64,000 nucleotides of DNA from Arthrobacter cheniae. GTDB taxonomy: Bacteria; Actinomycetota; Actinomycetes; Actinomycetales; Micrococcaceae. The notes beneath the pieces are model-generated. The model did no database searches. It was not told the DNA's origin and saw nothing but the letters and a program-made list of their open reading frames with translations. The stretch is taken from assembly GCF_003602275.1 (NCBI RefSeq), contig NZ_QZVT01000004.1, positions 178,463 to 242,462 on the forward strand. The letters are read 5' to 3'. Both the position numbers and the translations under genes were made by a program. Positions within the stretch are counted from its first letter, which is position 1; every line of letters begins with the position of its first letter. This document shows, piece by piece, positions 1 to 64,000 of this stretch.

Positions 1-109
1 GGGACTCCTTAGTGGTGGTGAGTGCTTTGCTCCTCATCCTAGCGAGCGGACCTCCCGGACGCAGGGGACGTCGGTGCTAATGACGACGGCGCACGCCGGC
101 GGTCTTCGA

Positions 110-778
110 TCAGGCGCCCTGGCCGAACACGTGCCGCCGCACCCAGCCGTGCATCGCGATGGCAGCGGCAGCCGAGGCGTTGATGGAGCGCGTCGAGCCG
201 AACTGAGCGATCGAGAGGGTCGCCTCGGCCGCCTCGTGCACCTCGGGCGTGAGGCCGGGTCCCTCCTGGCCGAACACCAGCACGCACTTCTCGGGCAGCT
301 CGAAGGTCTCGAGGGGTACGGAATCGGGGAAGTTGTCGATCCCGATCACGGCCAGGCCCTCAGCTGCGGCCCAGGCGGTGAAGTCGGCGACGGTGGGGTG
401 GTGGCGGACGTGCTGGTAGCGGTCGGTGACCATGGCGCCGCGCCGGTTCCACCGCCGTCGCCCGATGATGTGGACCTCCCTCGCCAGGAAGGCGTTCGCC
501 GTCCGCACCACGGAGCCGATATTGAGATCGTGCTGCCAGTTCTCGATGGCCACGTGGAAACCGTGGCGCCGTTCGTCGAGGTCCGCGACGATCGCCTCGT
601 GCGTCCAGTAGCGGTAGGCATCGACGACGTTCCGGGTGTCACCGGAAGCCAGCAAGCCCCGGTCCCAGTGATCGCCGTCGGGCCACTCACCCTCCCAGGG
701 TCCGACGCCGACGGCGGGTGTCCCGGGCGCCTCGTCCGGCGCTGCGGCGTCGACGGGTTCCGACAGTGTTTCTCTCAC
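110..778 (-). CDS. SpoU/TrmH-family RNA 2'-O-methyltransferase
   Basis: Predicted SAM-dependent 2'-O-ribose methyltransferase of the SPOUT (TrmH/SpoU) family acting on tRNA or rRNA in the cytoplasm. The three SpoU motifs are visible: NIGSVVRTANAF near residues 87-97, VLVFGQEGPGLTPEV near 166-180, and IAQFGSTRSINASAAAAIA near 190-208, which form the trefoil knot and cofactor site. The first 70 residues are an acidic N-terminal extension. I chose the GTG at 778 because the 24 residues gained from the ATG at 850 look non-conserved and would run into the promoter and leader of the divergent HAD gene; neither start has a good ribosome binding site. The target nucleotide cannot be read from sequence. 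Confidence 0.88.
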   Translation of the reverse strand: MRETLSEPVDAAAPDEAPGTPAVGVGPWEGEWPDGDHWDRGLLASGDTRNVVDAYRYWTHEAIVADLDERRHGFHVAIENWQHDLNIGSVVRTANAFLAREVHIIGRRRWNRRGAMVTDRYQHVRHHPTVADFTAWAAAEGLAVIGIDNFPDSVPLETFELPEKCVLVFGQEGPGLTPEVHEAAEATLSIAQFGSTRSINASAAAAIAMHGWVRRHVFGQGA

Positions 779-852
779 GGTCCCAGCGTAGTCGGCGGCA
801 AAGATGCAAGACTGGCCCACGTAGGTCAGCTCCACCCTCTGAAAGGACATCC

Positions 853-1632
853 ATGCGCGAGAACGAACACATCGAGTGCTGGCTCACCGACATGGACGGC
901 GTGCTGGTGCACGAGAATCAGGCCATTCCGGGCGCAGCCGAGCTGATCGAACGGTGGGTGGCCACGTCGAAGCGATTCCTCGTCCTGACCAACAATTCGA
1001 TCTACACGCCGCGAGACCTCGCCGCGCGCCTGAAGGCGTCCGGGCTGGAGATCCCGGAGGAGAACCTGTGGACATCGGCGCTGGCCACGGCGCAATTCCT
1101 CCGTGACCAGCTGCCGGGAGGCCGCGCCTACGTCATCGGCGAGGCAGGGCTCACGACGGCGCTGCACGAGGCCGGTTTCGTCCTCACGGACACGAATCCT
1201 GACTACGTGGTGCTGGGCGAGACCCGCACCTACTCGTTCGAGGCGATCACCAAGGCTGTCCGCCTGATCCTCGAAGGAGCGCGCTTCATCGCGACCAACC
1301 CGGACGTCACCGGCCCTTCGAAGGAAGGCCCCCTTCCCGCGACGGGGGCGATCGCCGCGATGATCACTGCGGCGACGAGCCGTGACCCCTACATCGTCGG
1401 CAAACCCAACCCCATGATGTTCCGCTCGGCGATGAACCAGATCGACGCACATTCGGAGACCACGGCCATGATCGGCGACCGCATGGACACCGACATCATC
1501 GCGGGCATGGAGGCTGGATTGCACACCGTCCTGGTGCTCAGCGGCATCACCCAGGCGGCGGACATCAATGCCTACCCGTTCCGCCCTGCGCAGATCTGCA
1601 ACTCGGTGGCGGACCTGATCGATCAGGTGTGA
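853..1632 (+). CDS. HAD-IIA family hydrolase (NagD/PGP-like phosphatase)
   Basis: A 259-residue cytoplasmic phosphatase of the haloacid dehalogenase superfamily, subclass IIA (NagD, p-nitrophenyl phosphatase, phosphoglycolate phosphatase type). The nucleophile motif DMDGVLV is at 13-19 (Asp13, general acid Asp15), motif II is TNNS at 46-49, the conserved Lys is in VGKPNP near 184, and the Mg-binding motif GDRMDTD is at 208-214. The C2 cap fits IIA members. The ATG at 853 follows a good GAAAGGA ribosome binding site, so the longer in-frame reading upstream is not needed. It is divergent from the SpoU gene. The physiological substrate is not determined by the sequence. Confidence 0.9.
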   Translation: MRENEHIECWLTDMDGVLVHENQAIPGAAELIERWVATSKRFLVLTNNSIYTPRDLAARLKASGLEIPEENLWTSALATAQFLRDQLPGGRAYVIGEAGLTTALHEAGFVLTDTNPDYVVLGETRTYSFEAITKAVRLILEGARFIATNPDVTGPSKEGPLPATGAIAAMITAATSRDPYIVGKPNPMMFRSAMNQIDAHSETTAMIGDRMDTDIIAGMEAGLHTVLVLSGITQAADINAYPFRPAQICNSVADLIDQV

Positions 1633-1648
1633 GCCGACCGGTCCAGGC

Positions 1649-2650
1649 CTAGAAGTAGCGTTTCCAGCCGCCGCCCCGCGGTACCGGGACGAACTCGCGC
1701 TGGACCGTCGCCACGACCTCCTGATAGATCCCCGGGTTCCACTGCGGACTCGCATGGGCAGGCAACGCACCGTCCGTCACGTAGTCGACGGGGAGCAAGT
1801 TGTCGGGCAGTTCCCGCGCCCAGCCGGAACGCGCCCTCGCATAGTCGACGACGCCGTCGTTCGGGTTCCCGGCGAAGACCACCCTCGTATCGCCGAGCGA
1901 CAGCCGGAAGCGGGTGACGTCGAAGTGGTAGATGTACGAGGATTCCGACTGGATGAGTTCGCTGCTCGGCGCCAACGGCGAGAGTTGCTCGAGCGTCTGA
2001 TCGACGACCTGGCTCCACGTCCGCTCGTTCTTGTGGACTATCCGTTCACCGAGTTCGTAGGTACCGCGAACGCTGATCGGCACGCGCACGCCGGCCTCGT
2101 ACAGCAGCACGACGCCATCGAACATCCGCTGGTCCAGCACGTCGTAGCGGCTGGACGGGGACGAGTCGAGCAGGACCAGCTCCACGGGGATGCCGCGGTC
2201 ACGGAGGCGGGCAGCCACCTCGACCGCGACCATGCCGCCGAAACTGTGGCCGTAGAAATACAGTTTCTCGAGCCGGAAGTTGTCCACGTAGCGGTTCATC
2301 GTGGCGACGACGTTGTTGATGTCGAGGCCACGGTTCGAGTAGCCCATGACGGCCATCTGCGCCCGCTTCGACAGGGCCGGACGCAGCGAGTTGAGGATCC
2401 ATAGCCCCTCCTCCCAACTGGTCTTGTACCCGGGGAACAGCACCCAGCGGTCGTTGGGGAACCGGGCGCGGGCGTCGTCGTCATCGAGCGGCAGGATCCG
2501 CGTCTGCTCGCGCTGTGACTGGATGACGCGCGTGAAAGCGAGGTCCGTGGTCACCACTGCCGCAGCCGCCGAGCCGATCAGGAAGGACCGGCGGGAGGAT
2601 TCACGGAACTCCAGCGCCCGCTGCAGTGTTCGGGCGTCATCGTTCGCCAC
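1649..2650 (-). CDS. Tat-type alpha/beta hydrolase
   Basis: A 333-residue alpha/beta-hydrolase-fold protein. The nucleophile elbow is GHSFGG at 134-139 (Ser136); an Asp in the PNDGVVDY segment and a His near LPAHASPQW are plausible remaining triad members. The N-terminus carries a twin-arginine-like segment (SRRSFLIGS, residues 19-27) followed by an Ala/Val-rich hydrophobic stretch, so export or membrane anchoring is likely. It lies 38 nt downstream of pyrE on the same strand and may be co-transcribed, but nothing ties it to pyrimidine synthesis. Substrate unknown; esterase or thioesterase activity is a family-level guess. Confidence 0.75.
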   Translation of the reverse strand: MANDDARTLQRALEFRESSRRSFLIGSAAAAVVTTDLAFTRVIQSQREQTRILPLDDDDARARFPNDRWVLFPGYKTSWEEGLWILNSLRPALSKRAQMAVMGYSNRGLDINNVVATMNRYVDNFRLEKLYFYGHSFGGMVAVEVAARLRDRGIPVELVLLDSSPSSRYDVLDQRMFDGVVLLYEAGVRVPISVRGTYELGERIVHKNERTWSQVVDQTLEQLSPLAPSSELIQSESSYIYHFDVTRFRLSLGDTRVVFAGNPNDGVVDYARARSGWARELPDNLLPVDYVTDGALPAHASPQWNPGIYQEVVATVQREFVPVPRGGGWKRYF

Positions 2651-2688
2651 GCGTCGTTTCGTCCTGCCTGCCCTGCGCTGCGTGCCCG

Positions 2689-3264
2689 TCAGTCGAGGCC
2701 CAGCTCATCCTTGCCGAAGGCGAAGAGGTACGGCACCCCGGCTTCGGACTCGATGCGCTCCTTCGACCCGGTGCTGCGGTCGACGATGACCGCGACGGCC
2801 TGGACATCGCCGCCTGCGCGGCGCACGCCCTCGACGGCGGTCAGCGCGGAGCCACCCGTGGTCGAGGTGTCCTCGAGCACGACGACGGGGCGTCCCGAGA
2901 CGTCCGGCCCCTCGACCTGGCGGCCCATCCCATGGGTTTTCTGCGTCTTGCGGACCACGAAGGCGTCGATGGGGCGTCCGGCCCCGGACGCCGCGTGCAT
3001 GACCGCGGTCCCGACGGGATCGGCACCCATCGTCAGACCGCCGGCCGCCTCGAAGGCGATACCGGCGTCGTCGAGCAGTTGCAGCATGACGCGTCCCACG
3101 AGCACGGAGGCCTCGTGGTGGAGCGTGATGCGGCGGAGGTCGATGTAGTAGTCCGCCTCTACGCCGCTGGAGAGCGTGACGCGCTCGTGCACCACGGCGA
3201 GTTCCTTGATGAGCTCGAGGAGCCGGGAGCGGTCGGTGGTCTGCGCGGAGGTCTCGGCGGTCAT
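2689..3264 (-). CDS. pyrE: Orotate phosphoribosyltransferase
   Basis: Converts orotate and PRPP to orotidine 5'-monophosphate, the fifth step of de novo pyrimidine synthesis, in the cytoplasm. The 191-residue length is normal. The PRPP-binding motif VVVLEDTSTTGGSA is at 127-140, with the RKTQKTHGMG loop at 105-114 providing the catalytic lysines typical of PyrE, and an EADYYIDLRR orotate-binding segment near 36-45. A TACTAA-like -10 element sits about 9 nt before the ATG, so the transcript may be nearly leaderless. It is not next to other pyr genes here, which is common in actinobacteria. Confidence 0.96.
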   Translation of the reverse strand: MTAETSAQTTDRSRLLELIKELAVVHERVTLSSGVEADYYIDLRRITLHHEASVLVGRVMLQLLDDAGIAFEAAGGLTMGADPVGTAVMHAASGAGRPIDAFVVRKTQKTHGMGRQVEGPDVSGRPVVVLEDTSTTGGSALTAVEGVRRAGGDVQAVAVIVDRSTGSKERIESEAGVPYLFAFGKDELGLD

Positions 3265-3337
3265 GCGACCAGCTTAGTAGGGGCGGCACGGATGCCCGAT
3301 CCCACAGGGCTGGAGCTGATCAGGACTGTCCGTGGCA

Positions 3338-3373
3338 AGAGCCGGGCCCACACACAAGTGCGGGCCCGGCTCT
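3338..3373 (-). terminator. Perfect 12-bp hairpin after sugar isomerase gene
   Basis: AGAGCCGGGCCC at 3338-3349 pairs perfectly with GGGCCCGGCTCT at 3362-3373 around a 12-nt loop. It lies 25 nt beyond the stop of the minus-strand isomerase gene and before pyrE, so it probably ends that transcript; the following T-tract is short. Confidence 0.7.
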
Positions 3374-3397
3374 CCTCACGCTGTGGATCCCCTCCGG

Positions 3398-4339
3398 CTA
3401 GTAGCGCAGGGCCCGCAGGTAGTTGTAGCCCACTTCCGCGGTCTGCAGGGGCGTCACGTCCGGCTGATCGTTCTCGACGATGTACTCCTTCGGCTTGTGC
3501 GCTTCGAAGATTCGGCCGAAGTCGATCTTCCCGGTACCGAGATCCGCGAAACCGCCGGCAGTGTCACGGTCCTTCACGTGGTACTGCAGGGTCTTCTGCG
3601 GCGCCTGCTGGATGGTGTCGATGGCGAACTGGATCGGATCCGCCGCGCCGACGCCGACACCGCCGGTCACCGCCCAGTAGAGGTCCACCTCGAGGTGGAC
3701 GAGCGTCGGGTCGAGCCGGGTCGTGAAGATCTCCCATGGCGTGAGACCGCCGCCGAGGTCCGTGGTGAACTCGTGGGCGTGGTTGTGGTAGCCGTACTTC
3801 AGGCCGGCATCGCTCGCAGCAGCAGCCTCCACATTCATCTGGTCGGCCCAGAGGCGCCAGTCGTCGGCCTTGGTCGAGGCGAGGTAGGGCACGTTCATGT
3901 AGGTCTGGCCCAGGACGGCCGCGTTGGCGATCTTGGTTTGCAGGGCCGCCGGGGTGGCGCTGATCCCGTCGTGGCTGGACGAGGGGGTGATACCCAACGA
4001 GTCGAGGGTGGACCGCATCGACACGGCGGTGCGACCGTACAAACCGGCGAGCTCGACCTTCGTGTAGCCGTAGTCGGCAAGCTTCTGGAACGTGCTGTCC
4101 ACCCCCGCACCGGACATGATCGAGCGCAGCGTATAGAGCTGGATGCTGATGAGGCCGGGCGGAACCCGCTGCCCGGCAGCCTTGCCGACCGGGGCCGCCA
4201 TGGCAGCGGTTCCGCCGACACCGGCGAGCCCAGCACCTACGCCTGCCGCGACGGCTCCCCGGAGGAAGTTACGCCGATCGAATCCCTTCTGCTCGAGTGA
4301 TTGGCGGAGGGCACCTTTGGCATCGAATCCGAAGCACAT
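3398..4339 (-). CDS. Tat-exported sugar phosphate isomerase/epimerase-like protein
   Basis: A 313-residue AP-endonuclease-2/xylose-isomerase-like TIM-barrel protein. The N-terminus contains the twin-arginine signal DRRNFLRGAV (residues 21-30), then a Gly/Ala-rich hydrophobic core ending near AMA, so it is predicted to be folded in the cytoplasm and exported. The barrel shows LISIQLYTLRS, YHNHAHEF, HLEVDLYW and YHVKDRD segments that carry the His, Asp and Glu metal ligands of this superfamily. Export is unusual for an intracellular sugar-phosphate enzyme and points to a free sugar or cell-surface substrate. The upstream ROK gene and the operator-like repeat at 4723-4746 suggest sugar-controlled expression. 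Exact reaction unknown. Confidence 0.8.
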   Translation of the reverse strand: MCFGFDAKGALRQSLEQKGFDRRNFLRGAVAAGVGAGLAGVGGTAAMAAPVGKAAGQRVPPGLISIQLYTLRSIMSGAGVDSTFQKLADYGYTKVELAGLYGRTAVSMRSTLDSLGITPSSSHDGISATPAALQTKIANAAVLGQTYMNVPYLASTKADDWRLWADQMNVEAAAASDAGLKYGYHNHAHEFTTDLGGGLTPWEIFTTRLDPTLVHLEVDLYWAVTGGVGVGAADPIQFAIDTIQQAPQKTLQYHVKDRDTAGGFADLGTGKIDFGRIFEAHKPKEYIVENDQPDVTPLQTAEVGYNYLRALRY

Positions 4340-4709
4340 GTGTTTGCCTTTCTGGCGAGAATGCTGTCGGGACCGTCGTTGGTCCCGGACAGCATGTGGA
4401 GCTGCAACGCAGCGGTCATGAGGGAATACGTACGACTCAAGCTGTGGAGACCTGCTTCGGCCATCCTCGACGATCGTGCGCGATGGTCAACGACAGCTTC
4501 GTCGTCGGTATCGCGGTTGATCGACCCTGAGCCGACAAGACGGGGTGTCTATAGCGCGGTGTTGCGTTTCTTGTTGCACGAATGGACATTGGCATACGGC
4601 TTGGTTGCACTGCGAGCGGGCCCCAGCGTGCCGCCCGCCCCTACCTTCTACGTCCTCCGCGGCAACCCCGCGTTTTTTCAGTATTGGGCGAGACCAGATC
4701 CGTGTCTCG

Positions 4710-4739
4710 AGGCTAAGGCGGGCTTTTGCTGTCTGTCAA
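4710..4739 (-). promoter_or_regulatory. Candidate promoter for the Tat-exported isomerase
   Basis: On the minus strand a perfect -35 TTGACA (4734-4739) is followed after 18 nt by a -10 TAGCCT (4710-4715). It reads toward the isomerase gene starting at 4339 and would give a leader of about 360 nt. The -35 box lies within the spacer of the inverted repeat at 4723-4746. Confidence 0.5.
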
Positions 4740-4746
4740 GCAAAAG
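4723..4746. promoter_or_regulatory. Inverted repeat CTTTTGC-N10-GCAAAAG over the -35 box
   Basis: CTTTTGC (4723-4729) and GCAAAAG (4740-4746) form a perfect 7-bp inverted repeat with a 10-nt spacer. The repeat covers the TTGACA -35 box, the geometry expected for repressor binding; the ROK protein encoded next door is the obvious candidate. Binding is inferred. Confidence 0.5.
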
Positions 4747-4788
4747 TAGCCAGTTGGCCGCAAAAAGCTCCGGAGAATCTGCTATCCA

Positions 4789-5982
4789 TCAGGAGAGACC
4801 GAGGACCATGGCATCAATGCGATGCGGGGACATTGCGTGATGAATAGCAAGCATGCTCGCGCCGAGTACCCCCGCATTCGGCCCTGAACTGGATTGGACG
4901 ATCTGGAGATGCTGAGTCGCCAGCGGAATGGTCCGTGAGTAGACCATTTCCCGTATACCCGCGATGAACTGCTCCCCGGTCAGCGCCATGGAGCCGCCGA
5001 TGACGATGACGGAAGGGTTGATGAGACTGACACAGGCGGACAGCACCTCGCCTACGTCCCTCCCCGCCTGGCGCACCGCGTGGATGGCTCCTGTGCTGCC
5101 TTCCCCCACCAACCGGACAACGTCCTCGCCGGTGCTCGCCTCCAGTCCCAGACTACGTAGCTTGGACGCCACAGCCGGCCCCGAGGCAACTGCTTCAAGG
5201 CAGTCCTGGTTCCCGCAGTGACAGGGGACCCCGGTGCCGCCATGCACGCGGATGTGCCCTATATCGCCCGCTACGCCGTCCGCTCCCCGCTGCAACATGC
5301 CGCTCGAGACGATGCCCGCGCCGATTCCCGTGGCGACCTTCACGAAGACGAGGTTGTCGACCTTCGGCCAGGCGACATTGCGCTCACCGAGCGCCATGAT
5401 GTTGACGTCATTGTCCACCAGTACCGGAACGTGAAAATGGCGCTGTAGGTACCCTGGAACGTCGTAGCCGTTCCAGCCGGGCATGATGGGCGGGTTGATC
5501 GGCCTGCCGGTACGGTGTTCCACCGGGCCGGGCACCCCTATCCCGATAGCCAACAGGTCAGTCAGAACTCGACCGGAGTCTATGAGGAGCTTGCTGCCGA
5601 GTTCGACAACGGCTTGAAGCACTACATCGGGACCCTGAGTGATTTCGATGGAGCGCGCACTCTGTTGAAGAATATGCCCCGTGAGGTCGGTGACCGCTAC
5701 CTGCAAATGGGATGCGCCGATGTCGACACCGAGAACCACCTTGCTTCCAGCCTTGAGCGCGATCCGAGAAGAAGGACGGCCGCCGGTGGACACGGCGTCA
5801 TTGACGAAGCCCACGAGTCCCAGTTCCATGAGCGCCTCGATGCGAAGGGTGACCGTCGACCGTGCGAGCCCCATCTGCTCGGCGAGTTCGGATCTGGTCC
5901 GGGGCCGGCCGTCTCTGAGGATCTGGAACAACTCGCTTGCTCCAGAAGAGGCAAGACCGTCGAAGCTACTTATGTCAGTCAC
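4789..5982 (-). CDS. ROK-family transcriptional regulator
   Basis: A 397-residue sugar-responsive repressor of the NagC/XylR (ROK) type. An N-terminal winged helix (ELFQILRDGRPRTRSELAEQ and LARSTVTLRIEALMELGL, about residues 15-55) is followed by an ASKHA/ROK sugar-kinase-like fold with VVLGVDIGASHLQVAV, GIGVPGPVE and the zinc-binding CHCGNQDCLEA motif. I chose the GTG at 5982 because ROK regulators normally begin just before the helix-turn-helix; an in-frame ATG at 6078 would add 32 residues with no family match. There is no Shine-Dalgarno before the GTG, and a TCTAAT -10-like box 6 nt upstream allows a leaderless transcript. It sits between the isomerase gene and the ebo-like operon and could control either. 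Confidence 0.87.
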   Translation of the reverse strand: MTDISSFDGLASSGASELFQILRDGRPRTRSELAEQMGLARSTVTLRIEALMELGLVGFVNDAVSTGGRPSSRIALKAGSKVVLGVDIGASHLQVAVTDLTGHILQQSARSIEITQGPDVVLQAVVELGSKLLIDSGRVLTDLLAIGIGVPGPVEHRTGRPINPPIMPGWNGYDVPGYLQRHFHVPVLVDNDVNIMALGERNVAWPKVDNLVFVKVATGIGAGIVSSGMLQRGADGVAGDIGHIRVHGGTGVPCHCGNQDCLEAVASGPAVASKLRSLGLEASTGEDVVRLVGEGSTGAIHAVRQAGRDVGEVLSACVSLINPSVIVIGGSMALTGEQFIAGIREMVYSRTIPLATQHLQIVQSSSGPNAGVLGASMLAIHHAMSPHRIDAMVLGLS

Positions 5983-6197
5983 CGTGCAATTAGAGCATAT
6001 GAATCGACGAAACCGATGGCAGTTTTCACAGTCAACAGCGGGAGCGAACTTCGCGGGATCTCGTGCTAATTGCCCCACTCGCGATGGCGGGGGCGCTTCG
6101 GAGTAAGAGCGGTGCGGACTTCACATAAGCCCTTCCAGTGTCGACTGAACTGCTCATCGCCGATCCCTGGATACGGCGGTCCGGATGCGGACATCCG

Positions 6198-6226
6198 TTG
6201 TTCGTCGCTATTAGCCGTGTTAGGTT
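6198..6226 (+). promoter_or_regulatory. Candidate promoter for the ebo-like operon
   Basis: TTGTTC (6198-6203) and TAGGTT (6221-6226) are spaced by 17 nt and face the operon starting at 6694. The predicted start near 6233 would give a leader of about 460 nt. No other plus-strand element in the region is better. Confidence 0.35.
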
Positions 6227-6321
6227 CGTTGTGATCGGCGTCTCACGGGTGACCACGGTGTTCTTCACCAGCTCAGGCGATCAGCCCGCCAGAGACGCGG
6301 CATCACTTCAAGGAGGAAGTT

Positions 6322-6405
6322 TTGATCGAGGTCTCACACTTGCAGCCTTTGTTCGCGCGAAGGGGTCGAGCTCCTGCATTTCACATCGGGGTTCCTCGAG
6401 GGTGA
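6322..6405 (+). CDS. Possible 27-residue leader peptide with strong RBS
   Basis: A TTG codon at 6322 follows a near-perfect Shine-Dalgarno (AAGGAGG, 6310-6316) at ideal spacing, and the frame runs 27 codons to a TGA. The product (LIEVSHLQPLF... to ...GVPRG) matches nothing I know. Such a strong ribosome binding site with no large gene behind it suggests a translated leader peptide upstream of the ebo-like operon, or the remnant of a lost gene start. The purine-rich run may also be chance. Confidence 0.3.
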   Translation: MIEVSHLQPLFARRGRAPAFHIGVPRG

Positions 6406-6693
6406 TCCGGACTGATGTCGGCGAAGGTGAAGTCGACTGGACACCGATCCTTCGGACCGCACGGCTCCAAGCAGCATTTCGCGGTGGATCAGGAGTGCAC
6501 CCCTCACCACCTCCGCATCCGTCGAGGACAGCTCCAGCTCCCTGACCTGCACCTCCCGACCGTTCAGCCCTCGGGAGCCGCCCACGTGCCGACCGATGTC
6601 CTCTACGCCAGCCGGAGGACCCATCCAGATGCTCCCGACCATGTCTCGAACACTCGTGCGCCAAGCTCCACAGCACATTGAAAGGAAACTGAC

Positions 6694-7944
6694 GTGGCTA
6701 CAGCAGCCAAAGCGGTACGAAGCGCAACCATGAGCGCAGGTCCGACCTCCCACGACTACGGCAAGACGGGTATCTGGCTCATCGGCGCACGGGGCTCCGT
6801 GGCGACGACGGCCACGATGGGACTCGCTGCTATATCAGCCGGCTTCGCTGACGCCACCGGATGCGTCACGGAACAGGCGGTGTTCGACGGGGTCGATCTT
6901 CCTGGGTTCGCCGACTTCGTGGTGGGCGGCCATGACATCAGTGATGTCTCGATGGCGAAGCGCGCCGAGGCACTCGTCGAATCGGGCATGCTACCCCTAC
7001 ACCTCTTCGAGTCCGTCCGATCCCAGCTGGTGGAAGCCGACCAGCGCGTTCGGCCCGGCTACGATCCTCGGCAGGAATCAGAATCACAAGCTGAGGCAGC
7101 GCGTCGCCTCGCCTCGGATATTTCCGACTTCAGAATCTCCCACGGCCTGAGCCGTGTCATCGTCCTCGATGTGGCCTCCACCGAAGCGCCCGTGGAAACC
7201 GTCCCTGAATTCACGGACATCGATATGCTCCTGGCCGCGTTGGAAGACCCGTCACGCTCTGTTCTGCCTCCTAGCTCCATCAGCGCCTACGCCGCCGTCC
7301 TGGCCGGCTCGCCCTACGTCTGTTTCACTCCCTCCACCGCTCTTAATGTGCCTGCACTGTACGAACTTGCCGTCGGCTCAGGAGTTCCGACCGCGGGGCA
7401 GGACGGCAAGACGGGACAGACCTGGCTGCGTTCAGTCGTGGCACCGGCCCTATCCGCGCGCGGGCTCCGCGTCCTGTCCTGGGCGGGAACCAACCTGCTC
7501 GGCGGTGGTGATGGCGCCACTCTCGCGGACCCGCGGGCAGTTTCGGGGAAGCTTCAGTCCAAGAACCGAGGACTACGGGAGTTGACCGGAGGTGCCGCCA
7601 CCCCACTGCACATCGACAACGTCCAGGATCTGGGCGAGACGAAAGTCGCGTGGGACCACATCAACATCGAAGGTTTCCTCGGTTCCCGTCTCACCCTCCA
7701 GACAACCTGGACCGCCTTCGACTCGATGCTCGCCGCTCCTATGGTGCTCGACCTCTCGCGGCTGATGGCCCTCGCCCACGCCTCCGGCGAGAAGGGCCAT
7801 GTAGGCGCTCTCGGGTTCTTCTTCAAGGATCCGTGGGGAAGTAATGAGCACTCCTTCTCCCGTCAGACCGACAACCTCGTGGAATGGGCACAGACCATGA
7901 GCTCATCGACTGCAGCCGGCACGGGAATCGTCGATCAGCAATGA
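6694..7944 (+). CDS. Inositol-3-phosphate synthase-like enzyme (first gene of ebo-like operon)
   Basis: A 416-residue member of the myo-inositol-1-phosphate synthase family. Classical members convert glucose 6-phosphate to 1D-myo-inositol 3-phosphate with bound NAD. The dinucleotide-binding start GKTGIWLIGARGSVATTATM is near residues 23-42, and the catalytic-domain segments SWAGTNLLGGGDGATLADPR (about 264-283) and SRLTLQTTWTAFDSMLAAP (about 330-348) are present. The GTG at 6694 has a good AAAGGA site at correct spacing; the ATG at 6730 has none. The stop overlaps the next start as ATGA. The usual ebo cluster has a 3-dehydroquinate-synthase-like sugar cyclase (EboD) here; this operon has another sugar-phosphate cyclase. 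It may be the housekeeping MIPS or a specialised paralogue. Confidence 0.85.
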   Translation: MATAAKAVRSATMSAGPTSHDYGKTGIWLIGARGSVATTATMGLAAISAGFADATGCVTEQAVFDGVDLPGFADFVVGGHDISDVSMAKRAEALVESGMLPLHLFESVRSQLVEADQRVRPGYDPRQESESQAEAARRLASDISDFRISHGLSRVIVLDVASTEAPVETVPEFTDIDMLLAALEDPSRSVLPPSSISAYAAVLAGSPYVCFTPSTALNVPALYELAVGSGVPTAGQDGKTGQTWLRSVVAPALSARGLRVLSWAGTNLLGGGDGATLADPRAVSGKLQSKNRGLRELTGGAATPLHIDNVQDLGETKVAWDHINIEGFLGSRLTLQTTWTAFDSMLAAPMVLDLSRLMALAHASGEKGHVGALGFFFKDPWGSNEHSFSRQTDNLVEWAQTMSSSTAAGTGIVDQQ

Positions 7945-8822
7945 GCCGCGTCAACGATTATCTTGAACTGGTTCGGGCCCCGGCCATTCTCACCGTCTTC
8001 GGCGACACCCTCGCGGGTGGGTCCGCGGCCGGGCACATGCTCAGCGGTCGCCGGATCGCGCTCCCTCTTGCGAGTGCCTGCCTCTACGCCGGCGGCATGG
8101 CGCTGAACGACTACTCCGACCGCGGCACCGATGCGGACGAGCGCCCGGAACGGCCGATTCCGTCCGGGAGGATCAGCGCCCGTGCCGCCCTCTGTGCGGC
8201 CTCGACCCTCACCGTTGCCGGGCTCGCTCTCAGCGCCACCGGTGGAGGCAGGCGGGCGTTCGCACTGGCAATCCCTCTCGCCACCTCGATCTGGACCTAC
8301 GACCTCCTGGCGAAGAACTACGCAGTGCCCGGCGCGATCACTATGGGGACGTGCCGCGCTCTCGACGTCCTCATGGGCGCCGGCTTCGGGCACCTACGCC
8401 CCGCACTCGCCGCCGCAGGCATCATGGGAGGACACACGATTGCCGTCACCCTCCTGTCGCGCGGTGAGGTCGAAGGAACAACGACGGTCATAGCTTCCAG
8501 CGCCGCTGCCAGCACCGGGCTCCTTGCCGGAGCAGTCGTAGCCGGCACTCTCGGAACCCGCAGTCGAACGCTTGCCGTACTTGCGGCGGCGGCCACCTAC
8601 GCGGCGCGGTGCATGCCGGCCCAGGCCCGCGCTGCACGAGAACCGGTGGCTGGCAATGCACTCGAGGCAACGAAGGCAGGGATTCGGGCGATGGTCCCCC
8701 TGCAGGCAGCACTCACGCTTCGCCATGGGAATGTTGCCGCTGGAGTAGTGATTGCCTCCATCGATCTGGTCGGTAAGATTCTGCGGTCCCGTCCAAGAGG
8801 CTCAAGGATAAGCGAGTCATGA
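7941..8822 (+). CDS. UbiA-family prenyltransferase (SCO3242/EboC-like)
   Basis: A 293-residue integral membrane prenyltransferase of the UbiA superfamily, which transfers a polyprenyl chain from its diphosphate to an acceptor. The first Asp-rich motif is clear: NDYSDRGTDADERPERPIPSG, about residues 53-73, within alternating hydrophobic helices. The second motif near WTYDLLAKNYAVPG is degenerate, with few acidic residues. The start is the ATG at 7941, which overlaps the previous stop as ATGA; upstream in-frame codons belong to the overlapping gene. The stop again overlaps the next ATG by four bases. In ebo clusters this position is EboC, and a Streptomyces coelicolor homologue (SCO3242) also sits beside inositol-phosphate-synthase-like and isomerase-like genes. 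The acceptor is unknown. Confidence 0.85.
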   Translation: MSRVNDYLELVRAPAILTVFGDTLAGGSAAGHMLSGRRIALPLASACLYAGGMALNDYSDRGTDADERPERPIPSGRISARAALCAASTLTVAGLALSATGGGRRAFALAIPLATSIWTYDLLAKNYAVPGAITMGTCRALDVLMGAGFGHLRPALAAAGIMGGHTIAVTLLSRGEVEGTTTVIASSAAASTGLLAGAVVAGTLGTRSRTLAVLAAAATYAARCMPAQARAAREPVAGNALEATKAGIRAMVPLQAALTLRHGNVAAGVVIASIDLVGKILRSRPRGSRISES

Positions 8823-10327
8823 CGGCATCAGGCCTCACCTCGACGTCGACGATGCCCTTCAGCCTTGGGTACGGCACCAACGGATTCGCCGACCATCCCC
8901 TGCCTGTGGCGCTTGGACTGATAGCCGAGCAGGGATACGACGCCGTGGCACTGACTCTGGGCCACCCACACCTGGACCCTTACGCCGAGGACCTGGGCGA
9001 CCAGTTGCAGTCACTACGACGCCTGCTCGACGAACTGGGGCTTCGTGTCGTGATCGAAACGGGCACTCGATTCCTGCTCGATCCCCGCCACAAGCACCGG
9101 CCTGCACTGGTGGATGACGAGGCAACAACCCGCGTGGTATTCCTCCGCCGTGCTATCGACATCGCAGCAGCCCTGCAGGCAGAATGCGTGTCCTTCTTCT
9201 CCGGCGTCCTGCCGGAGGGAACCACCGCGGAAGTGGGGTGGCAGCGCCTCACCTCACGCGTCGCGGAGATCGTCGAATACGCCCGTGACAAGGGGGTTCT
9301 CCTCGCCGTCGAACCTGAACCAGGCATGGTGGTGGAAACGGTTTCTGACGTGCTGCGTCTTCGGGCGGAACTGGGGAATCCTCGCAACCTGCGGGTGACG
9401 GTGGACATCGGGCACTGTGTCGTGGTCGAGCCGGACGGTGTGCGTGGTGCCCTTCTCTTGGCAGGCCCTCTACTGGCCAACGTGCAACTGGACGATATGC
9501 GGCCCCACGCCCACGAACACCTCCCGTTCGGCGAAGGAGATGTGGACCTGCCCCTGGCACTCGCTACCCTGGCCGAATTGGACTACCGCGGCGTGGCCGC
9601 AGTAGAGCTACCTCGACACTCGTATGACGCTCCGGGACTGGCGGCACGGAGTATTCATGCCCTTCGCGCCGGCTGGCACGACGCAGGGAGGATTGGGGAG
9701 AACGGACGGTGGCTGCAGGAGAGCGCGACGGCGATCGCCACAGGAACCGGCACCCTTTCCACGATTTTCACCTTGGCCCGTCGCCACGTCGGCCGCGGTC
9801 CGATACGTCCGGACAACGATCCGACCGGTGTTCTCTTCGGCACCGCATGTGACCACCTGAGGGGCCAGTTGATCGGTCGACTGGGGGATGTCCTCCCGCC
9901 AGATGAACTGGCTCAGGCCTTGCTGACGCTCTATGGCAACGGCGACTCAGCGGAACGCCGTGGGGTACTCAGGGGATTAGGAGCGTTGTCCACAGGCTCG
10001 CAGCAACTTCCCGACACGGTCGTGTCCGTAGGCCTGCGCCTGACGAACGAGGCCCTACGGACCAATGAAAGCGGTGTCGTTGCTGCCGCCGTCGGTCCGT
10101 TCGCGGCCACCTATCTGGACCAGCACAGTTGGCGCCATGCCGTTCTGAAGCTGGTCTTCATGGGAATCAGTCTCCAGGCCGTCGCCCATCTTACGGAACG
10201 GGCCGACGACGAACTCGCCCGGATGGCGAGCGACTTCGCCGCCGAACGCACCGCCGCAGGGAGACCTGTCCCGGATGACGTCCAGCTGCTCCTGCAAGCC
10301 TCCTCCAGCTACTCGACTTCGTCCTAA
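8819..10327 (+). CDS. Xylose-isomerase-like TIM barrel fused to EboA domain
   Basis: A 502-residue two-domain protein. Residues about 10-285 form a sugar phosphate isomerase/epimerase (AP endonuclease 2) barrel, with metal-ligand segments LLAVEPEPGMV, VTVDIGHCV and VAAVELPRHS. Residues about 290-500 match the EboA domain, including ALLTLYGNGDSAERRGVLRG, NEALRTNESGVVAAAVGPFA and WRHAVLKLVFMGISL. EboA is normally a separate small protein in ebo clusters; here it is joined to a second isomerase-like barrel, distinct from EboE encoded downstream. The fusion argues that the two act on the same metabolite. It overlaps UbiA by four bases and is followed by the TatD gene after 12 nt. No signal peptide, so cytoplasmic. 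Confidence 0.85.
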   Translation: MTASGLTSTSTMPFSLGYGTNGFADHPLPVALGLIAEQGYDAVALTLGHPHLDPYAEDLGDQLQSLRRLLDELGLRVVIETGTRFLLDPRHKHRPALVDDEATTRVVFLRRAIDIAAALQAECVSFFSGVLPEGTTAEVGWQRLTSRVAEIVEYARDKGVLLAVEPEPGMVVETVSDVLRLRAELGNPRNLRVTVDIGHCVVVEPDGVRGALLLAGPLLANVQLDDMRPHAHEHLPFGEGDVDLPLALATLAELDYRGVAAVELPRHSYDAPGLAARSIHALRAGWHDAGRIGENGRWLQESATAIATGTGTLSTIFTLARRHVGRGPIRPDNDPTGVLFGTACDHLRGQLIGRLGDVLPPDELAQALLTLYGNGDSAERRGVLRGLGALSTGSQQLPDTVVSVGLRLTNEALRTNESGVVAAAVGPFAATYLDQHSWRHAVLKLVFMGISLQAVAHLTERADDELARMASDFAAERTAAGRPVPDDVQLLLQASSSYSTSS

Positions 10328-10339
10328 GGGAAGCCACCC

Positions 10340-11218
10340 ATGCGCCTCTTCGACCCGCACATCCACATGACAAGCCGCACCACCGATGACTACGCAGCCA
10401 TGTACGCCAGTGGAGTGCGTGCCCTTGTGGAGCCTGCTTTCTGGTCGGGGCAACCCCGCACCAACGTGGGTTCCTTCATCGACTACTTCGACTCACTACT
10501 GGGTTGGGAGAGGTTTCGTGCCGCCCAGTTCGGTATTCGGCATCACGCCACGATCGCCCTCAACCCCAAGGAGGCGAACGATCCCCGGTGCGTTCCCATT
10601 CTGGAAGAGTTGCCCCGCTACCTCATCAAGGAAGGCGTCGTTGCCGTTGGTGAGATCGGCTATGACTCCATGACTGCCGCCGAGGACGAGGCATTCAGCC
10701 GGCAGTTGGAACTCGCTCTCGAGTTCTCACTGCCGGTGATGGTGCACACTCCGCACAGGGAGAAGCTCGCCGGCACCTACCGCACCCTCGACGTCGTGCG
10801 CGAGTCGGGAGTCGCTCCCGGGATGGTCGTCGTCGACCACCTGAACGAGACGAATGTGGAACTGGTGAAGAACGCGGGAGCCTGGATGGGATTCTCCATC
10901 TACCCGGACACGAAGATGGACGAGCAGCGCATGGTTGCCATCCTCGCCCGGTACGGGACCGAAAGGGTGCTGGTCAACTCCGCTGCTGACTGGGGCAGGT
11001 CCGACCCGCTGAAGACCTTCAGTACCGCCAATGCCATGCTCGCGGCCGGCTTCACGAGCGACGACGTCGACCAGGTCCTGTGGTGCAACCCTGTGGAGTT
11101 CTATGGACAAAGCGGACAGCTGATCCTCGGTCCGATTCCGGGGTTCGATGAGGCTGGGCCGCTGGACGCTACGGCGGGCTTCGAGGGCAATTCGGTTCTC
11201 AGGGGTGCTCGCGCCTGA
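10340..11218 (+). CDS. TatD-family metal-dependent hydrolase (EboB-like)
   Basis: A 292-residue amidohydrolase-fold protein related to TatD nucleases and to EboB. Metal ligands are visible in order: HIH at residues 7-9, GEIGYD near 107-112, VHTPH near 135-139, DHLNETN near 162-168 and SAADWG near 217-222. The family uses a two-metal centre for hydrolysis of phosphodiesters or small metabolites. The start has an AAGGGAAG site at 10327-10334. The stop TGA and the next ATG share one base. Being in the operon with EboA, EboE and EboF homologues it probably acts on the pathway intermediate rather than on DNA; that is inference. Confidence 0.85.
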   Translation: MRLFDPHIHMTSRTTDDYAAMYASGVRALVEPAFWSGQPRTNVGSFIDYFDSLLGWERFRAAQFGIRHHATIALNPKEANDPRCVPILEELPRYLIKEGVVAVGEIGYDSMTAAEDEAFSRQLELALEFSLPVMVHTPHREKLAGTYRTLDVVRESGVAPGMVVVDHLNETNVELVKNAGAWMGFSIYPDTKMDEQRMVAILARYGTERVLVNSAADWGRSDPLKTFSTANAMLAAGFTSDDVDQVLWCNPVEFYGQSGQLILGPIPGFDEAGPLDATAGFEGNSVLRGARA

Positions 11219-12351
11219 TGCTGCTCTCCTACTGCACCAACGTCCATCCAGCCGAGGACCTCGACGGCGTGATCCGGCAACTCCACGAGTACTCGGGGCC
11301 GATCCGCCGCACCGCAGGCCTGGACACTCTCGGCGTCGGACTGTGGCTACCTGCCGAACTGGCCGCCCAGCTGGCCGGCAGCGCCGAGGACCGGGCCGCT
11401 CTCCACGATGTCCTCAGCGCTGAAGGCCTGCAGCTACACACCATCAACGCATTCCCCTTCGGTGGCTTCCACAACGAGGTGGTCAAACTCGAGGTCTATA
11501 AACCCACCTGGGCGGAGCGCGAGCGGCTGGACTACACCCTGAACTGCGCCGAGGTGCTCGCGGCATTGCTGCCGGAGGACACAGCCGGTTCGATCTCCAC
11601 CCTGCCTCTTGCGTGGCGTGAGCCCTGGACGCGGCAGGACGACGATGACGCCACTGCCGCGTTCGCCGAGCTCAGCTCCCGATTGCGGGATCTCCGCGAG
11701 CGCACGGGAAGAACCATTCGCGTCGCCGTCGAACCGGAGCCGGGGTGTGTCCTGGACACGGTCGCTGATGTCGTCGAGTGGCTGGGAGCTCGAATCCACC
11801 GGGGTATCGATCCTGAATTCGTAGGGCTGTGTGTGGACACCTGCCACCTCGCCGTCTCATTCGCAGACCCTGCCGACGCCGTGAAGGAGATCGACGCGGC
11901 GGGCCTGCGGATAGTGAAGGTGCAGGCCTCAGCCGCCCTGCACGTCACCGACCCCTCCGATCCGGCAGCACGGGAGGCTCTGGAGGGCTTCGTCGAGCCG
12001 CGTTATCTCCACCAGGTGCGGGAGCTGCAGCCCACCGGTGTCCTGGCTGCCGACGATCTCCCGGAAGCACTCACCGACCTGCCGCGGGAGAATGCATGGC
12101 GGGTCCACTTCCATGTCCCACTCCACCACGTGCCGTCCGCCCCGCTGAGAACCACCGTGGACGTGCTGGTGCGGACCGTGGCCGAAGTCGGCCAGTTGGC
12201 CTATGGGCCTGAGGTACACCTCGACATCGAGACCTATACCTGGAGCGTGCTGCCCGGCGCGTCGGTGGGTATTACTGAAGGGATTGCAGCTGAGATCGCA
12301 TGGGCAGGGTCGAACCTGTCTCCTACCCAGCCGTCACTCCAGAACTGTTGA
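11218..12351 (+). CDS. eboE: Metabolite traffic protein EboE
   Basis: A 377-residue TIM-barrel protein of the EboE family. The N-terminal signature LLSYCTNVHPAEDLD (2-16) is characteristic, followed by barrel segments TINAFPFGGFH, VAVEPEPGCVLDTV, VGLCVDTCHLAV and a C-terminal HFHVPLHH and HLDIETYTWSVLP that supply likely metal-binding His, Asp and Glu residues. In Nostoc punctiforme the ebo genes are needed to move the scytonemin precursor to the periplasm; the biochemical activity of EboE has not been established to my knowledge. Its start overlaps the TatD stop by one base, so translational coupling is likely. Confidence 0.88.
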   Translation: MLLSYCTNVHPAEDLDGVIRQLHEYSGPIRRTAGLDTLGVGLWLPAELAAQLAGSAEDRAALHDVLSAEGLQLHTINAFPFGGFHNEVVKLEVYKPTWAERERLDYTLNCAEVLAALLPEDTAGSISTLPLAWREPWTRQDDDDATAAFAELSSRLRDLRERTGRTIRVAVEPEPGCVLDTVADVVEWLGARIHRGIDPEFVGLCVDTCHLAVSFADPADAVKEIDAAGLRIVKVQASAALHVTDPSDPAAREALEGFVEPRYLHQVRELQPTGVLAADDLPEALTDLPRENAWRVHFHVPLHHVPSAPLRTTVDVLVRTVAEVGQLAYGPEVHLDIETYTWSVLPGASVGITEGIAAEIAWAGSNLSPTQPSLQNC

Positions 12352-12388
12352 TGCCGCGCACCACTGACAGCCCGATGCAAGGAAAACC

Positions 12389-13789
12389 GTGAAACCCGTA
12401 CTGCTGTTGAACGTCGTCGGCCTGACCGCCAAGGCACTGAGCCGGATGCCTCGTCTCTCCCGGCTGGCCACACAGGGATGGTCCTCGGAACTGGCCACCG
12501 TGCTGCCTGCCGTGACCTGCACCGTCCAGTCCACGATGCTGACCGGCCTGGCCCCGGCGCAGCACGGGATCGTGGGAAACGGGTGGTACTTCAGGGAACT
12601 CGGGGATATTTCCTTCTGGCGTCAGCACAACAGGCTCGTCAGCGGTGAGAAGATCTGGGAGACCGCCCGCCGGCAGGATCCGACATACCGTGCTGGAAAC
12701 ATCTGTTGGTGGTACGCCATGGGAATGTCCACCGATCTGACGGTGACACCCCGACCCATCTATCATGCGGACGGCCGCAAGTCTCCCGATGCCTACGTGC
12801 GCCCGGCGGAGCTGCACGACGAGTTGGTGGCCCACTACGGCGACTTCCCGCTCTTCCAGTACTGGGGTCCTACGGCGTCCATCGCGTCGAGTCAATGGAT
12901 CGTCAACTCCACCAGGCACATCATGCGCACTCAGGCGCCAGAGCTGCTGATGGCCTACCTGCCGCACCTGGACTACGACCTGCAACGGTTCGGGCCCGAC
13001 TCGCCACAGGCCGCCCATGCAGCCGCCGAGCTCGACAGCGCGCTCGCCCCACTGCTGGACGACGCCGAGGCGCAGAACTACACGGTGATCACGGTGGCCG
13101 AGTACGGGATCGAAGAAGCCCACACCCCGGTGGACATCAATCGTGTTCTGCGGCGGGAGGGGTTGCTCGAGGTCTACGTCCAGGGCGGCAGGGAACAACT
13201 CGACCCGTGGACCTCCCGCGCCTTTGCTGTCGCCGACCACCAGGTAGCCCACGTCTACGTGTCGGATCCAGCTCACCTCAAACGGGTCGCCGCTATTCTT
13301 CGCGGCATCGACGGCGTGGACGAGGTCCTCGACCGGGAGGCACAGGCACGCCACGGCCTCGACCATGAGAGGTCCGGGGAACTCATCGTCATCGCCGAGC
13401 CCGGGGCCTGGTTCACCTACTACTTCTGGCTCGACGATCAGCGTGCGCCGGAATACGCACGAGGCGTTGATATCCACCGTAAGCCCGGCTACGACCCCGC
13501 TGAGTTGTTCTTCGATCCAGCGGACAGATTGGCGAAGGCAAAAGCAGGAATGAATCTGGCCAAGAAAAAAACGGGTCTGCGGTACGCCATGAGCACGGTC
13601 CCCCTTGATCCGACATGTGTACGCGGAACCCACGGACGACTACCTGAGTCCCCGGACGGCAGACCACTGATCATCGGTTCGGATCATCGAGTCCCCCCCT
13701 TGGTGGAGGCCCTCCTCAGCAGCGGTCGGCAGGTCCCTGCCGCTGCTGTGAAGGGCCTTGTGCTCCAGACGCAGGGATTTGAGGTATAG
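12389..13789 (+). CDS. Alkaline-phosphatase-superfamily phosphodiesterase (EboF-like)
   Basis: A 466-residue nucleotide pyrophosphatase/phosphodiesterase-type protein and the last gene of the operon. The nucleophile Thr lies in the segment LPAVTCTVQSTMLTGLAP (about residues 39-56); HGIVGNGW follows, with later Asp/His segments LPHLDYDLQRFG, TVAEYGIE and GSDHRVP that fit the two-zinc site. There is no signal peptide, so it is cytoplasmic or membrane-associated. It starts 38 nt after EboE. EboF homologues close many ebo clusters and may remove or exchange a phosphate or nucleotidyl group on the transported product; this is inferred from family and position. Confidence 0.85.
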   Translation: MKPVLLLNVVGLTAKALSRMPRLSRLATQGWSSELATVLPAVTCTVQSTMLTGLAPAQHGIVGNGWYFRELGDISFWRQHNRLVSGEKIWETARRQDPTYRAGNICWWYAMGMSTDLTVTPRPIYHADGRKSPDAYVRPAELHDELVAHYGDFPLFQYWGPTASIASSQWIVNSTRHIMRTQAPELLMAYLPHLDYDLQRFGPDSPQAAHAAAELDSALAPLLDDAEAQNYTVITVAEYGIEEAHTPVDINRVLRREGLLEVYVQGGREQLDPWTSRAFAVADHQVAHVYVSDPAHLKRVAAILRGIDGVDEVLDREAQARHGLDHERSGELIVIAEPGAWFTYYFWLDDQRAPEYARGVDIHRKPGYDPAELFFDPADRLAKAKAGMNLAKKKTGLRYAMSTVPLDPTCVRGTHGRLPESPDGRPLIIGSDHRVPPLVEALLSSGRQVPAAAVKGLVLQTQGFEV

Positions 13790-14041
13790 CGCGAACATTC
13801 GACCGTGCATCGGATTGATGAGTACGGCAAAACCACCCCTCCTCGCAAGCTTTAGATCCTCGCGCAACAAAAGTCTGTTGCAGTGCAAAGGGGATTAAAC
13901 CCTTTTATGCCAGGGGTTACTTTTTGCTGCCCGAATATTAGAGGCGTAATTGAAGCACTTTGTTTTGTCAGACCACTAGCTAATTGAGTGACCTTCTACT
14001 AGCGTTTCAGGTGACTCGAGTCCGGCTGGTCCGGGTCCTCA

Positions 14042-16261
14042 ATGACGAGAAAAGAGTGGATGATGACAGTCAATCGACACGAGGTAGCGAAAGCTCCGGT
14101 GCGCCGCAGCAGAGCCACCAGCTTTTCAGAGAGACGCTCAGTCCGAGTAGGCGCCGGGCTGGCGATGGCAGCACTCATGGCAACGTCCTTTGCCGTCACC
14201 CCGGCGGTGGCCGAGCCCAGCGCTCCGGCGGAAGCCGCGCCGGCGGACACGAGCTTCCAGAAAGTAACACTCAACGACGGCCCGGGCGAGCCTGTGGATC
14301 TCGCGGTACTTCCCAACGAGAATGTTCTGCACACCACCCGTGGTGGCGAGGTCTGGCTCAACGATGCAAAGACCGGACTCAATAGCCTTGCCGCAACACT
14401 CGATGTCTATCAGCATGACGAAGAGGGCCTGCAGAGCGTCGCGCTCGACCCCGAATTCGGGACCAAGGGCAACAATTGGGTCTACCTGTACTACTCACCG
14501 CCACAGGACACTCCGGTCGATGACCCCTCGACCACAGGGGTCAACGAGGGTGATGCACCTACCACGGGCACGGCGGCGGACTTCGAGAAGTTCAAGGGTT
14601 CCCTCACTCTTTCCCGCTTCAAGTTCGACGGCTCCACCATCGACCTCGCCAGCGAGCAGGAGATCCTCGAGGTTCCCGTGGACCGGGGCATTTGCTGCCA
14701 TGTCGGCGGTGACATCGTCTTCGACGCCCAGGGCGATCTCTACCTCTCGACCGGTGATGACACCAATCCGTTCTCGTCGGGCGGTTTCACGCCCCTCGAT
14801 GAACGTCCGAACAGCAACCCGGCATTCGATGCCCAGCGAACCTCCAGCAATACCAATGACTTGCGCGGCAAGGTGCTACGCATCACCCCGAAGGACGGTG
14901 GCGGCTACACCGTCCCCGAGGGCAATCTCTTCGAGCCGGGTACAGCGCAGACCCGACCTGAGATCTACGTGATGGGTTTGCGCAATCCATTCCGCATCGA
15001 ACTGAGCAAGAGCACGGGCGAACTCTTCATTGCTGACTACTCACCCGATGCCAGGACGGCGGATCCCCTCCGTGGACCCTCCGGCACAGGAAAATGGGCT
15101 GTTGTCACCGAACCGTCCAACTATGGCTGGCCCTACTGCGCTACCGCAGAACTGCCGTACAACGACTACGACTTCGCCACCTCCACCTCCGGTAAGGCCT
15201 TCGACTGCGCGGCACCCGTGAATGAGTCGCCGAACAACACCGGGCTTCGCGAGCTGCCTCCGGTAGCCCAACCAGAAGTCTGGTACAGCTACGGCGCCTC
15301 GTCCGAATTCCCTCAGCTCGAAACCGGCGGAATCGGCCCCATGGCCGGCCCGGCCTACGAATTCGACACGAAGGCAACGAGTGGTCAGGCACCCGTCGCC
15401 TGGCCTGCCTACTACGACGGTAAATCCTTCTTGTACGAGTGGACCCGCGACTACATCAAGGCCATGACTGTCGACAACGGCGACCTCGCCTCGATCGAGA
15501 ACGTGGCCCGCTCCTTGGTCGTCGATAATCCCATTGACATGGAATTCGGGCCCAACGGCGCCCTCTACGTCCTTGAATACGGTGACGGCTACTTCGGAGA
15601 GAACCCCGATGCGCAGCTGTCCCGCATCGACCACATCGGCGTGAACGGGAACCACAGCCCCGTGGCTGCAGCCTCCGGCACACCGACTGTGGGAGCTTCA
15701 CCGCTGACCGTCCAGTTCTCGAGCGAAGGCACCACCGACGCGGACGGCGACAAGCTCCGCTACGAGTGGGATTTCAACTCCGATGGCGTCGTGGACTCCG
15801 AGGAAGCCAACCCCACCCGGACGTACGAGGAGAACGGAACCTCCACGGCGAGCCTGAAGGTCACCGATCTCGGTGGCAAGCACCGCGGTCGCCACTCCTC
15901 CGTCGAGGTGCCGATCGAAGTGGGAAACCAGGCCCCGGTCGTCGAGTTCATCAGTCCCGTCGCGAGCCAGGGCTTCGAATTCGGCGATACCGTCACCTTT
16001 GATGTCCGAGTGACGGATGACCAGCCTGTTGACTGCTCGAAGGTCCAGGTGACCTACATCCTGGGTCACCACACCCACGGCCATCCGCAAACCACAACCA
16101 GTGGTTGCACGGGTACCATCACCACCACCGTGCCTGAGGGCCACGACCCCGCTGTCGATGATCTCTCCGCCGTCTTCAGCGCAACCTACACCGACGCGGG
16201 CGATCAGGCATCAGCTCCGTTGACCGGAACCGCTGAGGTGGTACTCACGGCGACCAACTGA
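14042..16261 (+). CDS. Secreted PQQ-type sugar dehydrogenase with PKD domain
   Basis: A 739-residue exported protein. Residues about 1-57 form a signal peptide with a basic N-terminus and hydrophobic core ending AVTPAVAEPS. Residues about 70-545 are the soluble glucose/sorbosone-dehydrogenase beta-propeller, with DEEGLQSVALDPEF, CCHVGGDIVFDAQGDLYLS, GLRNPFRIEL and EPSNYGWPYC. Residues about 550-640 are a PKD domain (YEWDFNSDGVVDS), and a further Ig-like region follows. Such enzymes oxidise aldoses with PQQ; no PQQ biosynthesis genes are in the window. The start is uncertain: in-frame ATGs at 14060 and 14063 follow a GAAAAGAG site, while 14042 has none. A strong hairpin ends the gene. Not clearly part of the ebo-like operon. 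Confidence 0.85.
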   Translation: MTRKEWMMTVNRHEVAKAPVRRSRATSFSERRSVRVGAGLAMAALMATSFAVTPAVAEPSAPAEAAPADTSFQKVTLNDGPGEPVDLAVLPNENVLHTTRGGEVWLNDAKTGLNSLAATLDVYQHDEEGLQSVALDPEFGTKGNNWVYLYYSPPQDTPVDDPSTTGVNEGDAPTTGTAADFEKFKGSLTLSRFKFDGSTIDLASEQEILEVPVDRGICCHVGGDIVFDAQGDLYLSTGDDTNPFSSGGFTPLDERPNSNPAFDAQRTSSNTNDLRGKVLRITPKDGGGYTVPEGNLFEPGTAQTRPEIYVMGLRNPFRIELSKSTGELFIADYSPDARTADPLRGPSGTGKWAVVTEPSNYGWPYCATAELPYNDYDFATSTSGKAFDCAAPVNESPNNTGLRELPPVAQPEVWYSYGASSEFPQLETGGIGPMAGPAYEFDTKATSGQAPVAWPAYYDGKSFLYEWTRDYIKAMTVDNGDLASIENVARSLVVDNPIDMEFGPNGALYVLEYGDGYFGENPDAQLSRIDHIGVNGNHSPVAAASGTPTVGASPLTVQFSSEGTTDADGDKLRYEWDFNSDGVVDSEEANPTRTYEENGTSTASLKVTDLGGKHRGRHSSVEVPIEVGNQAPVVEFISPVASQGFEFGDTVTFDVRVTDDQPVDCSKVQVTYILGHHTHGHPQTTTSGCTGTITTTVPEGHDPAVDDLSAVFSATYTDAGDQASAPLTGTAEVVLTATN

Positions 16262-16317
16262 TGCGCGACGATCAGCAGGGTGACTAGGCCCTGAAGATCC
16301 TCCGCCCAGGGGAAAAT

Positions 16318-16357
16318 AGCAGGCCCTGCTTCAGCTCAGGCTGAAGCAGGGCCTGCT
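16318..16357. terminator. 17-bp perfect bidirectional terminator hairpin
   Basis: AGCAGGCCCTGCTTCAG at 16318-16334 pairs perfectly with 16341-16357 around a 6-nt loop. It lies between the convergent sugar dehydrogenase and ROK genes; on the minus side it runs into a TATTTT tract. It should end both transcripts. Confidence 0.85.
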
Positions 16358-16365
16358 TCGTGCTC

Positions 16366-17655
16366 TCAGGCCGTCTGCGCCGGCACTGGAATCTCGTTAT
16401 GGACGGCTTCTACGACGGCGGTACGCAGGCGCAGGAATCCGGCAGGGTCACGGATGAGCGGCTCGAAGGCCAATTCGGCAGCGCCGACCAGAATCGAATC
16501 ATCCCCTAGGGGCGCGAGCTCGATGGACACATTCTCGCGCGGCCCCCGGGTCGCCGTCGTGCTCAACGCCTCGCTGAGGGCACCAGGGGCGGCCCGGACG
16601 AGAATCCTCAGAAAACCACCCAGGACGACCATCGAGGGATTGAGGAGGTTGACCACACTCTTCAGCCCGACAGCCAACACCTGGACCTGCCGGTCAATGA
16701 CTTCCCGCAGATCAGAGGACTGAACCTGATCCTGGAGGCGCTCCATGATGACTTCTTCGAGGTTCTCCGTCTCGCCGTGAGGAAGATCCACTGCGGCGAT
16801 CAGCTCTTCGCGGGTGATCTCGGCTTCGAGGCATCCATTGGATCCGCAGGTACACCGCACCCCTCCCGTACGGACGTGCGTGTGGCCCAACTGCCCAGCG
16901 AAACCGGAGGAACCGTGGATGAGGCGCCCGCCACTGATCACTCCACCGCCGATGCCGCTGGCGCCGCCGTAGAGATAGACAAGATCGGACACACCGCAAC
17001 CGGCGCCGAAGGTTGCCTGCGCTCGTGCGCCCGCTACGGCGTCATTCGCTGCAATCACGGGAAGCTTCAGCGCCTCACTGAGCCTGGCCGCAAGAGGCTC
17101 GTCTCGCCAGCCCAGGTGCGGCGCATCGATGACGGTTCCGCCGACGGGATCCACCAGGCCAGGGATCGCAAGACCGACTCCGACAACCCGTTGATGTGCG
17201 GGAAGCGAGGTCCGCATGCCCGCGTAGATTGCGGACACGATATTCACCACCTCAGCGGCCGACGGAGCGCGCACGGTGTGAAAACGAACGGCGTTGACGA
17301 TATGCCCGCCGAGCGAGACAAGGGCGACCGTGACCACATCGACATCGGGGTTCACGGCCAAGGCCAACGCGCCGGGACTCGGCTGGATCATTATGCTCGG
17401 GCGGCCGTACTGCTGCGCCTGGTCCAGGTCGCTTTCTACAACGAGACCCAGCTGAACGAGCTCCGCAACGAGCGCTGCGATCGTCGAGCGGTTGAGCCCG
17501 GTCGCCCGGGTGAGTTGCGAGCGGGACACTCCCGACAAGGAATGTACGAGCCCGAGAACGGTGGAGAGATTGTGCTGGCGGGTGGAATCCCGATTATTGC
17601 CGAGGTTCGTACCCGTAAGAATTCGCCGACTGCGCTCGGGCGGTAAGGATGTCAT
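16366..17655 (-). CDS. ROK-family transcriptional regulator
   Basis: A 429-residue ROK repressor. The winged-helix part spans about residues 28-75 (HNLSTVLGLVHSLSGVSRSQ, LNRSTIAALVAELVQLGL), and the C-terminal kinase-like fold has VGVGLAIPGLVDPVGG and a zinc motif CTCGSNGCLEAEI. Its neighbours are the ribose-type ABC genes on the same strand and, beyond them, the binding-protein/dehydrogenase genes on the opposite strand, so it most likely represses that uptake locus in response to a sugar, polyol or its phosphate. A ligand cannot be named. The ORF begins with an ATG at 17655, with about 27 residues before the first helix. Confidence 0.87.
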   Translation of the reverse strand: MTSLPPERSRRILTGTNLGNNRDSTRQHNLSTVLGLVHSLSGVSRSQLTRATGLNRSTIAALVAELVQLGLVVESDLDQAQQYGRPSIMIQPSPGALALAVNPDVDVVTVALVSLGGHIVNAVRFHTVRAPSAAEVVNIVSAIYAGMRTSLPAHQRVVGVGLAIPGLVDPVGGTVIDAPHLGWRDEPLAARLSEALKLPVIAANDAVAGARAQATFGAGCGVSDLVYLYGGASGIGGGVISGGRLIHGSSGFAGQLGHTHVRTGGVRCTCGSNGCLEAEITREELIAAVDLPHGETENLEEVIMERLQDQVQSSDLREVIDRQVQVLAVGLKSVVNLLNPSMVVLGGFLRILVRAAPGALSEALSTTATRGPRENVSIELAPLGDDSILVGAAELAFEPLIRDPAGFLRLRTAVVEAVHNEIPVPAQTA

Positions 17656-18270
17656 GTCGCAGGATCCTCACGTGCAGCAGATTCGCTACTTCGACCTGAG
17701 GCCGAAGCGCTGAGGGAGGATGTGGCCGCAGGCATCACGTCTTCCCTTCTACCCGGGTTCAGATCCTTCCGAGCAGATTGCCTTGGAGCAGGATCAGTTC
17801 CTTCATGATAACGGCAGAGGAGGCGCCAAGAGATGTCGGGGATCAACCGGGTGCGACTGATGCTGGACTGTTTCGGGACGGAGCCGCATGTGTGCGGGGC
17901 TCGCTTGCAGGACCTCAGGCATTACGTCAGCCTGCAGGGGCCTTACTGCGGGACGGGCCTCCTCCTCGACCGTCGTCATGGCCGAGGAGGAGGAGCCGCA
18001 GGACCAGCATGATCGGATAAGCCCCGTATCCGGGCGCATCATGTCCGCGAATGCGATCAGCGAGGGGATTGGCGTGAACACACGTACTGAGACAGCGCGC
18101 AGTTTCGCGTTCGTGAAGAACTGTCGAAGAGCACCATCGACCAGGTCGAAGTCCGTAGCGCCGCTCAGCTCCTGGTGCAAGCCCTTGGAGTTCAAGTCCC
18201 CGCCACCCGCGTCATCGTCCCTTCCTCGGGAATTTCTGGCAGCCGTCCCGGCGGCGGCCTGTAGCTTGAC
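17656..18270. other. 615-bp gap without an identifiable gene
   Basis: The reading frames here (for example minus-strand 17803-18195 and plus-strand 17888-18274) have no clear ribosome binding site and resemble no family I know. The composition is a little less GC-biased than the flanking genes. It may be a decayed gene or a long spacer holding the ROK promoter and the end of the ABC transcript. Confidence 0.4.
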
Positions 18271-19323
18271 CTAGCTCTTCATTCGGCGCGGACCGCGGGC
18301 TGCGAAGCGCTGCTGCAGCAGAACGGCGCCGACGAGGATCAGGCCCCTGGCCAGCGCCTGGATGGAGGTATCCAGGTTGTTCTGGGTGAAGACGTTGACC
18401 AGGGTGCTGAAGATCAGCACGCCGAGGACGGTGCCCATGATCGTGCCGCGCCCACCGATGAGCAGCGTCCCACCGACCACGACGGCAGCGATCACGTCGA
18501 GTTCGAGGAGCAGGCCATGGGTGGACGTACCGGCCGTGGTGCGGCCGAGGAACATGACGCCGCCGATGCCGGAGGTGAGGCCTGCGAGGACGTACAGGTA
18601 GACCAGGTGGCGCTTCACCTTGATGCCCGCCAGGCGCGATGCTTCGAGGTTTCCACCGATGGCGATGGTACGGCGCCCGAACGTGGTGCGGTTCAGGAGG
18701 AACCAACCTGCGGCTGCGACGATCACGAAGATCCAGATGAGGATGGGGATGCCCAGGAGCTCGGAGCGCATGACCTGCAGGAAGTCCCTGTTGGAGACGA
18801 TCTGGGTGCTGCGGCCGGAGATCAGCTCCGCGAGACCTCGTGCTCCCACGAGCATTGCCAATGTGGCGATGAACGCGACGACGTTGCCGTACGCGATCAA
18901 CACTCCATTGATCAGTCCAGCACCTGCGCCGACGGCGAGCGCCACGATGACCATGAGGATCCAGGACGACTGGGTTGCTGCCAGTTGCACGCTCGTGAGG
19001 CTGGCGACCACTGTCGTCAGGCCGATGACCGAGCCCACGGATAGATCGATGCCGCCGGCCGTGATGACGAAGGTGACGCCGATGCTCACCACGCCGATGA
19101 TCGATGCGTAGCGCAGGATGGTCAGCATGTTCTCGACGTTGAGGAAACGGTCTCCGCTGGTGACCCCACCTACCACGATGAGCAGTGCGAGTGCGATGAT
19201 CAAGCCCAGGTTCCGCCCCGAAGAGCCCCTCAGGGCGCTTCGGACGGGGTTGGACTTGTGGCTGCTGGGCTCGTCCGTCGCGTCGGTACGCGGTTCAGCC
19301 GCCTTGGTTTTCTGCTCGCTCAC
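18271..19323 (-). CDS. Ribose/sugar-type ABC transporter permease
   Basis: A 350-residue integral membrane permease of the RbsC/XylH (BPD_transp_2) type that forms the translocation path of a monosaccharide or polyol importer. The basic, charged N-terminus of about 30 residues precedes 8-10 hydrophobic segments, including GVTFVITAGGIDLSVGSVIG near 105-124, the family's conserved GGIDLSVGS motif, and RTTFGRRTIAIGGNLEAS near 215-230, the cytoplasmic loop contacting the ATPase. Its start overlaps the ATPase stop by 4 nt (ATGA), so the two are translationally coupled. Confidence 0.92.
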   Translation of the reverse strand: MSEQKTKAAEPRTDATDEPSSHKSNPVRSALRGSSGRNLGLIIALALLIVVGGVTSGDRFLNVENMLTILRYASIIGVVSIGVTFVITAGGIDLSVGSVIGLTTVVASLTSVQLAATQSSWILMVIVALAVGAGAGLINGVLIAYGNVVAFIATLAMLVGARGLAELISGRSTQIVSNRDFLQVMRSELLGIPILIWIFVIVAAAGWFLLNRTTFGRRTIAIGGNLEASRLAGIKVKRHLVYLYVLAGLTSGIGGVMFLGRTTAGTSTHGLLLELDVIAAVVVGGTLLIGGRGTIMGTVLGVLIFSTLVNVFTQNNLDTSIQALARGLILVGAVLLQQRFAARGPRRMKS

Positions 19324-20840
19324 GCGGCACTTCCCTTCATGACGAGGTCGAGCACGCCGTGCTCGTCGATATCGCTTGCGTTGGTTTGGGTGAGGACCTT
19401 GCCGTCGTCGATGACCAGTACCTTGTCGGCAAGGCCGAGTACTTCCTCGATCTCGCTCGAGACCACGATGATGGCTGTACCATCCGCGGCGAGCTTCCGG
19501 ATGAGCGCGTAGATTTCGGCCCGCGCGCCGACGTCGACCCCGCGGGTGGGTTCGTCCAGCAGAAGCACTGGTGTTCCGTGGACGAGCCAGCGGGCGAGGA
19601 GGATCTTCTGCTGGTTGCCGCCGGACAGCGTTCGGGCCGGCCGGTCAGGATCAGCCGGGCGCAGCTCCAGTGCTGTGATCTGCCCCCGTGCTGCATCGCG
19701 CTCCGCACGCTCGTTGAGATAGCCGCCACGGGCGAAGCGTTCGAACGTCGACAGCGTGACGTTCTTGAAGATCGGTTCGTCGAGGATGAGTCCCTGGCTC
19801 TTGCGCTCTTCCGGCGAGAGGCCGATTCCTGCGTTGACTGCTGAATTCACCGACCCCGCCCGGAGGGGCTTGCCGTTGACCCGGACCTTTCCGGCGGACG
19901 CCTTGCGGGCTCCGTAGATGGTCTCGAGGATCTCGGACCTCTTGGAGCCCACGAGTCCGGCGAAGCCGAGGATCTCTCCCGCCCGGACGGTGAAATTCAC
20001 CCTCTCGAAGTGTCCGTCGAGCTCCAGGTCCTCGACCTCGAGGACGACGGGTGCGTCCACCGGGATGGGGGTGCGTACCGGGAAGACGTTCTCGACGTCC
20101 CTGCCCGTCATCAGCCGAATGAGCTGCTCCCTGGGCGTATCCGTCACGCTGAGCCCGTTTGCCGTGCTGCGGCCGTCCTTGATGACGGAGATGCGGTCGC
20201 CGATCTGCCGGATCTCCTCGAGCCGGTGCGAGATGTAGACCACGGCGATCCCCTGCGCCGTGAGTTCACGGACCACACGGAAGAGGTTCGCGACTTCCCC
20301 GGAGTCCAGGATGGCGCTCGGTTCGTCCATGATGATCATCTTCGTGTCACGCGACAGGGCACGGGCCATGCTCACGATCTGCTTGTTGGCCGCCGACAGC
20401 GTACCGACCTCGGTGGAAGGCGGGAGGTCGCCGTGTCCGAGCCGCTTCAGCAGCGCGCGAGCCAGGGCATTGGTCTTCTTGACCTGCAGCACTCCACCGC
20501 TGGAGCGTTCGTGCCCCAGGAAGATGTTCTCGGCGACGGACAGCCCGTCGACGACGTCGAGCTCCTGGTACATGGTGGCGATGCCAAGATCGAGCGCCGA
20601 GGTAGGACCGGCGAGGGATATCTCCTTGCCTTCCCAGCGGATCTCCCCGCTATCGGGCTGATGGACGCCGGAGAGGGTCTTGATAAGGGTGGATTTTCCT
20701 GCGCCGTTCTGCCCCATGACGCAATGGACTTCCCCCGGAAGAACCTGCAGGTCTACGCCTTTCAGTGCCTGGACACCAGCAAATTGCTTGGTGATTCCCC
20801 GAACTTCGAGCAACGGCCGCGGCTGATCATCTTCGAACAT
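19320..20840 (-). CDS. Sugar ABC transporter ATP-binding protein, double cassette
   Basis: A 506-residue RbsA/MglA/XylG-type ATPase with two nucleotide-binding cassettes. The first has Walker A GQNGAGKSTLIK near 43-54, a signature that reads LSAANKQIVSMARAL rather than LSGGQ, and Walker B MIIMDEPSA. The second has a degenerate Walker A (GLVGSKRSEILE) but a full signature LSGGNQQKILLARWL and Walker B VLLLDEPTRGVD; this asymmetry is usual for the subfamily. It drives import through the permease encoded just downstream with an overlapping start. The gene diverges from the binding-protein gene across 154 bp. Confidence 0.93.
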   Translation of the reverse strand: MFEDDQPRPLLEVRGITKQFAGVQALKGVDLQVLPGEVHCVMGQNGAGKSTLIKTLSGVHQPDSGEIRWEGKEISLAGPTSALDLGIATMYQELDVVDGLSVAENIFLGHERSSGGVLQVKKTNALARALLKRLGHGDLPPSTEVGTLSAANKQIVSMARALSRDTKMIIMDEPSAILDSGEVANLFRVVRELTAQGIAVVYISHRLEEIRQIGDRISVIKDGRSTANGLSVTDTPREQLIRLMTGRDVENVFPVRTPIPVDAPVVLEVEDLELDGHFERVNFTVRAGEILGFAGLVGSKRSEILETIYGARKASAGKVRVNGKPLRAGSVNSAVNAGIGLSPEERKSQGLILDEPIFKNVTLSTFERFARGGYLNERAERDAARGQITALELRPADPDRPARTLSGGNQQKILLARWLVHGTPVLLLDEPTRGVDVGARAEIYALIRKLAADGTAIIVVSSEIEEVLGLADKVLVIDDGKVLTQTNASDIDEHGVLDLVMKGSAA

Positions 20841-20908
20841 GTGACTAAGCTAACACATTATGTCGACTATCGGCCCAAAGTCGTCGATTTCCCTCGTTCT
20901 TCTGTTAT

Positions 20909-20924
20909 TGTGATTCCAGTCACG
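20909..20924. promoter_or_regulatory. CRP/GlxR-type site TGTGA-N6-TCACG
   Basis: TGTGA (20909-20913), six bases, then TCACG (20920-20924) match nine of ten arms of the CRP/GlxR consensus TGTGA-N6-TCACA. It is 70 nt before the binding-protein start and lies in the divergent region shared with the ABC ATPase gene, a sensible place for cAMP-linked control. Binding is inferred. Confidence 0.5.
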
Positions 20925-20994
20925 TAAGGCCGCAGCCATGGATCCACCCACCGCCTCCTTGCGATGACGCACCTAACTCATCGAGGAGATACAG

Positions 20995-22038
20995 ATGCTT
21001 GCAGTTCGTACCAGCCGGAAAATGCTCGTCACCACCGGTGCCTTCCTGGCTGTCGGCGCCCTGGTCAGCGGGTGCACGGCGGGCTCGGAAGACACCAACA
21101 CGCAGCCGACCAACGCTTCGGTCGAAGGCAACCAGGCCGAGGGTGACCAGGTGGTCATCGGGTTCTCCGGACCAGCCGCGGACCACGGCTGGCTGGGTGC
21201 AATCAACAGCGCTGCAACTGCAGCGGCCGAGGAGTACCCGGACGTCGATCTGCGTGTGGCCGAGGGAACCAACGACGCCAACCTGCAGATCAGCCAGGTC
21301 GAGCAATTCATCAACGACGGCGTCGACGCCATCGTGCTGCTGCCGACCGACGGTGCTGCCCTGACACCGGTCGCCATCCAGGCCATGGAGGCCGGCATCC
21401 CCGTCATCAACGTCGACCGTGAGTTCTCGAGCCCCTTCGCAGCACGTACAACCGTGCTGGGCGACAACTACGGAATGGGAGTCAGCGCCGGCACCTATGT
21501 CTGCGAGCAGCTGGAAGGCAACGATGAGGCTGTCGTCGCCGAGATAGCCGGCATCGATTCGCTGCCCCTGACACAGGACCGCAGCAAGGGGTTCGCGGAC
21601 GCATTGGAATCCTGCGGTCTCGACGTCGACAACCGCGTCGCCGCGGACTTCACGGTCCAGGGAGGCGAGGCGACGACGTCGCAACTGCTGTCAGCTGCGC
21701 CGAAGATCGACGCCATCTGGAACCACGACGATGACCAGGGCGTCGGCGTCCTGGCCGCCATCGACAATGCGGGCCGCGATGAGTTCTTCATGGTCGGCGG
21801 CGCCGGTTCTGCCAACGCCATGCGCGAGATCGAGTCGGGCGAGAGCGTCCTGCAGGCCACCGTCATCTACCCCTCCACCCAGGCGGCGGACGGCATCCGC
21901 CTCGCTCGCCTCATCGTCCAGAACAAGGCGATGAGCGACCTCGTGGAAGTAGAGGTCCCGAAGCGCGTCGTGTTGAATGCACCGGTCGTAACGAGCGACA
22001 ACGTGGATCAGTACCTGCCGACCGCCTTCGAGTCGTAG
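20995..22038 (+). CDS. Sugar ABC transporter substrate-binding lipoprotein (RbsB-like)
   Basis: A 347-residue periplasmic-binding-protein type 1 (Peripla_BP_4) lipoprotein, anchored outside the membrane. The lipobox LVSGC ends at Cys near residue 25, followed by an acidic, Asn/Thr-rich linker; QVVIGFSGPAADHGWLGAIN starts the first lobe, and INDGVDAIVLLPTDGAAL is the typical segment of the family. GAGGAG lies 8 nt before the ATG. It is divergent from its permease/ATPase partners and co-directional with a dehydrogenase and isomerase, which implies uptake of a sugar or inositol-like polyol that is then oxidised. The ligand cannot be read from sequence. Confidence 0.92.
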   Translation: MLAVRTSRKMLVTTGAFLAVGALVSGCTAGSEDTNTQPTNASVEGNQAEGDQVVIGFSGPAADHGWLGAINSAATAAAEEYPDVDLRVAEGTNDANLQISQVEQFINDGVDAIVLLPTDGAALTPVAIQAMEAGIPVINVDREFSSPFAARTTVLGDNYGMGVSAGTYVCEQLEGNDEAVVAEIAGIDSLPLTQDRSKGFADALESCGLDVDNRVAADFTVQGGEATTSQLLSAAPKIDAIWNHDDDQGVGVLAAIDNAGRDEFFMVGGAGSANAMREIESGESVLQATVIYPSTQAADGIRLARLIVQNKAMSDLVEVEVPKRVVLNAPVVTSDNVDQYLPTAFES

Positions 22039-22049
22039 AAGCATGAACG

Positions 22050-22083
22050 GCGGGGAGCCCTGTCACTGGCAAGGGCTCCCCGC
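22050..22083 (+). terminator. 12-bp hairpin after binding-protein gene
   Basis: GCGGGGAGCCCT (22050-22061) pairs perfectly with AGGGCTCCCCGC (22072-22083) around a 10-nt loop, 11 nt after the stop. There is only a short T-run, so partial termination or 3'-end stabilisation is likely; this would raise binding protein relative to the downstream enzymes. Confidence 0.65.
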
Positions 22084-22127
22084 TTCGATCCAACAGCTAC
22101 TACAACCGCCGCCGGATAAGAGGAAAC

Positions 22128-23300
22128 ATGCTGAACGACGTACCACCCCTGAGGGTTGCCCTGATCGGACACGGATTCATGGGCGCCGCCCATTCACAGG
22201 GCTGGCGGGTTGCTCCACGCTTCTATGACCTTCCAGCCCGACCGGAAATGACACTGCTCGTCGGACGCAATGCCCAGGGCGTGGAAGCCGCAGCCAGGAA
22301 ATGGGGGTGGGAGGAAACTGCCACGGACTGGCGGGAAGCCATTGCCCGTGACGACATCGACGTCGTCGATATCGTCACTCCCGGTGGTTCGCACGCCGAG
22401 ATCGCCATTGCTGCGCTGGAGGCGGGAAAGCATGTGCTGTGCGAGAAGCCGCTCGCCAATACCCTCGAGGAGGCCGAAGCGATGGCGGAGGCGGCAGAGC
22501 GCGCCGGCACGAATGTCTTCGCCATGGTCGGCTTCACCTATCGTCGGGTCCCTGCGACCGCTTTCGCCCGCGACCTGGTCCAGTCCGGAGCCATCGGGGA
22601 GGTACGGCAGGTCCGGGCCAATTACCTGCAGGACTGGCTCGTCGATCCCGACGCCCCGCTGACCTGGCGCCTTCAGAAGGACCACGCCGGATCGGGCGCG
22701 CTCGGCGACCTGGGCGCCCACGCCGTCGACCTCGCGCAGTTCGTCACCGGCCAGAGGGTGATCGGCGTGAGCGGCATCCTCAACACCTTCGTTCATGAAC
22801 GCCCCCTGCTGGGAGAGGCATCAGGGTTGGCTGGTACTGCGGTCTCCGAGCGAGGTTCTGTCACCGTGGATGATCTCGCACTGTTCAGTGGCCGGTTCGA
22901 CGGCGGCGCCGTCGGATCCTTCGAGGCGACACGCATGTCCACCGGCCGCAAGAACGCTTTCCGGCTCGAGGTGGCAGGCTCCACCGGAGCGATCTCCTTC
23001 GACCTGGAGAACCTCAACTCCCTCGGTTTCTACGACACGACAGCGCCGGATACGCGCCAGGGGTTCACCAACATCATGGTCACGGAGCCCGCGCACCCCT
23101 ACATGTCGGCATGGTGGCCGACCGGCCACGCCCTGGGCTACGAACACGGTTTCGTGCACCAGGCGAAGGACTTCGTCGAGGCTGTCATGGAGCAGCGCCA
23201 GCCTGAGCCCTCCTTCGCCGACGGTCTGCAGGTACAGAAGGTACTTGACGGCGTCGAGCGCAGCGCCGCCGCAGACAGCGTCTGGACCAAGACGATCTAG
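22128..23300 (+). CDS. Gfo/Idh/MocA-family oxidoreductase
   Basis: A 390-residue NAD(P)-dependent dehydrogenase. The Rossmann fold opens with RVALIGHGFMGAAHSQGW (residues 7-24), and EKPLANTLEEAEAM near 105-118 carries the conserved EKP motif with the catalytic-site Lys; GALGDLGAHAVDLAQF near 188-203 gives the GxHxxD-like motif. Members oxidise sugars or inositols (for example inositol 2-dehydrogenase). It follows a sugar-binding lipoprotein gene and precedes an isomerase gene, so an uptake-then-oxidation route for a polyol or sugar is likely. The specific substrate is not known. Confidence 0.9.
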   Translation: MLNDVPPLRVALIGHGFMGAAHSQGWRVAPRFYDLPARPEMTLLVGRNAQGVEAAARKWGWEETATDWREAIARDDIDVVDIVTPGGSHAEIAIAALEAGKHVLCEKPLANTLEEAEAMAEAAERAGTNVFAMVGFTYRRVPATAFARDLVQSGAIGEVRQVRANYLQDWLVDPDAPLTWRLQKDHAGSGALGDLGAHAVDLAQFVTGQRVIGVSGILNTFVHERPLLGEASGLAGTAVSERGSVTVDDLALFSGRFDGGAVGSFEATRMSTGRKNAFRLEVAGSTGAISFDLENLNSLGFYDTTAPDTRQGFTNIMVTEPAHPYMSAWWPTGHALGYEHGFVHQAKDFVEAVMEQRQPEPSFADGLQVQKVLDGVERSAAADSVWTKTI

Positions 23301-23396
23301 GTCCGACCCCCTCAGGCTCGCGCCTCCTCCGTCGGGCTGTCGCCACAGACCGAACGCCTCCAGCTCAGCACTGACTACCCCGCAAGGAGCACTCGA

Positions 23397-24395
23397 ATGC
23401 CACGCAACTTCACCCTGTTCACCGGCCAGTGGGCCGATCTCCCCTTCGAGAAGGTGGCCGAACTCGCCGGCCAGTGGGGCTACGACGGACTGGAGATCGC
23501 CGTGTCCGGCGACCATCTCGACGCGTGGCGATGGGACGACGACGCCTACATCCAGGACCGGCTCGACATCCTGGAACGCAACGGCCTCAAGGTATGGACG
23601 ATCTCGAACCACCTGAAGGGCCAGGCCGTCTGCGACAGCCCGATCGACTTCCGCCACCAGGCGATCGTCGGGCCGAAGGTCTGGGGCGACGGCGACCCCG
23701 AAGGCGTGAGGCAGCGTGCGGCGGAGGAGATGAAACTGACCGCGAGGCTCGCGAAGAAGCTAGGCGTGGACACCGTCGTCGGCTTCACCGGATCCTCCAT
23801 CTGGCAGTACGTGGCCATGTTCCCGCCCGTCCCGGCGTCGGTCATCGATGCCGGATACCAGGACTTCGCCGACCGCTGGAACCCCATCCTCGACGTCTTC
23901 GACGAGTGCGGTGTCCGCTTCGCACACGAGGTGCACCCCTCCGAGATCGCCTACGACTACTGGTCCACGCAGCGCACGCTCGAGGCCATCGGTCACCGCC
24001 CCGCGTTCGGCCTCAACTGGGATCCGAGCCACTTCATGTGGCAGCAGATCGACCCCGTGGCGTTCATCTCGGACTTCCAGGACCGGATCTACCACGTGGA
24101 CTGCAAGGACACGAAGATGCGCATGGGTGGCGGCCGCAACGGCATCATGTCCTCGCACCTGCCCTGGGGGGATCCCCGCCGAGGGTGGGACTTCGTCTCC
24201 ACCGGTCGCGGCGACGTTCCCTGGGAGGACAGCTTCCGGGCCCTGACAGCTATCGGCTACTCCGGCCCCATCTCCGTGGAATGGGAGGACGCCGGCATGG
24301 ACCGCCTGCAGGGTGCACCCGAGGCCCTCGCCTTCCTGAAGGGATTCGACTTCGCCCCGTCGGAGACGTCGTTCGACGCCGCCTTCAACCAGTAG
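23397..24395 (+). CDS. Sugar phosphate isomerase/epimerase (TIM barrel)
   Basis: A 332-residue cytoplasmic AP-endonuclease-2-like barrel. It begins MPRNFTLFTGQWADLPFEKV, with LAGQWGYDGLEIAVSGDH, FAHEVHPSEIAYDYW, LNWDPSHFMWQQIDP, YHVDCKDTKMR and ISVEWEDAGMDRLQG segments; the Glu, Asp, His and Glu of these form the probable divalent-metal site. The length and FAHEVHPSEIAYD segment fit the branch often paired with Gfo/Idh/MocA dehydrogenases in polyol catabolism. An AAGGAG site lies before the ATG. Reaction (isomerisation, epimerisation or dehydration of a keto-sugar) is inferred from family only. Confidence 0.88.
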   Translation: MPRNFTLFTGQWADLPFEKVAELAGQWGYDGLEIAVSGDHLDAWRWDDDAYIQDRLDILERNGLKVWTISNHLKGQAVCDSPIDFRHQAIVGPKVWGDGDPEGVRQRAAEEMKLTARLAKKLGVDTVVGFTGSSIWQYVAMFPPVPASVIDAGYQDFADRWNPILDVFDECGVRFAHEVHPSEIAYDYWSTQRTLEAIGHRPAFGLNWDPSHFMWQQIDPVAFISDFQDRIYHVDCKDTKMRMGGGRNGIMSSHLPWGDPRRGWDFVSTGRGDVPWEDSFRALTAIGYSGPISVEWEDAGMDRLQGAPEALAFLKGFDFAPSETSFDAAFNQ

Positions 24396-24511
24396 CTCCT
24401 CGACCAGCAGGTCGCCGCCCCGGGCCGTCGCGGCACGCCCCGGCGCGGCGGCCCCGCTCCCTCTGCTCGCGCGTCGTTCGTAACGTCGTAGAAATCGAAG
24501 CGGAGTAGCCT

Positions 24512-25342
24512 GTGTCCATGCGCGAACTTCAGGCCCGGATCATTGAGGAGATGGGCGTCAAGCCCACCATCGAACCTGCTGCAGAGGTGCGCAGCCGCGT
24601 GGGATTCCTGAAGGACTATGTGCGGTCCACAGGCACTCGTGGCTTCGTCCTCGGCATCAGCGGAGGGCTCGACTCCACCCTTGCCGGGAAGCTCGCCCAA
24701 CTCGCCGTCGACGAGCTTCGCGCCGAGGGGGTGGACGCCGACTTCATCGCGGTGCGGCTTCCCTACAACATGCAGAAGGACGAGGAGGACGCCCAGGCGG
24801 CCCTCGCCTTCATTCAGCCCCGCACCTCGAAGGTGTTCAACGTGGCGCCCGCCGTCGATGGCATCCAGCAGGAGTACGCGCGCGCCACGGGCGAGCACAT
24901 CTCCGACTTCACCAAGGGCAACACCAAGGCCCGGGCCCGCATGGTCGCCCAGTACGCAATGGCCGGACAGCACAACCTCCTCGTCGTCGGTACGGACCAC
25001 GGCGCCGAATCCGTCACGGGCTTCTTCACCAAGTTCGGCGATGGCGGAGCGGACATCCTCCCCCTCTTCGGCCTCAACAAGCGCCAGAACCGCGCGCTGC
25101 TCCAGGAGCTCGGCGCCCCTGCCTCCCTGTTCGACAAGATCCCGACGGCGGACCTGCTGGACGATCTGCCGGGCCGGGCCGACGAGCACGAGCTCGGTCT
25201 CACGTACGAGCAGATCGACGACTACCTCGAGGGACGCGAAGTCGATGCCGACGCCGCGAAAGCCATCGAACATCGCTACTGGATCACACGGCACAAGCGA
25301 ACGGTGCCCGTGACGATCTTCGATTCATGGTGGCGGGGCTGA
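24512..25342 (+). CDS. nadE: NH3-dependent NAD+ synthetase
   Basis: A 276-residue enzyme that amidates nicotinic acid adenine dinucleotide to NAD+ using ATP and ammonia. The ATP-pyrophosphatase P-loop ISGGLDST is at about residues 49-56, and [22 protein letters not shown] around 165-186 is the substrate-binding segment. The length and lack of an N-terminal nitrilase domain mark the ammonia-dependent form. The GTG at 24512 is 6 nt after a GGAG site and is preferred over the ATG two codons later. It is followed by xth at 26 nt. Confidence 0.95.
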
Positions 25343-25368
25343 ACACCGCCGTTGGTAACGTAGAGACC

Positions 25369-26178
25369 GTGAAGATCGCCACCTGGAACGTCAATTCCCT
25401 CCGTGCCCGCGCCGACCGCGTCGAAGCCTGGCTCAACCGCTCCGACGTCGACGTCCTGGCCATCCAGGAAACGAAGTGCAAGGACGACAACTTTCCCTGG
25501 GACCTGTTTGAGAACAGCGGCTTCGAGGTGGCGCACTTCGGCCTCGGTCAGTGGAACGGTGTCGCCATCGCGTCCCGGGTAGGGCTCGACGACGTCGAGC
25601 GCACCTTTCCTGACCAGCCCACCTTCGGCAAGCCTGGAACAGAGCCCGTTCAGGAGGCCCGTGCCATCGCCGCAACGTGCGGGGGTGTCAGGGTCTGGAG
25701 CCTGTATGTCCCGAACGGGCGCGCCCTGGACGACCCGCACATGCCCTACAAGATCGATTGGCTCGATACCCTCCGCGGCCACGCCCAGCAGTGGATCACC
25801 GAGGACCCCGAGGCGCAGATCGCCCTGATGGGTGACTGGAACATCGCGCCCCAGGACGAGGACGTGTGGGATATCGACCTCTTCGTCGACGGCGGATACA
25901 CCCATGTAAGCCCGCCCGAGCGCGCCGCCTTCCAGTCCTTCCTCGATTCCGGCTTCACGGACATGGCACGCCCGTACACGCCGGGCCCCGGCCTCTACAC
26001 CTACTGGGACTACAAGCAGCTGCGATTCCCCAAGAAGGAGGGCATGCGCATCGACTTCGTCCTCGGTTCACCCGCCCTGGCCAGGCGCGCGACCAACGCC
26101 TTCGTGGACCGCGAGGAGCGCAAGGGCAAAGGTGCCTCTGACCACGCTCCCGTCATCGTGGAACTCAGCGGGCCGTGA
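25369..26178 (+). CDS. xth: Exodeoxyribonuclease III (AP endonuclease)
   Basis: A 269-residue Mg-dependent DNA-repair nuclease with 3'-5' exonuclease and AP-endonuclease activity. KIATWNVNSLRAR is residues 2-14, with the Asn; QETKC near 38-42 holds the metal-binding Glu; the later segments LMGDWNIAPQDEDVWD and GASDHAPVIVEL contain the catalytic Asp-Asn and Asp-His pairs. The GTG at 25369 matches the family start exactly; the in-frame ATG at 25327 would overlap nadE and adds 14 unrelated residues. The stop overlaps the next gene's GTG. Confidence 0.93.
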   Translation: MKIATWNVNSLRARADRVEAWLNRSDVDVLAIQETKCKDDNFPWDLFENSGFEVAHFGLGQWNGVAIASRVGLDDVERTFPDQPTFGKPGTEPVQEARAIAATCGGVRVWSLYVPNGRALDDPHMPYKIDWLDTLRGHAQQWITEDPEAQIALMGDWNIAPQDEDVWDIDLFVDGGYTHVSPPERAAFQSFLDSGFTDMARPYTPGPGLYTYWDYKQLRFPKKEGMRIDFVLGSPALARRATNAFVDREERKGKGASDHAPVIVELSGP

Positions 26179-27023
26179 GCCGGATGGGCGACCCGACCCG
26201 GCCGTTCCCCTACGTCTCCTACCTCCGCGTCTACGAGCCCCTCGACGCCTTCTCGGACGCCCAGCAACTGGCTATTCTGGAGCAGCGCGCGCGTGAGCGG
26301 GAGCTGACCGAGTCGATCGAGCACGACCAGTCCCTGCGGCGCGTGCTGCGCTCCGTCTCCGATCCGTTCCCGCACCACGAGCCGGACCTCGTGCGGGTGA
26401 CGCAGTTCCCCACCGCCAGCGGTAGGACGGCGCCCTACTACTGCCCGAACCAGCTCGCCGTCAGGACGACACTGGCTGCGGAATCGCTCGACCACAGCCT
26501 CCGTGGGCCACTGATCGACGTCCTCGTGCCCGACGTCGCTCGTGAGGCCCACCAAGCGAGGCTCGATCCGGACACCTTCGCCGACTCCGTCGCCAAGTTG
26601 CACACGCGGTCCGCCACCTGGGGTGTGCCATTCGCCTGGTTTGCGCTGATCCATGAGGACGACCTCACGGAGGTGGTCGAGGATGACGGCCGGGTCACCA
26701 CCGTGCGCGTCACCGCGAGGATCGGAGACTGCATCGACCGCGGCAGGCGCTGCGTCGCCCAGCTCGCCATCGGCGCTCCGGAGATGGACCTCCTCGACGA
26801 ACTCACGGAGATCGTGGAATGGCTCGAGATCTTCCGTCGTGATGCCGTGGTGGAAGTGGACTACGGCCCGGTGGCAGATCGCGTCTTCCCCGATGACTCC
26901 CCCATGGATGTCCGCCTGGGGATCGAGAGCCTCGCGGAGGCGGACATGATGGGTGCAGCGGCGTCCTACCGGCGCCTCGCCTCGCGATGGATCCCTATCC
27001 GACAGCTTGCGCGCGCATCCTGA
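26175..27023 (+). CDS. Conserved actinobacterial hypothetical protein
   Basis: A 282-residue protein whose GTG start overlaps the xth stop by four bases, so the two are probably translationally coupled. It has no signal peptide or membrane segment. It is rich in Asp, Glu and Arg, begins RPFPYVSYLRVYEPLDAF, and contains YYCPNQLAVRTTLAAESLD and VPFAWFALIHEDD. I do not recognise a catalytic motif. Genes of this type are typical of Micrococcaceae next to nucleotide or repair genes, but I cannot name a function. Confidence 0.75.
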   Translation: MSRMGDPTRPFPYVSYLRVYEPLDAFSDAQQLAILEQRARERELTESIEHDQSLRRVLRSVSDPFPHHEPDLVRVTQFPTASGRTAPYYCPNQLAVRTTLAAESLDHSLRGPLIDVLVPDVAREAHQARLDPDTFADSVAKLHTRSATWGVPFAWFALIHEDDLTEVVEDDGRVTTVRVTARIGDCIDRGRRCVAQLAIGAPEMDLLDELTEIVEWLEIFRRDAVVEVDYGPVADRVFPDDSPMDVRLGIESLAEADMMGAAASYRRLASRWIPIRQLARAS

Positions 27024-27151
27024 ACAGACCGGTTGCGGAAACCGTAGCGCGCCCTGGAACGAGGACGGCGTGCTGAAAGCCGAGCACGGCCACCACACCA
27101 ACGATCCGTCGGTGCAAACCCACGGAGCCGCACGTAGGCGACGCCCGGCGC

Positions 27152-28162
27152 TCAGGCTCCGACCGGTCCCGTCGACTGCCGCTCGACCAGAAGGTGTGGC
27201 CGCGACGGAGGATATTCGGATGGCTCATGGCGCAGTAGCTCACCCAGGAGGAGGTCCGCTGCGAATGCGCCCTGATCCGCGGGATCCTGGCGGATGGTCG
27301 TCAGACCCATCGGCTCGGCGAACTCGTGGTCGTCGATGCCGATGACCGACAGCTGGCCTGGAACCGCGATCCCGAGTTCCGCGGCGGCTTTGAGGACGCC
27401 GAATGCCATCTCGTCCGAGGAGCAGAACACCGCCGTCGGACGATGCAGCGGATCGGCGAGCAGCTTCAGCGCCGAGGACCGGGACGTCGAGAACCTGAAG
27501 TCACCGAAGGCCGACCAGTCCTCGCGCACGGGAAGGCCGTGGTCTGCCATCGTCTGCCGGAACGCCTGCTCACGGAGGCGCGGCACCTCGAAGTCGATGT
27601 CGAAGGACCCGCCCCCGCGCATGTGGGCGATCTGAGTATGGCCGAGCCCGATCAGGTACTCCACAGCATCACGGGCCGCCCTTGCATCATCGATCCCGAC
27701 GTGGCGTACACCCTCGACGGCACCACCGATCACGATGTTCGGGTACTCGAGCTCCTGGACCGCTGTCCGCTCCTCCTCCGTCAGATGCATGCACATCACC
27801 AGTAGCGCATCGATGCGCTTGCGGAGGATGGAGCGATGGAATACGCGGTCCCGGTTCACGCCGTCGCCGCCGAGGCTGAACACGATGAGATCGTAGCCGG
27901 CAGCACGCAACTGGCGGTCCACGCCTTCGAGTACGGCGGAGAAGTACCAGCGATCGATCACCGGGACGAGGACACCCATGGCCATGGTGCGGCCGGAAGC
28001 AAGACCGGACGCCGACGACGACGGCACGTAGCCGAGTTTGTTCGCGGTCGCGGTGACTCTTGCGCGTGTCTCCTCGGCTACGCCCGGCAGCCCGCGCAGT
28101 GCGCGGGACACCGTCGCCGTCGACACCCCGAGGGAGGCCGCGACGTCGTCGATACTGGTCAT
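27152..28162 (-). CDS. LacI-family transcriptional regulator
   Basis: A 336-residue repressor. The N-terminal helix-turn-helix and hinge helix (TSIDDVAASLGVSTATVSRAL, LPGVAEETRARVTATANKLGY) span residues 2-46, followed by a periplasmic-binding-like sugar-sensing domain (MGVLVPVIDRWYFSAVLEGV, IVIGGAVEGVRHVGIDD, VIGIDDHEFAEPMGLTTIRQ). It starts 3 nt after the stop of the MalG-type permease gene, making it the fourth gene of the sugar ABC operon. The perfect palindrome at 31684-31695 on the operon promoter is its likely operator, giving autoregulation released by the imported sugar. Confidence 0.92.
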   Translation of the reverse strand: MTSIDDVAASLGVSTATVSRALRGLPGVAEETRARVTATANKLGYVPSSSASGLASGRTMAMGVLVPVIDRWYFSAVLEGVDRQLRAAGYDLIVFSLGGDGVNRDRVFHRSILRKRIDALLVMCMHLTEEERTAVQELEYPNIVIGGAVEGVRHVGIDDARAARDAVEYLIGLGHTQIAHMRGGGSFDIDFEVPRLREQAFRQTMADHGLPVREDWSAFGDFRFSTSRSSALKLLADPLHRPTAVFCSSDEMAFGVLKAAAELGIAVPGQLSVIGIDDHEFAEPMGLTTIRQDPADQGAFAADLLLGELLRHEPSEYPPSRPHLLVERQSTGPVGA

Positions 28163-28165
28163 GTC

Positions 28166-29128
28166 CTAACCCTTCAGGCCACCGGCCAGCAAGCCTCGCA
28201 CGAAGTAGCGCTGAAGCCCGAAGAACACCGCGAGCGGAACGATGATGGACACGAAGGCGCCGGCCGTCAGGCGTTGCCACTCACCACCGCGCGACCCTTG
28301 GATTTCCGCGAGGCGCTGGGTGATCGGGGCGACGTCGGCCCCTCCGCCCGAGAACACGAGGGCCACCAGAAGGTCGTTCCACAGCCAGAGGAACTGGAAG
28401 ATTCCGAAGGAGGCGAGGGCCGGAGTGGCGAGGGGGACGACGATGCGCCAGAAGATCGTGCTGTGTCCGGCGCCGTCGACGCGGGCTGCCTCGATGACCT
28501 CTCCCGGGATCTCCGCGATGAAGTTGTGCAGCAGGAAGATCGCCAGCGGAAGTCCGAAGATGGTGTGGGCCACCCACAGTTGCGCATACGTGCCGCTCGG
28601 CAGCAGCTGGAACTCACCGATCTTCAGGACCTGCGTGAACAGCTGCAGGAGCGGGATGAGTGCCATCTGCAGCGGGACGATCTGGAGCGCGAAGACGAAG
28701 ATGAACAGGCTGTCCTTGCCTTTGAACCGCCCCCACGCGAACATGTAGGCGGCCATCGCGCCGAGGACCAGCGTGAAGATGGTTCCCGGTATCACGATCG
28801 CGAGCGAGTTCACGAAATAGGACAGCAGGTTGGGCGACTGGCTGCCTCCCGGACTCAGCACATCGGCGTAGTTCTCGAGTGTCAGCTGCCGGTCGGTGAA
28901 GACGTTCCACCAGCCGTTGCCCTTGATGTTGGCTTCCGGCCGGAACGACGAGATGAGCAGGCCGAGGGTGGGGATCGTCCAGATCACGGCAATGATGATC
29001 GCCGCCGCAGTGGCCCGGCGCGAGGTCAGCCGCTGCCTCACGCGCTTCTGCATGGTGGAGCGGTCCCGGGAGGCGTCGTCGACCTCCGGCAGGAGATCCT
29101 TCTTGTTCTCGAGGGGGACAGTGCTCAT
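28166..29128 (-). CDS. Carbohydrate ABC transporter permease, MalG type
   Basis: A 320-residue inner-membrane permease. About six transmembrane segments are preceded by a cytoplasmic N-terminus of about 35 residues; the EAA loop that docks to the ATPase is EAARVDGAGHSTIFWRIVVP near 220-239. The family imports di- or oligosaccharides together with a MalF-type partner, whose stop it overlaps by four bases. No ATPase gene is in this operon, so it probably shares an MsmK/MalK-type ATPase encoded elsewhere, as in many actinobacteria. Confidence 0.92.
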   Translation of the reverse strand: MSTVPLENKKDLLPEVDDASRDRSTMQKRVRQRLTSRRATAAAIIIAVIWTIPTLGLLISSFRPEANIKGNGWWNVFTDRQLTLENYADVLSPGGSQSPNLLSYFVNSLAIVIPGTIFTLVLGAMAAYMFAWGRFKGKDSLFIFVFALQIVPLQMALIPLLQLFTQVLKIGEFQLLPSGTYAQLWVAHTIFGLPLAIFLLHNFIAEIPGEVIEAARVDGAGHSTIFWRIVVPLATPALASFGIFQFLWLWNDLLVALVFSGGGADVAPITQRLAEIQGSRGGEWQRLTAGAFVSIIVPLAVFFGLQRYFVRGLLAGGLKG

Positions 29129-30090
29129 CGGATTTCCTTCTGCTTGCGGAGCAGCCTGGCGTTGTAGATGACGACCGGCAGCACCATCAGGAACAGGATC
29201 AGGGCCAGGGCGGCGCCCCGTCCGGGCTCACCCGCCCTGAAGGCCTGGGTGTACATCTCGTTGGCGACCACAGAGGTCTCGTACTGTCCCGCGGTCATCG
29301 TACGGACGATGTCGAAGACCTTGAGAGTCCCGATCGTGATGGTCGTGACCACCACGATGAGGGAGCCGCGAATGGTGGGGATGGTGACATTCTGGAATTG
29401 CTGCCAGGCGCCGGCACCGTCGAGTCTTGCCGCTTCGACGATCTCGGTGGGGATGCCCTTGATCGCCGCGGAGAGAACCACCATCGCGAATCCCGTCTGG
29501 ATCCAGATCATCACCGCGATCAGGAAGAACGTGTTCTCGGGGGCATCGAGCAGGAATTGCTTCGGCTCCTGCCCGAACCAGACCAGCAGTTGGTTCAGCA
29601 GTCCGATCTGGTCCTGTTCGGCGCCCTTGTAGGCGTAGACGAAGCGCCAGATGACACCGGCTCCGACGAAGGAGATGGCCATGGGCATGAACACCAGCGC
29701 CTTCAGTGCCTTCTCGCCACGGGCGCGATCGATGAACACGGCGTAGGCGAGTCCGACGGACGTGGCGAGCAGTGGGACGAGGACCACCCAGATGAGGGTG
29801 TTCCTCAGGGTGATGAGTGCCTCCGGCTGCGTGAACATCCAGACGAAATTATCGAGTCCTACGAACGCTCCGTTGCGGTCCGTGAAGGACAGGTAGGACG
29901 TCTGCAGAGCGGGAAACACCAGCCCTACTGCAAGCAGGACCAGTGCCGGAGCCAGGAATCCCGCAATCTGGACCTTGTCTCGCGCCGACTTCGGCGCCCG
30001 GTCCACGATGAGCATGATGAGGCCGATGACGGCTGCGAACACAGCAAGGCCCACCACCACCTGTAAACCTTTGTCTGCAATATCTTCCAC
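29125..30090 (-). CDS. Carbohydrate ABC transporter permease, MalF type
   Basis: A 321-residue inner-membrane permease with a hydrophobic N-terminal helix (VVGLAVFAAVIGLIMLIVD) and six further segments. The EAA loop EAARLDGAGAWQQFQNVTIP is near 238-257. It pairs with the MalG-type permease whose gene overlaps the stop. The extra N-terminal helix and the segment VPLLATSVGLAYAVFIDRAR resemble AglF-type alpha-glucoside permeases. Two strong hairpins in the 142 nt upstream separate it from the binding-protein gene. Confidence 0.9.
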   Translation of the reverse strand: MEDIADKGLQVVVGLAVFAAVIGLIMLIVDRAPKSARDKVQIAGFLAPALVLLAVGLVFPALQTSYLSFTDRNGAFVGLDNFVWMFTQPEALITLRNTLIWVVLVPLLATSVGLAYAVFIDRARGEKALKALVFMPMAISFVGAGVIWRFVYAYKGAEQDQIGLLNQLLVWFGQEPKQFLLDAPENTFFLIAVMIWIQTGFAMVVLSAAIKGIPTEIVEAARLDGAGAWQQFQNVTIPTIRGSLIVVVTTITIGTLKVFDIVRTMTAGQYETSVVANEMYTQAFRAGEPGRGAALALILFLMVLPVVIYNARLLRKQKEIR

Positions 30091-30134
30091 AGCCCAGCCT
30101 CCTTGGTGTGCGTTATGAAAAGAATTGGGAGGGG

Positions 30135-30181
30135 CGGCAGGGTAGGGCGAATTTCACTGTGCAATCCGCCCTGCCCTGCCG
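30135..30181 (-). terminator. 15-bp hairpin before MalF-type permease gene
   Basis: CGGCAGGGTAGGGCG (30135-30149) pairs with CGCCCTGCCCTGCCG (30167-30181), one wobble pair, 17-nt loop. It is the second of two tandem hairpins between the binding-protein and permease genes, too strong to be chance; it has no T-tract, so a role in mRNA stability or attenuation is likely. Confidence 0.55.
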
Positions 30182-30186
30182 GGTAC

Positions 30187-30223
30187 AGCAGGGCGCCCCG
30201 ACCATTCGGTGGGGCGCCCTGCT
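30187..30223 (-). terminator. 13-bp perfect hairpin after binding-protein gene
   Basis: AGCAGGGCGCCCC (30187-30199) pairs perfectly with GGGGCGCCCTGCT (30211-30223), 11-nt loop, 9 nt after the binding-protein stop. It lacks a clean T-tract, which fits partial termination so that binding protein is made in excess over permeases. Confidence 0.7.
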
Positions 30224-30232
30224 GCTAGTGGC

Positions 30233-31582
30233 CTAGGACGAGGGCCAGCTGTCCTCGACCGACTTCGTTACTTCCTCGGTGGAGGAGCCGTTGATCCAGT
30301 TCACGATGCCACTCCAGAAGGAGTTGGAACCGACCGCACCCGGCATCAGGTCGGAACCATCGAAGCGGAACACGGTGTTGGGATCCTGCAGCAACTCGAT
30401 CGACTGACGGTCGAGGTCCGATCCGGCGAGCTCCGGATCCAGTCCCTTGTTGGCGCTGATCGCACCACCCTGGGATACGCGGGCGTTGGCGAATTCAGCC
30501 GTGGCCATGTACGTCTGCAGTGCAACGACCTCGGGACGGTCGGCGTAGGCGCCGACCATCTCGCCGCCACCGGTGATCGCCGTTCCAGCGGCAGGATCGA
30601 CGGGAGGAGTCATGAAGGCCCATACATCGCCGTCTTCGGCGACGTTGGTCCCTTCGGGCCAGTTGGCAGCCTGGAAGGATGCCTGGTGGTGCATGGCGCA
30701 CTGTCCGTCGAGGACGGGCTGGCCGGCTTCCGCGAAGGCGGTCGAGAGAATCGAACGCGAGTCGCCGAACCCTCCATTGACGAAGTCGTCGTTCTTGAGG
30801 ATGTCACCGACGCGGTCGAAGGACTCGACGATCCGCGGGTCGTCGAACGGGATCTCGTGGGCTACCCACTGGTCGTAGACGTCGGGGCCGTGCTCGCGGA
30901 GCACGGCGTCCTCGATCCAGTCGGTTCCGGGCCAGCCGGTTGCTTCGCCGGATTCGAAACCTGCACACCAGGGCTTGATTTCTTCTTCCTCGCCGGCGAT
31001 CTTCTCCGTGAGCTCGGTCATCTCGTCCCAGGTGGCGGGGACTTCCCAGCCCTTCTCTTCGAAAGTCGCGGGGACGTACCAGACGTAGCCCTTGATATTC
31101 GCGAGCATCGGAGCCCCGTAGAAAGTGCCGTCAACGGTGCCGTACTTCTTCCAGTCAGGGCTCCAGCCCTCATCGACGAGGTCCGAAACCGCCTGCGGAG
31201 CCGGCTTCAGGTTGCCCGCCTGGGCGGCGAGCAGGCCCGGCTGAGGGAAGATGGCGAGGTCGGGAGCAGTCCCACCCTGGGCGCGGACGCCGACCTGGGT
31301 CTCGAATTCCTTGGAGCCCTCGAACGCCACCTCGATACCGGTGCACTCCGAGAAATCGGCCCAGGAGTTCTCGAGGTATTCCGCTTCGAGATCGACGATG
31401 GATGAGTAGACGCTGACCTCGGCGCCGTCGAACGTCCCGTAGGACTCGTAGGCGGCACAGTCCACGTCGCCGGAACCTCCTGCACCGTCGGATCCCTCCG
31501 ACCCGCACCCGGCGAGAGCCAGGAGGGAAACGCTGAGTGCTGCAACGGGCAGCGTTAATTTCCGTGAGCGAATATTCGCCAT
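30233..31582 (-). CDS. Sugar ABC transporter substrate-binding lipoprotein (AglE/MalE-like)
   Basis: A 449-residue solute-binding protein 1 family lipoprotein. The signal peptide ends in the lipobox LLALAGC with Cys near residue 25, followed by a Gly/Ser/Asp-rich linker. Binding-fold segments include FEGSKEFETQVGVRAQGGTAPDLAIFP, split here by Gly-rich loops, and MLANIKGYVWYVP; MTPPVDPAAGTAITGGGEM carries the conserved C-lobe segment. It resembles alpha-glucoside binding proteins. The ATG at 31582 has an AAAGGAG site at good spacing; the upstream frame to 31729 covers the operator/promoter and is not translated. First gene of the operon with two permeases and LacI. Confidence 0.9.
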   Translation of the reverse strand: MANIRSRKLTLPVAALSVSLLALAGCGSEGSDGAGGSGDVDCAAYESYGTFDGAEVSVYSSIVDLEAEYLENSWADFSECTGIEVAFEGSKEFETQVGVRAQGGTAPDLAIFPQPGLLAAQAGNLKPAPQAVSDLVDEGWSPDWKKYGTVDGTFYGAPMLANIKGYVWYVPATFEEKGWEVPATWDEMTELTEKIAGEEEEIKPWCAGFESGEATGWPGTDWIEDAVLREHGPDVYDQWVAHEIPFDDPRIVESFDRVGDILKNDDFVNGGFGDSRSILSTAFAEAGQPVLDGQCAMHHQASFQAANWPEGTNVAEDGDVWAFMTPPVDPAAGTAITGGGEMVGAYADRPEVVALQTYMATAEFANARVSQGGAISANKGLDPELAGSDLDRQSIELLQDPNTVFRFDGSDLMPGAVGSNSFWSGIVNWINGSSTEEVTKSVEDSWPSS

Positions 31583-31680
31583 TGAAACAGACTCCTTTGT
31601 CTTGCGGCCCGTGTTCGTCAGGCTCGCGGCGTCGCTGCCGCCCAGCCCAGGAATGCGCCGCCTTCCTGATTGATATCGCA

Positions 31681-31710
31681 AGAGTAAGCGCTTACATCCC
31701 CGAGTGACAA
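31681..31710 (-). promoter_or_regulatory. Promoter of the LacI-controlled sugar ABC operon
   Basis: Minus-strand -35 TTGTCA (31705-31710) and -10 TACTCT (31681-31686) are 18 nt apart, giving a leader of about 90 nt before the binding-protein ATG at 31582. The palindrome at 31684-31695 overlaps the -10 box. Confidence 0.65.
31684..31695. promoter_or_regulatory. LacI-type operator GTAAGCGCTTAC
   Basis: A perfect 12-bp palindrome with the central CG of LacI/GalR operators. It covers the -10 box of the sugar ABC operon, so a bound repressor would block RNA polymerase. The operon's own LacI protein is the likely ligand. Confidence 0.8.
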
Positions 31711-31763
31711 CCCGGCGGAGCAGCATCACCCTGCTGATACCGAATCGTAACTGGAATCAGGAT

Positions 31764-32474
31764 TCAGCTGACGCGGTCTGCACGCGTCCAACGGACACGG
31801 GTGCCCGAACTGATGCTGATCAGCACCGGAGTACGGTATCCCGTGACCCGGTCCAGCGCCTCGACGAGTCTGGAGACCTCGGCGGCGACGGCATAGGGCG
31901 CCGCACCCTTGCGAGGGAAGACCCTCACCCATAGGCCCGGCACGCCCCGGACCTGCCACGTGCTGACCGAAGCGCCGACCAGCTCGGAGCGTTCCAGCAG
32001 CGCAGCCTTCAGGGCCTGCTCCGCGGCCGCGGCCGTAATGGTCACCGACCCAAGCGTCCCTCCATCCTCCGACTGCACGCCCCTCGACCCCATTCCGGAG
32101 GACCGACCACCGGCTGATCCTCCGGCCGGCGGCCCCACGTGCCGGCCGTGCGGTGCGGGAAACCGGGCGTCTACGGACGCGAAGAGCCCTGTTCGGCCCC
32201 TCCCCTGCGCCGCGATCCAGAGCACGAGCAGCACGATCAGGACGAGCAGCACCGCCGCGAGTGCAATCCAGAGCCAGGTATCGGCTTGCCCTTCGAGCGT
32301 GGTGGCGGTGCGGACGTCACCGATCGCCTGGGCCACCCGCGGCGCAGCGCCGCCCCACCAGACGGCAACCGCGGGCAGTGTCAGGAGGACGAGCCCGGCG
32401 GCACCGGCCGCGAGCAGGAGTATCCCCACGACGGCGAGCACGATTCGGTTGAGTAAGCGCGGCGTGGTGTTCAT
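31764..32474 (-). CDS. amaP: AmaP-like alkaline shock membrane-anchor protein
   Basis: A 236-residue membrane protein of the AmaP type, which in other bacteria tethers Asp23 to the membrane. Two hydrophobic segments are clear: LLNRIVLAVVGILLLAAGAA (about 7-35) and LWIALAAVLLVLIVLLVLWI (about 69-88); a Gly/Pro/Ser-rich linker and an Asp23-like C-terminal domain (VTITAAAAEQALKAALLE to LISISSGTRVRW, about 143-235) follow. It is the last gene of the Asp23 operon and overlaps the DUF6286 gene by four bases. The combination suggests a role in envelope homeostasis. The symbol follows the family and is inferred. Confidence 0.7.
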   Translation of the reverse strand: MNTTPRLLNRIVLAVVGILLLAAGAAGLVLLTLPAVAVWWGGAAPRVAQAIGDVRTATTLEGQADTWLWIALAAVLLVLIVLLVLWIAAQGRGRTGLFASVDARFPAPHGRHVGPPAGGSAGGRSSGMGSRGVQSEDGGTLGSVTITAAAAEQALKAALLERSELVGASVSTWQVRGVPGLWVRVFPRKGAAPYAVAAEVSRLVEALDRVTGYRTPVLISISSGTRVRWTRADRVS

Positions 32475-33073
32475 TGTCCGATGACCCCCGATTCCGCCAC
32501 GACGACGGTGATGCGGGGCTCGGGCTCCACGCTCGAGCGCCGGAGGTCATCGGCAACGGCTGCGCGGACGGCCTCCGCGTCGACGGGAATCCCGGACGTG
32601 GGCCGGATCTGGACCGTGACCGACGAGCGGCCGACGGTGACCAGCACCTGCTCGGGCGCAACTCCCGCCTCCGCGCGTGCCCGACGGGCGAGCGAGGACG
32701 CCACGACCTCGGCGTCGACCACGACGGCGGCCCGCTCATTCGGAATCGTGTAGCGGGCGCGGCGTCCGGGAAGGAGTGCGAGGAGGAGCAGGAGCACACC
32801 GAGGACGAGCAGAAGGAAGGAGCCTGTGCCGAGCAACGATGCAGGCACCCCACTCGGCAACGCCCCGATCCATGCGGCAACCGCCTCGACGTCGACGAGG
32901 AACGGGTTGTCCCCCAACGCCTTTAGCGCGGCCTCGAACAGCAGGACGAGGCAGACGATGATCAGGAGGATCGCGGTCAGAACCGAGGGGACGGCACGCG
33001 AAGCGTGCAGTTCCCGGCGCACGAGACGGGCGGTCGACGCCGGCGCGGAGCGGTCGAGCGGGGTCGGACTCAC
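32471..33073 (-). CDS. DUF6286-type membrane protein of the Asp23 operon
   Basis: A 200-residue protein with two transmembrane segments (VPSVLTAILLIIVCLVLLFE near 28-47; LLGTGSFLLLVLGVLLLLLA near 79-99) and a soluble C-terminal domain of about 90 residues rich in Val/Arg (VVVDAEVVASSLARRARAEA to ITVVVAES). The GTG at 33073 overlaps the preceding gene's stop as GTGA and is chosen over the upstream ATG at 33199, which would lie inside that gene. The layout (two helices and a beta-rich tail) parallels AmaP encoded next. Function unknown; envelope stress is inferred from operon. Confidence 0.75.
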   Translation of the reverse strand: MSPTPLDRSAPASTARLVRRELHASRAVPSVLTAILLIIVCLVLLFEAALKALGDNPFLVDVEAVAAWIGALPSGVPASLLGTGSFLLLVLGVLLLLLALLPGRRARYTIPNERAAVVVDAEVVASSLARRARAEAGVAPEQVLVTVGRSSVTVQIRPTSGIPVDAEAVRAAVADDLRRSSVEPEPRITVVVAESGVIGQ

Positions 33074-33522
33074 AACACCCTCGCCCCCTTGGTGACGGTG
33101 CTGCCGATGATACGGATGTCGACTCGGCTCAGCCGCGCGCCGGTCAGCTGCTGCACGCGGTCGAGGATCGGTGTCCGGGCGGCGGCTGCGCGGGACCACA
33201 GGGGACCCCCGAAGGAGTCGACGATGCTGGGATCATCCGCCACGCGGGTCAGGGCCGGCACGGGCAGAGGCAGGGCGAGGAGGAGGGCAAGGAGGCCCTT
33301 GTCATCGGAAAAGGACGCCTTCACCTGCGTCGGCGCGACACCGAGCACCTCCGCTGCAGCTGCCCGCGCAGTACTGGTCAGCGCCTGCGTGGTGATGCGG
33401 TTGTGCCCAGCGAGGGCAGCCACGCCCATGGACACCGCTTCGGTGGTCACGAGGGTCGTCACGGAGTTCGTCACGGTGCGGGGGCGATCGGGGTCGAGCT
33501 CGGGACCGGGCTCGCCGGTCAC
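33070..33522 (-). CDS. Hypothetical soluble protein of the Asp23 operon
   Basis: A 150-residue protein without a signal peptide. The GTG at 33522 overlaps the stop of the small membrane protein gene by four bases (GTGA); the longer frame from 33762 covers that gene and the Asp23 stop. Central segments TNSVTTLVTTEAVSMGVAAL and ITTQALTSTARAAAAEVLGV are Ala/Val-rich, and the C-terminus ILDRVQQLTGARLSRVDIRI resembles the alpha/beta ending of Asp23-like modules. I think it is a divergent Asp23-type domain; I cannot assign a function. Confidence 0.65.
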   Translation of the reverse strand: MTGEPGPELDPDRPRTVTNSVTTLVTTEAVSMGVAALAGHNRITTQALTSTARAAAAEVLGVAPTQVKASFSDDKGLLALLLALPLPVPALTRVADDPSIVDSFGGPLWSRAAAARTPILDRVQQLTGARLSRVDIRIIGSTVTKGARVL

Positions 33523-33722
33523 GAGGACGAGCGTCGGCCGGCCAGGGCGTCGATGACGCCTCGGAGGTCGAGCTTCCCCTCGACGATGCGCCCGACGACG
33601 GCACCACAGAGCACCAGGACCAGGGTCAGGAGGAATCCCCAGAAGCCGAAGATCAGGGCCGCGAAAGCGAGGACCGCGCCGGCCGCCATGCCGATTGTGG
33701 TGGGAGTCATCGCGGGGCTCAT
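33519..33722 (-). CDS. Small DUF2273-like membrane protein
   Basis: A 67-residue protein that is almost entirely two hydrophobic segments (GMAAGAVLAFAALIFGFWGF and LLTLVLVLCGAVVGRIVE) followed by a short charged tail (GKLDLRGVIDALAGRR). This matches the small DUF2273 proteins that accompany Asp23 genes. The ATG at 33722 overlaps the Asp23 stop as ATGA, and its stop overlaps the next GTG. It probably forms part of the membrane platform for Asp23-family proteins. Confidence 0.8.
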   Translation of the reverse strand: MSPAMTPTTIGMAAGAVLAFAALIFGFWGFLLTLVLVLCGAVVGRIVEGKLDLRGVIDALAGRRSSS

Positions 33723-34177
33723 TCCACCGGCTGCTTGAGCTGGGTCGCACCGGTGGCACCAACGCGCTCGACGATCTTCGGCTCCGCCGGCGGTGGGAGG
33801 TGTACGTCGAGGATCTCGACGTTGACCTCGATCACCTCGAGCCCCACCAGTTCCGTGAGAGCCTCGTAGACCGCGACGCGCACGGCGTCCGCGAGGGCGT
33901 TGAGAGCGAAGCCATCGTCCGCGACGAGGCTGATATCGACCGCGAGCTGGGTCTGACCGACCTCGACCTTCACGCCTTGCGAGAGGTCGCTGGCACCGAC
34001 CGCGTCACGAATGGCTCCGAGCGCACGCCCGGCACCCGGCCCGAGTGAATGCACACCCGGGACGGCCCGGGCCGCGATGGCAGCGATCTTGACGGCGGCC
34101 GGGTCTCCGATCACCGTTCGTCCGGCTGGTGTGCCCTGGAGGACGGGCAGGGGCCGCCCCATGGCTTGCTCGATCAT
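33719..34177 (-). CDS. Asp23/Gls24 family envelope stress protein
   Basis: A 152-residue Asp23 (alkaline shock protein 23) family member and first gene of a five-gene operon. The fold spans about residues 25-125: DPAAVKIAAIAARAVPGVHS, VKVEVGQTQLAVDISLVADD, then ALADAVRVAVYEALTELVGL and VIEVNVEILDVHL. The ATG at 34177 has an AAGGGAG site; the long upstream frame to 34348 is not translated. Asp23 proteins are membrane-recruited through AmaP and help the cell tolerate wall stress in Staphylococcus; function here is by homology. Confidence 0.88.
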   Translation of the reverse strand: MIEQAMGRPLPVLQGTPAGRTVIGDPAAVKIAAIAARAVPGVHSLGPGAGRALGAIRDAVGASDLSQGVKVEVGQTQLAVDISLVADDGFALNALADAVRVAVYEALTELVGLEVIEVNVEILDVHLPPPAEPKIVERVGATGATQLKQPVE

Positions 34178-34295
34178 CGAGGACTCCCTTTCATGTGTGC
34201 CCAGCCTAAGCCACGGTACTGCCGCACGGTGGCCGTCCGGGGCTATTCGCGGAAGGCGTCGGGGACAAGGGCGGAGCGGAGCAGGGTGGAGGGCG

Positions 34296-34796
34296 TCAGG
34301 AGGTAGTGCAATGCTGCCCGAGCCAATCCTGCACCGGCACCATGGCACGACGGAAGGCCTTCTCGTCGAAGGTGCCCGAACCCTCGGGCGGCGCTTCCAC
34401 GGAAGATGCCAGCATGGTGAAATCGTCCTGCAGATCGGCGGGCACCTTCGCGCGAAGGTCGAGGATCTGCTGCTCGAGCACCACGAGGTCGTGCGGATCC
34501 GTGGAGGAGCGAAGACTCAGTGGGGCGAGCATGGCCGTGGTCATGCCGGCAGCGACGATCACGCAGTGCTTCGAGGGATCCTCGCCGGACTGGACGTCCG
34601 GTTGCTCCGTGTCGGGAGATGCGCCGTCCGGACGTGCGGACGGGGATGCGTCCGGCGACGCACGGGTGCTCGGCACTGCTGGAGGGCTCGCGGGCATGGT
34701 GAGCATCGTCTCGGCAGGTGAGGGCGCTTCGAAGCTGCACCCGGTCAGGCCAACGGTCAGGGCACAGAGTCCGACTGCGGAATGCAGGAATCTCAC
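34296..34796 (-). CDS. Putative lipoprotein
   Basis: A 166-residue secreted lipoprotein. The hydrophobic signal peptide leads to a lipobox LTGC with Cys at residue 20, then a long Pro/Ser/Ala/Asp-rich linker (about 25-70). The C-terminal part is about 90 residues, with a conserved-looking KHCVIVAAGMTTAMLAPLSL segment and a helix LVVLEQQILDLRAKVPADLQ; two Cys (KHC and QHC) could form a disulphide. It matches no family I know. It lies 118 nt upstream of the Asp23 gene on the same strand and could belong to that envelope-stress unit. Confidence 0.7.
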   Translation of the reverse strand: MRFLHSAVGLCALTVGLTGCSFEAPSPAETMLTMPASPPAVPSTRASPDASPSARPDGASPDTEQPDVQSGEDPSKHCVIVAAGMTTAMLAPLSLRSSTDPHDLVVLEQQILDLRAKVPADLQDDFTMLASSVEAPPEGSGTFDEKAFRRAMVPVQDWLGQHCTTS

Positions 34797-35028
34797 GGGG
34801 TGCCCTTTCGTCTCGGTTCATGCCGGGGGTTCAACGCGTGAAACCTCCACTACTATCCCAGGCGGTTCCCCCAGGCAACCGACTGGACGCCTGCTCGGGG
34901 TCGAGGACTCACGCCTGGGGACCTGCGGGGCCGCACCCGGTGATGCTACGGCGCGAACCCCCGTGTTGGCTGGGAGCACCGAGGGCACTGTCGGTGAAGA
35001 ACGTGGTGAGCCGATTTCGGACATAAGA

Positions 35029-35063
35029 AAAACCCCGCGTTCCGTGGGGAACTGCGGGGTTTT
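35029..35063 (-). terminator. Intrinsic terminator after tRNA-Phe
   Basis: Minus-strand stem AAAACCCCGC / GCGGGGTTTT (35029-35038 with 35054-35063) with a T-rich tail. It follows the last tRNA of the cluster by a few nucleotides and should end the tRNA transcript. Confidence 0.85.
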
Positions 35064-35069
35064 CAGCAG

Positions 35070-35144
35070 TGGCTCCGACCGGCGTCGATCCGGTGACCTC
35101 TCGATTTTCAGTCGAACGCTCTACCAACTGAGCTACAGAGCCAT
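35070..35144 (-). tRNA. tRNA-Phe (GAA)
   Basis: The minus strand folds as a cloverleaf: acceptor GGCTCTG/CGGAGCC with discriminator A, D arm GCTC/GAGC, anticodon stem TTCGA/TCGAG with loop CTGAAAA (anticodon GAA), and T arm ACCGG/CCGGT. No CCA is encoded. The variable region reads AGAGGTC, two nucleotides longer than usual, which makes the gene 75 nt. Confidence 0.9.
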
Positions 35145-35212
35145 GCGACCATCTTCCGATGATCACCGTATCCAGCCCGGCCTGGCTCCCCGAGGGGATC
35201 CAGCCGCCTGAG

Positions 35213-35286
35213 CGACCCTGACGGGACTTGAACCCGCGACCTCCGCCGTGACAGGGCGGCGCGCTAACCAACTGCGCTACAGGGCC
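35213..35286 (-). tRNA. tRNA-Asp (GTC)
   Basis: A 74-nt minus-strand cloverleaf: acceptor GGCCCTG/CAGGGTC with discriminator G, anticodon stem CCGCC/GGCGG with loop CTGTCAC (anticodon GTC), T loop TTCAAGT. Discriminator G is normal for tRNA-Asp. No encoded CCA. Confidence 0.95.
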
Positions 35287-35374
35287 TTACTAACTTCACT
35301 TGCAATTTTTGCAAGAGCTCCAGCCTACCAGCACTTTTCATTCCGGTTGACCGCCCGTGAGAGCTGCCCCTGCG

Positions 35375-35447
35375 TACCCCCAACGGGATTCGAACCCGTG
35401 CCGCCGCCGTGAAAGGGCGGTGTCCTAGGCCGCTAGACGATGGGGGC
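35375..35447 (-). tRNA. tRNA-Glu (TTC)
   Basis: A 73-nt minus-strand cloverleaf: acceptor GCCCCCA/TGGGGGT with discriminator A, anticodon stem CCGCC/GGCGG with loop CTTTCAC (anticodon TTC), T loop TTCGAAT. First gene of a Glu-Asp-Phe cluster read on the minus strand. No encoded CCA. Confidence 0.95.
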
Positions 35448-35642
35448 CTGGACCACGGATCGGGTTCCTGCAACCTTCCGGAAGACAAGCATTTCCGGCG
35501 GATCTTTCCCTGTCGTGGACCTATAAAACTATAGGGGCACGTCGTCGATTACACAAAATCCCTGGTCTGCGCCAGAGAGCTCGCACTCGTGGCCTTCGCT
35601 GCCGAGGCATGGAGGCAGGCGGACGGTCTGTACGATCGGGGC

Positions 35643-36014
35643 GTGCCATTCGAGATCTCCCGGGAAGAGTTCGAGGAAGCCGTCGATGACGCCATCGACC
35701 GCATTCCCGATGACCTCGCCCGCGCCATGAACAATGTGGCGATCATCGTGGTCGAAGAGTACGAGCCGTTACCAGGTGAGCCGTCCGACACCGAGCTGCT
35801 GGGTCTGTACGAGGGAACCCCGCTCACCGAGCGGGACTCCTGGTGGGAAGCAGGCTCCCTGCCTGATCGCATCAGCATCTTCCGTGGGCCACTCATGCGC
35901 CTGTGCGAGTCCCAGGAGGAGCTCGTGGAGGAGATCCTCGTGACCGTCGTCCACGAAATCGCCCACCACTTCGGGATCGACGACGATCGGCTCCACGAGC
36001 TCGGCTGGAGCTGA
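35643..36014 (+). CDS. Small zincin-like metallopeptidase
   Basis: A 123-residue MMP1-like zincin. The zinc-binding motif HEIAHHFGID is near residues 103-112, with a following Glu/His segment (RLHELGW) as third ligand; the upstream region has VAIIVVEEYEPL and GLYEGTPLTERD typical of this short actinobacterial family. I chose GTG at 35643 because family members start VPFEIS or MPFEIS; a longer frame from 35589 has no extra support. TACGAT, 9 nt before the GTG, could serve as a -10 box for a leaderless transcript. Substrate and whether it is an active protease are unknown. Confidence 0.82.
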   Translation: MPFEISREEFEEAVDDAIDRIPDDLARAMNNVAIIVVEEYEPLPGEPSDTELLGLYEGTPLTERDSWWEAGSLPDRISIFRGPLMRLCESQEELVEEILVTVVHEIAHHFGIDDDRLHELGWS

Positions 36015-36081
36015 CGCGACACGCCGCGCAGATCCTCGTAAATGACACCGTTGTTGTTTACGATACTGAAGTGACTCATGT

Positions 36082-36101
36082 TGCCAATGTGGTTATTGGC
36101 A
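36082..36101. promoter_or_regulatory. Inverted repeat TGCCAAT-N6-ATTGGCA
   Basis: A perfect 7-bp inverted repeat in the AT-richer leader 93 nt before the NlpC/P60 start. It may be an operator or a leader hairpin. I looked for the ydaO c-di-AMP riboswitch, common before such genes, and do not find its conserved core. Confidence 0.4.
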
Positions 36102-36193
36102 CCTATGGTCGGGACTGTTGCGTGATCCACCAACGGCAGTTTCGGGCGAGAGAGCGGCACAACGTGCAGTCAATATGTAGAACAAGGGACTCC

Positions 36194-37705
36194 GTGCGCC
36201 GCAGTGTTGCCACCCTCGCTGCCACTGTCCTCATCGGGTGCTCCGCAGTCTCACCAGCGCTGGCAGCCTCCCAGGTCATCGCCCCGCGAGTTACCGAGCT
36301 CCCCTCGCCGGCCGACATGAGGCGTGCGCAGGATGACGCTGCAGCAACGGCCGGGCTCGTGACGGACATCGAGGGCATCATCGCGACCGCCGGGACGCAG
36401 CTACAGGAGGCTCAACTCGACGCCTTCAAGATGCAGGACACCTACACGACCGCCCTGGCCGTCCTGCAGGAGCGCCGTGCTGCATCGGACCAGGCGGATC
36501 ACCGCGCAGCGGTGGCGGCACGCACACACACCGCTGCCGAGGTGCAGGTCGGAGAGCTCGCAGGCGACCTCTACAGGTCCGGCGGTATGAACCCAGGTAT
36601 CGAGAGCATCCTCGACGGGAGCGACCTCGACGACGTCATGTACCGGGCCTCCACCCTCTACGGGCTCTCGAGCAGCAGCACGCGCACGCTGGATGATGCC
36701 AAGGCGGCGACCGAGGCGTGGATCTCCCTGACCGAGGATGCCGCGGAGGCACACAAGGCGGCCCAGGCGGCCGCCGATGCCGCAGAGGCCGCGGGCGAGG
36801 AGGCCCGGACTGCGGCGGCCGGCGCGCAACGCCTCGTGACCGAGAAGGAGGAGGAGCGGACCACCCTGGTGGGGCAGCTCGCCACCCTCCGTCATACGAC
36901 CGCCGAACTCGAGGACAAGCGCATCGCCGGCCTCGAGCAGGCCCAGCGTGAGCGCGACCTCGCCCGCATCATCGCGGAGTCGGCAGCAGCCGCAGCACCC
37001 GTCGTACCAGAGCCGGGTCCGTCCGTTGCAAGCACACCGCCGCTGCGCGATCCTGCGCTCATCAGGACAGAGGCACAGGTCCCGCCGGTCGCTGCTCCGG
37101 TTCAGGGCGCGCCTGCGCCCGCAGCTGCGCCGGCGCCCGGACCGACGGCGGCACCTGTACCCGTACGTACCGCCGCCCCTGCCCAACCGGCGCCCCCACA
37201 ACCTGCTCCGGTGCAGCCGGCGCCCGTCCGACCAGCCCCCGTCCAGCCGGCGCCCGTCCGACCTGCCCCGGTGCAGCCAGCGCCCGTCCGACCCGCCCCC
37301 GTCCAGCCTGCACCCACACCGCCGTCGAGTAGTGGCGCCGGAGCCGTAGCCATGAGCTACGCGATGTCCAAGAGGGGTAGTCCCTACTACTACGCCTGGG
37401 GCGGCAACGGACCCCTCGGCTACGACTGCTCAGGCCTCACCCAACAGGCATTCGCCTCGGCCGGGGTGTCACTGCCGAGGACCGCTGCCCAGCAGTTCTT
37501 CGCGGTGCAGCACGTTCCGCTGTCACAGATGCAGCCGGGCGATCTGGTCTTCTGGGGCAGCGGCGGCGACATCTGGCACGTGGCCATCTATATCGGCGGC
37601 AATCAGGTCGTGAACGCCCTGAACCCCACCGACGGCATCGTCATCACCGATCTCGCAGCCATGGGCGGCATGGGCCCTCTGAACCCCTCGGCGGGACGCG
37701 CCTGA
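36194..37705 (+). CDS. Secreted NlpC/P60 peptidoglycan hydrolase
   Basis: A 503-residue exported cell-wall endopeptidase. Signal peptide about 1-27 (VLIGCSAVSPALAAS); coiled-coil-rich helical region about 40-260, Ala/Glu-rich; a Pro/Ala/Val spacer about 280-380; and a C-terminal NlpC/P60 domain about 385-503. The catalytic Cys is in YDCSGLTQQ, the His in WHVAIYIGG, and a third polar residue in VNALNPTDG. The family cuts between D-Glu and meso-DAP or Lys in stem peptides. The GTG at 36194 is preceded by AAGGGA at good spacing; upstream frames to 35903 belong to the metallopeptidase. RipA/RipB-like domain order suggests a role in daughter-cell separation. Confidence 0.9.
   Translation: MRRSVATLAATVLIGCSAVSPALAASQVIAPRVTELPSPADMRRAQDDAAATAGLVTDIEGIIATAGTQLQEAQLDAFKMQDTYTTALAVLQERRAASDQADHRAAVAARTHTAAEVQVGELAGDLYRSGGMNPGIESILDGSDLDDVMYRASTLYGLSSSSTRTLDDAKAATEAWISLTEDAAEAHKAAQAAADAAEAAGEEARTAAAGAQRLVTEKEEERTTLVGQLATLRHTTAELEDKRIAGLEQAQRERDLARIIAESAAAAAPVVPEPGPSVASTPPLRDPALIRTEAQVPPVAAPVQGAPAPAAAPAPGPTAAPVPVRTAAPAQPAPPQPAPVQPAPVRPAPVQPAPVRPAPVQPAPVRPAPVQPAPTPPSSSGAGAVAMSYAMSKRGSPYYYAWGGNGPLGYDCSGLTQQAFASAGVSLPRTAAQQFFAVQHVPLSQMQPGDLVFWGSGGDIWHVAIYIGGNQVVNALNPTDGIVITDLAAMGGMGPLNPSAGRA
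37201..37320 (+). repeat. Two 60-bp tandem repeats encoding PAPV-QPAPVR spacer
   Basis: 37201-37260 and 37261-37320 are imperfect copies, each encoding two rounds of a 10-residue PAPVQPAPVR unit. The repeat lies inside the NlpC/P60 gene and forms a stiff Pro-rich linker before the catalytic domain; copy number is likely to vary between strains. Confidence 0.8.
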
Positions 37706-37724
37706 ACCAGCAGGAGCGCCCGGA

Positions 37725-38756
37725 CTAGCGGCCCGGAGCGATCATCGGCCCGAACGAACGCCGGTCCTCGAGCCGTGGGTCTGCCCTGTCCGGAACCACC
37801 AGCACCGGCCCGCGCGCATGGTGCAGGACGCCCTGGCTCGTTGATCCCATCAGCATGCCGGCGAATCCGCCGCGACCCCGCGTTCCCACGACCAGCAACT
37901 CCGACGTCGCTGACGCTGCGATGAGCACCTCCGCAGGCGGTCCGTCGACGAGGTCGACGGTGATGTCCAGGTCGGGGTAGTGGCTCTGCAGCCAGTCACG
38001 CCCGGCCGCCAACTGGACAGCGAGGTCGGCGTGCAGGGCCTCCCGGTCGACAGGTGCCGGGACCCACGCCAGCGAGCCGTTGAACGGTGCGACCGAGCAG
38101 ATGACCCGGAGTGCGAGTCCCCTCGTGCGTGCCTCCTCCGCAGCGGCGAGCGACGCCATCCGGGCCTGCTCCGAACCGTCCACGCCGACCACCACGACGG
38201 GTTCGACGACAGCCGCCGGCTTGTCCCTGTCCTTGTCCTTGTCCCTGCCCTGCTTGCGCCCGAGTTCCGGGTGCCCCAGCCGTGCCCCCGTGCAGACGGG
38301 GATGATCGCCGTCGGGCACTTGGCATGGGCCGGCAGGGCGCTGCTGACGGAACCGAGCAGGCGGCCGACGAAGCCGCCGCGGCCGCGGGAGCCGACGACC
38401 ATGAGTTCGGCTTCCTCGGAGAGATCGAGGAGCACCCCTGCGGCGTCGCCCGTCTCGATCCTGGGATGCACGTCCACCCGTAGTCCCTCGAGGTGTGTGA
38501 GGGACTCCTGCAGGACGGCTTGCGCGCTCTCACGGATGACGTCGTCGTCCACGGTGGCATAACCGGCGTCCATGCTCGATGCCGCGAAGACCGGCACGGT
38601 GTAGGCCGTCACCACGTAGAGCGGGGCCTTTCGGCGCTCGGCCTCCTGCGCTGCCCAGAGAAGGGCGCACGTGCTCTGGTCCGAGCCGTCGATACCTACG
38701 ACGATCCCGTGTTGTTCCAACCCCTGCGACAAACCCTCTGCGTGCTCGCTGCCCAC
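37725..38756 (-). CDS. Universal stress protein with two UspA domains
   Basis: A 343-residue cytoplasmic protein with tandem Usp domains (about residues 17-155 and 178-325). Each has the nucleotide-binding signature G-x2-G-x9-GS: SRGRGGFVGRLLGSVSSAL near 123-141 and GTRGRGGFAGMLMGSTSQG near 300-318, so ATP binding is likely. A charged RKQGRDKDKDRDK linker joins them. The GTG at 38756 has a GGGAGG site. It is convergent with the NlpC/P60 gene 19 nt away. Double-domain Usps are common in actinobacteria, often under dormancy or hypoxia control; regulation here is not evident. Confidence 0.9.
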   Translation of the reverse strand: MGSEHAEGLSQGLEQHGIVVGIDGSDQSTCALLWAAQEAERRKAPLYVVTAYTVPVFAASSMDAGYATVDDDVIRESAQAVLQESLTHLEGLRVDVHPRIETGDAAGVLLDLSEEAELMVVGSRGRGGFVGRLLGSVSSALPAHAKCPTAIIPVCTGARLGHPELGRKQGRDKDKDRDKPAAVVEPVVVVGVDGSEQARMASLAAAEEARTRGLALRVICSVAPFNGSLAWVPAPVDREALHADLAVQLAAGRDWLQSHYPDLDITVDLVDGPPAEVLIAASATSELLVVGTRGRGGFAGMLMGSTSQGVLHHARGPVLVVPDRADPRLEDRRSFGPMIAPGR

Positions 38757-38946
38757 GGCAGGCCTCCCTCGGTCGCATGTCCCGCCGCCAAAAGCGGCCG
38801 GTCCACCATTTGTAGCGCACTGTGGGGGATCGGTCTATTCACGGTGTGAAAAGTTATATAGTCTTCGATGACCCGTTGCGGGGGCTCCCTCCTGGGCGGC
38901 CTCCCTGCGTAATGCTCTTGGATGACCCGTTCGCAACCAAGAGTCC

Positions 38947-38976
38947 GTACGGCCCGGAAGAGGCGCCGGGCCGTAC
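38947..38976 (+). promoter_or_regulatory. 11-bp perfect hairpin in leader of FAD-binding gene
   Basis: GTACGGCCCGG (38947-38957) pairs perfectly with CCGGGCCGTAC (38966-38976), 8-nt loop, about 15 nt before the Shine-Dalgarno of the gene at 39007. A CCGTAC/GTACGG motif occurs at both ends. It could be an operator or an mRNA hairpin that affects translation. Confidence 0.5.
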
Positions 38977-39006
38977 GGGACCAATGCTTCGTGTGGAGGT
39001 AACTCA

Positions 39007-39660
39007 TTGGATTCCTTGCCGCTTGATCCGGTCCGCTCTGCGTCCGCGGTTCCCGCATCGGCAGAGCATACGAGCACCGTGGTCATCGGTTCGGGGCTCT
39101 CGGGTCTGGCCGTCGCCAGTGAACTGAGCCGCCGCGGAATCGACTCCATCGTCGTTGAGAGCCTCGAATGCTTCGACTCCGGCGCCATGCGCACCGTCAT
39201 GACGGACTCCGTGTCCTTATCCGAGCGCACCGAACTGATGCGACTCCTCCGCGGCTACGCTGCCGCCCACCAGCTCGACGTCCGGCAGAGCACGGTGGCG
39301 GAGCATCTCAGCATCATCGGTCACCCCAAGCTCATCACCGCTTCCGTAGGGCCCAAGAAGTGGGCGGTCCAGACAGCCGACGGCGTCCTCCTCGCCGACC
39401 ATGTGGTCCTCACGAAGTACCCCCAGAACGAGCTGCGCAAGTTCCTGCGCTCGATGGGCATCGCGATCGGCCGGGACTTCAAGGCCGCACTGCGGGCAAT
39501 CGGACTGCATCTCGTCGGGGTCGGCGAACTGCTGACACCCACCACGCGGGAGATCGTGCGCCAGGCCAAGCTCGTCAGCGACATCATCCAGTCCCAGGGG
39601 CCCGCGGCGCTCAATCGACTGGCACCGCCCCGCGCAGCGATCTCACCGCTCGGCGCCTGA
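39007..39660 (+). CDS. Short FAD/NAD(P)-binding protein, possibly truncated oxidoreductase
   Basis: A 217-residue protein. The N-terminal dinucleotide fold VVIGSGLSGLAVASELSRRG is near 25-44, then IDSIVVES with the acidic residue that ends beta 2. The middle (VSLSERTELMRLLRGYAAAH, WAVQTADGVLLADHVVLTKY) fits the second region of flavin monooxygenase-type proteins, but the C-terminal two thirds of a normal 400-500-residue enzyme are missing. The frame is intact, so a compact family is as likely as a decayed gene. A TTG start follows a GGAGGT site. No partner is apparent next to it. Confidence 0.7.
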   Translation: MDSLPLDPVRSASAVPASAEHTSTVVIGSGLSGLAVASELSRRGIDSIVVESLECFDSGAMRTVMTDSVSLSERTELMRLLRGYAAAHQLDVRQSTVAEHLSIIGHPKLITASVGPKKWAVQTADGVLLADHVVLTKYPQNELRKFLRSMGIAIGRDFKAALRAIGLHLVGVGELLTPTTREIVRQAKLVSDIIQSQGPAALNRLAPPRAAISPLGA

Positions 39661-39683
39661 CACGGCCTGATCGGACCCGGCTC

Positions 39684-40310
39684 CTACCTGTCGGCTCCGA
39701 GCTTCTTCCGCGCCGTGAGCGCGAGCGCGACGGCGATGGCTACCAGTGCTGCGATCATCAGCACGATGCTCCACGGGAAATCGCTCACCCCGGCTGTCTG
39801 CGTCTCATTGGCCGGGGCATCCTGCGTCTCGACAGGACCGGGCGTCGTCACCGAATCCGGCACCGTCGACGAGCCCTGAAGCGTGGTGAAGGCGAACGTG
39901 CCCTCGATGGGGTGCGAGTCCGAGCTCGCCACGCGCCAGTTGACGGTGTACTCCCCCGCAGGGGCCCCTGACCGTAGCGGCTGCGTAGCGGTGCGGTCGA
40001 CGATCGACACGGGGCCGTCAGCCCAGTCAGCTCCCGCCTCATCGAGGACCTGCACCTGCGCCCCGATCCCTGACGGCACGTTCGAGAAGCCCAGTTCGAG
40101 GCTCGGAGGCAACACGTCGACAGTGGCACCCTCGGCCGGATTGGTCCCGGTCAGCTCGTCATGCGCGCCGGCCGGGCCACCCGCGCCAAGGAGTAGGGCG
40201 AGAGCGAGGAGGATGGCGGGAACAAGGGCGCCGAAGGACAGCGCGCGACGACGGCGTCCGCGCAGTCGAGTCGCCGGAAGCAGAGTGGACGGGAGTGGAA
40301 GGGCAGCCAT
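39684..40310 (-). CDS. Copper resistance CopC-domain protein with C-terminal anchor
   Basis: A 208-residue exported protein. After the signal peptide (VPAILLALALLLGAGGPAGA) the mature N-terminus begins AHDELTGTNPAEGA, the His-first start typical of CopC copper-binding domains; the second conserved segment is ASSDSHPIEGTFAFTT, with the Asp-His pair. A Thr/Pro/Glu-rich linker leads to a C-terminal transmembrane helix (FPWSIVLMIAALVAIAVALA). It should bind Cu(II) outside the membrane. There is no copD-like gene beside it. The start may be one of several near 40310. Confidence 0.88.
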   Translation of the reverse strand: MAALPLPSTLLPATRLRGRRRRALSFGALVPAILLALALLLGAGGPAGAHDELTGTNPAEGATVDVLPPSLELGFSNVPSGIGAQVQVLDEAGADWADGPVSIVDRTATQPLRSGAPAGEYTVNWRVASSDSHPIEGTFAFTTLQGSSTVPDSVTTPGPVETQDAPANETQTAGVSDFPWSIVLMIAALVAIAVALALTARKKLGADR

Positions 40311-40415
40311 GGTTCAACCCTACGCGGAGTGCCTGACGGGGTGCTGGGATGCGTTCGCGGGCGATGCCTGGCCCCGGAGGGTCGTCATGAACCTCATGCC
40401 GGCGGTACTCCGGGA

Positions 40416-40421
40416 TAGAAT
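40416..40421 (+). promoter_or_regulatory. TAGAAT -10 box before NCS2 permease
   Basis: TAGAAT at 40416-40421 is 42 nt before the TTG start at 40464; a -35 at 17 nt (CTCATG) is weak. I see no purine-riboswitch core in the leader. Confidence 0.35.
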
Positions 40422-40463
40422 CTTCGCGATTGCTCCCCGACCCTTCCGCCCTAGGATCCCCTC

Positions 40464-41915
40464 TTGCTCAAAACTGGTTCCGTGCTGGATCGCTACTTCG
40501 ACATCACGCAGCGGGGGTCGACGTTCTCCCGCGAAATCCGCGGCGGCCTCGCCACGTTCTTCGCCATGAGCTACATCGTGGTCCTCAATCCCCTCATCCT
40601 CGCCGGCGCCGATTCGTCGGGCACCGAGCTCGGCTTCGAGCGCGTCGCGGCCGTGACGGCACTGGTAGCGGGCATCCTGACGATCGTCATGGGTGCCTGG
40701 GCGAAGTACCCCTTCGCCCTGGCGACCGGCCTCGGCGTCAACGCGTTCGTGGCCATCACCGTGGCGACCAACCCCGGGCTCACCTGGCCGGACATCATGG
40801 GGCTCGTCATGCTCGCGGGCCTGACGATGCTCGTCCTGGTGCTGACAGGCTTCCGGACGGCGGTCTTCAATGCGGTGCCCGAGAGCCTCAAGACGGCGAT
40901 CGTCGTCGGGATCGGCCTGTTCATCGCGCTGATCGGCCTGGTCAACGCCGGTTTCGTACGCCGCGTGCCCGACGTCGCCAACACCACTGTCCCCGTGGGT
41001 CTCGGCTTCGGCGGCGTGCTGATCGGCTGGCCCACCCTGATCTTCGTCTTCGGCCTCATCCTGACCATCGCCCTCGTGGTGCGTAAGGTGCGCGGCGCCA
41101 TCCTCATCGGCGTCCTCGCCGCGACAGTGCTCGCCGTCGTGGTCGAGGCCGTCGTGAACGTGGGTCCGAGTTTCATCCCCGGCCAGGACCCGAACCCCGC
41201 GGGTTGGTCGCTCGTGGTGCCCGAACTGCCCAGCGGTGCGTGGGTGGGGATCCCCGATCTCAGCCTGGTGGGTAACGTGAGCCTGTTCGGCGCGTTCGGT
41301 CATCTCGGCGGAACAGCTGCGCTCCTGCTGACCTTCACCATCCTCCTCAGCATCTTCTTCGACGCCATGGGCACCATGGTGGGGCTCGCGAACGAGGCCA
41401 AGCTCGTCGACGAGAAGGGCAACATCCCCGGCGTCGACCGCGTCCTCGTGATCGACGCCCTCGGTGCTGTGGCAGGCGGTGTCGGTTCGGTGTCCTCGAA
41501 CCAGATCTACGTCGAGTCCGGCGCCGGTATCGGCGAGGGCGCCCGGACAGGCCTCGCGAACGTCGTGACCGGCATGCTGTTCCTGCTCGCGATGTTCTTC
41601 ACACCGCTCATCAGCCTCGTCCCGTTCGAGGCCGTGGCCCCCGCGCTCGTGGTGGTCGGCTTCATGATGGTGGCGCAGGTGGGCCGCATCGACTTCGACG
41701 ACTGGGGCATCGCCATCCCGGCCTTCCTCACCTTCACCCTCATGCCGTTCACCTATTCGATCGCGAACGGGCTCGGCGCAGGCTTTATCGCCTTCGTGCT
41801 GATCCGCGCGATCCAGGGTCGGGGCCGTGAAGTGCACCCCCTGATGTGGGCCGTGGCCGCCGCCTTCGTGGTGTTCTTCGGCATCGGCCCCATCGAGGAG
41901 CTGCTCGGTATCTGA
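40464..41915 (+). CDS. NCS2-family purine permease (AzgA/PbuG type)
   Basis: A 483-residue membrane transporter of the nucleobase-cation symporter 2 family, AzgA branch (guanine, hypoxanthine, adenine). The N-terminus DRYFDITQRGSTFSREIRGG with ATFFAMSYIVVLNPLIL is diagnostic, as are TGLGVNAFVA and the later SSNQIYVESGAGIGEGARTG segment around the substrate site. About 12-14 hydrophobic segments are present. The TTG at 40464 is accepted because the segment before the first GTG at 40482 is conserved; a weak AGGA lies upstream. A strong hairpin follows the stop. Confidence 0.92.
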   Translation: MLKTGSVLDRYFDITQRGSTFSREIRGGLATFFAMSYIVVLNPLILAGADSSGTELGFERVAAVTALVAGILTIVMGAWAKYPFALATGLGVNAFVAITVATNPGLTWPDIMGLVMLAGLTMLVLVLTGFRTAVFNAVPESLKTAIVVGIGLFIALIGLVNAGFVRRVPDVANTTVPVGLGFGGVLIGWPTLIFVFGLILTIALVVRKVRGAILIGVLAATVLAVVVEAVVNVGPSFIPGQDPNPAGWSLVVPELPSGAWVGIPDLSLVGNVSLFGAFGHLGGTAALLLTFTILLSIFFDAMGTMVGLANEAKLVDEKGNIPGVDRVLVIDALGAVAGGVGSVSSNQIYVESGAGIGEGARTGLANVVTGMLFLLAMFFTPLISLVPFEAVAPALVVVGFMMVAQVGRIDFDDWGIAIPAFLTFTLMPFTYSIANGLGAGFIAFVLIRAIQGRGREVHPLMWAVAAAFVVFFGIGPIEELLGI

Positions 41916-41925
41916 CCGAGAAAAA

Positions 41926-41959
41926 GCGACGACGGCGGATGGGGGACCGCCGTCGTCGC
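41926..41959. terminator. 13-bp bidirectional terminator
   Basis: GCGACGACGGCGG (41926-41938) pairs perfectly with CCGCCGTCGTCGC (41947-41959), 8-nt loop. On the minus strand it runs into TTTTT, giving a textbook terminator for the dehydrogenase gene; it also follows the NCS2 permease stop by 10 nt. Confidence 0.9.
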
Positions 41960-41983
41960 CGGCTTTGTGGGCTGACCCGGGGG

Positions 41984-42793
41984 TCAGCGGGCGGACCAGC
42001 CGCCGTCCATGACGTAGGACGAGCCGGTGACCATCCCGGCGTCGTCGCCCGCGAGCCACGCGACGAGGGAGGCGACCTCCCCCGGCTCGACGAGGCGCTT
42101 GATGGCGGACTCGGTGAGCATGATCTTCGAGAGCACTTCGTCCTCGGTGATGCCGTGGAGGCGGGCCTGATCGGTGAGCTGGTTCTCGACGAGGGGCGTC
42201 CGTACGTAGCCCGGGTTCACGCAGTTGCTCGTGACTCCGTGCTCGCCGCCCTCCAGGGCCGTCACCTTGGACAGTCCCTCGAGCCCGTGCTTCGCCGTGA
42301 CGTAGGCCGACTTGAACGGTGACGCGCGCAGTCCGTGCACCGAGGAGATGTTGATGATCCGGCCGAAGCCGCGCGCGTACATGCCCGGCAATGCTGCACG
42401 GATGAGGAGGAAAGGCGCCTCGACCATGAGCTTCTGGATCCGGCGGAAGTCGTCCGGGCTGAACTGCTCGATGGGGCTGACCACCTGGATCCCGGCATTG
42501 TTCACGAGGATGTCCGTCTCGAGTGTGAGCTCCTCCAGAGCCCGGGTGTCGAGCAGGTCGACGGCCCACGCTTCCCCGCCCAACTCGCCCGCGAGTGCGG
42601 TTGCACCGTCCCCGTCACGATCGGCGACCACGACATCCGCGCCGAGTGCTGCGAGGGCGTGCGCGCAGGCCGCGCCGATACCACTGGCGCCGCCCGTGAT
42701 GACGGCTCGTCGCCCGCTGAGGACTCCTTCCCCCTGACGGGCCGGGCCGGGACCGGTCCGACCGGAGTGCGCTGCCGCTTCATCGAGGCTCAT
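41984..42793 (-). CDS. 3-hydroxybutyrate dehydrogenase (SDR family)
   Basis: A 269-residue short-chain dehydrogenase. The NAD-binding TGGASGIG is at 33-40, NNAG follows near 113-116, and the catalytic Ser and Tyr-Lys are in IINISSVHG and SAYVTAKHG (about 162-185). The stretch GFGRIINISSVHGLRASPFK is close to known D-beta-hydroxybutyrate dehydrogenases, which interconvert 3-hydroxybutyrate and acetoacetate. The ATG at 42793 has a GAAGGA site; the upstream frame to 42928 runs into the divergent LysR promoter. Control by the adjacent LysR protein is likely. Confidence 0.85.
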   Translation of the reverse strand: MSLDEAAAHSGRTGPGPARQGEGVLSGRRAVITGGASGIGAACAHALAALGADVVVADRDGDGATALAGELGGEAWAVDLLDTRALEELTLETDILVNNAGIQVVSPIEQFSPDDFRRIQKLMVEAPFLLIRAALPGMYARGFGRIINISSVHGLRASPFKSAYVTAKHGLEGLSKVTALEGGEHGVTSNCVNPGYVRTPLVENQLTDQARLHGITEDEVLSKIMLTESAIKRLVEPGEVASLVAWLAGDDAGMVTGSSYVMDGGWSAR

Positions 42794-42909
42794 GGCTGTC
42801 CTTCCGCGCTGGGGAGCGGGGCGAGCCCCCGCACTTCCCCTGAGTATTCCTGCAGCGTACGGCGGGACCAATGACCACTTCGGCACGCCTACTCTGCGAT
42901 ACTGCAGAC

Positions 42910-43824
42910 ATGCCCACTCCCAATGCACAGGACCTGCTTGTGCTCCGGGCGGTCGCGCAGACCGGCCGGTTCACCACGGCCGCCGAGACCCTGGGCCTCA
43001 ACCACACCACGGTGTCGCGCCGGATCACCGCTCTGGAGAAGGCCCTCGGCGGTCACGTCCTGTCCCGCAGTGCCGGTGGGTGGGAACTGACAGACCTCGG
43101 CAGGAGGGCCGCCGACGCCGCAGCGAGTGTCGCGGCCGCCGTCGCGCACCTGCGTGACGACGACGGAGGTGCCCTCGCCGGCGTCGTGCGCATGAGTGCG
43201 ACGGACGGCTTCAGCGCCTTCATCGCCGCTCCGGCGTTCGCCCGGCTCCGGAACGAGAACCCGCGGCTCAGTATCGAGATCGTGGCGGCGACGCGTCGCG
43301 CGTCCCAGACCCGCACCGGGCTCGATTTCGAGGTGGTGGTCGGGGAACCCCAGGTGCATCGCGCCGAAGCGACGCGCCTCGGCGCCTACGTCCTCCGGTT
43401 GTACGCCTCCCGGGACTACCTCACGTCGGCCGGCACGCCGTCGGATCTGGCCGAAGTGGTCACGCATCCGCTCGTCTACTTCATCGACTCGATGCTGCAG
43501 GTGGACAGCCTCGACGCACCACGGAGGCTGCTGCCGGCGATGAGGGATGCCCTGAGCTCCACCAATGTCTTCGTGCACGTCGAGGCGACGCGTGCCGGCG
43601 CAGGCCTCGGCCTCCTGCCGTGCTTCATGGCAGATCGCCACGCGGACCTCGTCCGCATCCTTCCCGATCTCGTCGCCGAGAAACTGGACTACTGGCTCGT
43701 GGTGCGGCCCGACTCGCTGCGGCAACCTGCCGTCGCCGCCGTCGTCCAGGCCCTGCGCGAAGGAACGCTCGCGCTCGAGTCGGAACTCCTCGGGCGGGAC
43801 CGCGCCGGTCGGACGGGACCGTAG
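42910..43824 (+). CDS. LysR-family transcriptional regulator
   Basis: A 304-residue LysR-type regulator. The winged helix covers residues about 6-64 (DLLVLRAVAQTGRFTTAAET, LNHTTVSRRITALEKALGGH), and the ligand domain follows from about 90. The ATG at 42910 is the family start and follows a GATACT box, so a leaderless mRNA is possible; a longer frame from 42871 has no support. It is divergent from the 3-hydroxybutyrate dehydrogenase gene with 116 bp between, the usual arrangement for a LysR protein and its target. It is a guess that 3-hydroxybutyrate or acetoacetate is the co-inducer. Confidence 0.9.
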   Translation: MPTPNAQDLLVLRAVAQTGRFTTAAETLGLNHTTVSRRITALEKALGGHVLSRSAGGWELTDLGRRAADAAASVAAAVAHLRDDDGGALAGVVRMSATDGFSAFIAAPAFARLRNENPRLSIEIVAATRRASQTRTGLDFEVVVGEPQVHRAEATRLGAYVLRLYASRDYLTSAGTPSDLAEVVTHPLVYFIDSMLQVDSLDAPRRLLPAMRDALSSTNVFVHVEATRAGAGLGLLPCFMADRHADLVRILPDLVAEKLDYWLVVRPDSLRQPAVAAVVQALREGTLALESELLGRDRAGRTGP

Positions 43825-43935
43825 GACCAGGCGCGTACCCCACAAAGGGATGCACCGCCCTGCGACGTCCGCGGCCGGGGGCGTCCGTCCTTCTGACCTG
43901 CGCCCCGGACGAACCTGCTCACCCGACAATGTCCC

Positions 43936-45666
43936 TCAGGATGAGCTGCCGCGTGGACGCAGCCGGGTCTCCTCCACATCGAGGATGCGCTGCGCCCGGG
44001 CGAGGACGCGTGAGGAATAGGTTCCGCGGGCACGGGCAGCCAGCAATGCCTGCCGCTCGGCCTCGAGGACTGCCAACCGGAGGTCACGGTACTGGCGGTG
44101 CGGCGAGCGCACCAGCTTCTGATCGGGCAGCCGCGCCTTCTCCCATTCGAACTCGCTCCGCATGCCCGTGTCGAGGCGCACGCGGTCCAGCACGTCCTCG
44201 TCCACCTCGATACCTTCGCCGATGACCACCTGCGGATCGTCGAGGACCCGAAGGCCCTCGACGCGCAGCTCGTCGAAGAGGGTCGCCGATTCCTCCCGGT
44301 CGGTGTCGGCGTCGACCCCCTGGACCTTCAGCACCCGGATGAGCGCCGGCAGCGTGCTGCCCTGCACCAGGAGGGTGGTGACGGCGACCGTGAACGCGAT
44401 CAGGACGAGCTGTTCCCGGTAGGCGAAGGCTTCCGGCAGGGACTGTGCCGCCGCGAGCGTCACCACTCCGCGCATCCCCGACCAGCCGAGCACGGTGGCA
44501 CCCTTCCAGCCGAAGCCCTCACGCCGCTCGAGCTCGAGGTCCGCCTGCCGCCGCTCGAACATGCGCGTGAGCGCCCTCTTCCGCCGCTCCTGCCTCGGAT
44601 CGAGGGTGGGCAGTTTCTTGAGCCGGCCGAGCCCACGTCGCAGCTGGATGGAACGGCGCGCGGCCCTGCTCGGCAGCCTCCGCATGAGCAGGACGAGGGG
44701 GAACACCCACAGGAAGCGCAGCACGATCAGCGCGAGCGTCGCGACGAGGCCGATCAGCACCGTCTCCCCCACCGTCAGCAACGACTCGTCGATGTTCTGC
44801 AGCAGGCCCCGGACCTCGAGGCCGATCAGCAGGAAGACTCCGTTCTCGAGCAGGAACTGCACCGTCCGCCAGTTCACGTTGTCGCTGATGCGTGCGCGGG
44901 CGTCGAGGTGGCTGGCACTCCGGTGGCCCGTATACACACCGGCGACGACGACGGCCAGCACTCCCGACGCCCCGAGCTCCTCGGCGGGGATGAAGGCGAT
45001 GAAGGGGACCGCGAAGGAGAGGGCGGTGTCCAGCACCGGGTCATCGAGCGTGGAGCGGATGAAAACGGTCACCACCCCGACCGCATACCCGACGATCACG
45101 GCGACGACGACGGCGAACGCGAAGTCTGCGACGGCGGCCCCGAACCCGCTCAGCGCTCCGGCCGATGCCGCGATGGCACTGCGCAGGAGCACGAGGGCCG
45201 TGGCGTCATTGACCAGCCCCTCACCCTCGAGCACGGTCAGGAGCCGGGGCGGCAGGCCCAGCCGGCGGCCGATCGACGTGGCCGCGACGGCGTCGGGCGG
45301 GCTGATGACGGCGCCGAGCGCGATAGCCGCCGCCAGACCGAGATCAGGGAGCAGCGCGTGGAGGAGGAGTCCGGTGACGAACGAGGAGACGACGACAAGC
45401 GCCACGGACAGGCTCGCGATGGGTGTGAGGTTCCGCCGGAAGTCCATCACGGGCGTCTTGATCGCGGCAGCATAGAGCAGGGGTGGCAGGATTCCGGTGA
45501 GGATCCACTCGTCCGGGATGCTGAAGCTCGGCACACCGGGGACGAAGGACAGGCCGATACCGACGACGACGAGGAGCAGCGGCGCTGCGACGCCCACGCG
45601 TTTCGAGAGGACAGCGACCGCCACGAGGACGGCGATGACGATGATGCCCAGCAGTCCCAGTTCCAC
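43936..45666 (-). CDS. Na+/H+ antiporter, CPA1 family
   Basis: A 576-residue cation/proton antiporter with about 12 transmembrane helices (residues 1-420) and a soluble C-terminal tail rich in Arg and Glu (about 420-576). Ion-binding motifs typical of CPA1 (NhaP/Nhx) are AVISPPDAVAATSIG near 118-132 and EGEGLVNDATALVL near 147-160. It exchanges Na+ or K+ for H+ and supports pH and salt tolerance. It starts 130 nt from the stop of the spermidine-synthase-like gene, both on the minus strand. An internal charged loop (RKRALTRMFERRQ) is larger than in most members. Confidence 0.9.
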   Translation of the reverse strand: MELGLLGIIVIAVLVAVAVLSKRVGVAAPLLLVVVGIGLSFVPGVPSFSIPDEWILTGILPPLLYAAAIKTPVMDFRRNLTPIASLSVALVVVSSFVTGLLLHALLPDLGLAAAIALGAVISPPDAVAATSIGRRLGLPPRLLTVLEGEGLVNDATALVLLRSAIAASAGALSGFGAAVADFAFAVVVAVIVGYAVGVVTVFIRSTLDDPVLDTALSFAVPFIAFIPAEELGASGVLAVVVAGVYTGHRSASHLDARARISDNVNWRTVQFLLENGVFLLIGLEVRGLLQNIDESLLTVGETVLIGLVATLALIVLRFLWVFPLVLLMRRLPSRAARRSIQLRRGLGRLKKLPTLDPRQERRKRALTRMFERRQADLELERREGFGWKGATVLGWSGMRGVVTLAAAQSLPEAFAYREQLVLIAFTVAVTTLLVQGSTLPALIRVLKVQGVDADTDREESATLFDELRVEGLRVLDDPQVVIGEGIEVDEDVLDRVRLDTGMRSEFEWEKARLPDQKLVRSPHRQYRDLRLAVLEAERQALLAARARGTYSSRVLARAQRILDVEETRLRPRGSSS

Positions 45667-45796
45667 CCTGCCAGCCTAGTGCGGCGCGCTTTTGGGGTTC
45701 GGGTGGGTGACCGACGCCCGTGACCCTTCACGGAGGCCTGCGTACACGCTATGGCGGGGTGTCCGATGCGCCCCCCATAAGCGGCGTCCTACCGTC

Positions 45797-46609
45797 TCAG
45801 TCCGCGAGGACCTGCGCTCCGGCCGCGAAAGCGCGGACCCGGGCGTCCTGCCAGAGGTGCGCCGGCACTCCCCCGCCGAGCAGCCCGCGCACCAACCCCG
45901 GATCCCCGCCGAGCGGCGCATCGCTGCCCGCGATGATCACATTGCCGTAGCGCCGCCCCTTGAGCATCGCGGGATCGGCGATGATCACCGTGTGCTCGAA
46001 CTCCGCCCCTATGGTCGCGGCCTCGCGCTTGGCCATCGCGAGGTTCGGACTGTCGCCGCAATTGACCACGTACACCCCGTCGGCCGCGAGGACGCGCTTC
46101 GCCGCCCGCGTGAACTCGCGCGTGATCAGCGGCTCCGGCGTCACTGCGCCGGCGAAGACGTCGCGGATCACGAGATCTCGGCTGTTCTCGCTCAGCGACT
46201 CCGTCACAGCCCTTGCCTCGCCGACACGGATCCTCACGAGCGGCGCGCGCGGCAGGTCGAACCATTCGCGCACCAGGTCGGCCAGTCGGCCGTCGAGCTC
46301 GACGACGACCTGGCGGGCCTGCGGATGCGAGGCGGCGAAGCGGCGGGCGAGCGAGCAGGCGCCCCCTCCGAGGTGCAGCGCGCGAAGCCTCTCCGTCGAC
46401 GACCAGCGCGAGTCCACGAGCGAGGCGATCCAGCGCATGTACTCGAAGTCGAGGTGCAGCGGATCGGCCAGGTCGATATGCGAACTGGGCACGCCGTTGA
46501 TGCGCAGGACCCAGCCGTCGGCGTTGTACGGATCGGGTTCGAGCTCACACGTCCCCGTGTCGATGGGGAACTCGCCGATCTCGGGGCGCGGCCCGGTGGG
46601 TTTCGCCAT
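45797..46609 (-). CDS. Spermidine synthase-like methyltransferase-fold protein
   Basis: A 270-residue protein of the spermidine/spermine synthase fold. The glycine-rich nucleotide motif is LRALHLGGGACSLARRFAAS near 94-113, followed by VVELDGRLADLVREWF (acidic end of beta 2) and DVFAGAVTPEPLITREF (motif with the Asp that is general base in SpeE). The N-terminal segment EIGEFPIDTGTCELEPDP is typical of this actinobacterial group, often annotated as fused-MFS or SpeE-like without proven polyamine synthesis. I start at ATG 46609; the longer frame from 46831 overlaps the GNAT gene. A role in polyamine synthesis is only possible. Confidence 0.8.
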   Translation of the reverse strand: MAKPTGPRPEIGEFPIDTGTCELEPDPYNADGWVLRINGVPSSHIDLADPLHLDFEYMRWIASLVDSRWSSTERLRALHLGGGACSLARRFAASHPQARQVVVELDGRLADLVREWFDLPRAPLVRIRVGEARAVTESLSENSRDLVIRDVFAGAVTPEPLITREFTRAAKRVLAADGVYVVNCGDSPNLAMAKREAATIGAEFEHTVIIADPAMLKGRRYGNVIIAGSDAPLGGDPGLVRGLLGGGVPAHLWQDARVRAFAAGAQVLAD

Positions 46610-46665
46610 CAGGGTCGGCTCGTCCGGGGGACGTCCGGACAGACGGAGAAGGGCATGGTCCCATG

Positions 46666-47226
46666 CTAGCCGCGGGCCGGCGCCGTCCCCGCCGGGCCCC
46701 GGTCGGGGCGGTGCATCCGGAACATCGGCCTGTGATGCCAGGTAGTGCCGCAGAGCATGGAGGTACCGTCCGGCTCGAAGCCGTTGCGGACGTAGAAGCG
46801 CTCGGCCCGCGGGTTGCCATTCAGGATCCACAGGTAGGCGGCCCTGGTCCCGATCGCGATGTCGAGCAGGCGCTGCCCGAGCCCCGTTCCATGCGTGCTC
46901 CGCAGCGTGTAGATGTGGTGCAGTTCGAAGTCGGGGCGGTCGTCGTCGCGCCCCGGACCGGACGTGGCGATCGCGACCGGCTCGCCGTCGTCGAACGCCA
47001 GCCAGCTCCGCGCACTATCGGGGGTCCGCGAAGCCTCCTCGAAAGCCGCGCGCCGACGTTCGATGATCGCGGGCAGCTGGGCGTCGTAGTAGGCGTGGTA
47101 CTCCGGCGGCATGATGTGCTCGTACGTCTCGTGCAGCCCGGCGACGTGGGTGCGGGCGTACGCCTCGGCGTCATCGACCGTGGCCGACCGGATCACGTAG
47201 GGCAGCGTCGATAGATGCTGTGTCAC
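46666..47226 (-). CDS. GNAT-family N-acetyltransferase
   Basis: A 186-residue acetyl-CoA-dependent acyltransferase. The order of conserved elements is normal: IRSATVDDAEAYARTH (beta 1-alpha 1), ELHHIYTLRSTHGTGLGQRL near 102-121 (motif A, R/Q-x-x-G-x-G/A), and GNPRAERFYVRNGFEPDG near 136-153. It starts on the minus strand 46 nt after the thiamine-binding protein gene. Acceptor unknown. Confidence 0.88.
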   Translation of the reverse strand: MTQHLSTLPYVIRSATVDDAEAYARTHVAGLHETYEHIMPPEYHAYYDAQLPAIIERRRAAFEEASRTPDSARSWLAFDDGEPVAIATSGPGRDDDRPDFELHHIYTLRSTHGTGLGQRLLDIAIGTRAAYLWILNGNPRAERFYVRNGFEPDGTSMLCGTTWHHRPMFRMHRPDRGPAGTAPARG

Positions 47227-47272
47227 CCCCTCAGCTTAGTGTCCTGGGGCTACCGAATGGTGACCGGATGTG

Positions 47273-47614
47273 TCAGGAGTGGCCCTCGAACTGCTCCTGC
47301 TCCGCGAGCGCCGCCTCGAGCCGGTCGAGCTTGCCCGTCAGCTCGCCCGTGTGGCCCGGACGGATGTCCGCCTTCAGCACGAGCGAGACGCGGGTGCCGT
47401 AGCGCCCGACGGCCTCGGTGGCGTGCTTGACCACGGCCATCACCTCATCCCACTCACCCTCGATCGTGGTGAACATGGAGTCGGTGTGGTTGGGCAGGCC
47501 GGATTCACGCACGACGGCGACCGCGGCGGCGACGGCGTCGTGCACCGACCCGTCGGGGTTCTCCCGGGAGAGATCGGAGGATCCGGACGGGGCGACGCTG
47601 AAGGCTACGAGCAT
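47273..47614 (-). CDS. MTH1187-family thiamine-binding protein
   Basis: A 113-residue ferredoxin-like protein (DUF77, MTH1187/YkoF type) shown in other organisms to bind thiamine. It begins MLVAFSVAPSG, has the paired VHDAVAAAVAVVRESGLPNH and NHTDSMFTTIEGEWDEVM segments, and ends with a charged helix. It is homotetrameric in known cases. The ATG at 47614 is the family start. No TPP riboswitch is evident upstream, so its regulation is unclear. Confidence 0.88.
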   Translation of the reverse strand: MLVAFSVAPSGSSDLSRENPDGSVHDAVAAAVAVVRESGLPNHTDSMFTTIEGEWDEVMAVVKHATEAVGRYGTRVSLVLKADIRPGHTGELTGKLDRLEAALAEQEQFEGHS

Positions 47615-47728
47615 GGTCCCAGTCTGGCACGCGGTCACTGTCCGCGGGAGGGTCGGCCGCCACTGATGGTGACGAGGTCGGTTGCACAGACCCCCGGCAC
47701 GACGACGGTGGTTCCCCCGGTGACGGAG

Positions 47729-47761
47729 CGGAGGCCCGGACGATGATCGTCCGGGCCTCCG
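47729..47761 (-). terminator. Long GC-rich hairpin ending the CE12-PL11 gene
   Basis: CGGAGGCCCGGACGAT (47729-47744) is inverted at 47746-47761, effectively a stem of about 14-15 bp with a tight loop, 14 nt beyond the stop on the minus strand. Flanking bases extend it. Confidence 0.8.
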
Positions 47762-47774
47762 TCCGTCAGCAGCG

Positions 47775-50700
47775 TCAGGGGCCGGTGACCCTGAGCGCCT
47801 CCCACCCGAGAAGCGTGCCGTCGCCGGTGAAGACGACCACCTTGTTGTCACCGGGCCGGGTGCCGGACGGCGTGGTCACGCCGACCTCGCCGTCGTCGGA
47901 CGCCTGCCGCCAGCCGAGGCCGGTGCCGTTGAGGTAGACGTAGAACCAGTCCTCGGCCTCGAGGTTCTCCAGCGTCACCTCGCTGGAGCCATGGCCGAAC
48001 TTCTCCCCCGCGAGGCCGAGATCCACGCGCGTGGACTCCCTGAGCTCCTTGGCCCTGGCAGGACCCGGGGTGAAGGACGGCTCGGGGTTGACCAGCTCGC
48101 CCGGTCCGCTGTCCTCTCCCGTATAGGTGATGCTCGGTGCCGCCGGGGCCTGCATGTCCGCACCCAGGAAGTACGAGGTGTGCGGGGGCTGGTTGTAGGC
48201 GGTGTTCTGCCACGCGACGCCGAGCCGGTACACGGGGTCCGACTGAAGCGTCCGCAACCGGTGGTCGGTGACGTCGACGGTCGTCGCGATGCGCAGGGCG
48301 GACGAGTCCTCCGTCCGGGTCACGATCTCCTCGCGCCAGTCGCCGAACAGGTCGGCCTGCAGGGCGGGGTTCGCCTTGGTGGTGTTGTTGCTCAGGGTCC
48401 CGCCTGCCCGGTACAGCTCCTCGGACGCCTGCGTCTCGGGGTTCCACTTCGAGATGGTCGGAACGCCCGCGGCCACTGCCGCGTCGTAGTCGTTGTCCGT
48501 GATCTCGCGGAGCAGGTCTCCATCCCACCAGGTGACGAAGTTCGCAGCCGGGATCTTCTCCGACAGGAGTTCGCCTGCAGAGGAGCGGAGCTGCCCGACC
48601 GGCGAGTTGTAGGCTGCATCCCCACCGATGGCCCAGCCCTCGGCGCCGGCGTGGTTCGGATCGATGTCCGCCATGGCTGCCCGTCCGGTATCACGTGCCG
48701 CCGGAATCGACCAGATGATCTCTCCCGTCGCAGCGTCACGATAGGTGGCCCCGCGACTGCCGGATGCTCCCATGTCCTCGTGCGCCGCGAAGACCTCGAG
48801 GCCGGGATTCGTCGGATCGAAGTCCGAGACGTGCAGGGCGTCGCCGTGGCCGAGGCCCGTGGTGTAGAGCGCCTCGCCGTCGTCGTCGATGGTCATGGAG
48901 CCGAAGACGATCTCGTCCTTCTGGTCGCCGTCGACATCAGCGACGGAGAACTCGTGGTTGCCCTGGCTCCGGTACTGGCTGCCCGACTCGTCGGAGTCGA
49001 ACGTCCAGCGTGAGGTGAGGTGGGTGCCGTCGAAATCGAAGGCGGCGACCACCGCGCGCGTGTAGTAGCCACGGCTGAAGATGACACTCGGCTTCTCGCC
49101 GTCGAGGTAGGCCACACCGGCCAGGAAGCGGTCCACGCGATTGCCGTAGGTATCGCCCCAGGCTCCTACGTCCCCGCGGGCCGGCACGTAATCGATCGTG
49201 TCGATGGCCGCGCCCGTCGCACCGTCGAACACCGTGAGGTATTCGGGACCGCTCAGGACGTAGCCGGAAGAGTTCCGGTAGTCGGCTGCGGCATCACCGA
49301 TCACGGAGCCCGCGCCGTCCACGGTGCCTTCGGCGGTCTTCAGTGTCACCTCCGCCGTGCCGTTCCCGTCGAGGTCGAAGACCTGGAACTGGGTGTAGTG
49401 CGCGCCGGCCCGGATGTTCTTCCCGAGGTCGATCCGCCACAGGCGGGTGCCGTCCAGCTTGTAGGCGTCGATGTAGACGGTCCCCGTGTAGCCGGCCTGT
49501 GAGTTGTCGCGGCTGTTCGTCGGGTCCCATTTGAGGATCACCTCGTACTCGCCGTCACCGTCGACGTCGCCCACCGAGGAGTCGCCCGCCTTGTAGGAGT
49601 ACGGCTGGCCGTCCTTGGTGACGGCGTCGGCGGGCTTCTCGATCGGGACGTCGAGGAACTGCTGGGTCCAGACGGTGAAGTCCTCGGTGACCCAGCGCTC
49701 GACGCCGTCGACCACGGAACTCACGCGGTACACGGACTCCGCCGCGCCGTCGGCGTCGAGCAGGTTGGTGCTCGTGGTGACGGGTTCGTCGGTGATGCGC
49801 TCGCCGTCGCGGTAGACGTGGAAGGCGATGCCGTCGTCATCCAGTCCGAGCATGCGCCAACCGATATAGGTGCCGCCCTCGCCCTGCACCGCGACCGGAG
49901 CGCGGTCCAGGCGCTCGGCCTGCCGTTGGAGGGTGGTGGCGGCCGGCGAGGTGATCGTCGAAGAACGCTCGGACGCGCCGCCTGCGTTGACCGCCGCGAC
50001 AGCGTAGGTGTACTCGATGGTCGTCAGAACCTTCGTGTCGGTGAAGGATGCGCTGTCCGCCCGCCCGACCAGCTCGGGGTCGCCGAGTGATCCATCCGCC
50101 TTCGGCTCCGCCCGGTACACCTGGTAGAAGAGGGCGCCGTCCGACGGCGTCCAGCTGATCGTCACGTCGTTCTTGTTGACGGCGCCGAGGGTGAGTCCGG
50201 TCGGCACTGCTGCGGTGGGTACGTCAGGATCCACCGTGGTGAGGACCAGCGCGTTCGACGCGACGGATTCGGTGCCGCCCGCGGTGAGCGCCACGACCGT
50301 ATAGGTGTATTCGAGTCCGACGTCGGCGGTGGTATCGGTGAACGCGGCATCCTTCGTGTCCCCGATCGCGGCACGCTCGGTCGAACCGTCAGCGGTCCGG
50401 TACACGCGGTAGCCCGCGGCTCCCTCGGGCGCCTGCCAGGTGAGGGACACGGCGACGCCTGCCCCATCGATGCTGAGGTCCTTCAGTGCGAGGCCCGACG
50501 GCGCCAGCTGCAGCGGCGTGATCTCGATACCGTTGAGGCGCGACGACGTCCCGGTCATCACCAGGTTGAGCTGGCCGTCGGTGACGAGCACGGGCTCGCT
50601 GGTCTTCTGCGCGACGGCGGCACGGCCGGCGTTGGCCGAACCGAAGTCCTTGCCCTCGAGCTGCACATTGGAGCGGCTCGTGCCGATCCAGTCACCGCTG

Positions 50701-52805
50701 TACGTCTTGACCGCGTAGGAGCCGTTCGGCACGTCGACGGCGAAGTCGTGGCTCGGTGTCGGCAGCAGGAAGTCACGCTCGAGGTCCGTGGGCGGCGGCG
50801 TGAAGGCGATGCCGCGGTCACGCCCGGCCAGGCCCGCAGTGTTCAGGAAGCCCCAGCCGCGTTGCGCCGAGTAGGCGCTCGTCTGGTTCACCTCCGTGTA
50901 GTCCGGCATGACCGGCGATCCGGCCTGCTGGACGTCGAAGCGGTACAGGGGCGATTTCGTGGCGATCCGTACGGCGCTGGAAGGTGCGGATTCTCCGCGA
51001 CCGTTGACGGCGACGACGCGGACATCGTACTCCCGGCCCTCCGCGAGGCCCGGGACAGCGGATTGCGGGAGGGTGGAGGTGGCCACGAGGGCGTAGGCGT
51101 CCTCACCCGCACCGGCGTCCTTCCGGAACACGCGGTAGATGTCCGCGCCCTCGACTGCGCGCCAGGTGAGCTGCGCGGTCGAGTTGGAGACGCTGGCGAC
51201 GACGACGCCCGTCGGAGCCGCCGGCACTGCTGCCGGTGGCTCGGCTTCCTCGACCTCGCCGGCCAGCGGGATGTCGAGCCCCGCGACATCCTCGGCCACG
51301 AGCCGGGCCATCTGGATTGCGCCGTACTCCTGGAAATGGGTGTCGTCCACGGTGCCGGCGGGGCGGCTCGGGTAGACCCCGGCAGGCACGTGGAGGTAGA
51401 CGGACTTCGCGGCCTCGGCGCCGATCTCGTCGAGGTGGGCACGACTCGACGCCGCGAGGTCGACGACCGGCGTGCCGGTCTCTGCAGCCAGCTTCTGTAC
51501 GGCCTCGACGTAGGCGGGGAAGGACACCACGGCCTTGCCGTCGGCCCCGAAGGCCCGCCGGGAGACCGGGGTCACGAGCACCGGCGTCGCGCCGCGCTGT
51601 TTCGCGCCGTCCACATACGTCCGGAGGTACTCGTAGTAGTCGGCGGGAGCAGCGAAGCGATCATCCACGCCGTAGCTGTTGTCGTTGTGGCCGAACTGCA
51701 CGAAGAGGTAGTCGCCGGGCTCGATGCCGCGGAGCACCTCGTCGAGGCGCCCCTGGCTGATGAAGTTCTTGGAGCTCCGCCCGCCGATCGCCCTGTTGTC
51801 CACCGCGATGTCGTCGGACAGGAAGCGGTCGATCATCTGCCCCCACCCCGCCTGCGGTGCCACGTCGGAGCGGTACGTCTGGACAGTCGAGTCACCCGTG
51901 AGCCAGACCGTCGGCTCGGGAGCCTGCGCCCGGTCGGCCTGCCGGGTGATGGTCAGGCCGTTCAGGTTGGCGGCGGTTCCCGCGACGTCGAGGTTGAGCT
52001 GCCCGTCGACGACGGCGATGTCGAAGGACATCTCCAGGTACTGGCCCGCCGCCCGGGTGGTGGGCTGTACCTTGGTCATCTGCTCGGCGATGAGTGCGAG
52101 GTCGGTGGGGCCCGCGGCATCACCGGCGATGAGGCCGATGGTGTAGTCGCCGTTCGGCAGGTCCACCACGAGCTCCGTGTCGCCGATCGTCACGAAGTCG
52201 GACCGGGTGGCGTCCTGCGTGCTGCGATCGGTCGCCGTGACCTTCGACGGGTCGATGAAGCCGGCTCGCGTTCCCGCGCCGTAGGCCGTCGTGTCGCTGA
52301 TGGCCGTCGCGCCGGGCGCTACGGCACCCGGACCGAGATCGAAGGTGAGGACGCCGTCGGGCAGTGCCGGTGGGTTGGCGAAGACGCTCGAGGCCGTAGC
52401 GGGCGAGGGTGCGGTGATGCCGTCCGCGCCGCGAGCCTGGACGCGGTAGAAGCGCGGCGAGGACGTATCCACGGACCCATCCGTCGCGAAGACGTCGCCC
52501 GCGGTTTCCGCGACCTGGACGTACTCGCCGTCGACGGTGTCCGCACGGGACACGAGGTAGCCGGTTGCGCCCGGCACCTCGTTCCAGCGGAGCATGACGG
52601 CGGTTGCGGTGACGCGCGCCAGGCGCACGTTGAGCGGTGCGGGGAGCGACGACGTCGCCTCCGCTGCGACGGACGGAGGATCGGCTGTGACGGATGGGGC
52701 ATCGACGGCGAGCGCCGGAGCCCCGGCGAGGCAGACGCCGAGGACGGTTGCCCCGGCAAGGAGCGGAGAGCGCAGGAGGGCGCGGTTGAGACCGGTGGGT
52801 GGCAT
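47775..52805 (-). CDS. Secreted rhamnogalacturonan acetylesterase-lyase fusion (CE12-PL11)
   Basis: A 1676-residue exported multidomain enzyme for rhamnogalacturonan I. Order: signal peptide 1-33; Fn3 about 54-140; a beta-sandwich module 150-290; SGNH/GDSL esterase 298-510 with nucleophile Ser306 in WLTGDSTVQ, GHNDN at 372-376 and DDTHFQEYG near 490, as in rhamnogalacturonan acetylesterase (CE12); Fn3 525-615; a second beta-sandwich (YRFDVQQAGSPVMPDYTEVN) to about 765; two Fn3 domains 770-960; a PL11 lyase domain about 970-1560 (VGDVDGDGEYEVILKWDP, FDLDGNGTAEVTLK calcium-type loops, GHGDALHVSDFDP); and a C-terminal beta domain. It would deacetylate and cleave RG-I outside the cell. Such activities are usually on separate proteins. 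Confidence 0.9.
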   Translation of the reverse strand: MPPTGLNRALLRSPLLAGATVLGVCLAGAPALAVDAPSVTADPPSVAAEATSSLPAPLNVRLARVTATAVMLRWNEVPGATGYLVSRADTVDGEYVQVAETAGDVFATDGSVDTSSPRFYRVQARGADGITAPSPATASSVFANPPALPDGVLTFDLGPGAVAPGATAISDTTAYGAGTRAGFIDPSKVTATDRSTQDATRSDFVTIGDTELVVDLPNGDYTIGLIAGDAAGPTDLALIAEQMTKVQPTTRAAGQYLEMSFDIAVVDGQLNLDVAGTAANLNGLTITRQADRAQAPEPTVWLTGDSTVQTYRSDVAPQAGWGQMIDRFLSDDIAVDNRAIGGRSSKNFISQGRLDEVLRGIEPGDYLFVQFGHNDNSYGVDDRFAAPADYYEYLRTYVDGAKQRGATPVLVTPVSRRAFGADGKAVVSFPAYVEAVQKLAAETGTPVVDLAASSRAHLDEIGAEAAKSVYLHVPAGVYPSRPAGTVDDTHFQEYGAIQMARLVAEDVAGLDIPLAGEVEEAEPPAAVPAAPTGVVVASVSNSTAQLTWRAVEGADIYRVFRKDAGAGEDAYALVATSTLPQSAVPGLAEGREYDVRVVAVNGRGESAPSSAVRIATKSPLYRFDVQQAGSPVMPDYTEVNQTSAYSAQRGWGFLNTAGLAGRDRGIAFTPPPTDLERDFLLPTPSHDFAVDVPNGSYAVKTYSGDWIGTSRSNVQLEGKDFGSANAGRAAVAQKTSEPVLVTDGQLNLVMTGTSSRLNGIEITPLQLAPSGLALKDLSIDGAGVAVSLTWQAPEGAAGYRVYRTADGSTERAAIGDTKDAAFTDTTADVGLEYTYTVVALTAGGTESVASNALVLTTVDPDVPTAAVPTGLTLGAVNKNDVTISWTPSDGALFYQVYRAEPKADGSLGDPELVGRADSASFTDTKVLTTIEYTYAVAAVNAGGASERSSTITSPAATTLQRQAERLDRAPVAVQGEGGTYIGWRMLGLDDDGIAFHVYRDGERITDEPVTTSTNLLDADGAAESVYRVSSVVDGVERWVTEDFTVWTQQFLDVPIEKPADAVTKDGQPYSYKAGDSSVGDVDGDGEYEVILKWDPTNSRDNSQAGYTGTVYIDAYKLDGTRLWRIDLGKNIRAGAHYTQFQVFDLDGNGTAEVTLKTAEGTVDGAGSVIGDAAADYRNSSGYVLSGPEYLTVFDGATGAAIDTIDYVPARGDVGAWGDTYGNRVDRFLAGVAYLDGEKPSVIFSRGYYTRAVVAAFDFDGTHLTSRWTFDSDESGSQYRSQGNHEFSVADVDGDQKDEIVFGSMTIDDDGEALYTTGLGHGDALHVSDFDPTNPGLEVFAAHEDMGASGSRGATYRDAATGEIIWSIPAARDTGRAAMADIDPNHAGAEGWAIGGDAAYNSPVGQLRSSAGELLSEKIPAANFVTWWDGDLLREITDNDYDAAVAAGVPTISKWNPETQASEELYRAGGTLSNNTTKANPALQADLFGDWREEIVTRTEDSSALRIATTVDVTDHRLRTLQSDPVYRLGVAWQNTAYNQPPHTSYFLGADMQAPAAPSITYTGEDSGPGELVNPEPSFTPGPARAKELRESTRVDLGLAGEKFGHGSSEVTLENLEAEDWFYVYLNGTGLGWRQASDDGEVGVTTPSGTRPGDNKVVVFTGDGTLLGWEALRVTGP

Positions 52806-52916
52806 GGAGAGGTACCTTCTCGTTTCGTCATTGAAAACGGTGTGCGGCGTCGATCGCCCTTCCAGGAAGCCGGGTACGGCGGCGTCCTGGAGCGGTTCAG
52901 CGGAAGACGTGCCGTC

Positions 52917-52945
52917 AGCCTAACGGCGGCGGGTACGCCGATCAA
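52917..52945 (-). promoter_or_regulatory. Promoter of CE12-PL11 gene
   Basis: Minus-strand -35 TTGATC (52940-52945) and -10 TAGGCT (52917-52922) with the ideal 17-nt spacer; leader of about 105 nt to the ATG at 52805. Confidence 0.65.
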
Positions 52946-52953
52946 GGGTTTTG

Positions 52954-52967
52954 GGAAAAGGCTTTCC
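52954..52967. promoter_or_regulatory. LacI-type box GGAAAAGGCTTTCC
   Basis: A near-palindrome (GGAAA-AGGC-TTTCC) placed 9 nt upstream of the -35 box of the CE12-PL11 promoter. It resembles LacI/GalR operators without the central CG. Position upstream of -35 fits activation or upstream repression; regulator unknown. Confidence 0.5.
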
Positions 52968-53127
52968 GAATAGCGCTCGGGTCGGTCGGAGACCATCGCT
53001 CCACCGATGGAGGCGCGCAACCAGGTGCGGGGGCAGGACGATCGCCGCAGGTCCTCGCCCCAGATGGCGCCGAGCAGGATCCGGAGCCGCGCGGCACTCC
53101 GTAGCTCCGTGCTCTCCACGGTCTCTG

Positions 53128-53156
53128 GTGCGTCCTCCGCCCGGCGGAGGACGCAC
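53128..53156. terminator. 12-bp perfect hairpin upstream of AEC gene
   Basis: GTGCGTCCTCCG (53128-53139) pairs with CGGAGGACGCAC (53145-53156), 5-nt loop. On the plus strand it is followed by TAGGTTTCTAGG. It could be a terminator relic or a leader hairpin of the AEC gene. Confidence 0.5.
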
Positions 53157-53200
53157 TAGGTTTCTAGGGGGCGCCCGTGGAGGGCCCGGGAGGAGGAAGC

Positions 53201-54121
53201 ATGCTGGGAGTGCTGGGAGGCTTCGCCGTCGTCGGTGCCGTGATCCTCGTGGGCTATGTCGCCGGGCGGCTCGTCATCGGGGGCACGCAGGCGGGCTTCG
53301 CGCTCAACCAGGTGGCGTTCTTCGTGACCAACCCGGCACTGCTGTTCACCGTGCTGGCGGATGCGGACCTCCGATCGGTGTTCTCCGAATACCTGCCGAT
53401 CGCCCTCCTCTCATCGCTGGCCATTGCGGCCCTCTACGTGCTGGTCAGCAGATTCCTTTTCCGACGGGCCGCTGCCGAGACGGCGATCGGTGCCATGGCG
53501 AGTTCGTACGTCAACGCGAACAACATCGGCATCCCCATCACCGTCTATGCCCTCGGTGACGCCACCCTGATCGCGCCGGTCCTGCTCGTCCAACTCCTGC
53601 TGCTGGCACCGCTCTACCTGACGATCCTCGACCTGACATCGAGCAGGAAGCCCTCCGTCCGGGCCGTTCTGACCCAGCCGTTCCGCAACCCGATGATCAT
53701 CGCCTCTCTCCTGGGCGTCGCGGTCTCCGCTACAGGGTTCAGGCCGCCGGCTCCGGTGTGGGATTCGCTTGCCCTGATCGGCGGCGCCGCCGTTCCCATG
53801 GTCCTGATCTCGTTCGGGATGTCCCTCCCGGGAAGCCGCCCGCTCAGGGCGGGTCCGGACCGCCTGCAGGTCCTGACGGCCACCCTCCTCAAGAGCGCGT
53901 TGATGCCGGTGGCCGCCTATCTCGTGGCTCATCATCTCTTCGGGCTCGACGGCGAGAGACTGCTCGGCGCCGTCGTCGTCTCCGCGCTGCCCACCGCCCA
54001 GAACGTCTTCATGTTCGCCGCCCGCTACGACCGCGGCATCCCCCTGGCTCGGGACACCGTCCTCCTGTCCTCCGTGCTGGCCATCCCTGCGCTGATCGTC
54101 GTCGCCGCCCTTCTTGCATGA
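53201..54121 (+). CDS. AEC-family transporter
   Basis: A 306-residue membrane protein of the auxin efflux carrier family, which export small carboxylates or other anions. It has about ten hydrophobic segments; the conserved segment SSYVNANNIGIPITVYALGD is near 113-132, and ALPTAQNVFMFAARYDRG near 265-282 carries the family's second motif. A GGAGGAGG site directly precedes the ATG at 53201, chosen over the earlier GTG at 53177. Substrate unknown. Confidence 0.88.
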   Translation: MLGVLGGFAVVGAVILVGYVAGRLVIGGTQAGFALNQVAFFVTNPALLFTVLADADLRSVFSEYLPIALLSSLAIAALYVLVSRFLFRRAAAETAIGAMASSYVNANNIGIPITVYALGDATLIAPVLLVQLLLLAPLYLTILDLTSSRKPSVRAVLTQPFRNPMIIASLLGVAVSATGFRPPAPVWDSLALIGGAAVPMVLISFGMSLPGSRPLRAGPDRLQVLTATLLKSALMPVAAYLVAHHLFGLDGERLLGAVVVSALPTAQNVFMFAARYDRGIPLARDTVLLSSVLAIPALIVVAALLA

Positions 54122-54266
54122 GTCCCGATCCGCGCCCCGGCACGGGTCGTCGGCGTCGGGTGGGCTGTTGTGCGAGGATGCGAAGCACACTGCTTGTCGC
54201 CACCCCCGGCGGCCCTTAGCATTCAAGCGGTCGCCGTGCGCTTCACGGCCTGCAGATGGGATGGGC

Positions 54267-54611
54267 ATGAAGAGCAGGATCTCCCCGGAAGAGCCGTTCC
54301 CCGCGAACCTCGAGCGGCTCAGGGACCAGGACGTCGAAGTCCTCAACAGCAAGGTGCACCGGGAGATCGAGCACGAGTTCGCGACCGAAGGCGAGGTCGA
54401 CGCCGAGACAGCCTTCCGCAAGGACGAGCTCGACGAGGAACTCGACGGTCGCGAAGCCGGCCCCCGCCTCAGCCTCGTTCCGCAGCAGGAGGACGACGGC
54501 GGAATGGCGAGCGCCTACGCCGGCGCGGAGCTCGAGGACATCGTCGAGGCCTCCGGCGGACAGGCCGGAGGCGCGCACGGCCGGTTCCGGTCGGACACCG
54601 GGCGTCAGTAG
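54267..54611 (+). CDS. Small acidic hypothetical protein
   Basis: A 114-residue, strongly acidic cytoplasmic protein (LRDQDVEVLNSKVHREIEHE, DAETAFRKDELDEELDGREA) likely to be mostly helical, with a Gly-rich tail. The ATG at 54261 or 54267 is used; the GGGATGGG before it is a weak ribosome binding site. It lies 23 nt upstream of the GNAT-AAA gene and could be co-transcribed with it, so a partner role is possible. No family recognised. Confidence 0.65.
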   Translation: MKSRISPEEPFPANLERLRDQDVEVLNSKVHREIEHEFATEGEVDAETAFRKDELDEELDGREAGPRLSLVPQQEDDGGMASAYAGAELEDIVEASGGQAGGAHGRFRSDTGRQ

Positions 54612-54634
54612 AGAGCCGGTAGTAGGAGCCTTCG

Positions 54635-55921
54635 ATGACACAGCCGCGTATCCGCGATTTCCACCCCGAGGACCTGGACGGAATCCTTCATCTCTGGGAG
54701 GAGATGCGGACAACCCAGGTGGAGCCCGTCTACGGGTTGTCGGAGGTCCTTGCCTCCAGCCAGCAGGACTATGCCGTCGTTGCCGTCCAGGATGATGTCA
54801 TCGTCGGCGCGGCCGTGGGCCGCGCCGCACATGCGCAGGGTTGGATCGTCTTCCTGTCGACCGCATCGAGCCATCGCCGCCAGGGCATCGGGGGCCGCAT
54901 GCTCGCCGCCCTGGAGAAGCGGATGGCGCCGCTGGGCCTGTCCAAGCTCTCTGTCCTCCTGCCCGAGACGGGTCTTCGCATAGACGCATTCGCCGAGCAG
55001 GGTTTCACGGCGAAGAAGAACCTCCGCTACTTCGAGCGCCAGATCCCGATCCAGCGCAACGAGCTCAGTGCCCTCACCGAGCTGGGGGGCCGGCTGCTTC
55101 CCCGCGGGCTGTGGGACTCGATCGGCGGGATGCAGCGGGAGAAGGAACTGCTCGAGCGTCGCCTGGTGATGCCCTTGGCCAGAGCCGACCTGGCCGAGCA
55201 GTTCGGTGTCGTCGCTCCCAGCGCGGTGGTGCTGTTCGGCCCTCCCGGGACCGGGAAGACGACCTTCGCACGCGCCATCGCCTCGCGCCTGGAATGGTCC
55301 TTCGTCGAGGTGTTCCCGTCCCGGCTCGCTTCGGATCCCGCCGGCCTGGCGGGCGCCCTTCGCGAGACGTTCGTCAAGATCGCCGACCTGGAGCATGCAG
55401 TGGTCTTCATCGACGAGGTGGAGGAGATTGCGGTGCAGCGCGGCGGAGAGCCGCCGTCGGCCATGCAGGGGGTGACCAACGAGCTGCTCAAGATCATCCC
55501 CACCTTCCGGGATCAGCCGAACCGCCTCCTGGTCTGCGCGACCAACTTCATCCGCTCGCTCGACTCCGCGTTCCTCCGGCACGGCCGCTTCGACTACGTG
55601 ATCCCGATCGGGCTGCCGGACGACGAGGCGCGACGGTCCATCTGGTCCAAATACATCCCCGGGCAGGTCCTCGCCAGTGTCGATGTCCCGGCCCTCGTCA
55701 TGGAGACCGACGGATTCTCTCCTGCGGACATCGAGTACGCCGCCCAGAAGGCATCCCAGGGCGCCCTCGAGAAGGCCCTCTACTCGGAGGACGAGGCGGA
55801 TGCTCCCACCGGTCCCCGAACAGAGGACTACCTCGCTGCGATCGCTGAAACGCGGGCAACCGTGTCACGCGACGTCGCTGAGGCGTTCCTGGAGGACATA
55901 GAGTCGATCGCCCGTCTCTAG
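54635..55921 (+). CDS. GNAT acetyltransferase fused to AAA+ ATPase
   Basis: A 428-residue fusion. Residues 1-140 form a GNAT fold: IRDFHPEDLDGILHLWEEM, YAVVAVQDDVIVGAAVGRAA, the acetyl-CoA loop RRQGIGGRML (81-90), and FAEQGFTAKKNLRYFER. Residues about 150-428 form an AAA+ domain: Walker A GPPGTGKT (202-209), Walker B VVFIDE (256-261), sensor-1 Asn in VCATNF (301-306) and Arg-finger-type RHGRFD (315-320). The AAA part is closest to FtsH/CDC48-type modules that remodel or unfold proteins. The pairing suggests ATP-driven protein remodelling coupled to acetylation, or a sensor using the GNAT fold. AGGAG lies 7 nt before the ATG. Confidence 0.85.
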   Translation: MTQPRIRDFHPEDLDGILHLWEEMRTTQVEPVYGLSEVLASSQQDYAVVAVQDDVIVGAAVGRAAHAQGWIVFLSTASSHRRQGIGGRMLAALEKRMAPLGLSKLSVLLPETGLRIDAFAEQGFTAKKNLRYFERQIPIQRNELSALTELGGRLLPRGLWDSIGGMQREKELLERRLVMPLARADLAEQFGVVAPSAVVLFGPPGTGKTTFARAIASRLEWSFVEVFPSRLASDPAGLAGALRETFVKIADLEHAVVFIDEVEEIAVQRGGEPPSAMQGVTNELLKIIPTFRDQPNRLLVCATNFIRSLDSAFLRHGRFDYVIPIGLPDDEARRSIWSKYIPGQVLASVDVPALVMETDGFSPADIEYAAQKASQGALEKALYSEDEADAPTGPRTEDYLAAIAETRATVSRDVAEAFLEDIESIARL

Positions 55922-56071
55922 GCGCTTCGTGGCAGGGACGGAATGTCATCCTCCTTCCCGGTGTTAGGCCAAGGGTCGGGGTCGTAGCTAGCCTTGACTT
56001 CAGCATGCCCTTCGGCCTTCAACGGTGCAGCCGAGGCAAAGCCCACCGGAAGTTCCCATGATTGGTGTCCC

Positions 56072-57295
56072 TTGTCTGTTTCCTCTCCGCCCGTGACGGC
56101 CACCGCGCCCTTTCCCTACGTGGGTCTCCTGTCCCTCGCCGGTGCCATCTTCGTCTCCGTGACCAGCGAATTCCTGCCCACGGGCCTCCTGCCCGCCATG
56201 GCACGCGACCTCGGCGTCGGCATCTCGACGGCCGGCTACCTCGTGACGATCTTCGCGGGCACCGTCGTCGTCGCGACAACCCCACTCGCCGCCGTGACCC
56301 AGCGGTTCTCGCGCAAGTCGCTGATCGTCGTCGTGCTCCTGGTGATCGCCGTCGCGAACGTCCTCGCGGCCGTCGCGCCGACCTACGGCGTGCTGGTCGC
56401 CGCGCGCATCATGGGCGGACTGGCGCACGGCCTCTTCTGGGCCGTGGTGGCTGCCTACGCAGCCCACCTCGTTCCTGCCCACCAGCTCGGCAAGGCGGTC
56501 GCCATCACCGCCGGCGGCGGAACGGCCGCCTTCGTCCTCGGCGTCCCGGTGGGAACGGCGATCGGCAACGCGCTCGGCTGGCGCGCGGCCTTCACCATCA
56601 TCGGAGTGGTCGTCGCGATCCTGGCCCTCGTGATCGTGAAGTTCCTCCCACCCGTCAACCACCACGTGGCGCGAAAGGCCGGCGAGGAGCGTGTGCCCCT
56701 CACGCGCGACCCCAGCTTCCGCGCCGTGATCCTGCTGTGCATCGTCATCCTGATCATCCTGACCGGCCAGAACACCTTCTACACCTATATCGCCCCCTGG
56801 TTGACGGACGTCTCATCCTTCGAGCCCGGGTCCATCGCCCTGGTCCTGTTCCTCTACGGCGGCGCAGGGATCATCGGCCTCATCGGTGCAGGTTATGCCG
56901 CCGATCGCTTCCCGAAGAAGGCGTTCGCCGGTGTCGTCCTGGTCGTCATGGCCGCCGTGCTCACGCTGGCCCTCGTGACCACGAACACCGTGCTGGTGCT
57001 GATCGCGGTCATCGTCTGGGGTGCGGCCTTCGGCGGCATCCCCGCGATGCTGCAGACCCGCATGCTGCGGACAGCATCCTTCCGCACGCGCGACCTGTCC
57101 GCGGCCCTTCAGACGACGGCGTTCAACGTGGGCATCGGCGGCGGAGCGCTCCTCGGCGGGCTCCTGCTCGACGGCATCGGACTCGAGGTCCTGCCGTTCG
57201 TGATGATCCTCCTTGTCGCGACAGGACTCGGCCTGAGCCTTGCGACCGACACCGCCAAGGACCGGCGGGAACGGCGTCGGCTCCGGCAGGAATGA
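56072..57295 (+). CDS. MFS transporter, DHA1 (AraJ/Cmx-like) type
   Basis: A 407-residue major facilitator superfamily transporter with 12 predicted helices. The opening TM1 segment SVTSEFLPTGLLPAMARDLG is typical of the drug/sugar-efflux DHA1 branch (EFxPxGLLP), and the loop RFSRKSLIVVVLLVIAVANV is the motif A region. It likely exports a small toxic compound or sugar by proton antiport. I chose a TTG start at 56072; the GTG at 56093 is also possible, while the upstream frame from 55994 has no ribosome binding site. It is not coupled to the AAA gene. Confidence 0.82.
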   Translation: MSVSSPPVTATAPFPYVGLLSLAGAIFVSVTSEFLPTGLLPAMARDLGVGISTAGYLVTIFAGTVVVATTPLAAVTQRFSRKSLIVVVLLVIAVANVLAAVAPTYGVLVAARIMGGLAHGLFWAVVAAYAAHLVPAHQLGKAVAITAGGGTAAFVLGVPVGTAIGNALGWRAAFTIIGVVVAILALVIVKFLPPVNHHVARKAGEERVPLTRDPSFRAVILLCIVILIILTGQNTFYTYIAPWLTDVSSFEPGSIALVLFLYGGAGIIGLIGAGYAADRFPKKAFAGVVLVVMAAVLTLALVTTNTVLVLIAVIVWGAAFGGIPAMLQTRMLRTASFRTRDLSAALQTTAFNVGIGGGALLGGLLLDGIGLEVLPFVMILLVATGLGLSLATDTAKDRRERRRLRQE

Positions 57296-57621
57296 CCTCG
57301 CGGGGGCATATTCGCACGTAGAACAGGCCTCTGGATGGGTGCTTGGTCACAATCGGTGATCGGATAGAATACCGATCCGGCCGGCGGGCGGGCGCGTCGG
57401 CGCTCCTGCAGGCGGTCACTCGATGCGCCGCACGGCGTGCGCGTCGATTCGACTCTATCCGGGGCGCACGCTGGGAAGCGAGAGGCCTGCGGTGAGCAGG
57501 TTGACGGCGTGGAACGGCAGGAAGCGGACGACGTCGGGAGCACGGGAAAAGTGCCCAGCAAGCGTTATTTCACCCTTCGCACACTGGGACCAGGCCATCA
57601 TCACGGCGTAACGTAAGGCGC
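57296..57621. other. Leader and promoter region of BCCT gene
   Basis: A 326-bp region with no gene. It carries the promoter at 57343-57370 and an inverted repeat ATCGG-N8-CCGAT overlapping the -10 box (57357-57375 area), which could be an operator for osmotic or betaine control. The remaining sequence has no recognisable riboswitch. Confidence 0.5.
57343..57370 (+). promoter_or_regulatory. Candidate promoter for BCCT transporter
   Basis: TTGGTC (57343-57348) and TAGAAT (57365-57370) with a 16-nt spacer, facing the BCCT gene at 57622 and giving a leader of about 245 nt. Confidence 0.55.
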
Positions 57622-59247
57622 ATGTCTAATTCCACCGAGCCCATCCAAGGATCACCGCCCAGTGAGGCCACGCCTTTCGAGGCCCCTCCCGGAGAGACCC
57701 CCGCGAAGGCTGCGCTGGACCGACCGGTGCTTTTCGTCTCCCTCTCGATCGTCATCCTGCTCATGCTGGCAGCGGTCGTCTTCCCTACCCAGTTCTCTGC
57801 GGTCACCACCTCGGTGCTCAACGGCCTCGTCTCGAACTTCGGGTGGGCCTTCGTGCTCACGGCCAGCGGATTCGTCGTCTTCGCGCTGTTCCTCGCGTTC
57901 AGCAAGTACGGCCGGATCCCCCTCGGCAAGGACGGCGAGAAGCCCGAGTTCTCGAGGGTCTCCTGGATCGCGATGATGTTCAGCGCGGGCATGGGCATCG
58001 GGCTCATGTTCTACGGGGTCACCGAGCCCATCTCCCACTACCTCACGCCGCCCGTCGAGGGCATCGAGCCCGGTAGCGCCGAAGCGGCCCGTGAAGCCAT
58101 GAACTACACCCTCTTCCACTGGGCCATCCACCCCTGGGCGATCTACGCCGTCGTCGGCCTCGCCCTCGCCTACTCCGGCTTCCGCAAGGGCCGGGGTACC
58201 GGCTTCAGCGCCGCCTTCTCGCCCCTCTTCCGCGGCCGCTCCATCCCGAAGTCGATGCGCGCCATCGACGTCTTCGCGATCTTCGCTACCCTCTTCGGTT
58301 CCGCCACGTCCCTGGGCCTCGGCGTCCTGCAGATCAACGGCGGCCTGACCGAGGTGTTCGGCGTAGGCAGCAGCCTGCCCCTGCAGATCACCCTGATCGC
58401 AGTGCTGACCGTCTGCTTCGTCATCTCCGCTGTCAGCGGAGTCAGCCGTGGCATCAAGTGGCTGTCCAACGGCAACATGATCCTGGCCCTTGCCCTGCTG
58501 TTCTTCCTGTTCGTCGTGGGCCCCACCGTGTTCATCCTCGAACTCATCCCGGCCTCGGCCGGCAACTACCTCGTCAGCCTGCCGCAGATGTCGTCGCGCA
58601 CAGGTGCCTTCGGTGGCCACGAGTGGCTGGCCGCATGGACCATCTTCTACTGGGCCTGGTGGGTTTCGTGGACGCCCTTCGTCGGCTCCTTCCTCGCCAA
58701 GATCTCGCGGGGACGCACCATCCGTGAGTTCGTCATCGGCGTCGTCGCCGTGCCGAGCGTCATCAGCGTCCTCTGGTTCGGCGTGTGGGGCGGCTCCGCG
58801 CTCAACCTGCAGGACAACGGCGTGGACATCGCGGCGGCCAACGCCGAAAGCCAGGAGTCGGCGATGTTCGCCCTCCTCGCCGAGTACCCGCTGGCTTCCG
58901 TGACCTCGATCCTCGTGGTCATCCTCGTAGCCATCTTCTTCATCTCCGGAGCCGACGCCTCGTCGATCGTGCTCGGGTCGCTGTCCTCGTTCGGCGCTGC
59001 GGTGCCTCGGAAGTGGCTGACCATCATGTGGGGCGCGCTCACCGGTGGAGTGGCCGCCGTCCTGCTCTCCGTGGGAAGCCTGGGGGCACTGCAGACGCTG
59101 ACGATCATCGCGGCCGCACCGTTCCTGCTCGTCATGATCGGGCTGTGCGTGGCCCTCATGATGGACCTCCGCAAGGATCCGATGATCCTTGCTGCACGCA
59201 GGACCGGTGCCCGCGCGGCCCGGAAGGTGACACAGCAGGCGTCCTGA
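57622..59247 (+). CDS. BCCT-family betaine/choline/carnitine transporter
   Basis: A 541-residue secondary transporter of compatible solutes such as glycine betaine. Diagnostic segments: FSAGMGIGLMFYGVTEPISH near 118-137 (the glycine-rich unwound helix of BetP-type proteins) and WTIFYWAWWVSWTPFVGSFL near 338-357 (aromatic substrate box). About twelve helices; an N-terminal cytoplasmic Pro/Glu-rich tail of about 35 residues precedes helix 1 and a short C-terminal Arg-rich tail ends it, shorter than the osmosensing tail of BetP. It likely supports osmoprotection. Confidence 0.93.
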   Translation: MSNSTEPIQGSPPSEATPFEAPPGETPAKAALDRPVLFVSLSIVILLMLAAVVFPTQFSAVTTSVLNGLVSNFGWAFVLTASGFVVFALFLAFSKYGRIPLGKDGEKPEFSRVSWIAMMFSAGMGIGLMFYGVTEPISHYLTPPVEGIEPGSAEAAREAMNYTLFHWAIHPWAIYAVVGLALAYSGFRKGRGTGFSAAFSPLFRGRSIPKSMRAIDVFAIFATLFGSATSLGLGVLQINGGLTEVFGVGSSLPLQITLIAVLTVCFVISAVSGVSRGIKWLSNGNMILALALLFFLFVVGPTVFILELIPASAGNYLVSLPQMSSRTGAFGGHEWLAAWTIFYWAWWVSWTPFVGSFLAKISRGRTIREFVIGVVAVPSVISVLWFGVWGGSALNLQDNGVDIAAANAESQESAMFALLAEYPLASVTSILVVILVAIFFISGADASSIVLGSLSSFGAAVPRKWLTIMWGALTGGVAAVLLSVGSLGALQTLTIIAAAPFLLVMIGLCVALMMDLRKDPMILAARRTGARAARKVTQQAS

Positions 59248-59300
59248 CCGCCCATCAGGGCGATGCACCGGGCGGGGAACGCGCGGGGCAGAATGGTGCG

Positions 59301-60344
59301 ATGCGCGCTGTCTGCTTCGACGGGTTCTCCGCCCGCCCTGTCCTCCGGGATGTCCCGGAACCCGCCCCCTCGGCTCGCGGCGTCGTCGTCCGCGTCCAAG
59401 CCACCGGTCTGTGCCGCAGCGACGTGCACGGCTGGTTGGGGCACGACGACGGCATCACCCTCCCGCACGTCCCCGGCCACGAACTGGTGGGGATCATCGA
59501 GGAGGTCGGTGACGACGTCCACCGCTTCGCTGTCGGCGACCGCGTCACGACGCCCTTCGTCTGCGCCTGCGGCCACTGCCCCGAGTGCGCCTCCGGCAAC
59601 GGCCAGGTGTGCCGGAACCAGACCCAGCCCGGCTTCACCCACTGGGGCTCCTTCGCGGAACTCGTGGCACTCCACGACGCCGACACGAACCTCATCGCGG
59701 TGCCTGCCACGCTCGACGCCGGTGCTGCCGCCCTCCTCGGGTGCCGCTTCGCGACGTCGTACCGCGGGCTCGTCCACCAGGCCCGCCTCGAGGGCGGCGA
59801 GTCCCTCGTGGTGGTCGGTTGTGGCGGCGTAGGACTCAGCGCCGTGATGATCGGTACGGCGCTGGGTGCGCGGGTCGTCGCCGTCGACATCGACGACGAC
59901 GCGCTGGCCCGGGCCGACCGCTTCGGCGCCGCAGTCACCGTCAACTCGCGTGGACTGTCGCGGGAGGAGGTGCTTGCGGCCGTGCGTGCAGCCGTGCCGG
60001 ACGGTATCGATGTGTCCGTCGACGCGCTCGGCCGGGAGGAGACCGCCGCCGTCGGCATCCTCTCGCTCCGCCCCCGCGGCCGGCACGTGCAGATCGGCCT
60101 TTTCCCCTCCGATCCGGTTCTGCCCATGGGAGCAGTCATCGGCAGGGAACTCTCCGTCCTCGGGAGCCACGGCATGCCTGCGCAGGACTACCCCGAGCTG
60201 CTGGCCCTCGTCGCCGAGGACCGGTTGCGCCCCCAGGACCTCATCGAGCGCAGGATCACCCTCGACGAGGTCCCCGATGCGCTCGTGGCGATGGCCGGTG
60301 ACCGGTCGGCCGGCGGAGTGACCGTCATCGATCTCGGGCCCTGA
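59301..60344 (+). CDS. Zinc-type alcohol dehydrogenase
   Basis: A 347-residue medium-chain dehydrogenase/reductase. Catalytic zinc ligands: Cys in TGLCRSDVHG, His-Glu in VPGHELVG; the structural zinc lobe CACGHCPECASGNGQVC near 92-108 has the four Cys. The NAD-binding motif is VVGCGGVGLSAV near 172-183, with the acidic VDID near 197-200 suggesting NAD preference. The ATG at 59301 is the family start. Substrate unknown; it is 53 nt after the BCCT gene but a choline/betaine link is not shown (choline dehydrogenases belong to other families). Confidence 0.9.
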   Translation: MRAVCFDGFSARPVLRDVPEPAPSARGVVVRVQATGLCRSDVHGWLGHDDGITLPHVPGHELVGIIEEVGDDVHRFAVGDRVTTPFVCACGHCPECASGNGQVCRNQTQPGFTHWGSFAELVALHDADTNLIAVPATLDAGAAALLGCRFATSYRGLVHQARLEGGESLVVVGCGGVGLSAVMIGTALGARVVAVDIDDDALARADRFGAAVTVNSRGLSREEVLAAVRAAVPDGIDVSVDALGREETAAVGILSLRPRGRHVQIGLFPSDPVLPMGAVIGRELSVLGSHGMPAQDYPELLALVAEDRLRPQDLIERRITLDEVPDALVAMAGDRSAGGVTVIDLGP

Positions 60345-60388
60345 CGCCCCGGCTACCGGTTCCCCCCGCGCCGTGGTGATACTGGTGC

Positions 60389-61390
60389 ATGACCGCACCC
60401 TCGTCCGCCGTCGACACTCCCCTCGAGAATTCCGTCACCCTCCGCTTCCTCGCGTCGCCGACCGACCTCGGTCACAGCGGCTCCGTGGACGCCGGGACCG
60501 TGCTGGAGTGGGTGGACAAGGCCGCCTATGCCGCAGCCGTGGGCTGGGCCAAGACCTACTGCGTGACGGCCTACGTGGGAAACATCCATTTCGCGGATCC
60601 GGTGGTGGTGGGCGATCTCGTGGAGGTCGAGGCGACGATCGTCCACACGGGCACGTCCTCCATGCACATCCGGACGGTGGTCTCCTCCGGCTCGGTCTCA
60701 GGGGACGACGGCGGGAAACGCAGCGAATGCCTCGTGATCTTCGTGGCCGTCGGTCCTGACGGCAAGCCCGTCCCCGTACCCGCGTTCGAGCCACGCACGG
60801 ACGCCGAACGGCTGGACAGTGACCACGCGGTGGCGCGCATCGCGGTCCGCAAGGACATCGTCGAGGAGATGCGCCGCCAGGAGTACACCGACGCAGGCAC
60901 CGCGGAGCGCACGGTGCTCCGCTTCCTCGCTGCCCCCACCGACGTCAACTGGGGCGGGAAGGTGCACGGCGGGACGGTCATGGACTGGATCGATGAAGCC
61001 GCGTACGTCTGCTCCACCCGGTACTGCGGTCTCGATACCGTGGCTGTCTTCTCCGGTGGCGTCCGGTTCCTCAAGCCGCTGCGGATCGGCGACGTCGTCG
61101 AGGTGGAGGCGCGCCTCGTCTACACCGGACACAAGGGCATGCACGTCGCCGTGCATGTGCGGTCCGGCAGCCCGAGGTCACGCGAGATGGACCTGACCAC
61201 CACCTGCCTCACCGTCATGGTGGCGCGCGACGACGAGGGTACGGCTGTGCCCGTGCCGCCCTGGGCGCCGCGGTCGGAAGAGGATCGCCGGCTCCACGAG
61301 CACGCGCGGAACCTCCTGCTCATCCGCAGCCGTGCGCCGGGGAGCGTACTGCCCACCCACCTGCGCCCGGGCTCCGGCGGAAACGAGTAG
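60389..61390 (+). CDS. Double-hotdog acyl-CoA thioesterase
   Basis: A 333-residue protein with two hotdog domains (about 15-135 and 165-290). The second has GGKVHGGTVMDWIDEAAYVC, the usual active-site helix with Asp; the first has SGSVDAGTVLEWVDKAAYAA, where Gly and Asp positions are changed, so only the second domain may be fully catalytic. The sequence is acyl-CoA thioesterase type (TE II/YciA). It is 45 nt after the alcohol dehydrogenase gene. Substrate chain length unknown. Confidence 0.88.
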   Translation: MTAPSSAVDTPLENSVTLRFLASPTDLGHSGSVDAGTVLEWVDKAAYAAAVGWAKTYCVTAYVGNIHFADPVVVGDLVEVEATIVHTGTSSMHIRTVVSSGSVSGDDGGKRSECLVIFVAVGPDGKPVPVPAFEPRTDAERLDSDHAVARIAVRKDIVEEMRRQEYTDAGTAERTVLRFLAAPTDVNWGGKVHGGTVMDWIDEAAYVCSTRYCGLDTVAVFSGGVRFLKPLRIGDVVEVEARLVYTGHKGMHVAVHVRSGSPRSREMDLTTTCLTVMVARDDEGTAVPVPPWAPRSEEDRRLHEHARNLLLIRSRAPGSVLPTHLRPGSGGNE

Positions 61391-61392
61391 GA

Positions 61393-61415
61393 CTGCTGCA
61401 CCCGGCCCGCAGCAG
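61393..61415. terminator. Weak hairpin between convergent genes
   Basis: CTGCTGC (61393-61399) pairs with GCAGCAG (61409-61415) just after the thioesterase stop and before the MmcQ stop; 9-nt loop, no T-tract. Confidence 0.4.
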
Positions 61416-61424
61416 CGATACCGC

Positions 61425-61739
61425 TCAGGTACGGGAGCGCACGGCATTGGCGATCCGGTAGGACTCCTCGATGAGCTCCGCCAGTTCCGCGGCGTCGACC
61501 CGGCCGAGCCGCACGAGCACCAGGGTTCTGTACTCCTCATGGTGCGGGTGGACGAAGAACGCTCCGGGCTGCGTGGCGAGCAGGGCGTCGCGCTCGTCCG
61601 TCTTGACGGTCAGCACGGTGTCGTCCCACATGCGGGCGAAGAGGGTCCTGGCGAACCACGCAGGCCGGTTCCAGCTCAACCGCTCGGATGCCCCGGGCAG
61701 GGCCAGGCACAGGGACCGTACGTCGTCTTCACCGACCAT
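61425..61739 (-). CDS. MmcQ/YjbR family protein
   Basis: A 104-residue small alpha/beta protein of the MmcQ/YjbR (DUF419) family. LCLALPGASERLSWNRPAWF near 10-29, LTVKTDERDALLATQPGAFF and LVLVRLGRVDAAELAELIEE show the family's double-wing arrangement, with structural similarity to DNA-binding CyaY-like folds. Function unknown in most organisms. It is 45 nt downstream of the M20 amidohydrolase gene start-to-stop on the minus strand. Confidence 0.85.
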   Translation of the reverse strand: MVGEDDVRSLCLALPGASERLSWNRPAWFARTLFARMWDDTVLTVKTDERDALLATQPGAFFVHPHHEEYRTLVLVRLGRVDAAELAELIEESYRIANAVRSRT

Positions 61740-61784
61740 CCACCAACGATGGCACCGGACCTCTGAGGGGTCCAGCGGTTTCTT

Positions 61785-63038
61785 TCAGCTCCTGAAGAGG
61801 TTCTCGAGCAGGTCGACGGCGATGACGATGGCATTTTCGTCGACATCGAACCGGCGGTGGTGGTGCGGTGCCGGATTGGATGCGCCGACGAAGACGTAGG
61901 TGCCGAGTCCGCCTGCCTCCTGCACGGCGCGGATGAGCAGGTGCGCGTCATCGCTGCCGCCTCCGGAGGCTCCCTTCGGGGTGAAGGTGGTGACGGCGGG
62001 GACGCCATCGGCCGCCCGGGCGAGGCCCTCGAGCAGGTCGCCGTCGGGCTGGGACACCGCGGCCCTGCCGTAGGTCTTCGATATCACCGTCACCCCGTAC
62101 ATCTGCGCAGCGCCCTGTACGACCGCCTCGGCGCGCCGGTTCAGGTCGTCCAGGACGTCGTTGGAGGTGGAGCGCGTTTCGTAGGTGATCGTTGCGACGG
62201 CTGGGATGATGTTGGCGCTGCCGTCGGCGTGGAACGTACCGACGTTGACCCTCGTGTCCGCCGCCGCGAACCGGGTGAGCCCGAGGATCGCGAGTGTCGC
62301 CTGCGCGGCCGCGGCGAGTGCGTGGCGCCCCAGCTCGGGAGCTGCTGCGGCGTGGGACGCCTCTCCTTCGAACCGCGCCGTCCACTTGGTGGTGGCCATC
62401 GCGTCCGTGACGCCGCCGACCACGGTCCCCGTCGGCAGATTCCCCCCGAGGTGCACCGCGAGCATGCGATCCACGCCGCGCGTCACCCCGGCGTCGATCA
62501 TCGGCTGGGCGCCACGAACACCCTCCTCGGCGGGCTGGAACAGGATGCGGACCCGGCCCGGGAAGTCGCCGTCCTGCAGCCGGTCGGCGAGCGCGAGGCC
62601 GATCGCGGCGTGCCCGTCGTGTCCGCAGGCGTGCATGTAAGGGGTGACGGAGCGGTAACCGCCTGCGGCAGGGGCGTGGTCGTCCGCCGACTCCTCCTCG
62701 ACGGGAAGGGCGTCGATGTCGACGCGGAGGCCCCAGGTAGGCCCCGGCCTGTTCCCCTGCAGCTCGGCGATGATCGCCGTCCCGTGCTGTTGGAAGTAGG
62801 CGACGTCGTCGGCCGCGGTACCCGCCTCGACGGCACGGCGCCCCCACTCGTCCTGCTCGGCCTGCGTGGGTGGCAGCGCGATGCGGGCGACGTCGATCGC
62901 ACCGGCACCGGTGGTCACCGGGATGTCGCGCGAGCGGAGCTCTGCGAGGATCACGGATGCTGTCCGGTACTCGAGGAAGCCCGGCTCGGCGTGGGCGTGG
63001 AACTGGCGGCGGAGGGCGATGATCCTGTCGGGCTGCAT
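61785..63038 (-). CDS. M20-family amidohydrolase
   Basis: A 417-residue zinc peptidase of the M20D (AbgA/IAA-amino-acid hydrolase) group that cleaves N-acyl amino acids or related amides. Zinc ligands: HACGHDGHAA near 141-150, the catalytic region GLRVDIDALPVEEES near 106-120, and FQPAEEGVRGAQPM near 173-186; a lid domain (EASHAAAAPELGRHALA) is inserted between them. The Cys in the HACGHD motif is the usual substitution. An insertion of about 30 residues (QAEQDEWGRRAVEAGTAADD) before the first catalytic segment is unusual. Substrate unknown. Confidence 0.88.
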   Translation of the reverse strand: MQPDRIIALRRQFHAHAEPGFLEYRTASVILAELRSRDIPVTTGAGAIDVARIALPPTQAEQDEWGRRAVEAGTAADDVAYFQQHGTAIIAELQGNRPGPTWGLRVDIDALPVEEESADDHAPAAGGYRSVTPYMHACGHDGHAAIGLALADRLQDGDFPGRVRILFQPAEEGVRGAQPMIDAGVTRGVDRMLAVHLGGNLPTGTVVGGVTDAMATTKWTARFEGEASHAAAAPELGRHALAAAAQATLAILGLTRFAAADTRVNVGTFHADGSANIIPAVATITYETRSTSNDVLDDLNRRAEAVVQGAAQMYGVTVISKTYGRAAVSQPDGDLLEGLARAADGVPAVTTFTPKGASGGGSDDAHLLIRAVQEAGGLGTYVFVGASNPAPHHHRRFDVDENAIVIAVDLLENLFRS

Positions 63039-63079
63039 CCTCCGACCCTACGCACCGCCCGCACGCGGATGCCATCGGA

Positions 63080-64000
63080 TCAGGTGCCGGAGGCGCGCGG
63101 CTTCCCGAAGAAGTAGCCCTGACCCTGGTCGCACCCGAGTCCGTGAAGGATCATCGACTGCGTCTGCGTCTCGATGCCCTCGGCCACCACGGTCAGCCCC
63201 AGCGAGTGCGCGAGACTGATCACTGCCGTGATGACGGCGAAGGACTCCCTGCGGCGGGCAGGGCTGTCGAGGCCCGCGATGAACGAGCTGTCGATCTTTA
63301 TGGTGTCCACCGGGAACTGTCCGATGTAGGACAGGGACGAGTACCCGGTCCCGAAATCGTCGATGGCGAGCTGAACACCGAGCGACCGCAGCAGGGCGAG
63401 ATTACCCCGTGCCCGGCCGAGGTTGGTCATGAGGACACTCTCCGTGATCTCGAACCCGAGGGCACTCCCGGGGACGCCGTGCTGTGACAGTGCCTTCTCG
63501 ACACCGACCGCGAAGTCGGGATCGTCCAGCTCGGAGGCGGAGGTATTCATCCAGATGACACCGCGAGCGCCGACGCCCCGGCGTCCCGTCAGGGCCACCC
63601 TGCGCATGACCTCGCCGAGCACCCAGCGGCCCAGATGACGCATCAACCCGGCTTCCTCCGCGAGCTCGATGAACTCGCCCGGCATGAGTATGCCCAGCGT
63701 CGGGTGGTGCCACCGCACCAGTGCCTCGCTGCCCACCTGCTCCTCCGTGTTGAGGTCGATCTGCGGCTGGTAGTGCAGGCTCAGCTCGCCCTGGAGGATG
63801 GCGTCCGGCAATGCGGCCTTGAGCTGGAGGCGGCGCCGGATGCTCTCGCTGTGCGCCTCGTCGTGCAGGGTGTACCGGTTCCGTCCGGAGCCCTTCGCCG
63901 CGTACATCGCATCGTCGCTGTCACGCAGCAGTTGTTCCGCAGTGCTCCTCCCCGGCGCGGACAGGGCGATCCCCATGGACAGGGTCACCGGGATCTGCGC
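63080..64000 (-). CDS. GGDEF-EAL diguanylate phosphodiesterase, cut at window edge
   Basis: The 3' part of a longer gene that continues beyond 64000. The visible protein starts with the end of a GGDEF domain (AQIPVTLSMGIALSAPGRS, LLRDSDDAMYAAKGSGRNRY), then an EAL domain of about 250 residues. Phosphodiesterase motifs are complete: SEALVRW (E of EAL), WMNTSASELDD with Asn, DDFGTGYSSLSYIGQFPVD, IKIDSSFIAG and VAEGIET, so c-di-GMP hydrolysis to pGpG is likely. The GGDEF active site lies outside the window. Read on the minus strand, its stop is 41 nt before the M20 gene start. Earlier domains cannot be seen. Confidence 0.9.
   Translation of the reverse strand, partial: AQIPVTLSMGIALSAPGRSTAEQLLRDSDDAMYAAKGSGRNRYTLHDEAHSESIRRRLQLKAALPDAILQGELSLHYQPQIDLNTEEQVGSEALVRWHHPTLGILMPGEFIELAEEAGLMRHLGRWVLGEVMRRVALTGRRGVGARGVIWMNTSASELDDPDFAVGVEKALSQHGVPGSALGFEITESVLMTNLGRARGNLALLRSLGVQLAIDDFGTGYSSLSYIGQFPVDTIKIDSSFIAGLDSPARRRESFAVITAVISLAHSLGLTVVAEGIETQTQSMILHGLGCDQGQGYFFGKPRASGT

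Follow-up and report, generated by a model that had tools for sequence, protein, structure and literature searches.

The function of the ebo cluster has been an open question since at least 2016. According to the accessible parts of the sources, the classical cluster eboABCDEF occurs in Nostoc, Bacteroidetes, and eustigmatophyte plastids (PMC5133447, PMC6282210), and in Nostoc the scytonemin monomer stays confined to the cytoplasm in each of the five single ebo deletion mutants (PMC6282210). A locus in the soil actinobacterium Arthrobacter cheniae raises the question of why an ebo-like operon contains a gene of the myo-inositol phosphate synthase (MIPS) family in place of eboD, and what such an operon makes. 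We analyzed it within a window of 64,000 nt (contig NZ_QZVT01000004.1, positions 178,463-242,462, forward strand; assembly GCF_003602275.1). The initial annotation of this DNA assigned ebo clusters to cyanobacteria, Bacteroidetes, and Proteobacteria, a list that is incomplete: actinobacterial EboA-TIM hybrids had already been mentioned in 2016 (PMC5133447), and an ebo locus of Saccharomonospora was shown in 2022 (PMC9235831).

A compact ebo-like operon in A. cheniae

Six tightly packed genes with overlaps or short gaps had been claimed at 6694-13789, and all six ORFs and their joints were found there on the + strand (Table 1). The Pfam domains in operon order are PF07994 plus PF01658, PF01040 (UbiA), PF01261 (TIM), PF01026 (TatD), PF01261 (TIM), and PF01663 (phosphodiesterase). 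UbiA likely starts at the in-frame ATG at 7941, whose overlap with the stop codon of MIPS reads ATGA, and not at 7884, where the listed ORF begins. UbiA overlaps the TIM-EboA gene by 4 nt (8819/8822), EboB follows after 12 nt and overlaps EboE by 1 nt, and 37 nt separate EboE from EboF. The genes clearly form one tight ebo-like operon, MIPS-UbiA-TIM.EboA-EboB-EboE-EboF. The downstream GSDH-PKD gene starts after a 252-nt gap from EboF, and is perhaps transcribed separately. Scans for promoters and terminators gave nothing above chance. By its position, the divergent ROK protein is a candidate regulator of the operon; its cluster (c9) is represented at 27 of 100 ebo loci.

Table 1. Features of the operon and its surroundings (positions in the window).
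Feature	Position	Strand	Evidence
ROK-family regulator, divergent from operon	4789..6078	-	PF00480 1.3e-57 plus HTH
MIPS-family cyclase (inositol-3-phosphate synthase type), dedicated ebo clade (P0001)	6694..7944	+	PF07994 4.5e-50, PF01658 2e-25
UbiA-superfamily prenyltransferase, EboC position, SCO3242 family (P0002)	7941..8822	+	NF045897, conserved motifs
TIM barrel (ketose-3-epimerase-like) + EboA domain fusion (P0003)	8819..10327	+	PF01261 4.1e-38, NF035938 2.7e-40
EboB, TatD-like metal-dependent hydrolase	10340..11218	+	PF01026 8.4e-14
EboE, xylose-isomerase-like TIM barrel (P0005)	11218..12351	+	NF035939
EboF, type I phosphodiesterase / nucleotide pyrophosphatase family	12389..13789	+	PF01663 6.6e-66
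Secreted GSDH (PQQ-type beta-propeller dehydrogenase family) with PKD	14042..16261	+	PF07995 2.9e-27, PKD_4 6.3e-16
Polyprenyl diphosphate synthase remnant	18085..18165	-	27-aa tblastn match

The ebo identity proposed for these genes was borne out. EboE (NF035939, 428 bits against a cut-off of 250) and the C-terminal EboA domain of P0003 (NF035938, 137.8 against 50) exceed curated cut-offs, and EboB and EboF are orthologues of those in EboD-type clusters. EboB is 51-59% identical to its counterparts in EboD-type clusters of Proteobacteria, Gloeothece, and Aureibacter, and 39-40% identical to those of Deinococcus and genome G381. EboF is 47-55% identical to the EboF of nine of ten EboD-type clusters, the Gloeothece stretch having none. 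The operon thus shares EboB, EboE, EboF, an EboA domain, and UbiA with classical eboABCDEF. It differs in having MIPS for EboD, an extra TIM barrel that is often fused to EboA, a UbiA that passes the SCO3242 model and not the EboC model, and the order MIPS-C-TIM.A-B-E-F.

The gene set is conserved beyond one strain

The search across actinobacteria that had been suggested as a check recovered the full order MIPS-UbiA-TIM-EboA-EboB-EboE-EboF at 83 of 99 further EboE loci; 80 of these represent the best 80 of 563 confirmed matches, so that the sample leans to close relatives. An order confined to this one strain, which would have spoken against the operon claim, was therefore not what we saw. 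At the 83 loci, MIPS distances followed those of the other five operon proteins (r 0.78-0.91; permutation maximum 0.18). The kept order and the co-varying distances indicate that the genes are not associated by chance. EboE exceeded its cut-off in 18 of 396 genomes of the phylum, and the system occurs in 7 of 38 genomes of the same genus.

Some loci depart from this pattern. L120 (G279) consists of EboA-EboB-EboE-EboF, EboE being split, and lacks a local MIPS, UbiA, or TIM. L104 has no adjoining MIPS, although there is a further MIPS-type copy in the same genome. Four Lentzea loci also have no local MIPS; each of these genomes carries a distant one 56-58% identical to the operon MIPS of A. cheniae. 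Outside actinobacteria, MIPS-type sets were found in Gemmatirosa and three haloarchaea, which takes ebo-like systems into archaea. The haloarchaeal sets have no EboA and no clear EboE, and MIPS in the haloarchaeal, Gemmatirosa, and actinobacterial sets may have a single origin or may have been recruited independently. For plasmids, we sampled 14 of 22 non-actinobacterial EboB records (leaving out four Ketogulonicigenium, two Mycetohabitans, one Salipiger, and one weak Halomarina) and 8 of 44 MIPS records.

MIPS and EboD alternate

We found no EboD at any of 84 MIPS-bearing loci, and neither MIPS nor a relative of the added TIM protein at any of ten EboD-type loci. EboD occurs at one of the 99 actinobacterial loci (again including the best 80 of 563), the deep-branching L107, which has no MIPS or TIM. 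We looked for a concealed EboD in the vicinity of ebo and found none at 98 of 99 loci and none in 18 of 19 genomes. No DHQ-synthase-family gene lies near the A. cheniae operon; the single one in the genome is on another contig. Distant DHQ-synthase-family matches were seen in 7 of 18 MIPS-side genomes (G107, G150, G204, G246, G334, G352, G369), those in G107, G334, and G352 only below cut-off. The claim that MIPS occupies the place of EboD is thus upheld by their mutual exclusion in the loci seen, and a functional cyclase swap is highly probable. The TIM protein, absent from classical ebo sets, accompanies MIPS; the initial annotation named the fusion but missed this point. At a Ketogulonicigenium EboD-type locus another PF01261 protein adjoins, which is not a detectable relative of the operon TIM.

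Since two different cyclase families fill one slot, the system appears to need a cyclitol, a cyclic sugar alcohol that probably lies at the chemical heart of ebo. From EboD, earlier authors had been able to do no more than suggest this need. Most likely, the MIPS-type set is an inositol-type variant of ebo, in which the cyclitol comes from a dedicated MIPS and a ketose-epimerase-like TIM protein, as it comes from EboD in the classical set. This variant is accessible to tests with labelled inositol. In the literature searched, which covered few subscription papers and no supplements, we found no paper on the alternation of MIPS and EboD.

The cyclase and the TIM-EboA fusion

Both Pfam domains of the operon MIPS exceed their cut-offs (PF07994, 171 bits; PF01658, 89.5 bits). 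Residues aligned to D225, K227, N255, D261, K274, K278, K306, and D332 of the Archaeoglobus fulgidus enzyme are kept in all 84 operon MIPS, and the equivalent of K367 in 83; we take these to be the MIPS catalytic set, which for two of the lysines agrees with their replacement in the alignments to 3qvw and 3qvx. The operon MIPS shares fold family and catalytic residues with MIPS proper (Ino1; 1u1i), from which it differs as a distinct clade tied to the ebo operon. The support for this clade was 79 in a first tree, in which row L127 was in a wrong frame; a second tree, with that row left out, used 36 operon MIPS picked from 84 loci plus that of the window.

In the fusion protein, TIM covers about residues 1-290 and EboA about 295-496 (AlphaFold2 model, pLDDT 90). 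The TIM domain has the fold of ketose and ketose-phosphate 3-epimerases (UlaE, tagatose 3-epimerase), which it matches in structure at about 20% identity, and E165, D196, Q223, and E263 are invariant in 29 sequences. Modelled alone, the EboA domain is predicted to be a helical solenoid. Foldseek gave no significant PDB match for this model (best E 0.06). The VIA-align Z of 12.9 to the SF3B1 HEAT repeats lies within the range of helical repeats, so that we claim no closer kinship than this general shape.

The prenyltransferase and its prenyl supply

P0002 passes the model "SCO3242 family prenyltransferase" (NF045897, 301.7 bits against 260) and falls under the EboC cut-off (NF035940, 161.9 against 250). 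So does the UbiA of L107, an EboD-type locus (96 bits), which makes the EboC model a weak divider of the cyclase types. Two Asp-rich motifs, NDxxDxxxD and YDxxxK (N56, D57, D60, D64; Y120, D121, K125, numbered from ATG 7941), are common to both cyclase types; positions 142, 165, and 255 tend to differ by cyclase type. The likeness to the Streptomyces SCO3241-3243 region noted in the initial annotation finds support in the SCO3242 model. In S. coelicolor, SCO3242 presumably stands with the MIPS SCO3243. The accessible part of PMC3610822 lists SCO3243 as a myo-inositol phosphate synthase. We found no published function for the SCO3242 family in the literature searched.

At 23 of the 99 loci (including the best 80 of 563), a polyprenyl diphosphate synthase gene lies nearby. 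In several Agromyces, Nakamurella, and G268 it immediately precedes MIPS; in Micrococcaceae its place is downstream. The window has only a remnant (27 aa, 67%, E 1.2e-5; the ORF codes for 130 aa), at a place where relatives have the gene intact.

In the available part of PMC9235831, the Asp-rich motifs are given a role with Mg and diphosphate, and Ubi-297, a flavobacterial EboC, farnesylates quinoline carboxylic acids in vitro, which points to an aromatic acceptor, against a cyclitol. The 14 acceptors tried there were all aromatic, and the three enzymes assayed come from Maribacter, Zobellia, and Algoriphagus (PMC9235831). UbiA-297 is, like P0002, an ebo-borne UbiA, and Saccharomonospora ebo loci stand in Figure 3 of that paper, whose available text deals with EboD and is silent on MIPS.

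Alternative explanations

It is hardly credible that the operon MIPS merely supplies inositol for mycothiol or phosphatidylinositol. Such a role would suit its family and intact residues, but another MIPS is encoded in the same genome, about 4 kb from a gene of the MshA family, 15 of 17 genomes with MIPS in the ebo locus carry a second copy outside the operon, and the operon MIPS forms its own clade with distances that track the operon. The MIPS in the neighbourhood of MshA also makes it unlikely that the operon proteins act in unrelated primary pathways. PF07994 misses the canonical actinobacterial Ino1 and PF01658 detects the second copy; the operon MIPS as sole MIPS of the genome was accordingly rejected. 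Formation of another ring, such as the five-membered cyclitol phosphate named for PDB 6k96, is very unlikely. The clade is divergent and 6k96 is detectably related (E 3e-7), but the closest structure overall is the true MIPS 1u1i (E 1e-52), and every catalytic residue checked is intact.

Of the readings that concern the whole operon, catabolism of imported anhydro- or keto-sugars, with TIM, TatD, and phosphodiesterase processing 3-keto sugars and MIPS incidental, is quite unlikely. Sugar ABC genes, ROK, Gfo/Idh, and further TIM proteins do recur around the operon, and Gfo/Idh and TIM genes adjoin the Ketogulonicigenium and Haladaptatus sets too. The closest NCBIfam model of the Gfo/Idh protein is levoglucosan dehydrogenase (365 bits, under the cut-off of 650); the available part of a paper on levoglucosan does not mention prenyltransferases (PMC10066097). 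Catabolism, however, needs no biosynthetic MIPS or UbiA, and most Cellulosimicrobium, Oerskovia, and Streptomyces loci have no ABC transporter genes in the fetched stretch, although L105 has an ABC ATPase. The prenylated cyclitol could instead be simply a secondary metabolite, secreted or in the membrane, that acts neither as carrier nor as factor, which we regard as somewhat unlikely. The patchy spread in phylum and genus and the presence of the operon on Streptomyces plasmids, in the one case examined beside NRPS, phosphopantetheinyl transferase, and transporter genes, would agree with it, as would the assignment of SCO3242-3243 to the CDA cluster (PMC3610822, available part). But the core stays constant while the neighbours vary by lineage, as one would sooner expect of an accessory module than of a single product, and in Nostoc it is the transport of another compound that ebo mutations affect (PMC6282210, accessible part).

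The GSDH-PKD neighbour and a proposed route

The GSDH domain of the downstream neighbour scores 96 bits with PF07995 (cut-off 25), and homologues of this secreted, predicted sugar-oxidising protein occur at 43 of the 99 ebo loci (including the best 80 of 563). Over the phylum, it was present in 15 of 19 ebo-positive and 4 of 377 ebo-negative genomes, with two candidates scored per genome and kinship ignored; the statistic for GSDH near ebo likewise treats genomes as independent, and one genus (g9) makes up 8 of the 19 ebo-positive genomes and 6 of the 11 with GSDH near ebo. This co-occurrence offers a concrete read-out for operon function. PqqE exceeded its cut-off in 3 of the 19 ebo genomes, A. 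cheniae included, which rules out ebo as a simple marker of the presence or absence of PQQ synthesis.

For the inositol-type variant of ebo we propose the following route. MIPS, with its intact catalytic residues, would convert glucose 6-phosphate to inositol phosphate. To judge from fold families, TIM, held by the EboA solenoid, and EboE might then alter the stereochemistry or oxidation state of the ring, and EboF might remove or transfer the phosphate. On the inner face of the membrane, UbiA would prenylate the cyclitol, as its motifs and the clustered prenyl diphosphate synthases suggest. Finally, extracytoplasmic oxidation, here by GSDH-PKD, could depend on the prenyl-cyclitol as a carrier or factor in the membrane, in line with the co-occurrence and the Nostoc export defect. 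The initial annotation had proposed a pathway that builds an inositol-like unit or takes it through the membrane on a lipid, which stays a hypothesis. A prenylated cyclitol is plausible in view of the UbiA motifs, the clustered synthase, and the phenotype in scytonemin export, and we give this product an even chance; the three steps up to prenylation, taken jointly, are about equally likely to hold or to fail. The final step is tentative and on balance doubtful. Because MIPS gives a phosphorylated alcohol and EboD is thought to give an unphosphorylated ketone, the two routes must differ downstream. Besides this difference and the results with Ubi-297, we counted against the route the haloarchaeal sets without EboA and a clear EboE, the remnant synthase in the window, L120, L104, the distant DHQ-synthase-family matches, and the Ketogulonicigenium PF01261 neighbour.

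A wider reading is unlikely as it stands. In it, ebo operons of both types would make a prenylated cyclitol that assists extracytoplasmic oxidoreductases of bacteria and archaea, most of them beta-propellers, as a carrier or cofactor in the membrane; in the inositol type, oxidoreductase and operon would depend on each other. The oxidoreductases counted in it are GSDH-PKD in actinobacteria and, in archaea, a GSDH-cupredoxin protein of Natronococcus. ScyE, the periplasmic protein of scytonemin synthesis, is counted too, and we take it to be a beta-propeller. PQQ- or DUF7133-type dehydrogenases adjoin EboD-type clusters in Salipiger and Ketogulonicigenium.

A tight ebo-like operon and its conservation

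The initial annotation had proposed a tight six-gene ebo-like operon, and this observation stands, more firmly than first claimed. Six plus-strand ORFs overlap or lie at most 37 nt apart, with joints of -4, -4, +12, -1 and +37 nt (the first computed with the UbiA start set at ATG 7941). Profile searches assigned them to a MIPS, a UbiA, a fusion of a xylose-isomerase-like TIM domain with EboA, a TatD-like EboB, an EboE and an EboF-like phosphodiesterase. The surrounding genome (4.0 Mb, 37 contigs) is 99% complete, and Pseudarthrobacter genomes are the closest named relatives in the operon-MIPS tree.

Features of the window, with coordinates and strand
Feature	Position	Strand	Remark
ebo-like operon	6694-13789	+	six ORFs
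P0007, GSDH beta-propeller and PKD domain	14042-16261	+	domain search
ROK regulator, ribose-type sugar ABC transporter, Gfo/Idh enzyme, TIM protein	16366-24395		
Polyprenyl diphosphate synthase gene remnant	18085-18165	-	27-residue match, all that is left
1676-aa protein with GDSL-type esterase, fn3 and rhamnogalacturonan lyase (family 11) domains	47775-52805	-	

Gene order across Actinomycetota had been named as a point to check. We compared 99 loci, comprising the top 80 among 563 confirmed hits of an EboE search in named genomes and 19 stretches fetched around EboE loci of a 396-genome draw of the phylum (19 genomes EboE-positive, 18 of them above the curated cut-off; two stretches from G128; the window's own locus excluded). 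The order MIPS-UbiA-TIM-EboA-EboB-EboE-EboF was kept in 83 of them. TIM and EboA formed one ORF in 48 and separate ORFs in 44 of the 92 loci showing both; such hybrids in Actinobacteria have been mentioned as data not shown (PMC5133447). Pairwise distances of MIPS correlated with those of the other five operon proteins (r 0.78-0.91, 83 loci), a correlation that also mirrors species phylogeny. The operon is patchily distributed, occurring in 7 of 38 genomes of its own genus and in 12 of 97 relatives.

MIPS in the place of EboD

The proposal that an inositol-type cyclase takes the place of EboD, the DHQ-synthase-family sugar phosphate cyclase, was borne out: MIPS was present in 84 of these 99 loci and EboD in one. 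In eight of the 15 loci without MIPS, a contig end cuts the stretch off no more than about 3 kb ahead of EboE (L023, L024, L026, L031, L036, L042, L054, L057). Four belong to Lentzea, and all four genomes carry MIPS elsewhere, 56-58% identical to the operon MIPS P0001, one copy with an internal stop. L104 is a second ebo copy in G128, whose genome also holds a MIPS-type copy; L107 is of the EboD type; and L120 has a split EboE, with UbiA and TIM not found at that locus. An FAD oxidoreductase gene and an inositol monophosphatase family gene lie close to the ebo copy L104.

Ten EboD-type loci were compared: L107, a deep actinobacterial branch, and those of Azospirillum, Ketogulonicigenium, Salipiger, Roseivivax, Mycetohabitans, Gloeothece, Aureibacter and two Deinococcus. 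No relatives of MIPS or of the operon TIM were found near EboD in any of them (E 1e-6), the Gloeothece stretch containing EboB and EboD only. Another PF01261 protein adjoins the Ketogulonicigenium locus and does not match the operon TIM. The extra TIM therefore goes with MIPS and not with EboD. Among the 19 ebo-positive genomes, a DHQ-synthase-family gene lies near the ebo locus solely in G381 (the genome of L107), which has a single MIPS, away from that locus, and no PF07994 match. Seven other ebo-positive genomes carry extra DHQ-synthase-family members, which may include EboD, far from the ebo locus, and the window's genome has one member in all. Three EboD-type loci from three phyla (L167 17-3099, L169 10981-14262, L170 4073-7133) adjoin genes for a ferritin-like protein, confirmed as PF12902 in L167 and L170 and by annotation alone in L169, and for a large protein, which in L167 matched no Pfam family.

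As a variant of the ebo system, the MIPS-type set is new and widespread. EboD and EboC have been proposed to make an isoprenoid-cyclitol hybrid, and some ebo operons without eboD were noted in the same paper, whose main text does not contain the word 'inositol' (PMC5133447). No description of the MIPS/EboD alternation was found in the literature searched. The variant argues for a cyclitol as the chemical core of the system; we infer a lipid-linked product of the operon and a role for that product. In Nostoc, deletion of any one of five ebo genes leaves the scytonemin monomer trapped in the cytoplasm (PMC6282210).

On a Gemmatirosa plasmid, a MIPS-type set has EboB, EboF, UbiA, MIPS and TIM on one strand and EboE on the opposite one. 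Plasmids of Halobaculum, Natronococcus and Halocatena carry TatD, two TIM proteins, UbiA, MIPS and a phosphodiesterase; Haladaptatus has the same set, but MIPS is absent from that plasmid. EboA and a clear EboE were not found in these haloarchaeal sets, which are compact (L156, L161, L162, L171; three with MIPS) and ebo-like in archaea. ABC, ThuA, Gfo/Idh or DUF1080 genes lie close to the set in L161, L162 and L171. The MIPS relatives seen in Halomarina, Hymenobacter and Roseomonas lie outside ebo-like sets.

Properties of the operon proteins

Residues aligned to D225, K227, N255, D261, K274, K278, K306 and D332 of the A. fulgidus MIPS, whose catalytic roles we in part presume, were kept in all 84 operon MIPS proteins, and the K367 equivalent in 83. 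In a tree of 36 operon MIPS, 14 other MIPS of ebo genomes and 8 further sequences, the operon proteins formed one side of a branch (support 91/98), apart from canonical Ino1. Seventeen genomes have MIPS within the ebo locus, and 15 of them carry a second MIPS elsewhere, the exceptions being G268 and G318 (the latter 82% complete). In the window's genome the second MIPS is on the same contig (C16:490644), with a gene of the MshA family some 4 kb away (C16:485399).

Both diphosphate-binding motifs and R139 are kept in the operon UbiA, likewise in EboD-type UbiA. The two sides differ at position 142 (D in 90 of 94 MIPS-side proteins versus V, S or C in 8 of 9 EboD-type), position 165 (H in 91 of 94 versus Y in 5 and H in 2 of 9) and position 255 (Q in 93 of 94 versus D in 8 of 9). 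These differences may reflect another acceptor, or descent alone. Ebo UbiA enzymes have been shown to farnesylate 8-hydroxyquinoline-2-carboxylate (PMC9235831), and the Streptomyces coelicolor UbiA-MIPS pair SCO3242 and SCO3243 has been counted with the CDA cluster (PMC3610822). A polyprenyl diphosphate synthase gene was present in 23 of the 99 loci (best 80 of 563 plus 19 stretches). It sits immediately upstream of MIPS in several Agromyces, Nakamurella and G268; in Micrococcaceae it is found downstream, past the GSDH gene. At the place of the window's remnant, the gene is intact in the Arthrobacter-like relatives L003-L006 and L008.

The predicted structure of the operon TIM domain resembles ketose 3-epimerases (UlaE, Foldseek E 1.7e-12), and E165, D196, Q223 and E263 are invariant across 29 aligned TIM-EboA fusions. 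EboA modelled alone gave a confident all-helical solenoid (pLDDT 96), with no significant match in the PDB.

A secreted GSDH-PKD protein accompanies the operon

The neighbouring P0007 has an N-terminal signal peptide, judged by eye. Of 19 ebo genomes, 11 have a GSDH gene no more than 10 kb from EboE versus 0.32 expected from gene counts, the genomes not being independent and the 11 spanning 5 families. Proteins of the P0007 type, accepted at E up to 1e-40, occurred in 10 of 12 ebo-positive versus 0 of 85 ebo-negative relatives. In the phylum draw, with EboE accepted at E up to 0.001, they occurred in 15 of 19 ebo-positive versus 4 of 377 ebo-negative genomes (Fisher 2.7e-20, no tree correction). 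Taking relatives and draw together, 25 of 29 genomes with a P0007-type protein are ebo-positive, the window's genome counted twice.

The gene and the operon adjoin in the window's own genus and may there merely move as a unit. Elsewhere some copies are unlinked to it: G467 has two EboE genes and a P0007-type copy 133 kb from one of them; copies in G268 are on other contigs, with EboE deep within a contig of 277 kb; G473 has one about 14 kb away and four on other contigs; and those of the draft genome G481 are on other contigs. The exceptions are G031, G258, G347 and G353, with the enzyme and without EboE, and G150, G318, G352 and G381, with EboE and without the enzyme. PqqE scored above cut-off in 3 of the 15 genomes positive for both. 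Single observations near ebo sets were a GSDH with a copper-binding domain in Natronococcus, a PQQ dehydrogenase in Salipiger, and a DUF7133 plus cytochrome c dehydrogenase in Ketogulonicigenium; the remaining seven non-actinobacterial EboD-type stretches had no annotated dehydrogenase.

Other features of the window

The sugar transport module downstream of P0007 recurs next to the ebo operon in other families; its Gfo/Idh enzyme is closest to levoglucosan dehydrogenase, below cut-off. The 1676-aa protein is probably a pectin-degrading enzyme.
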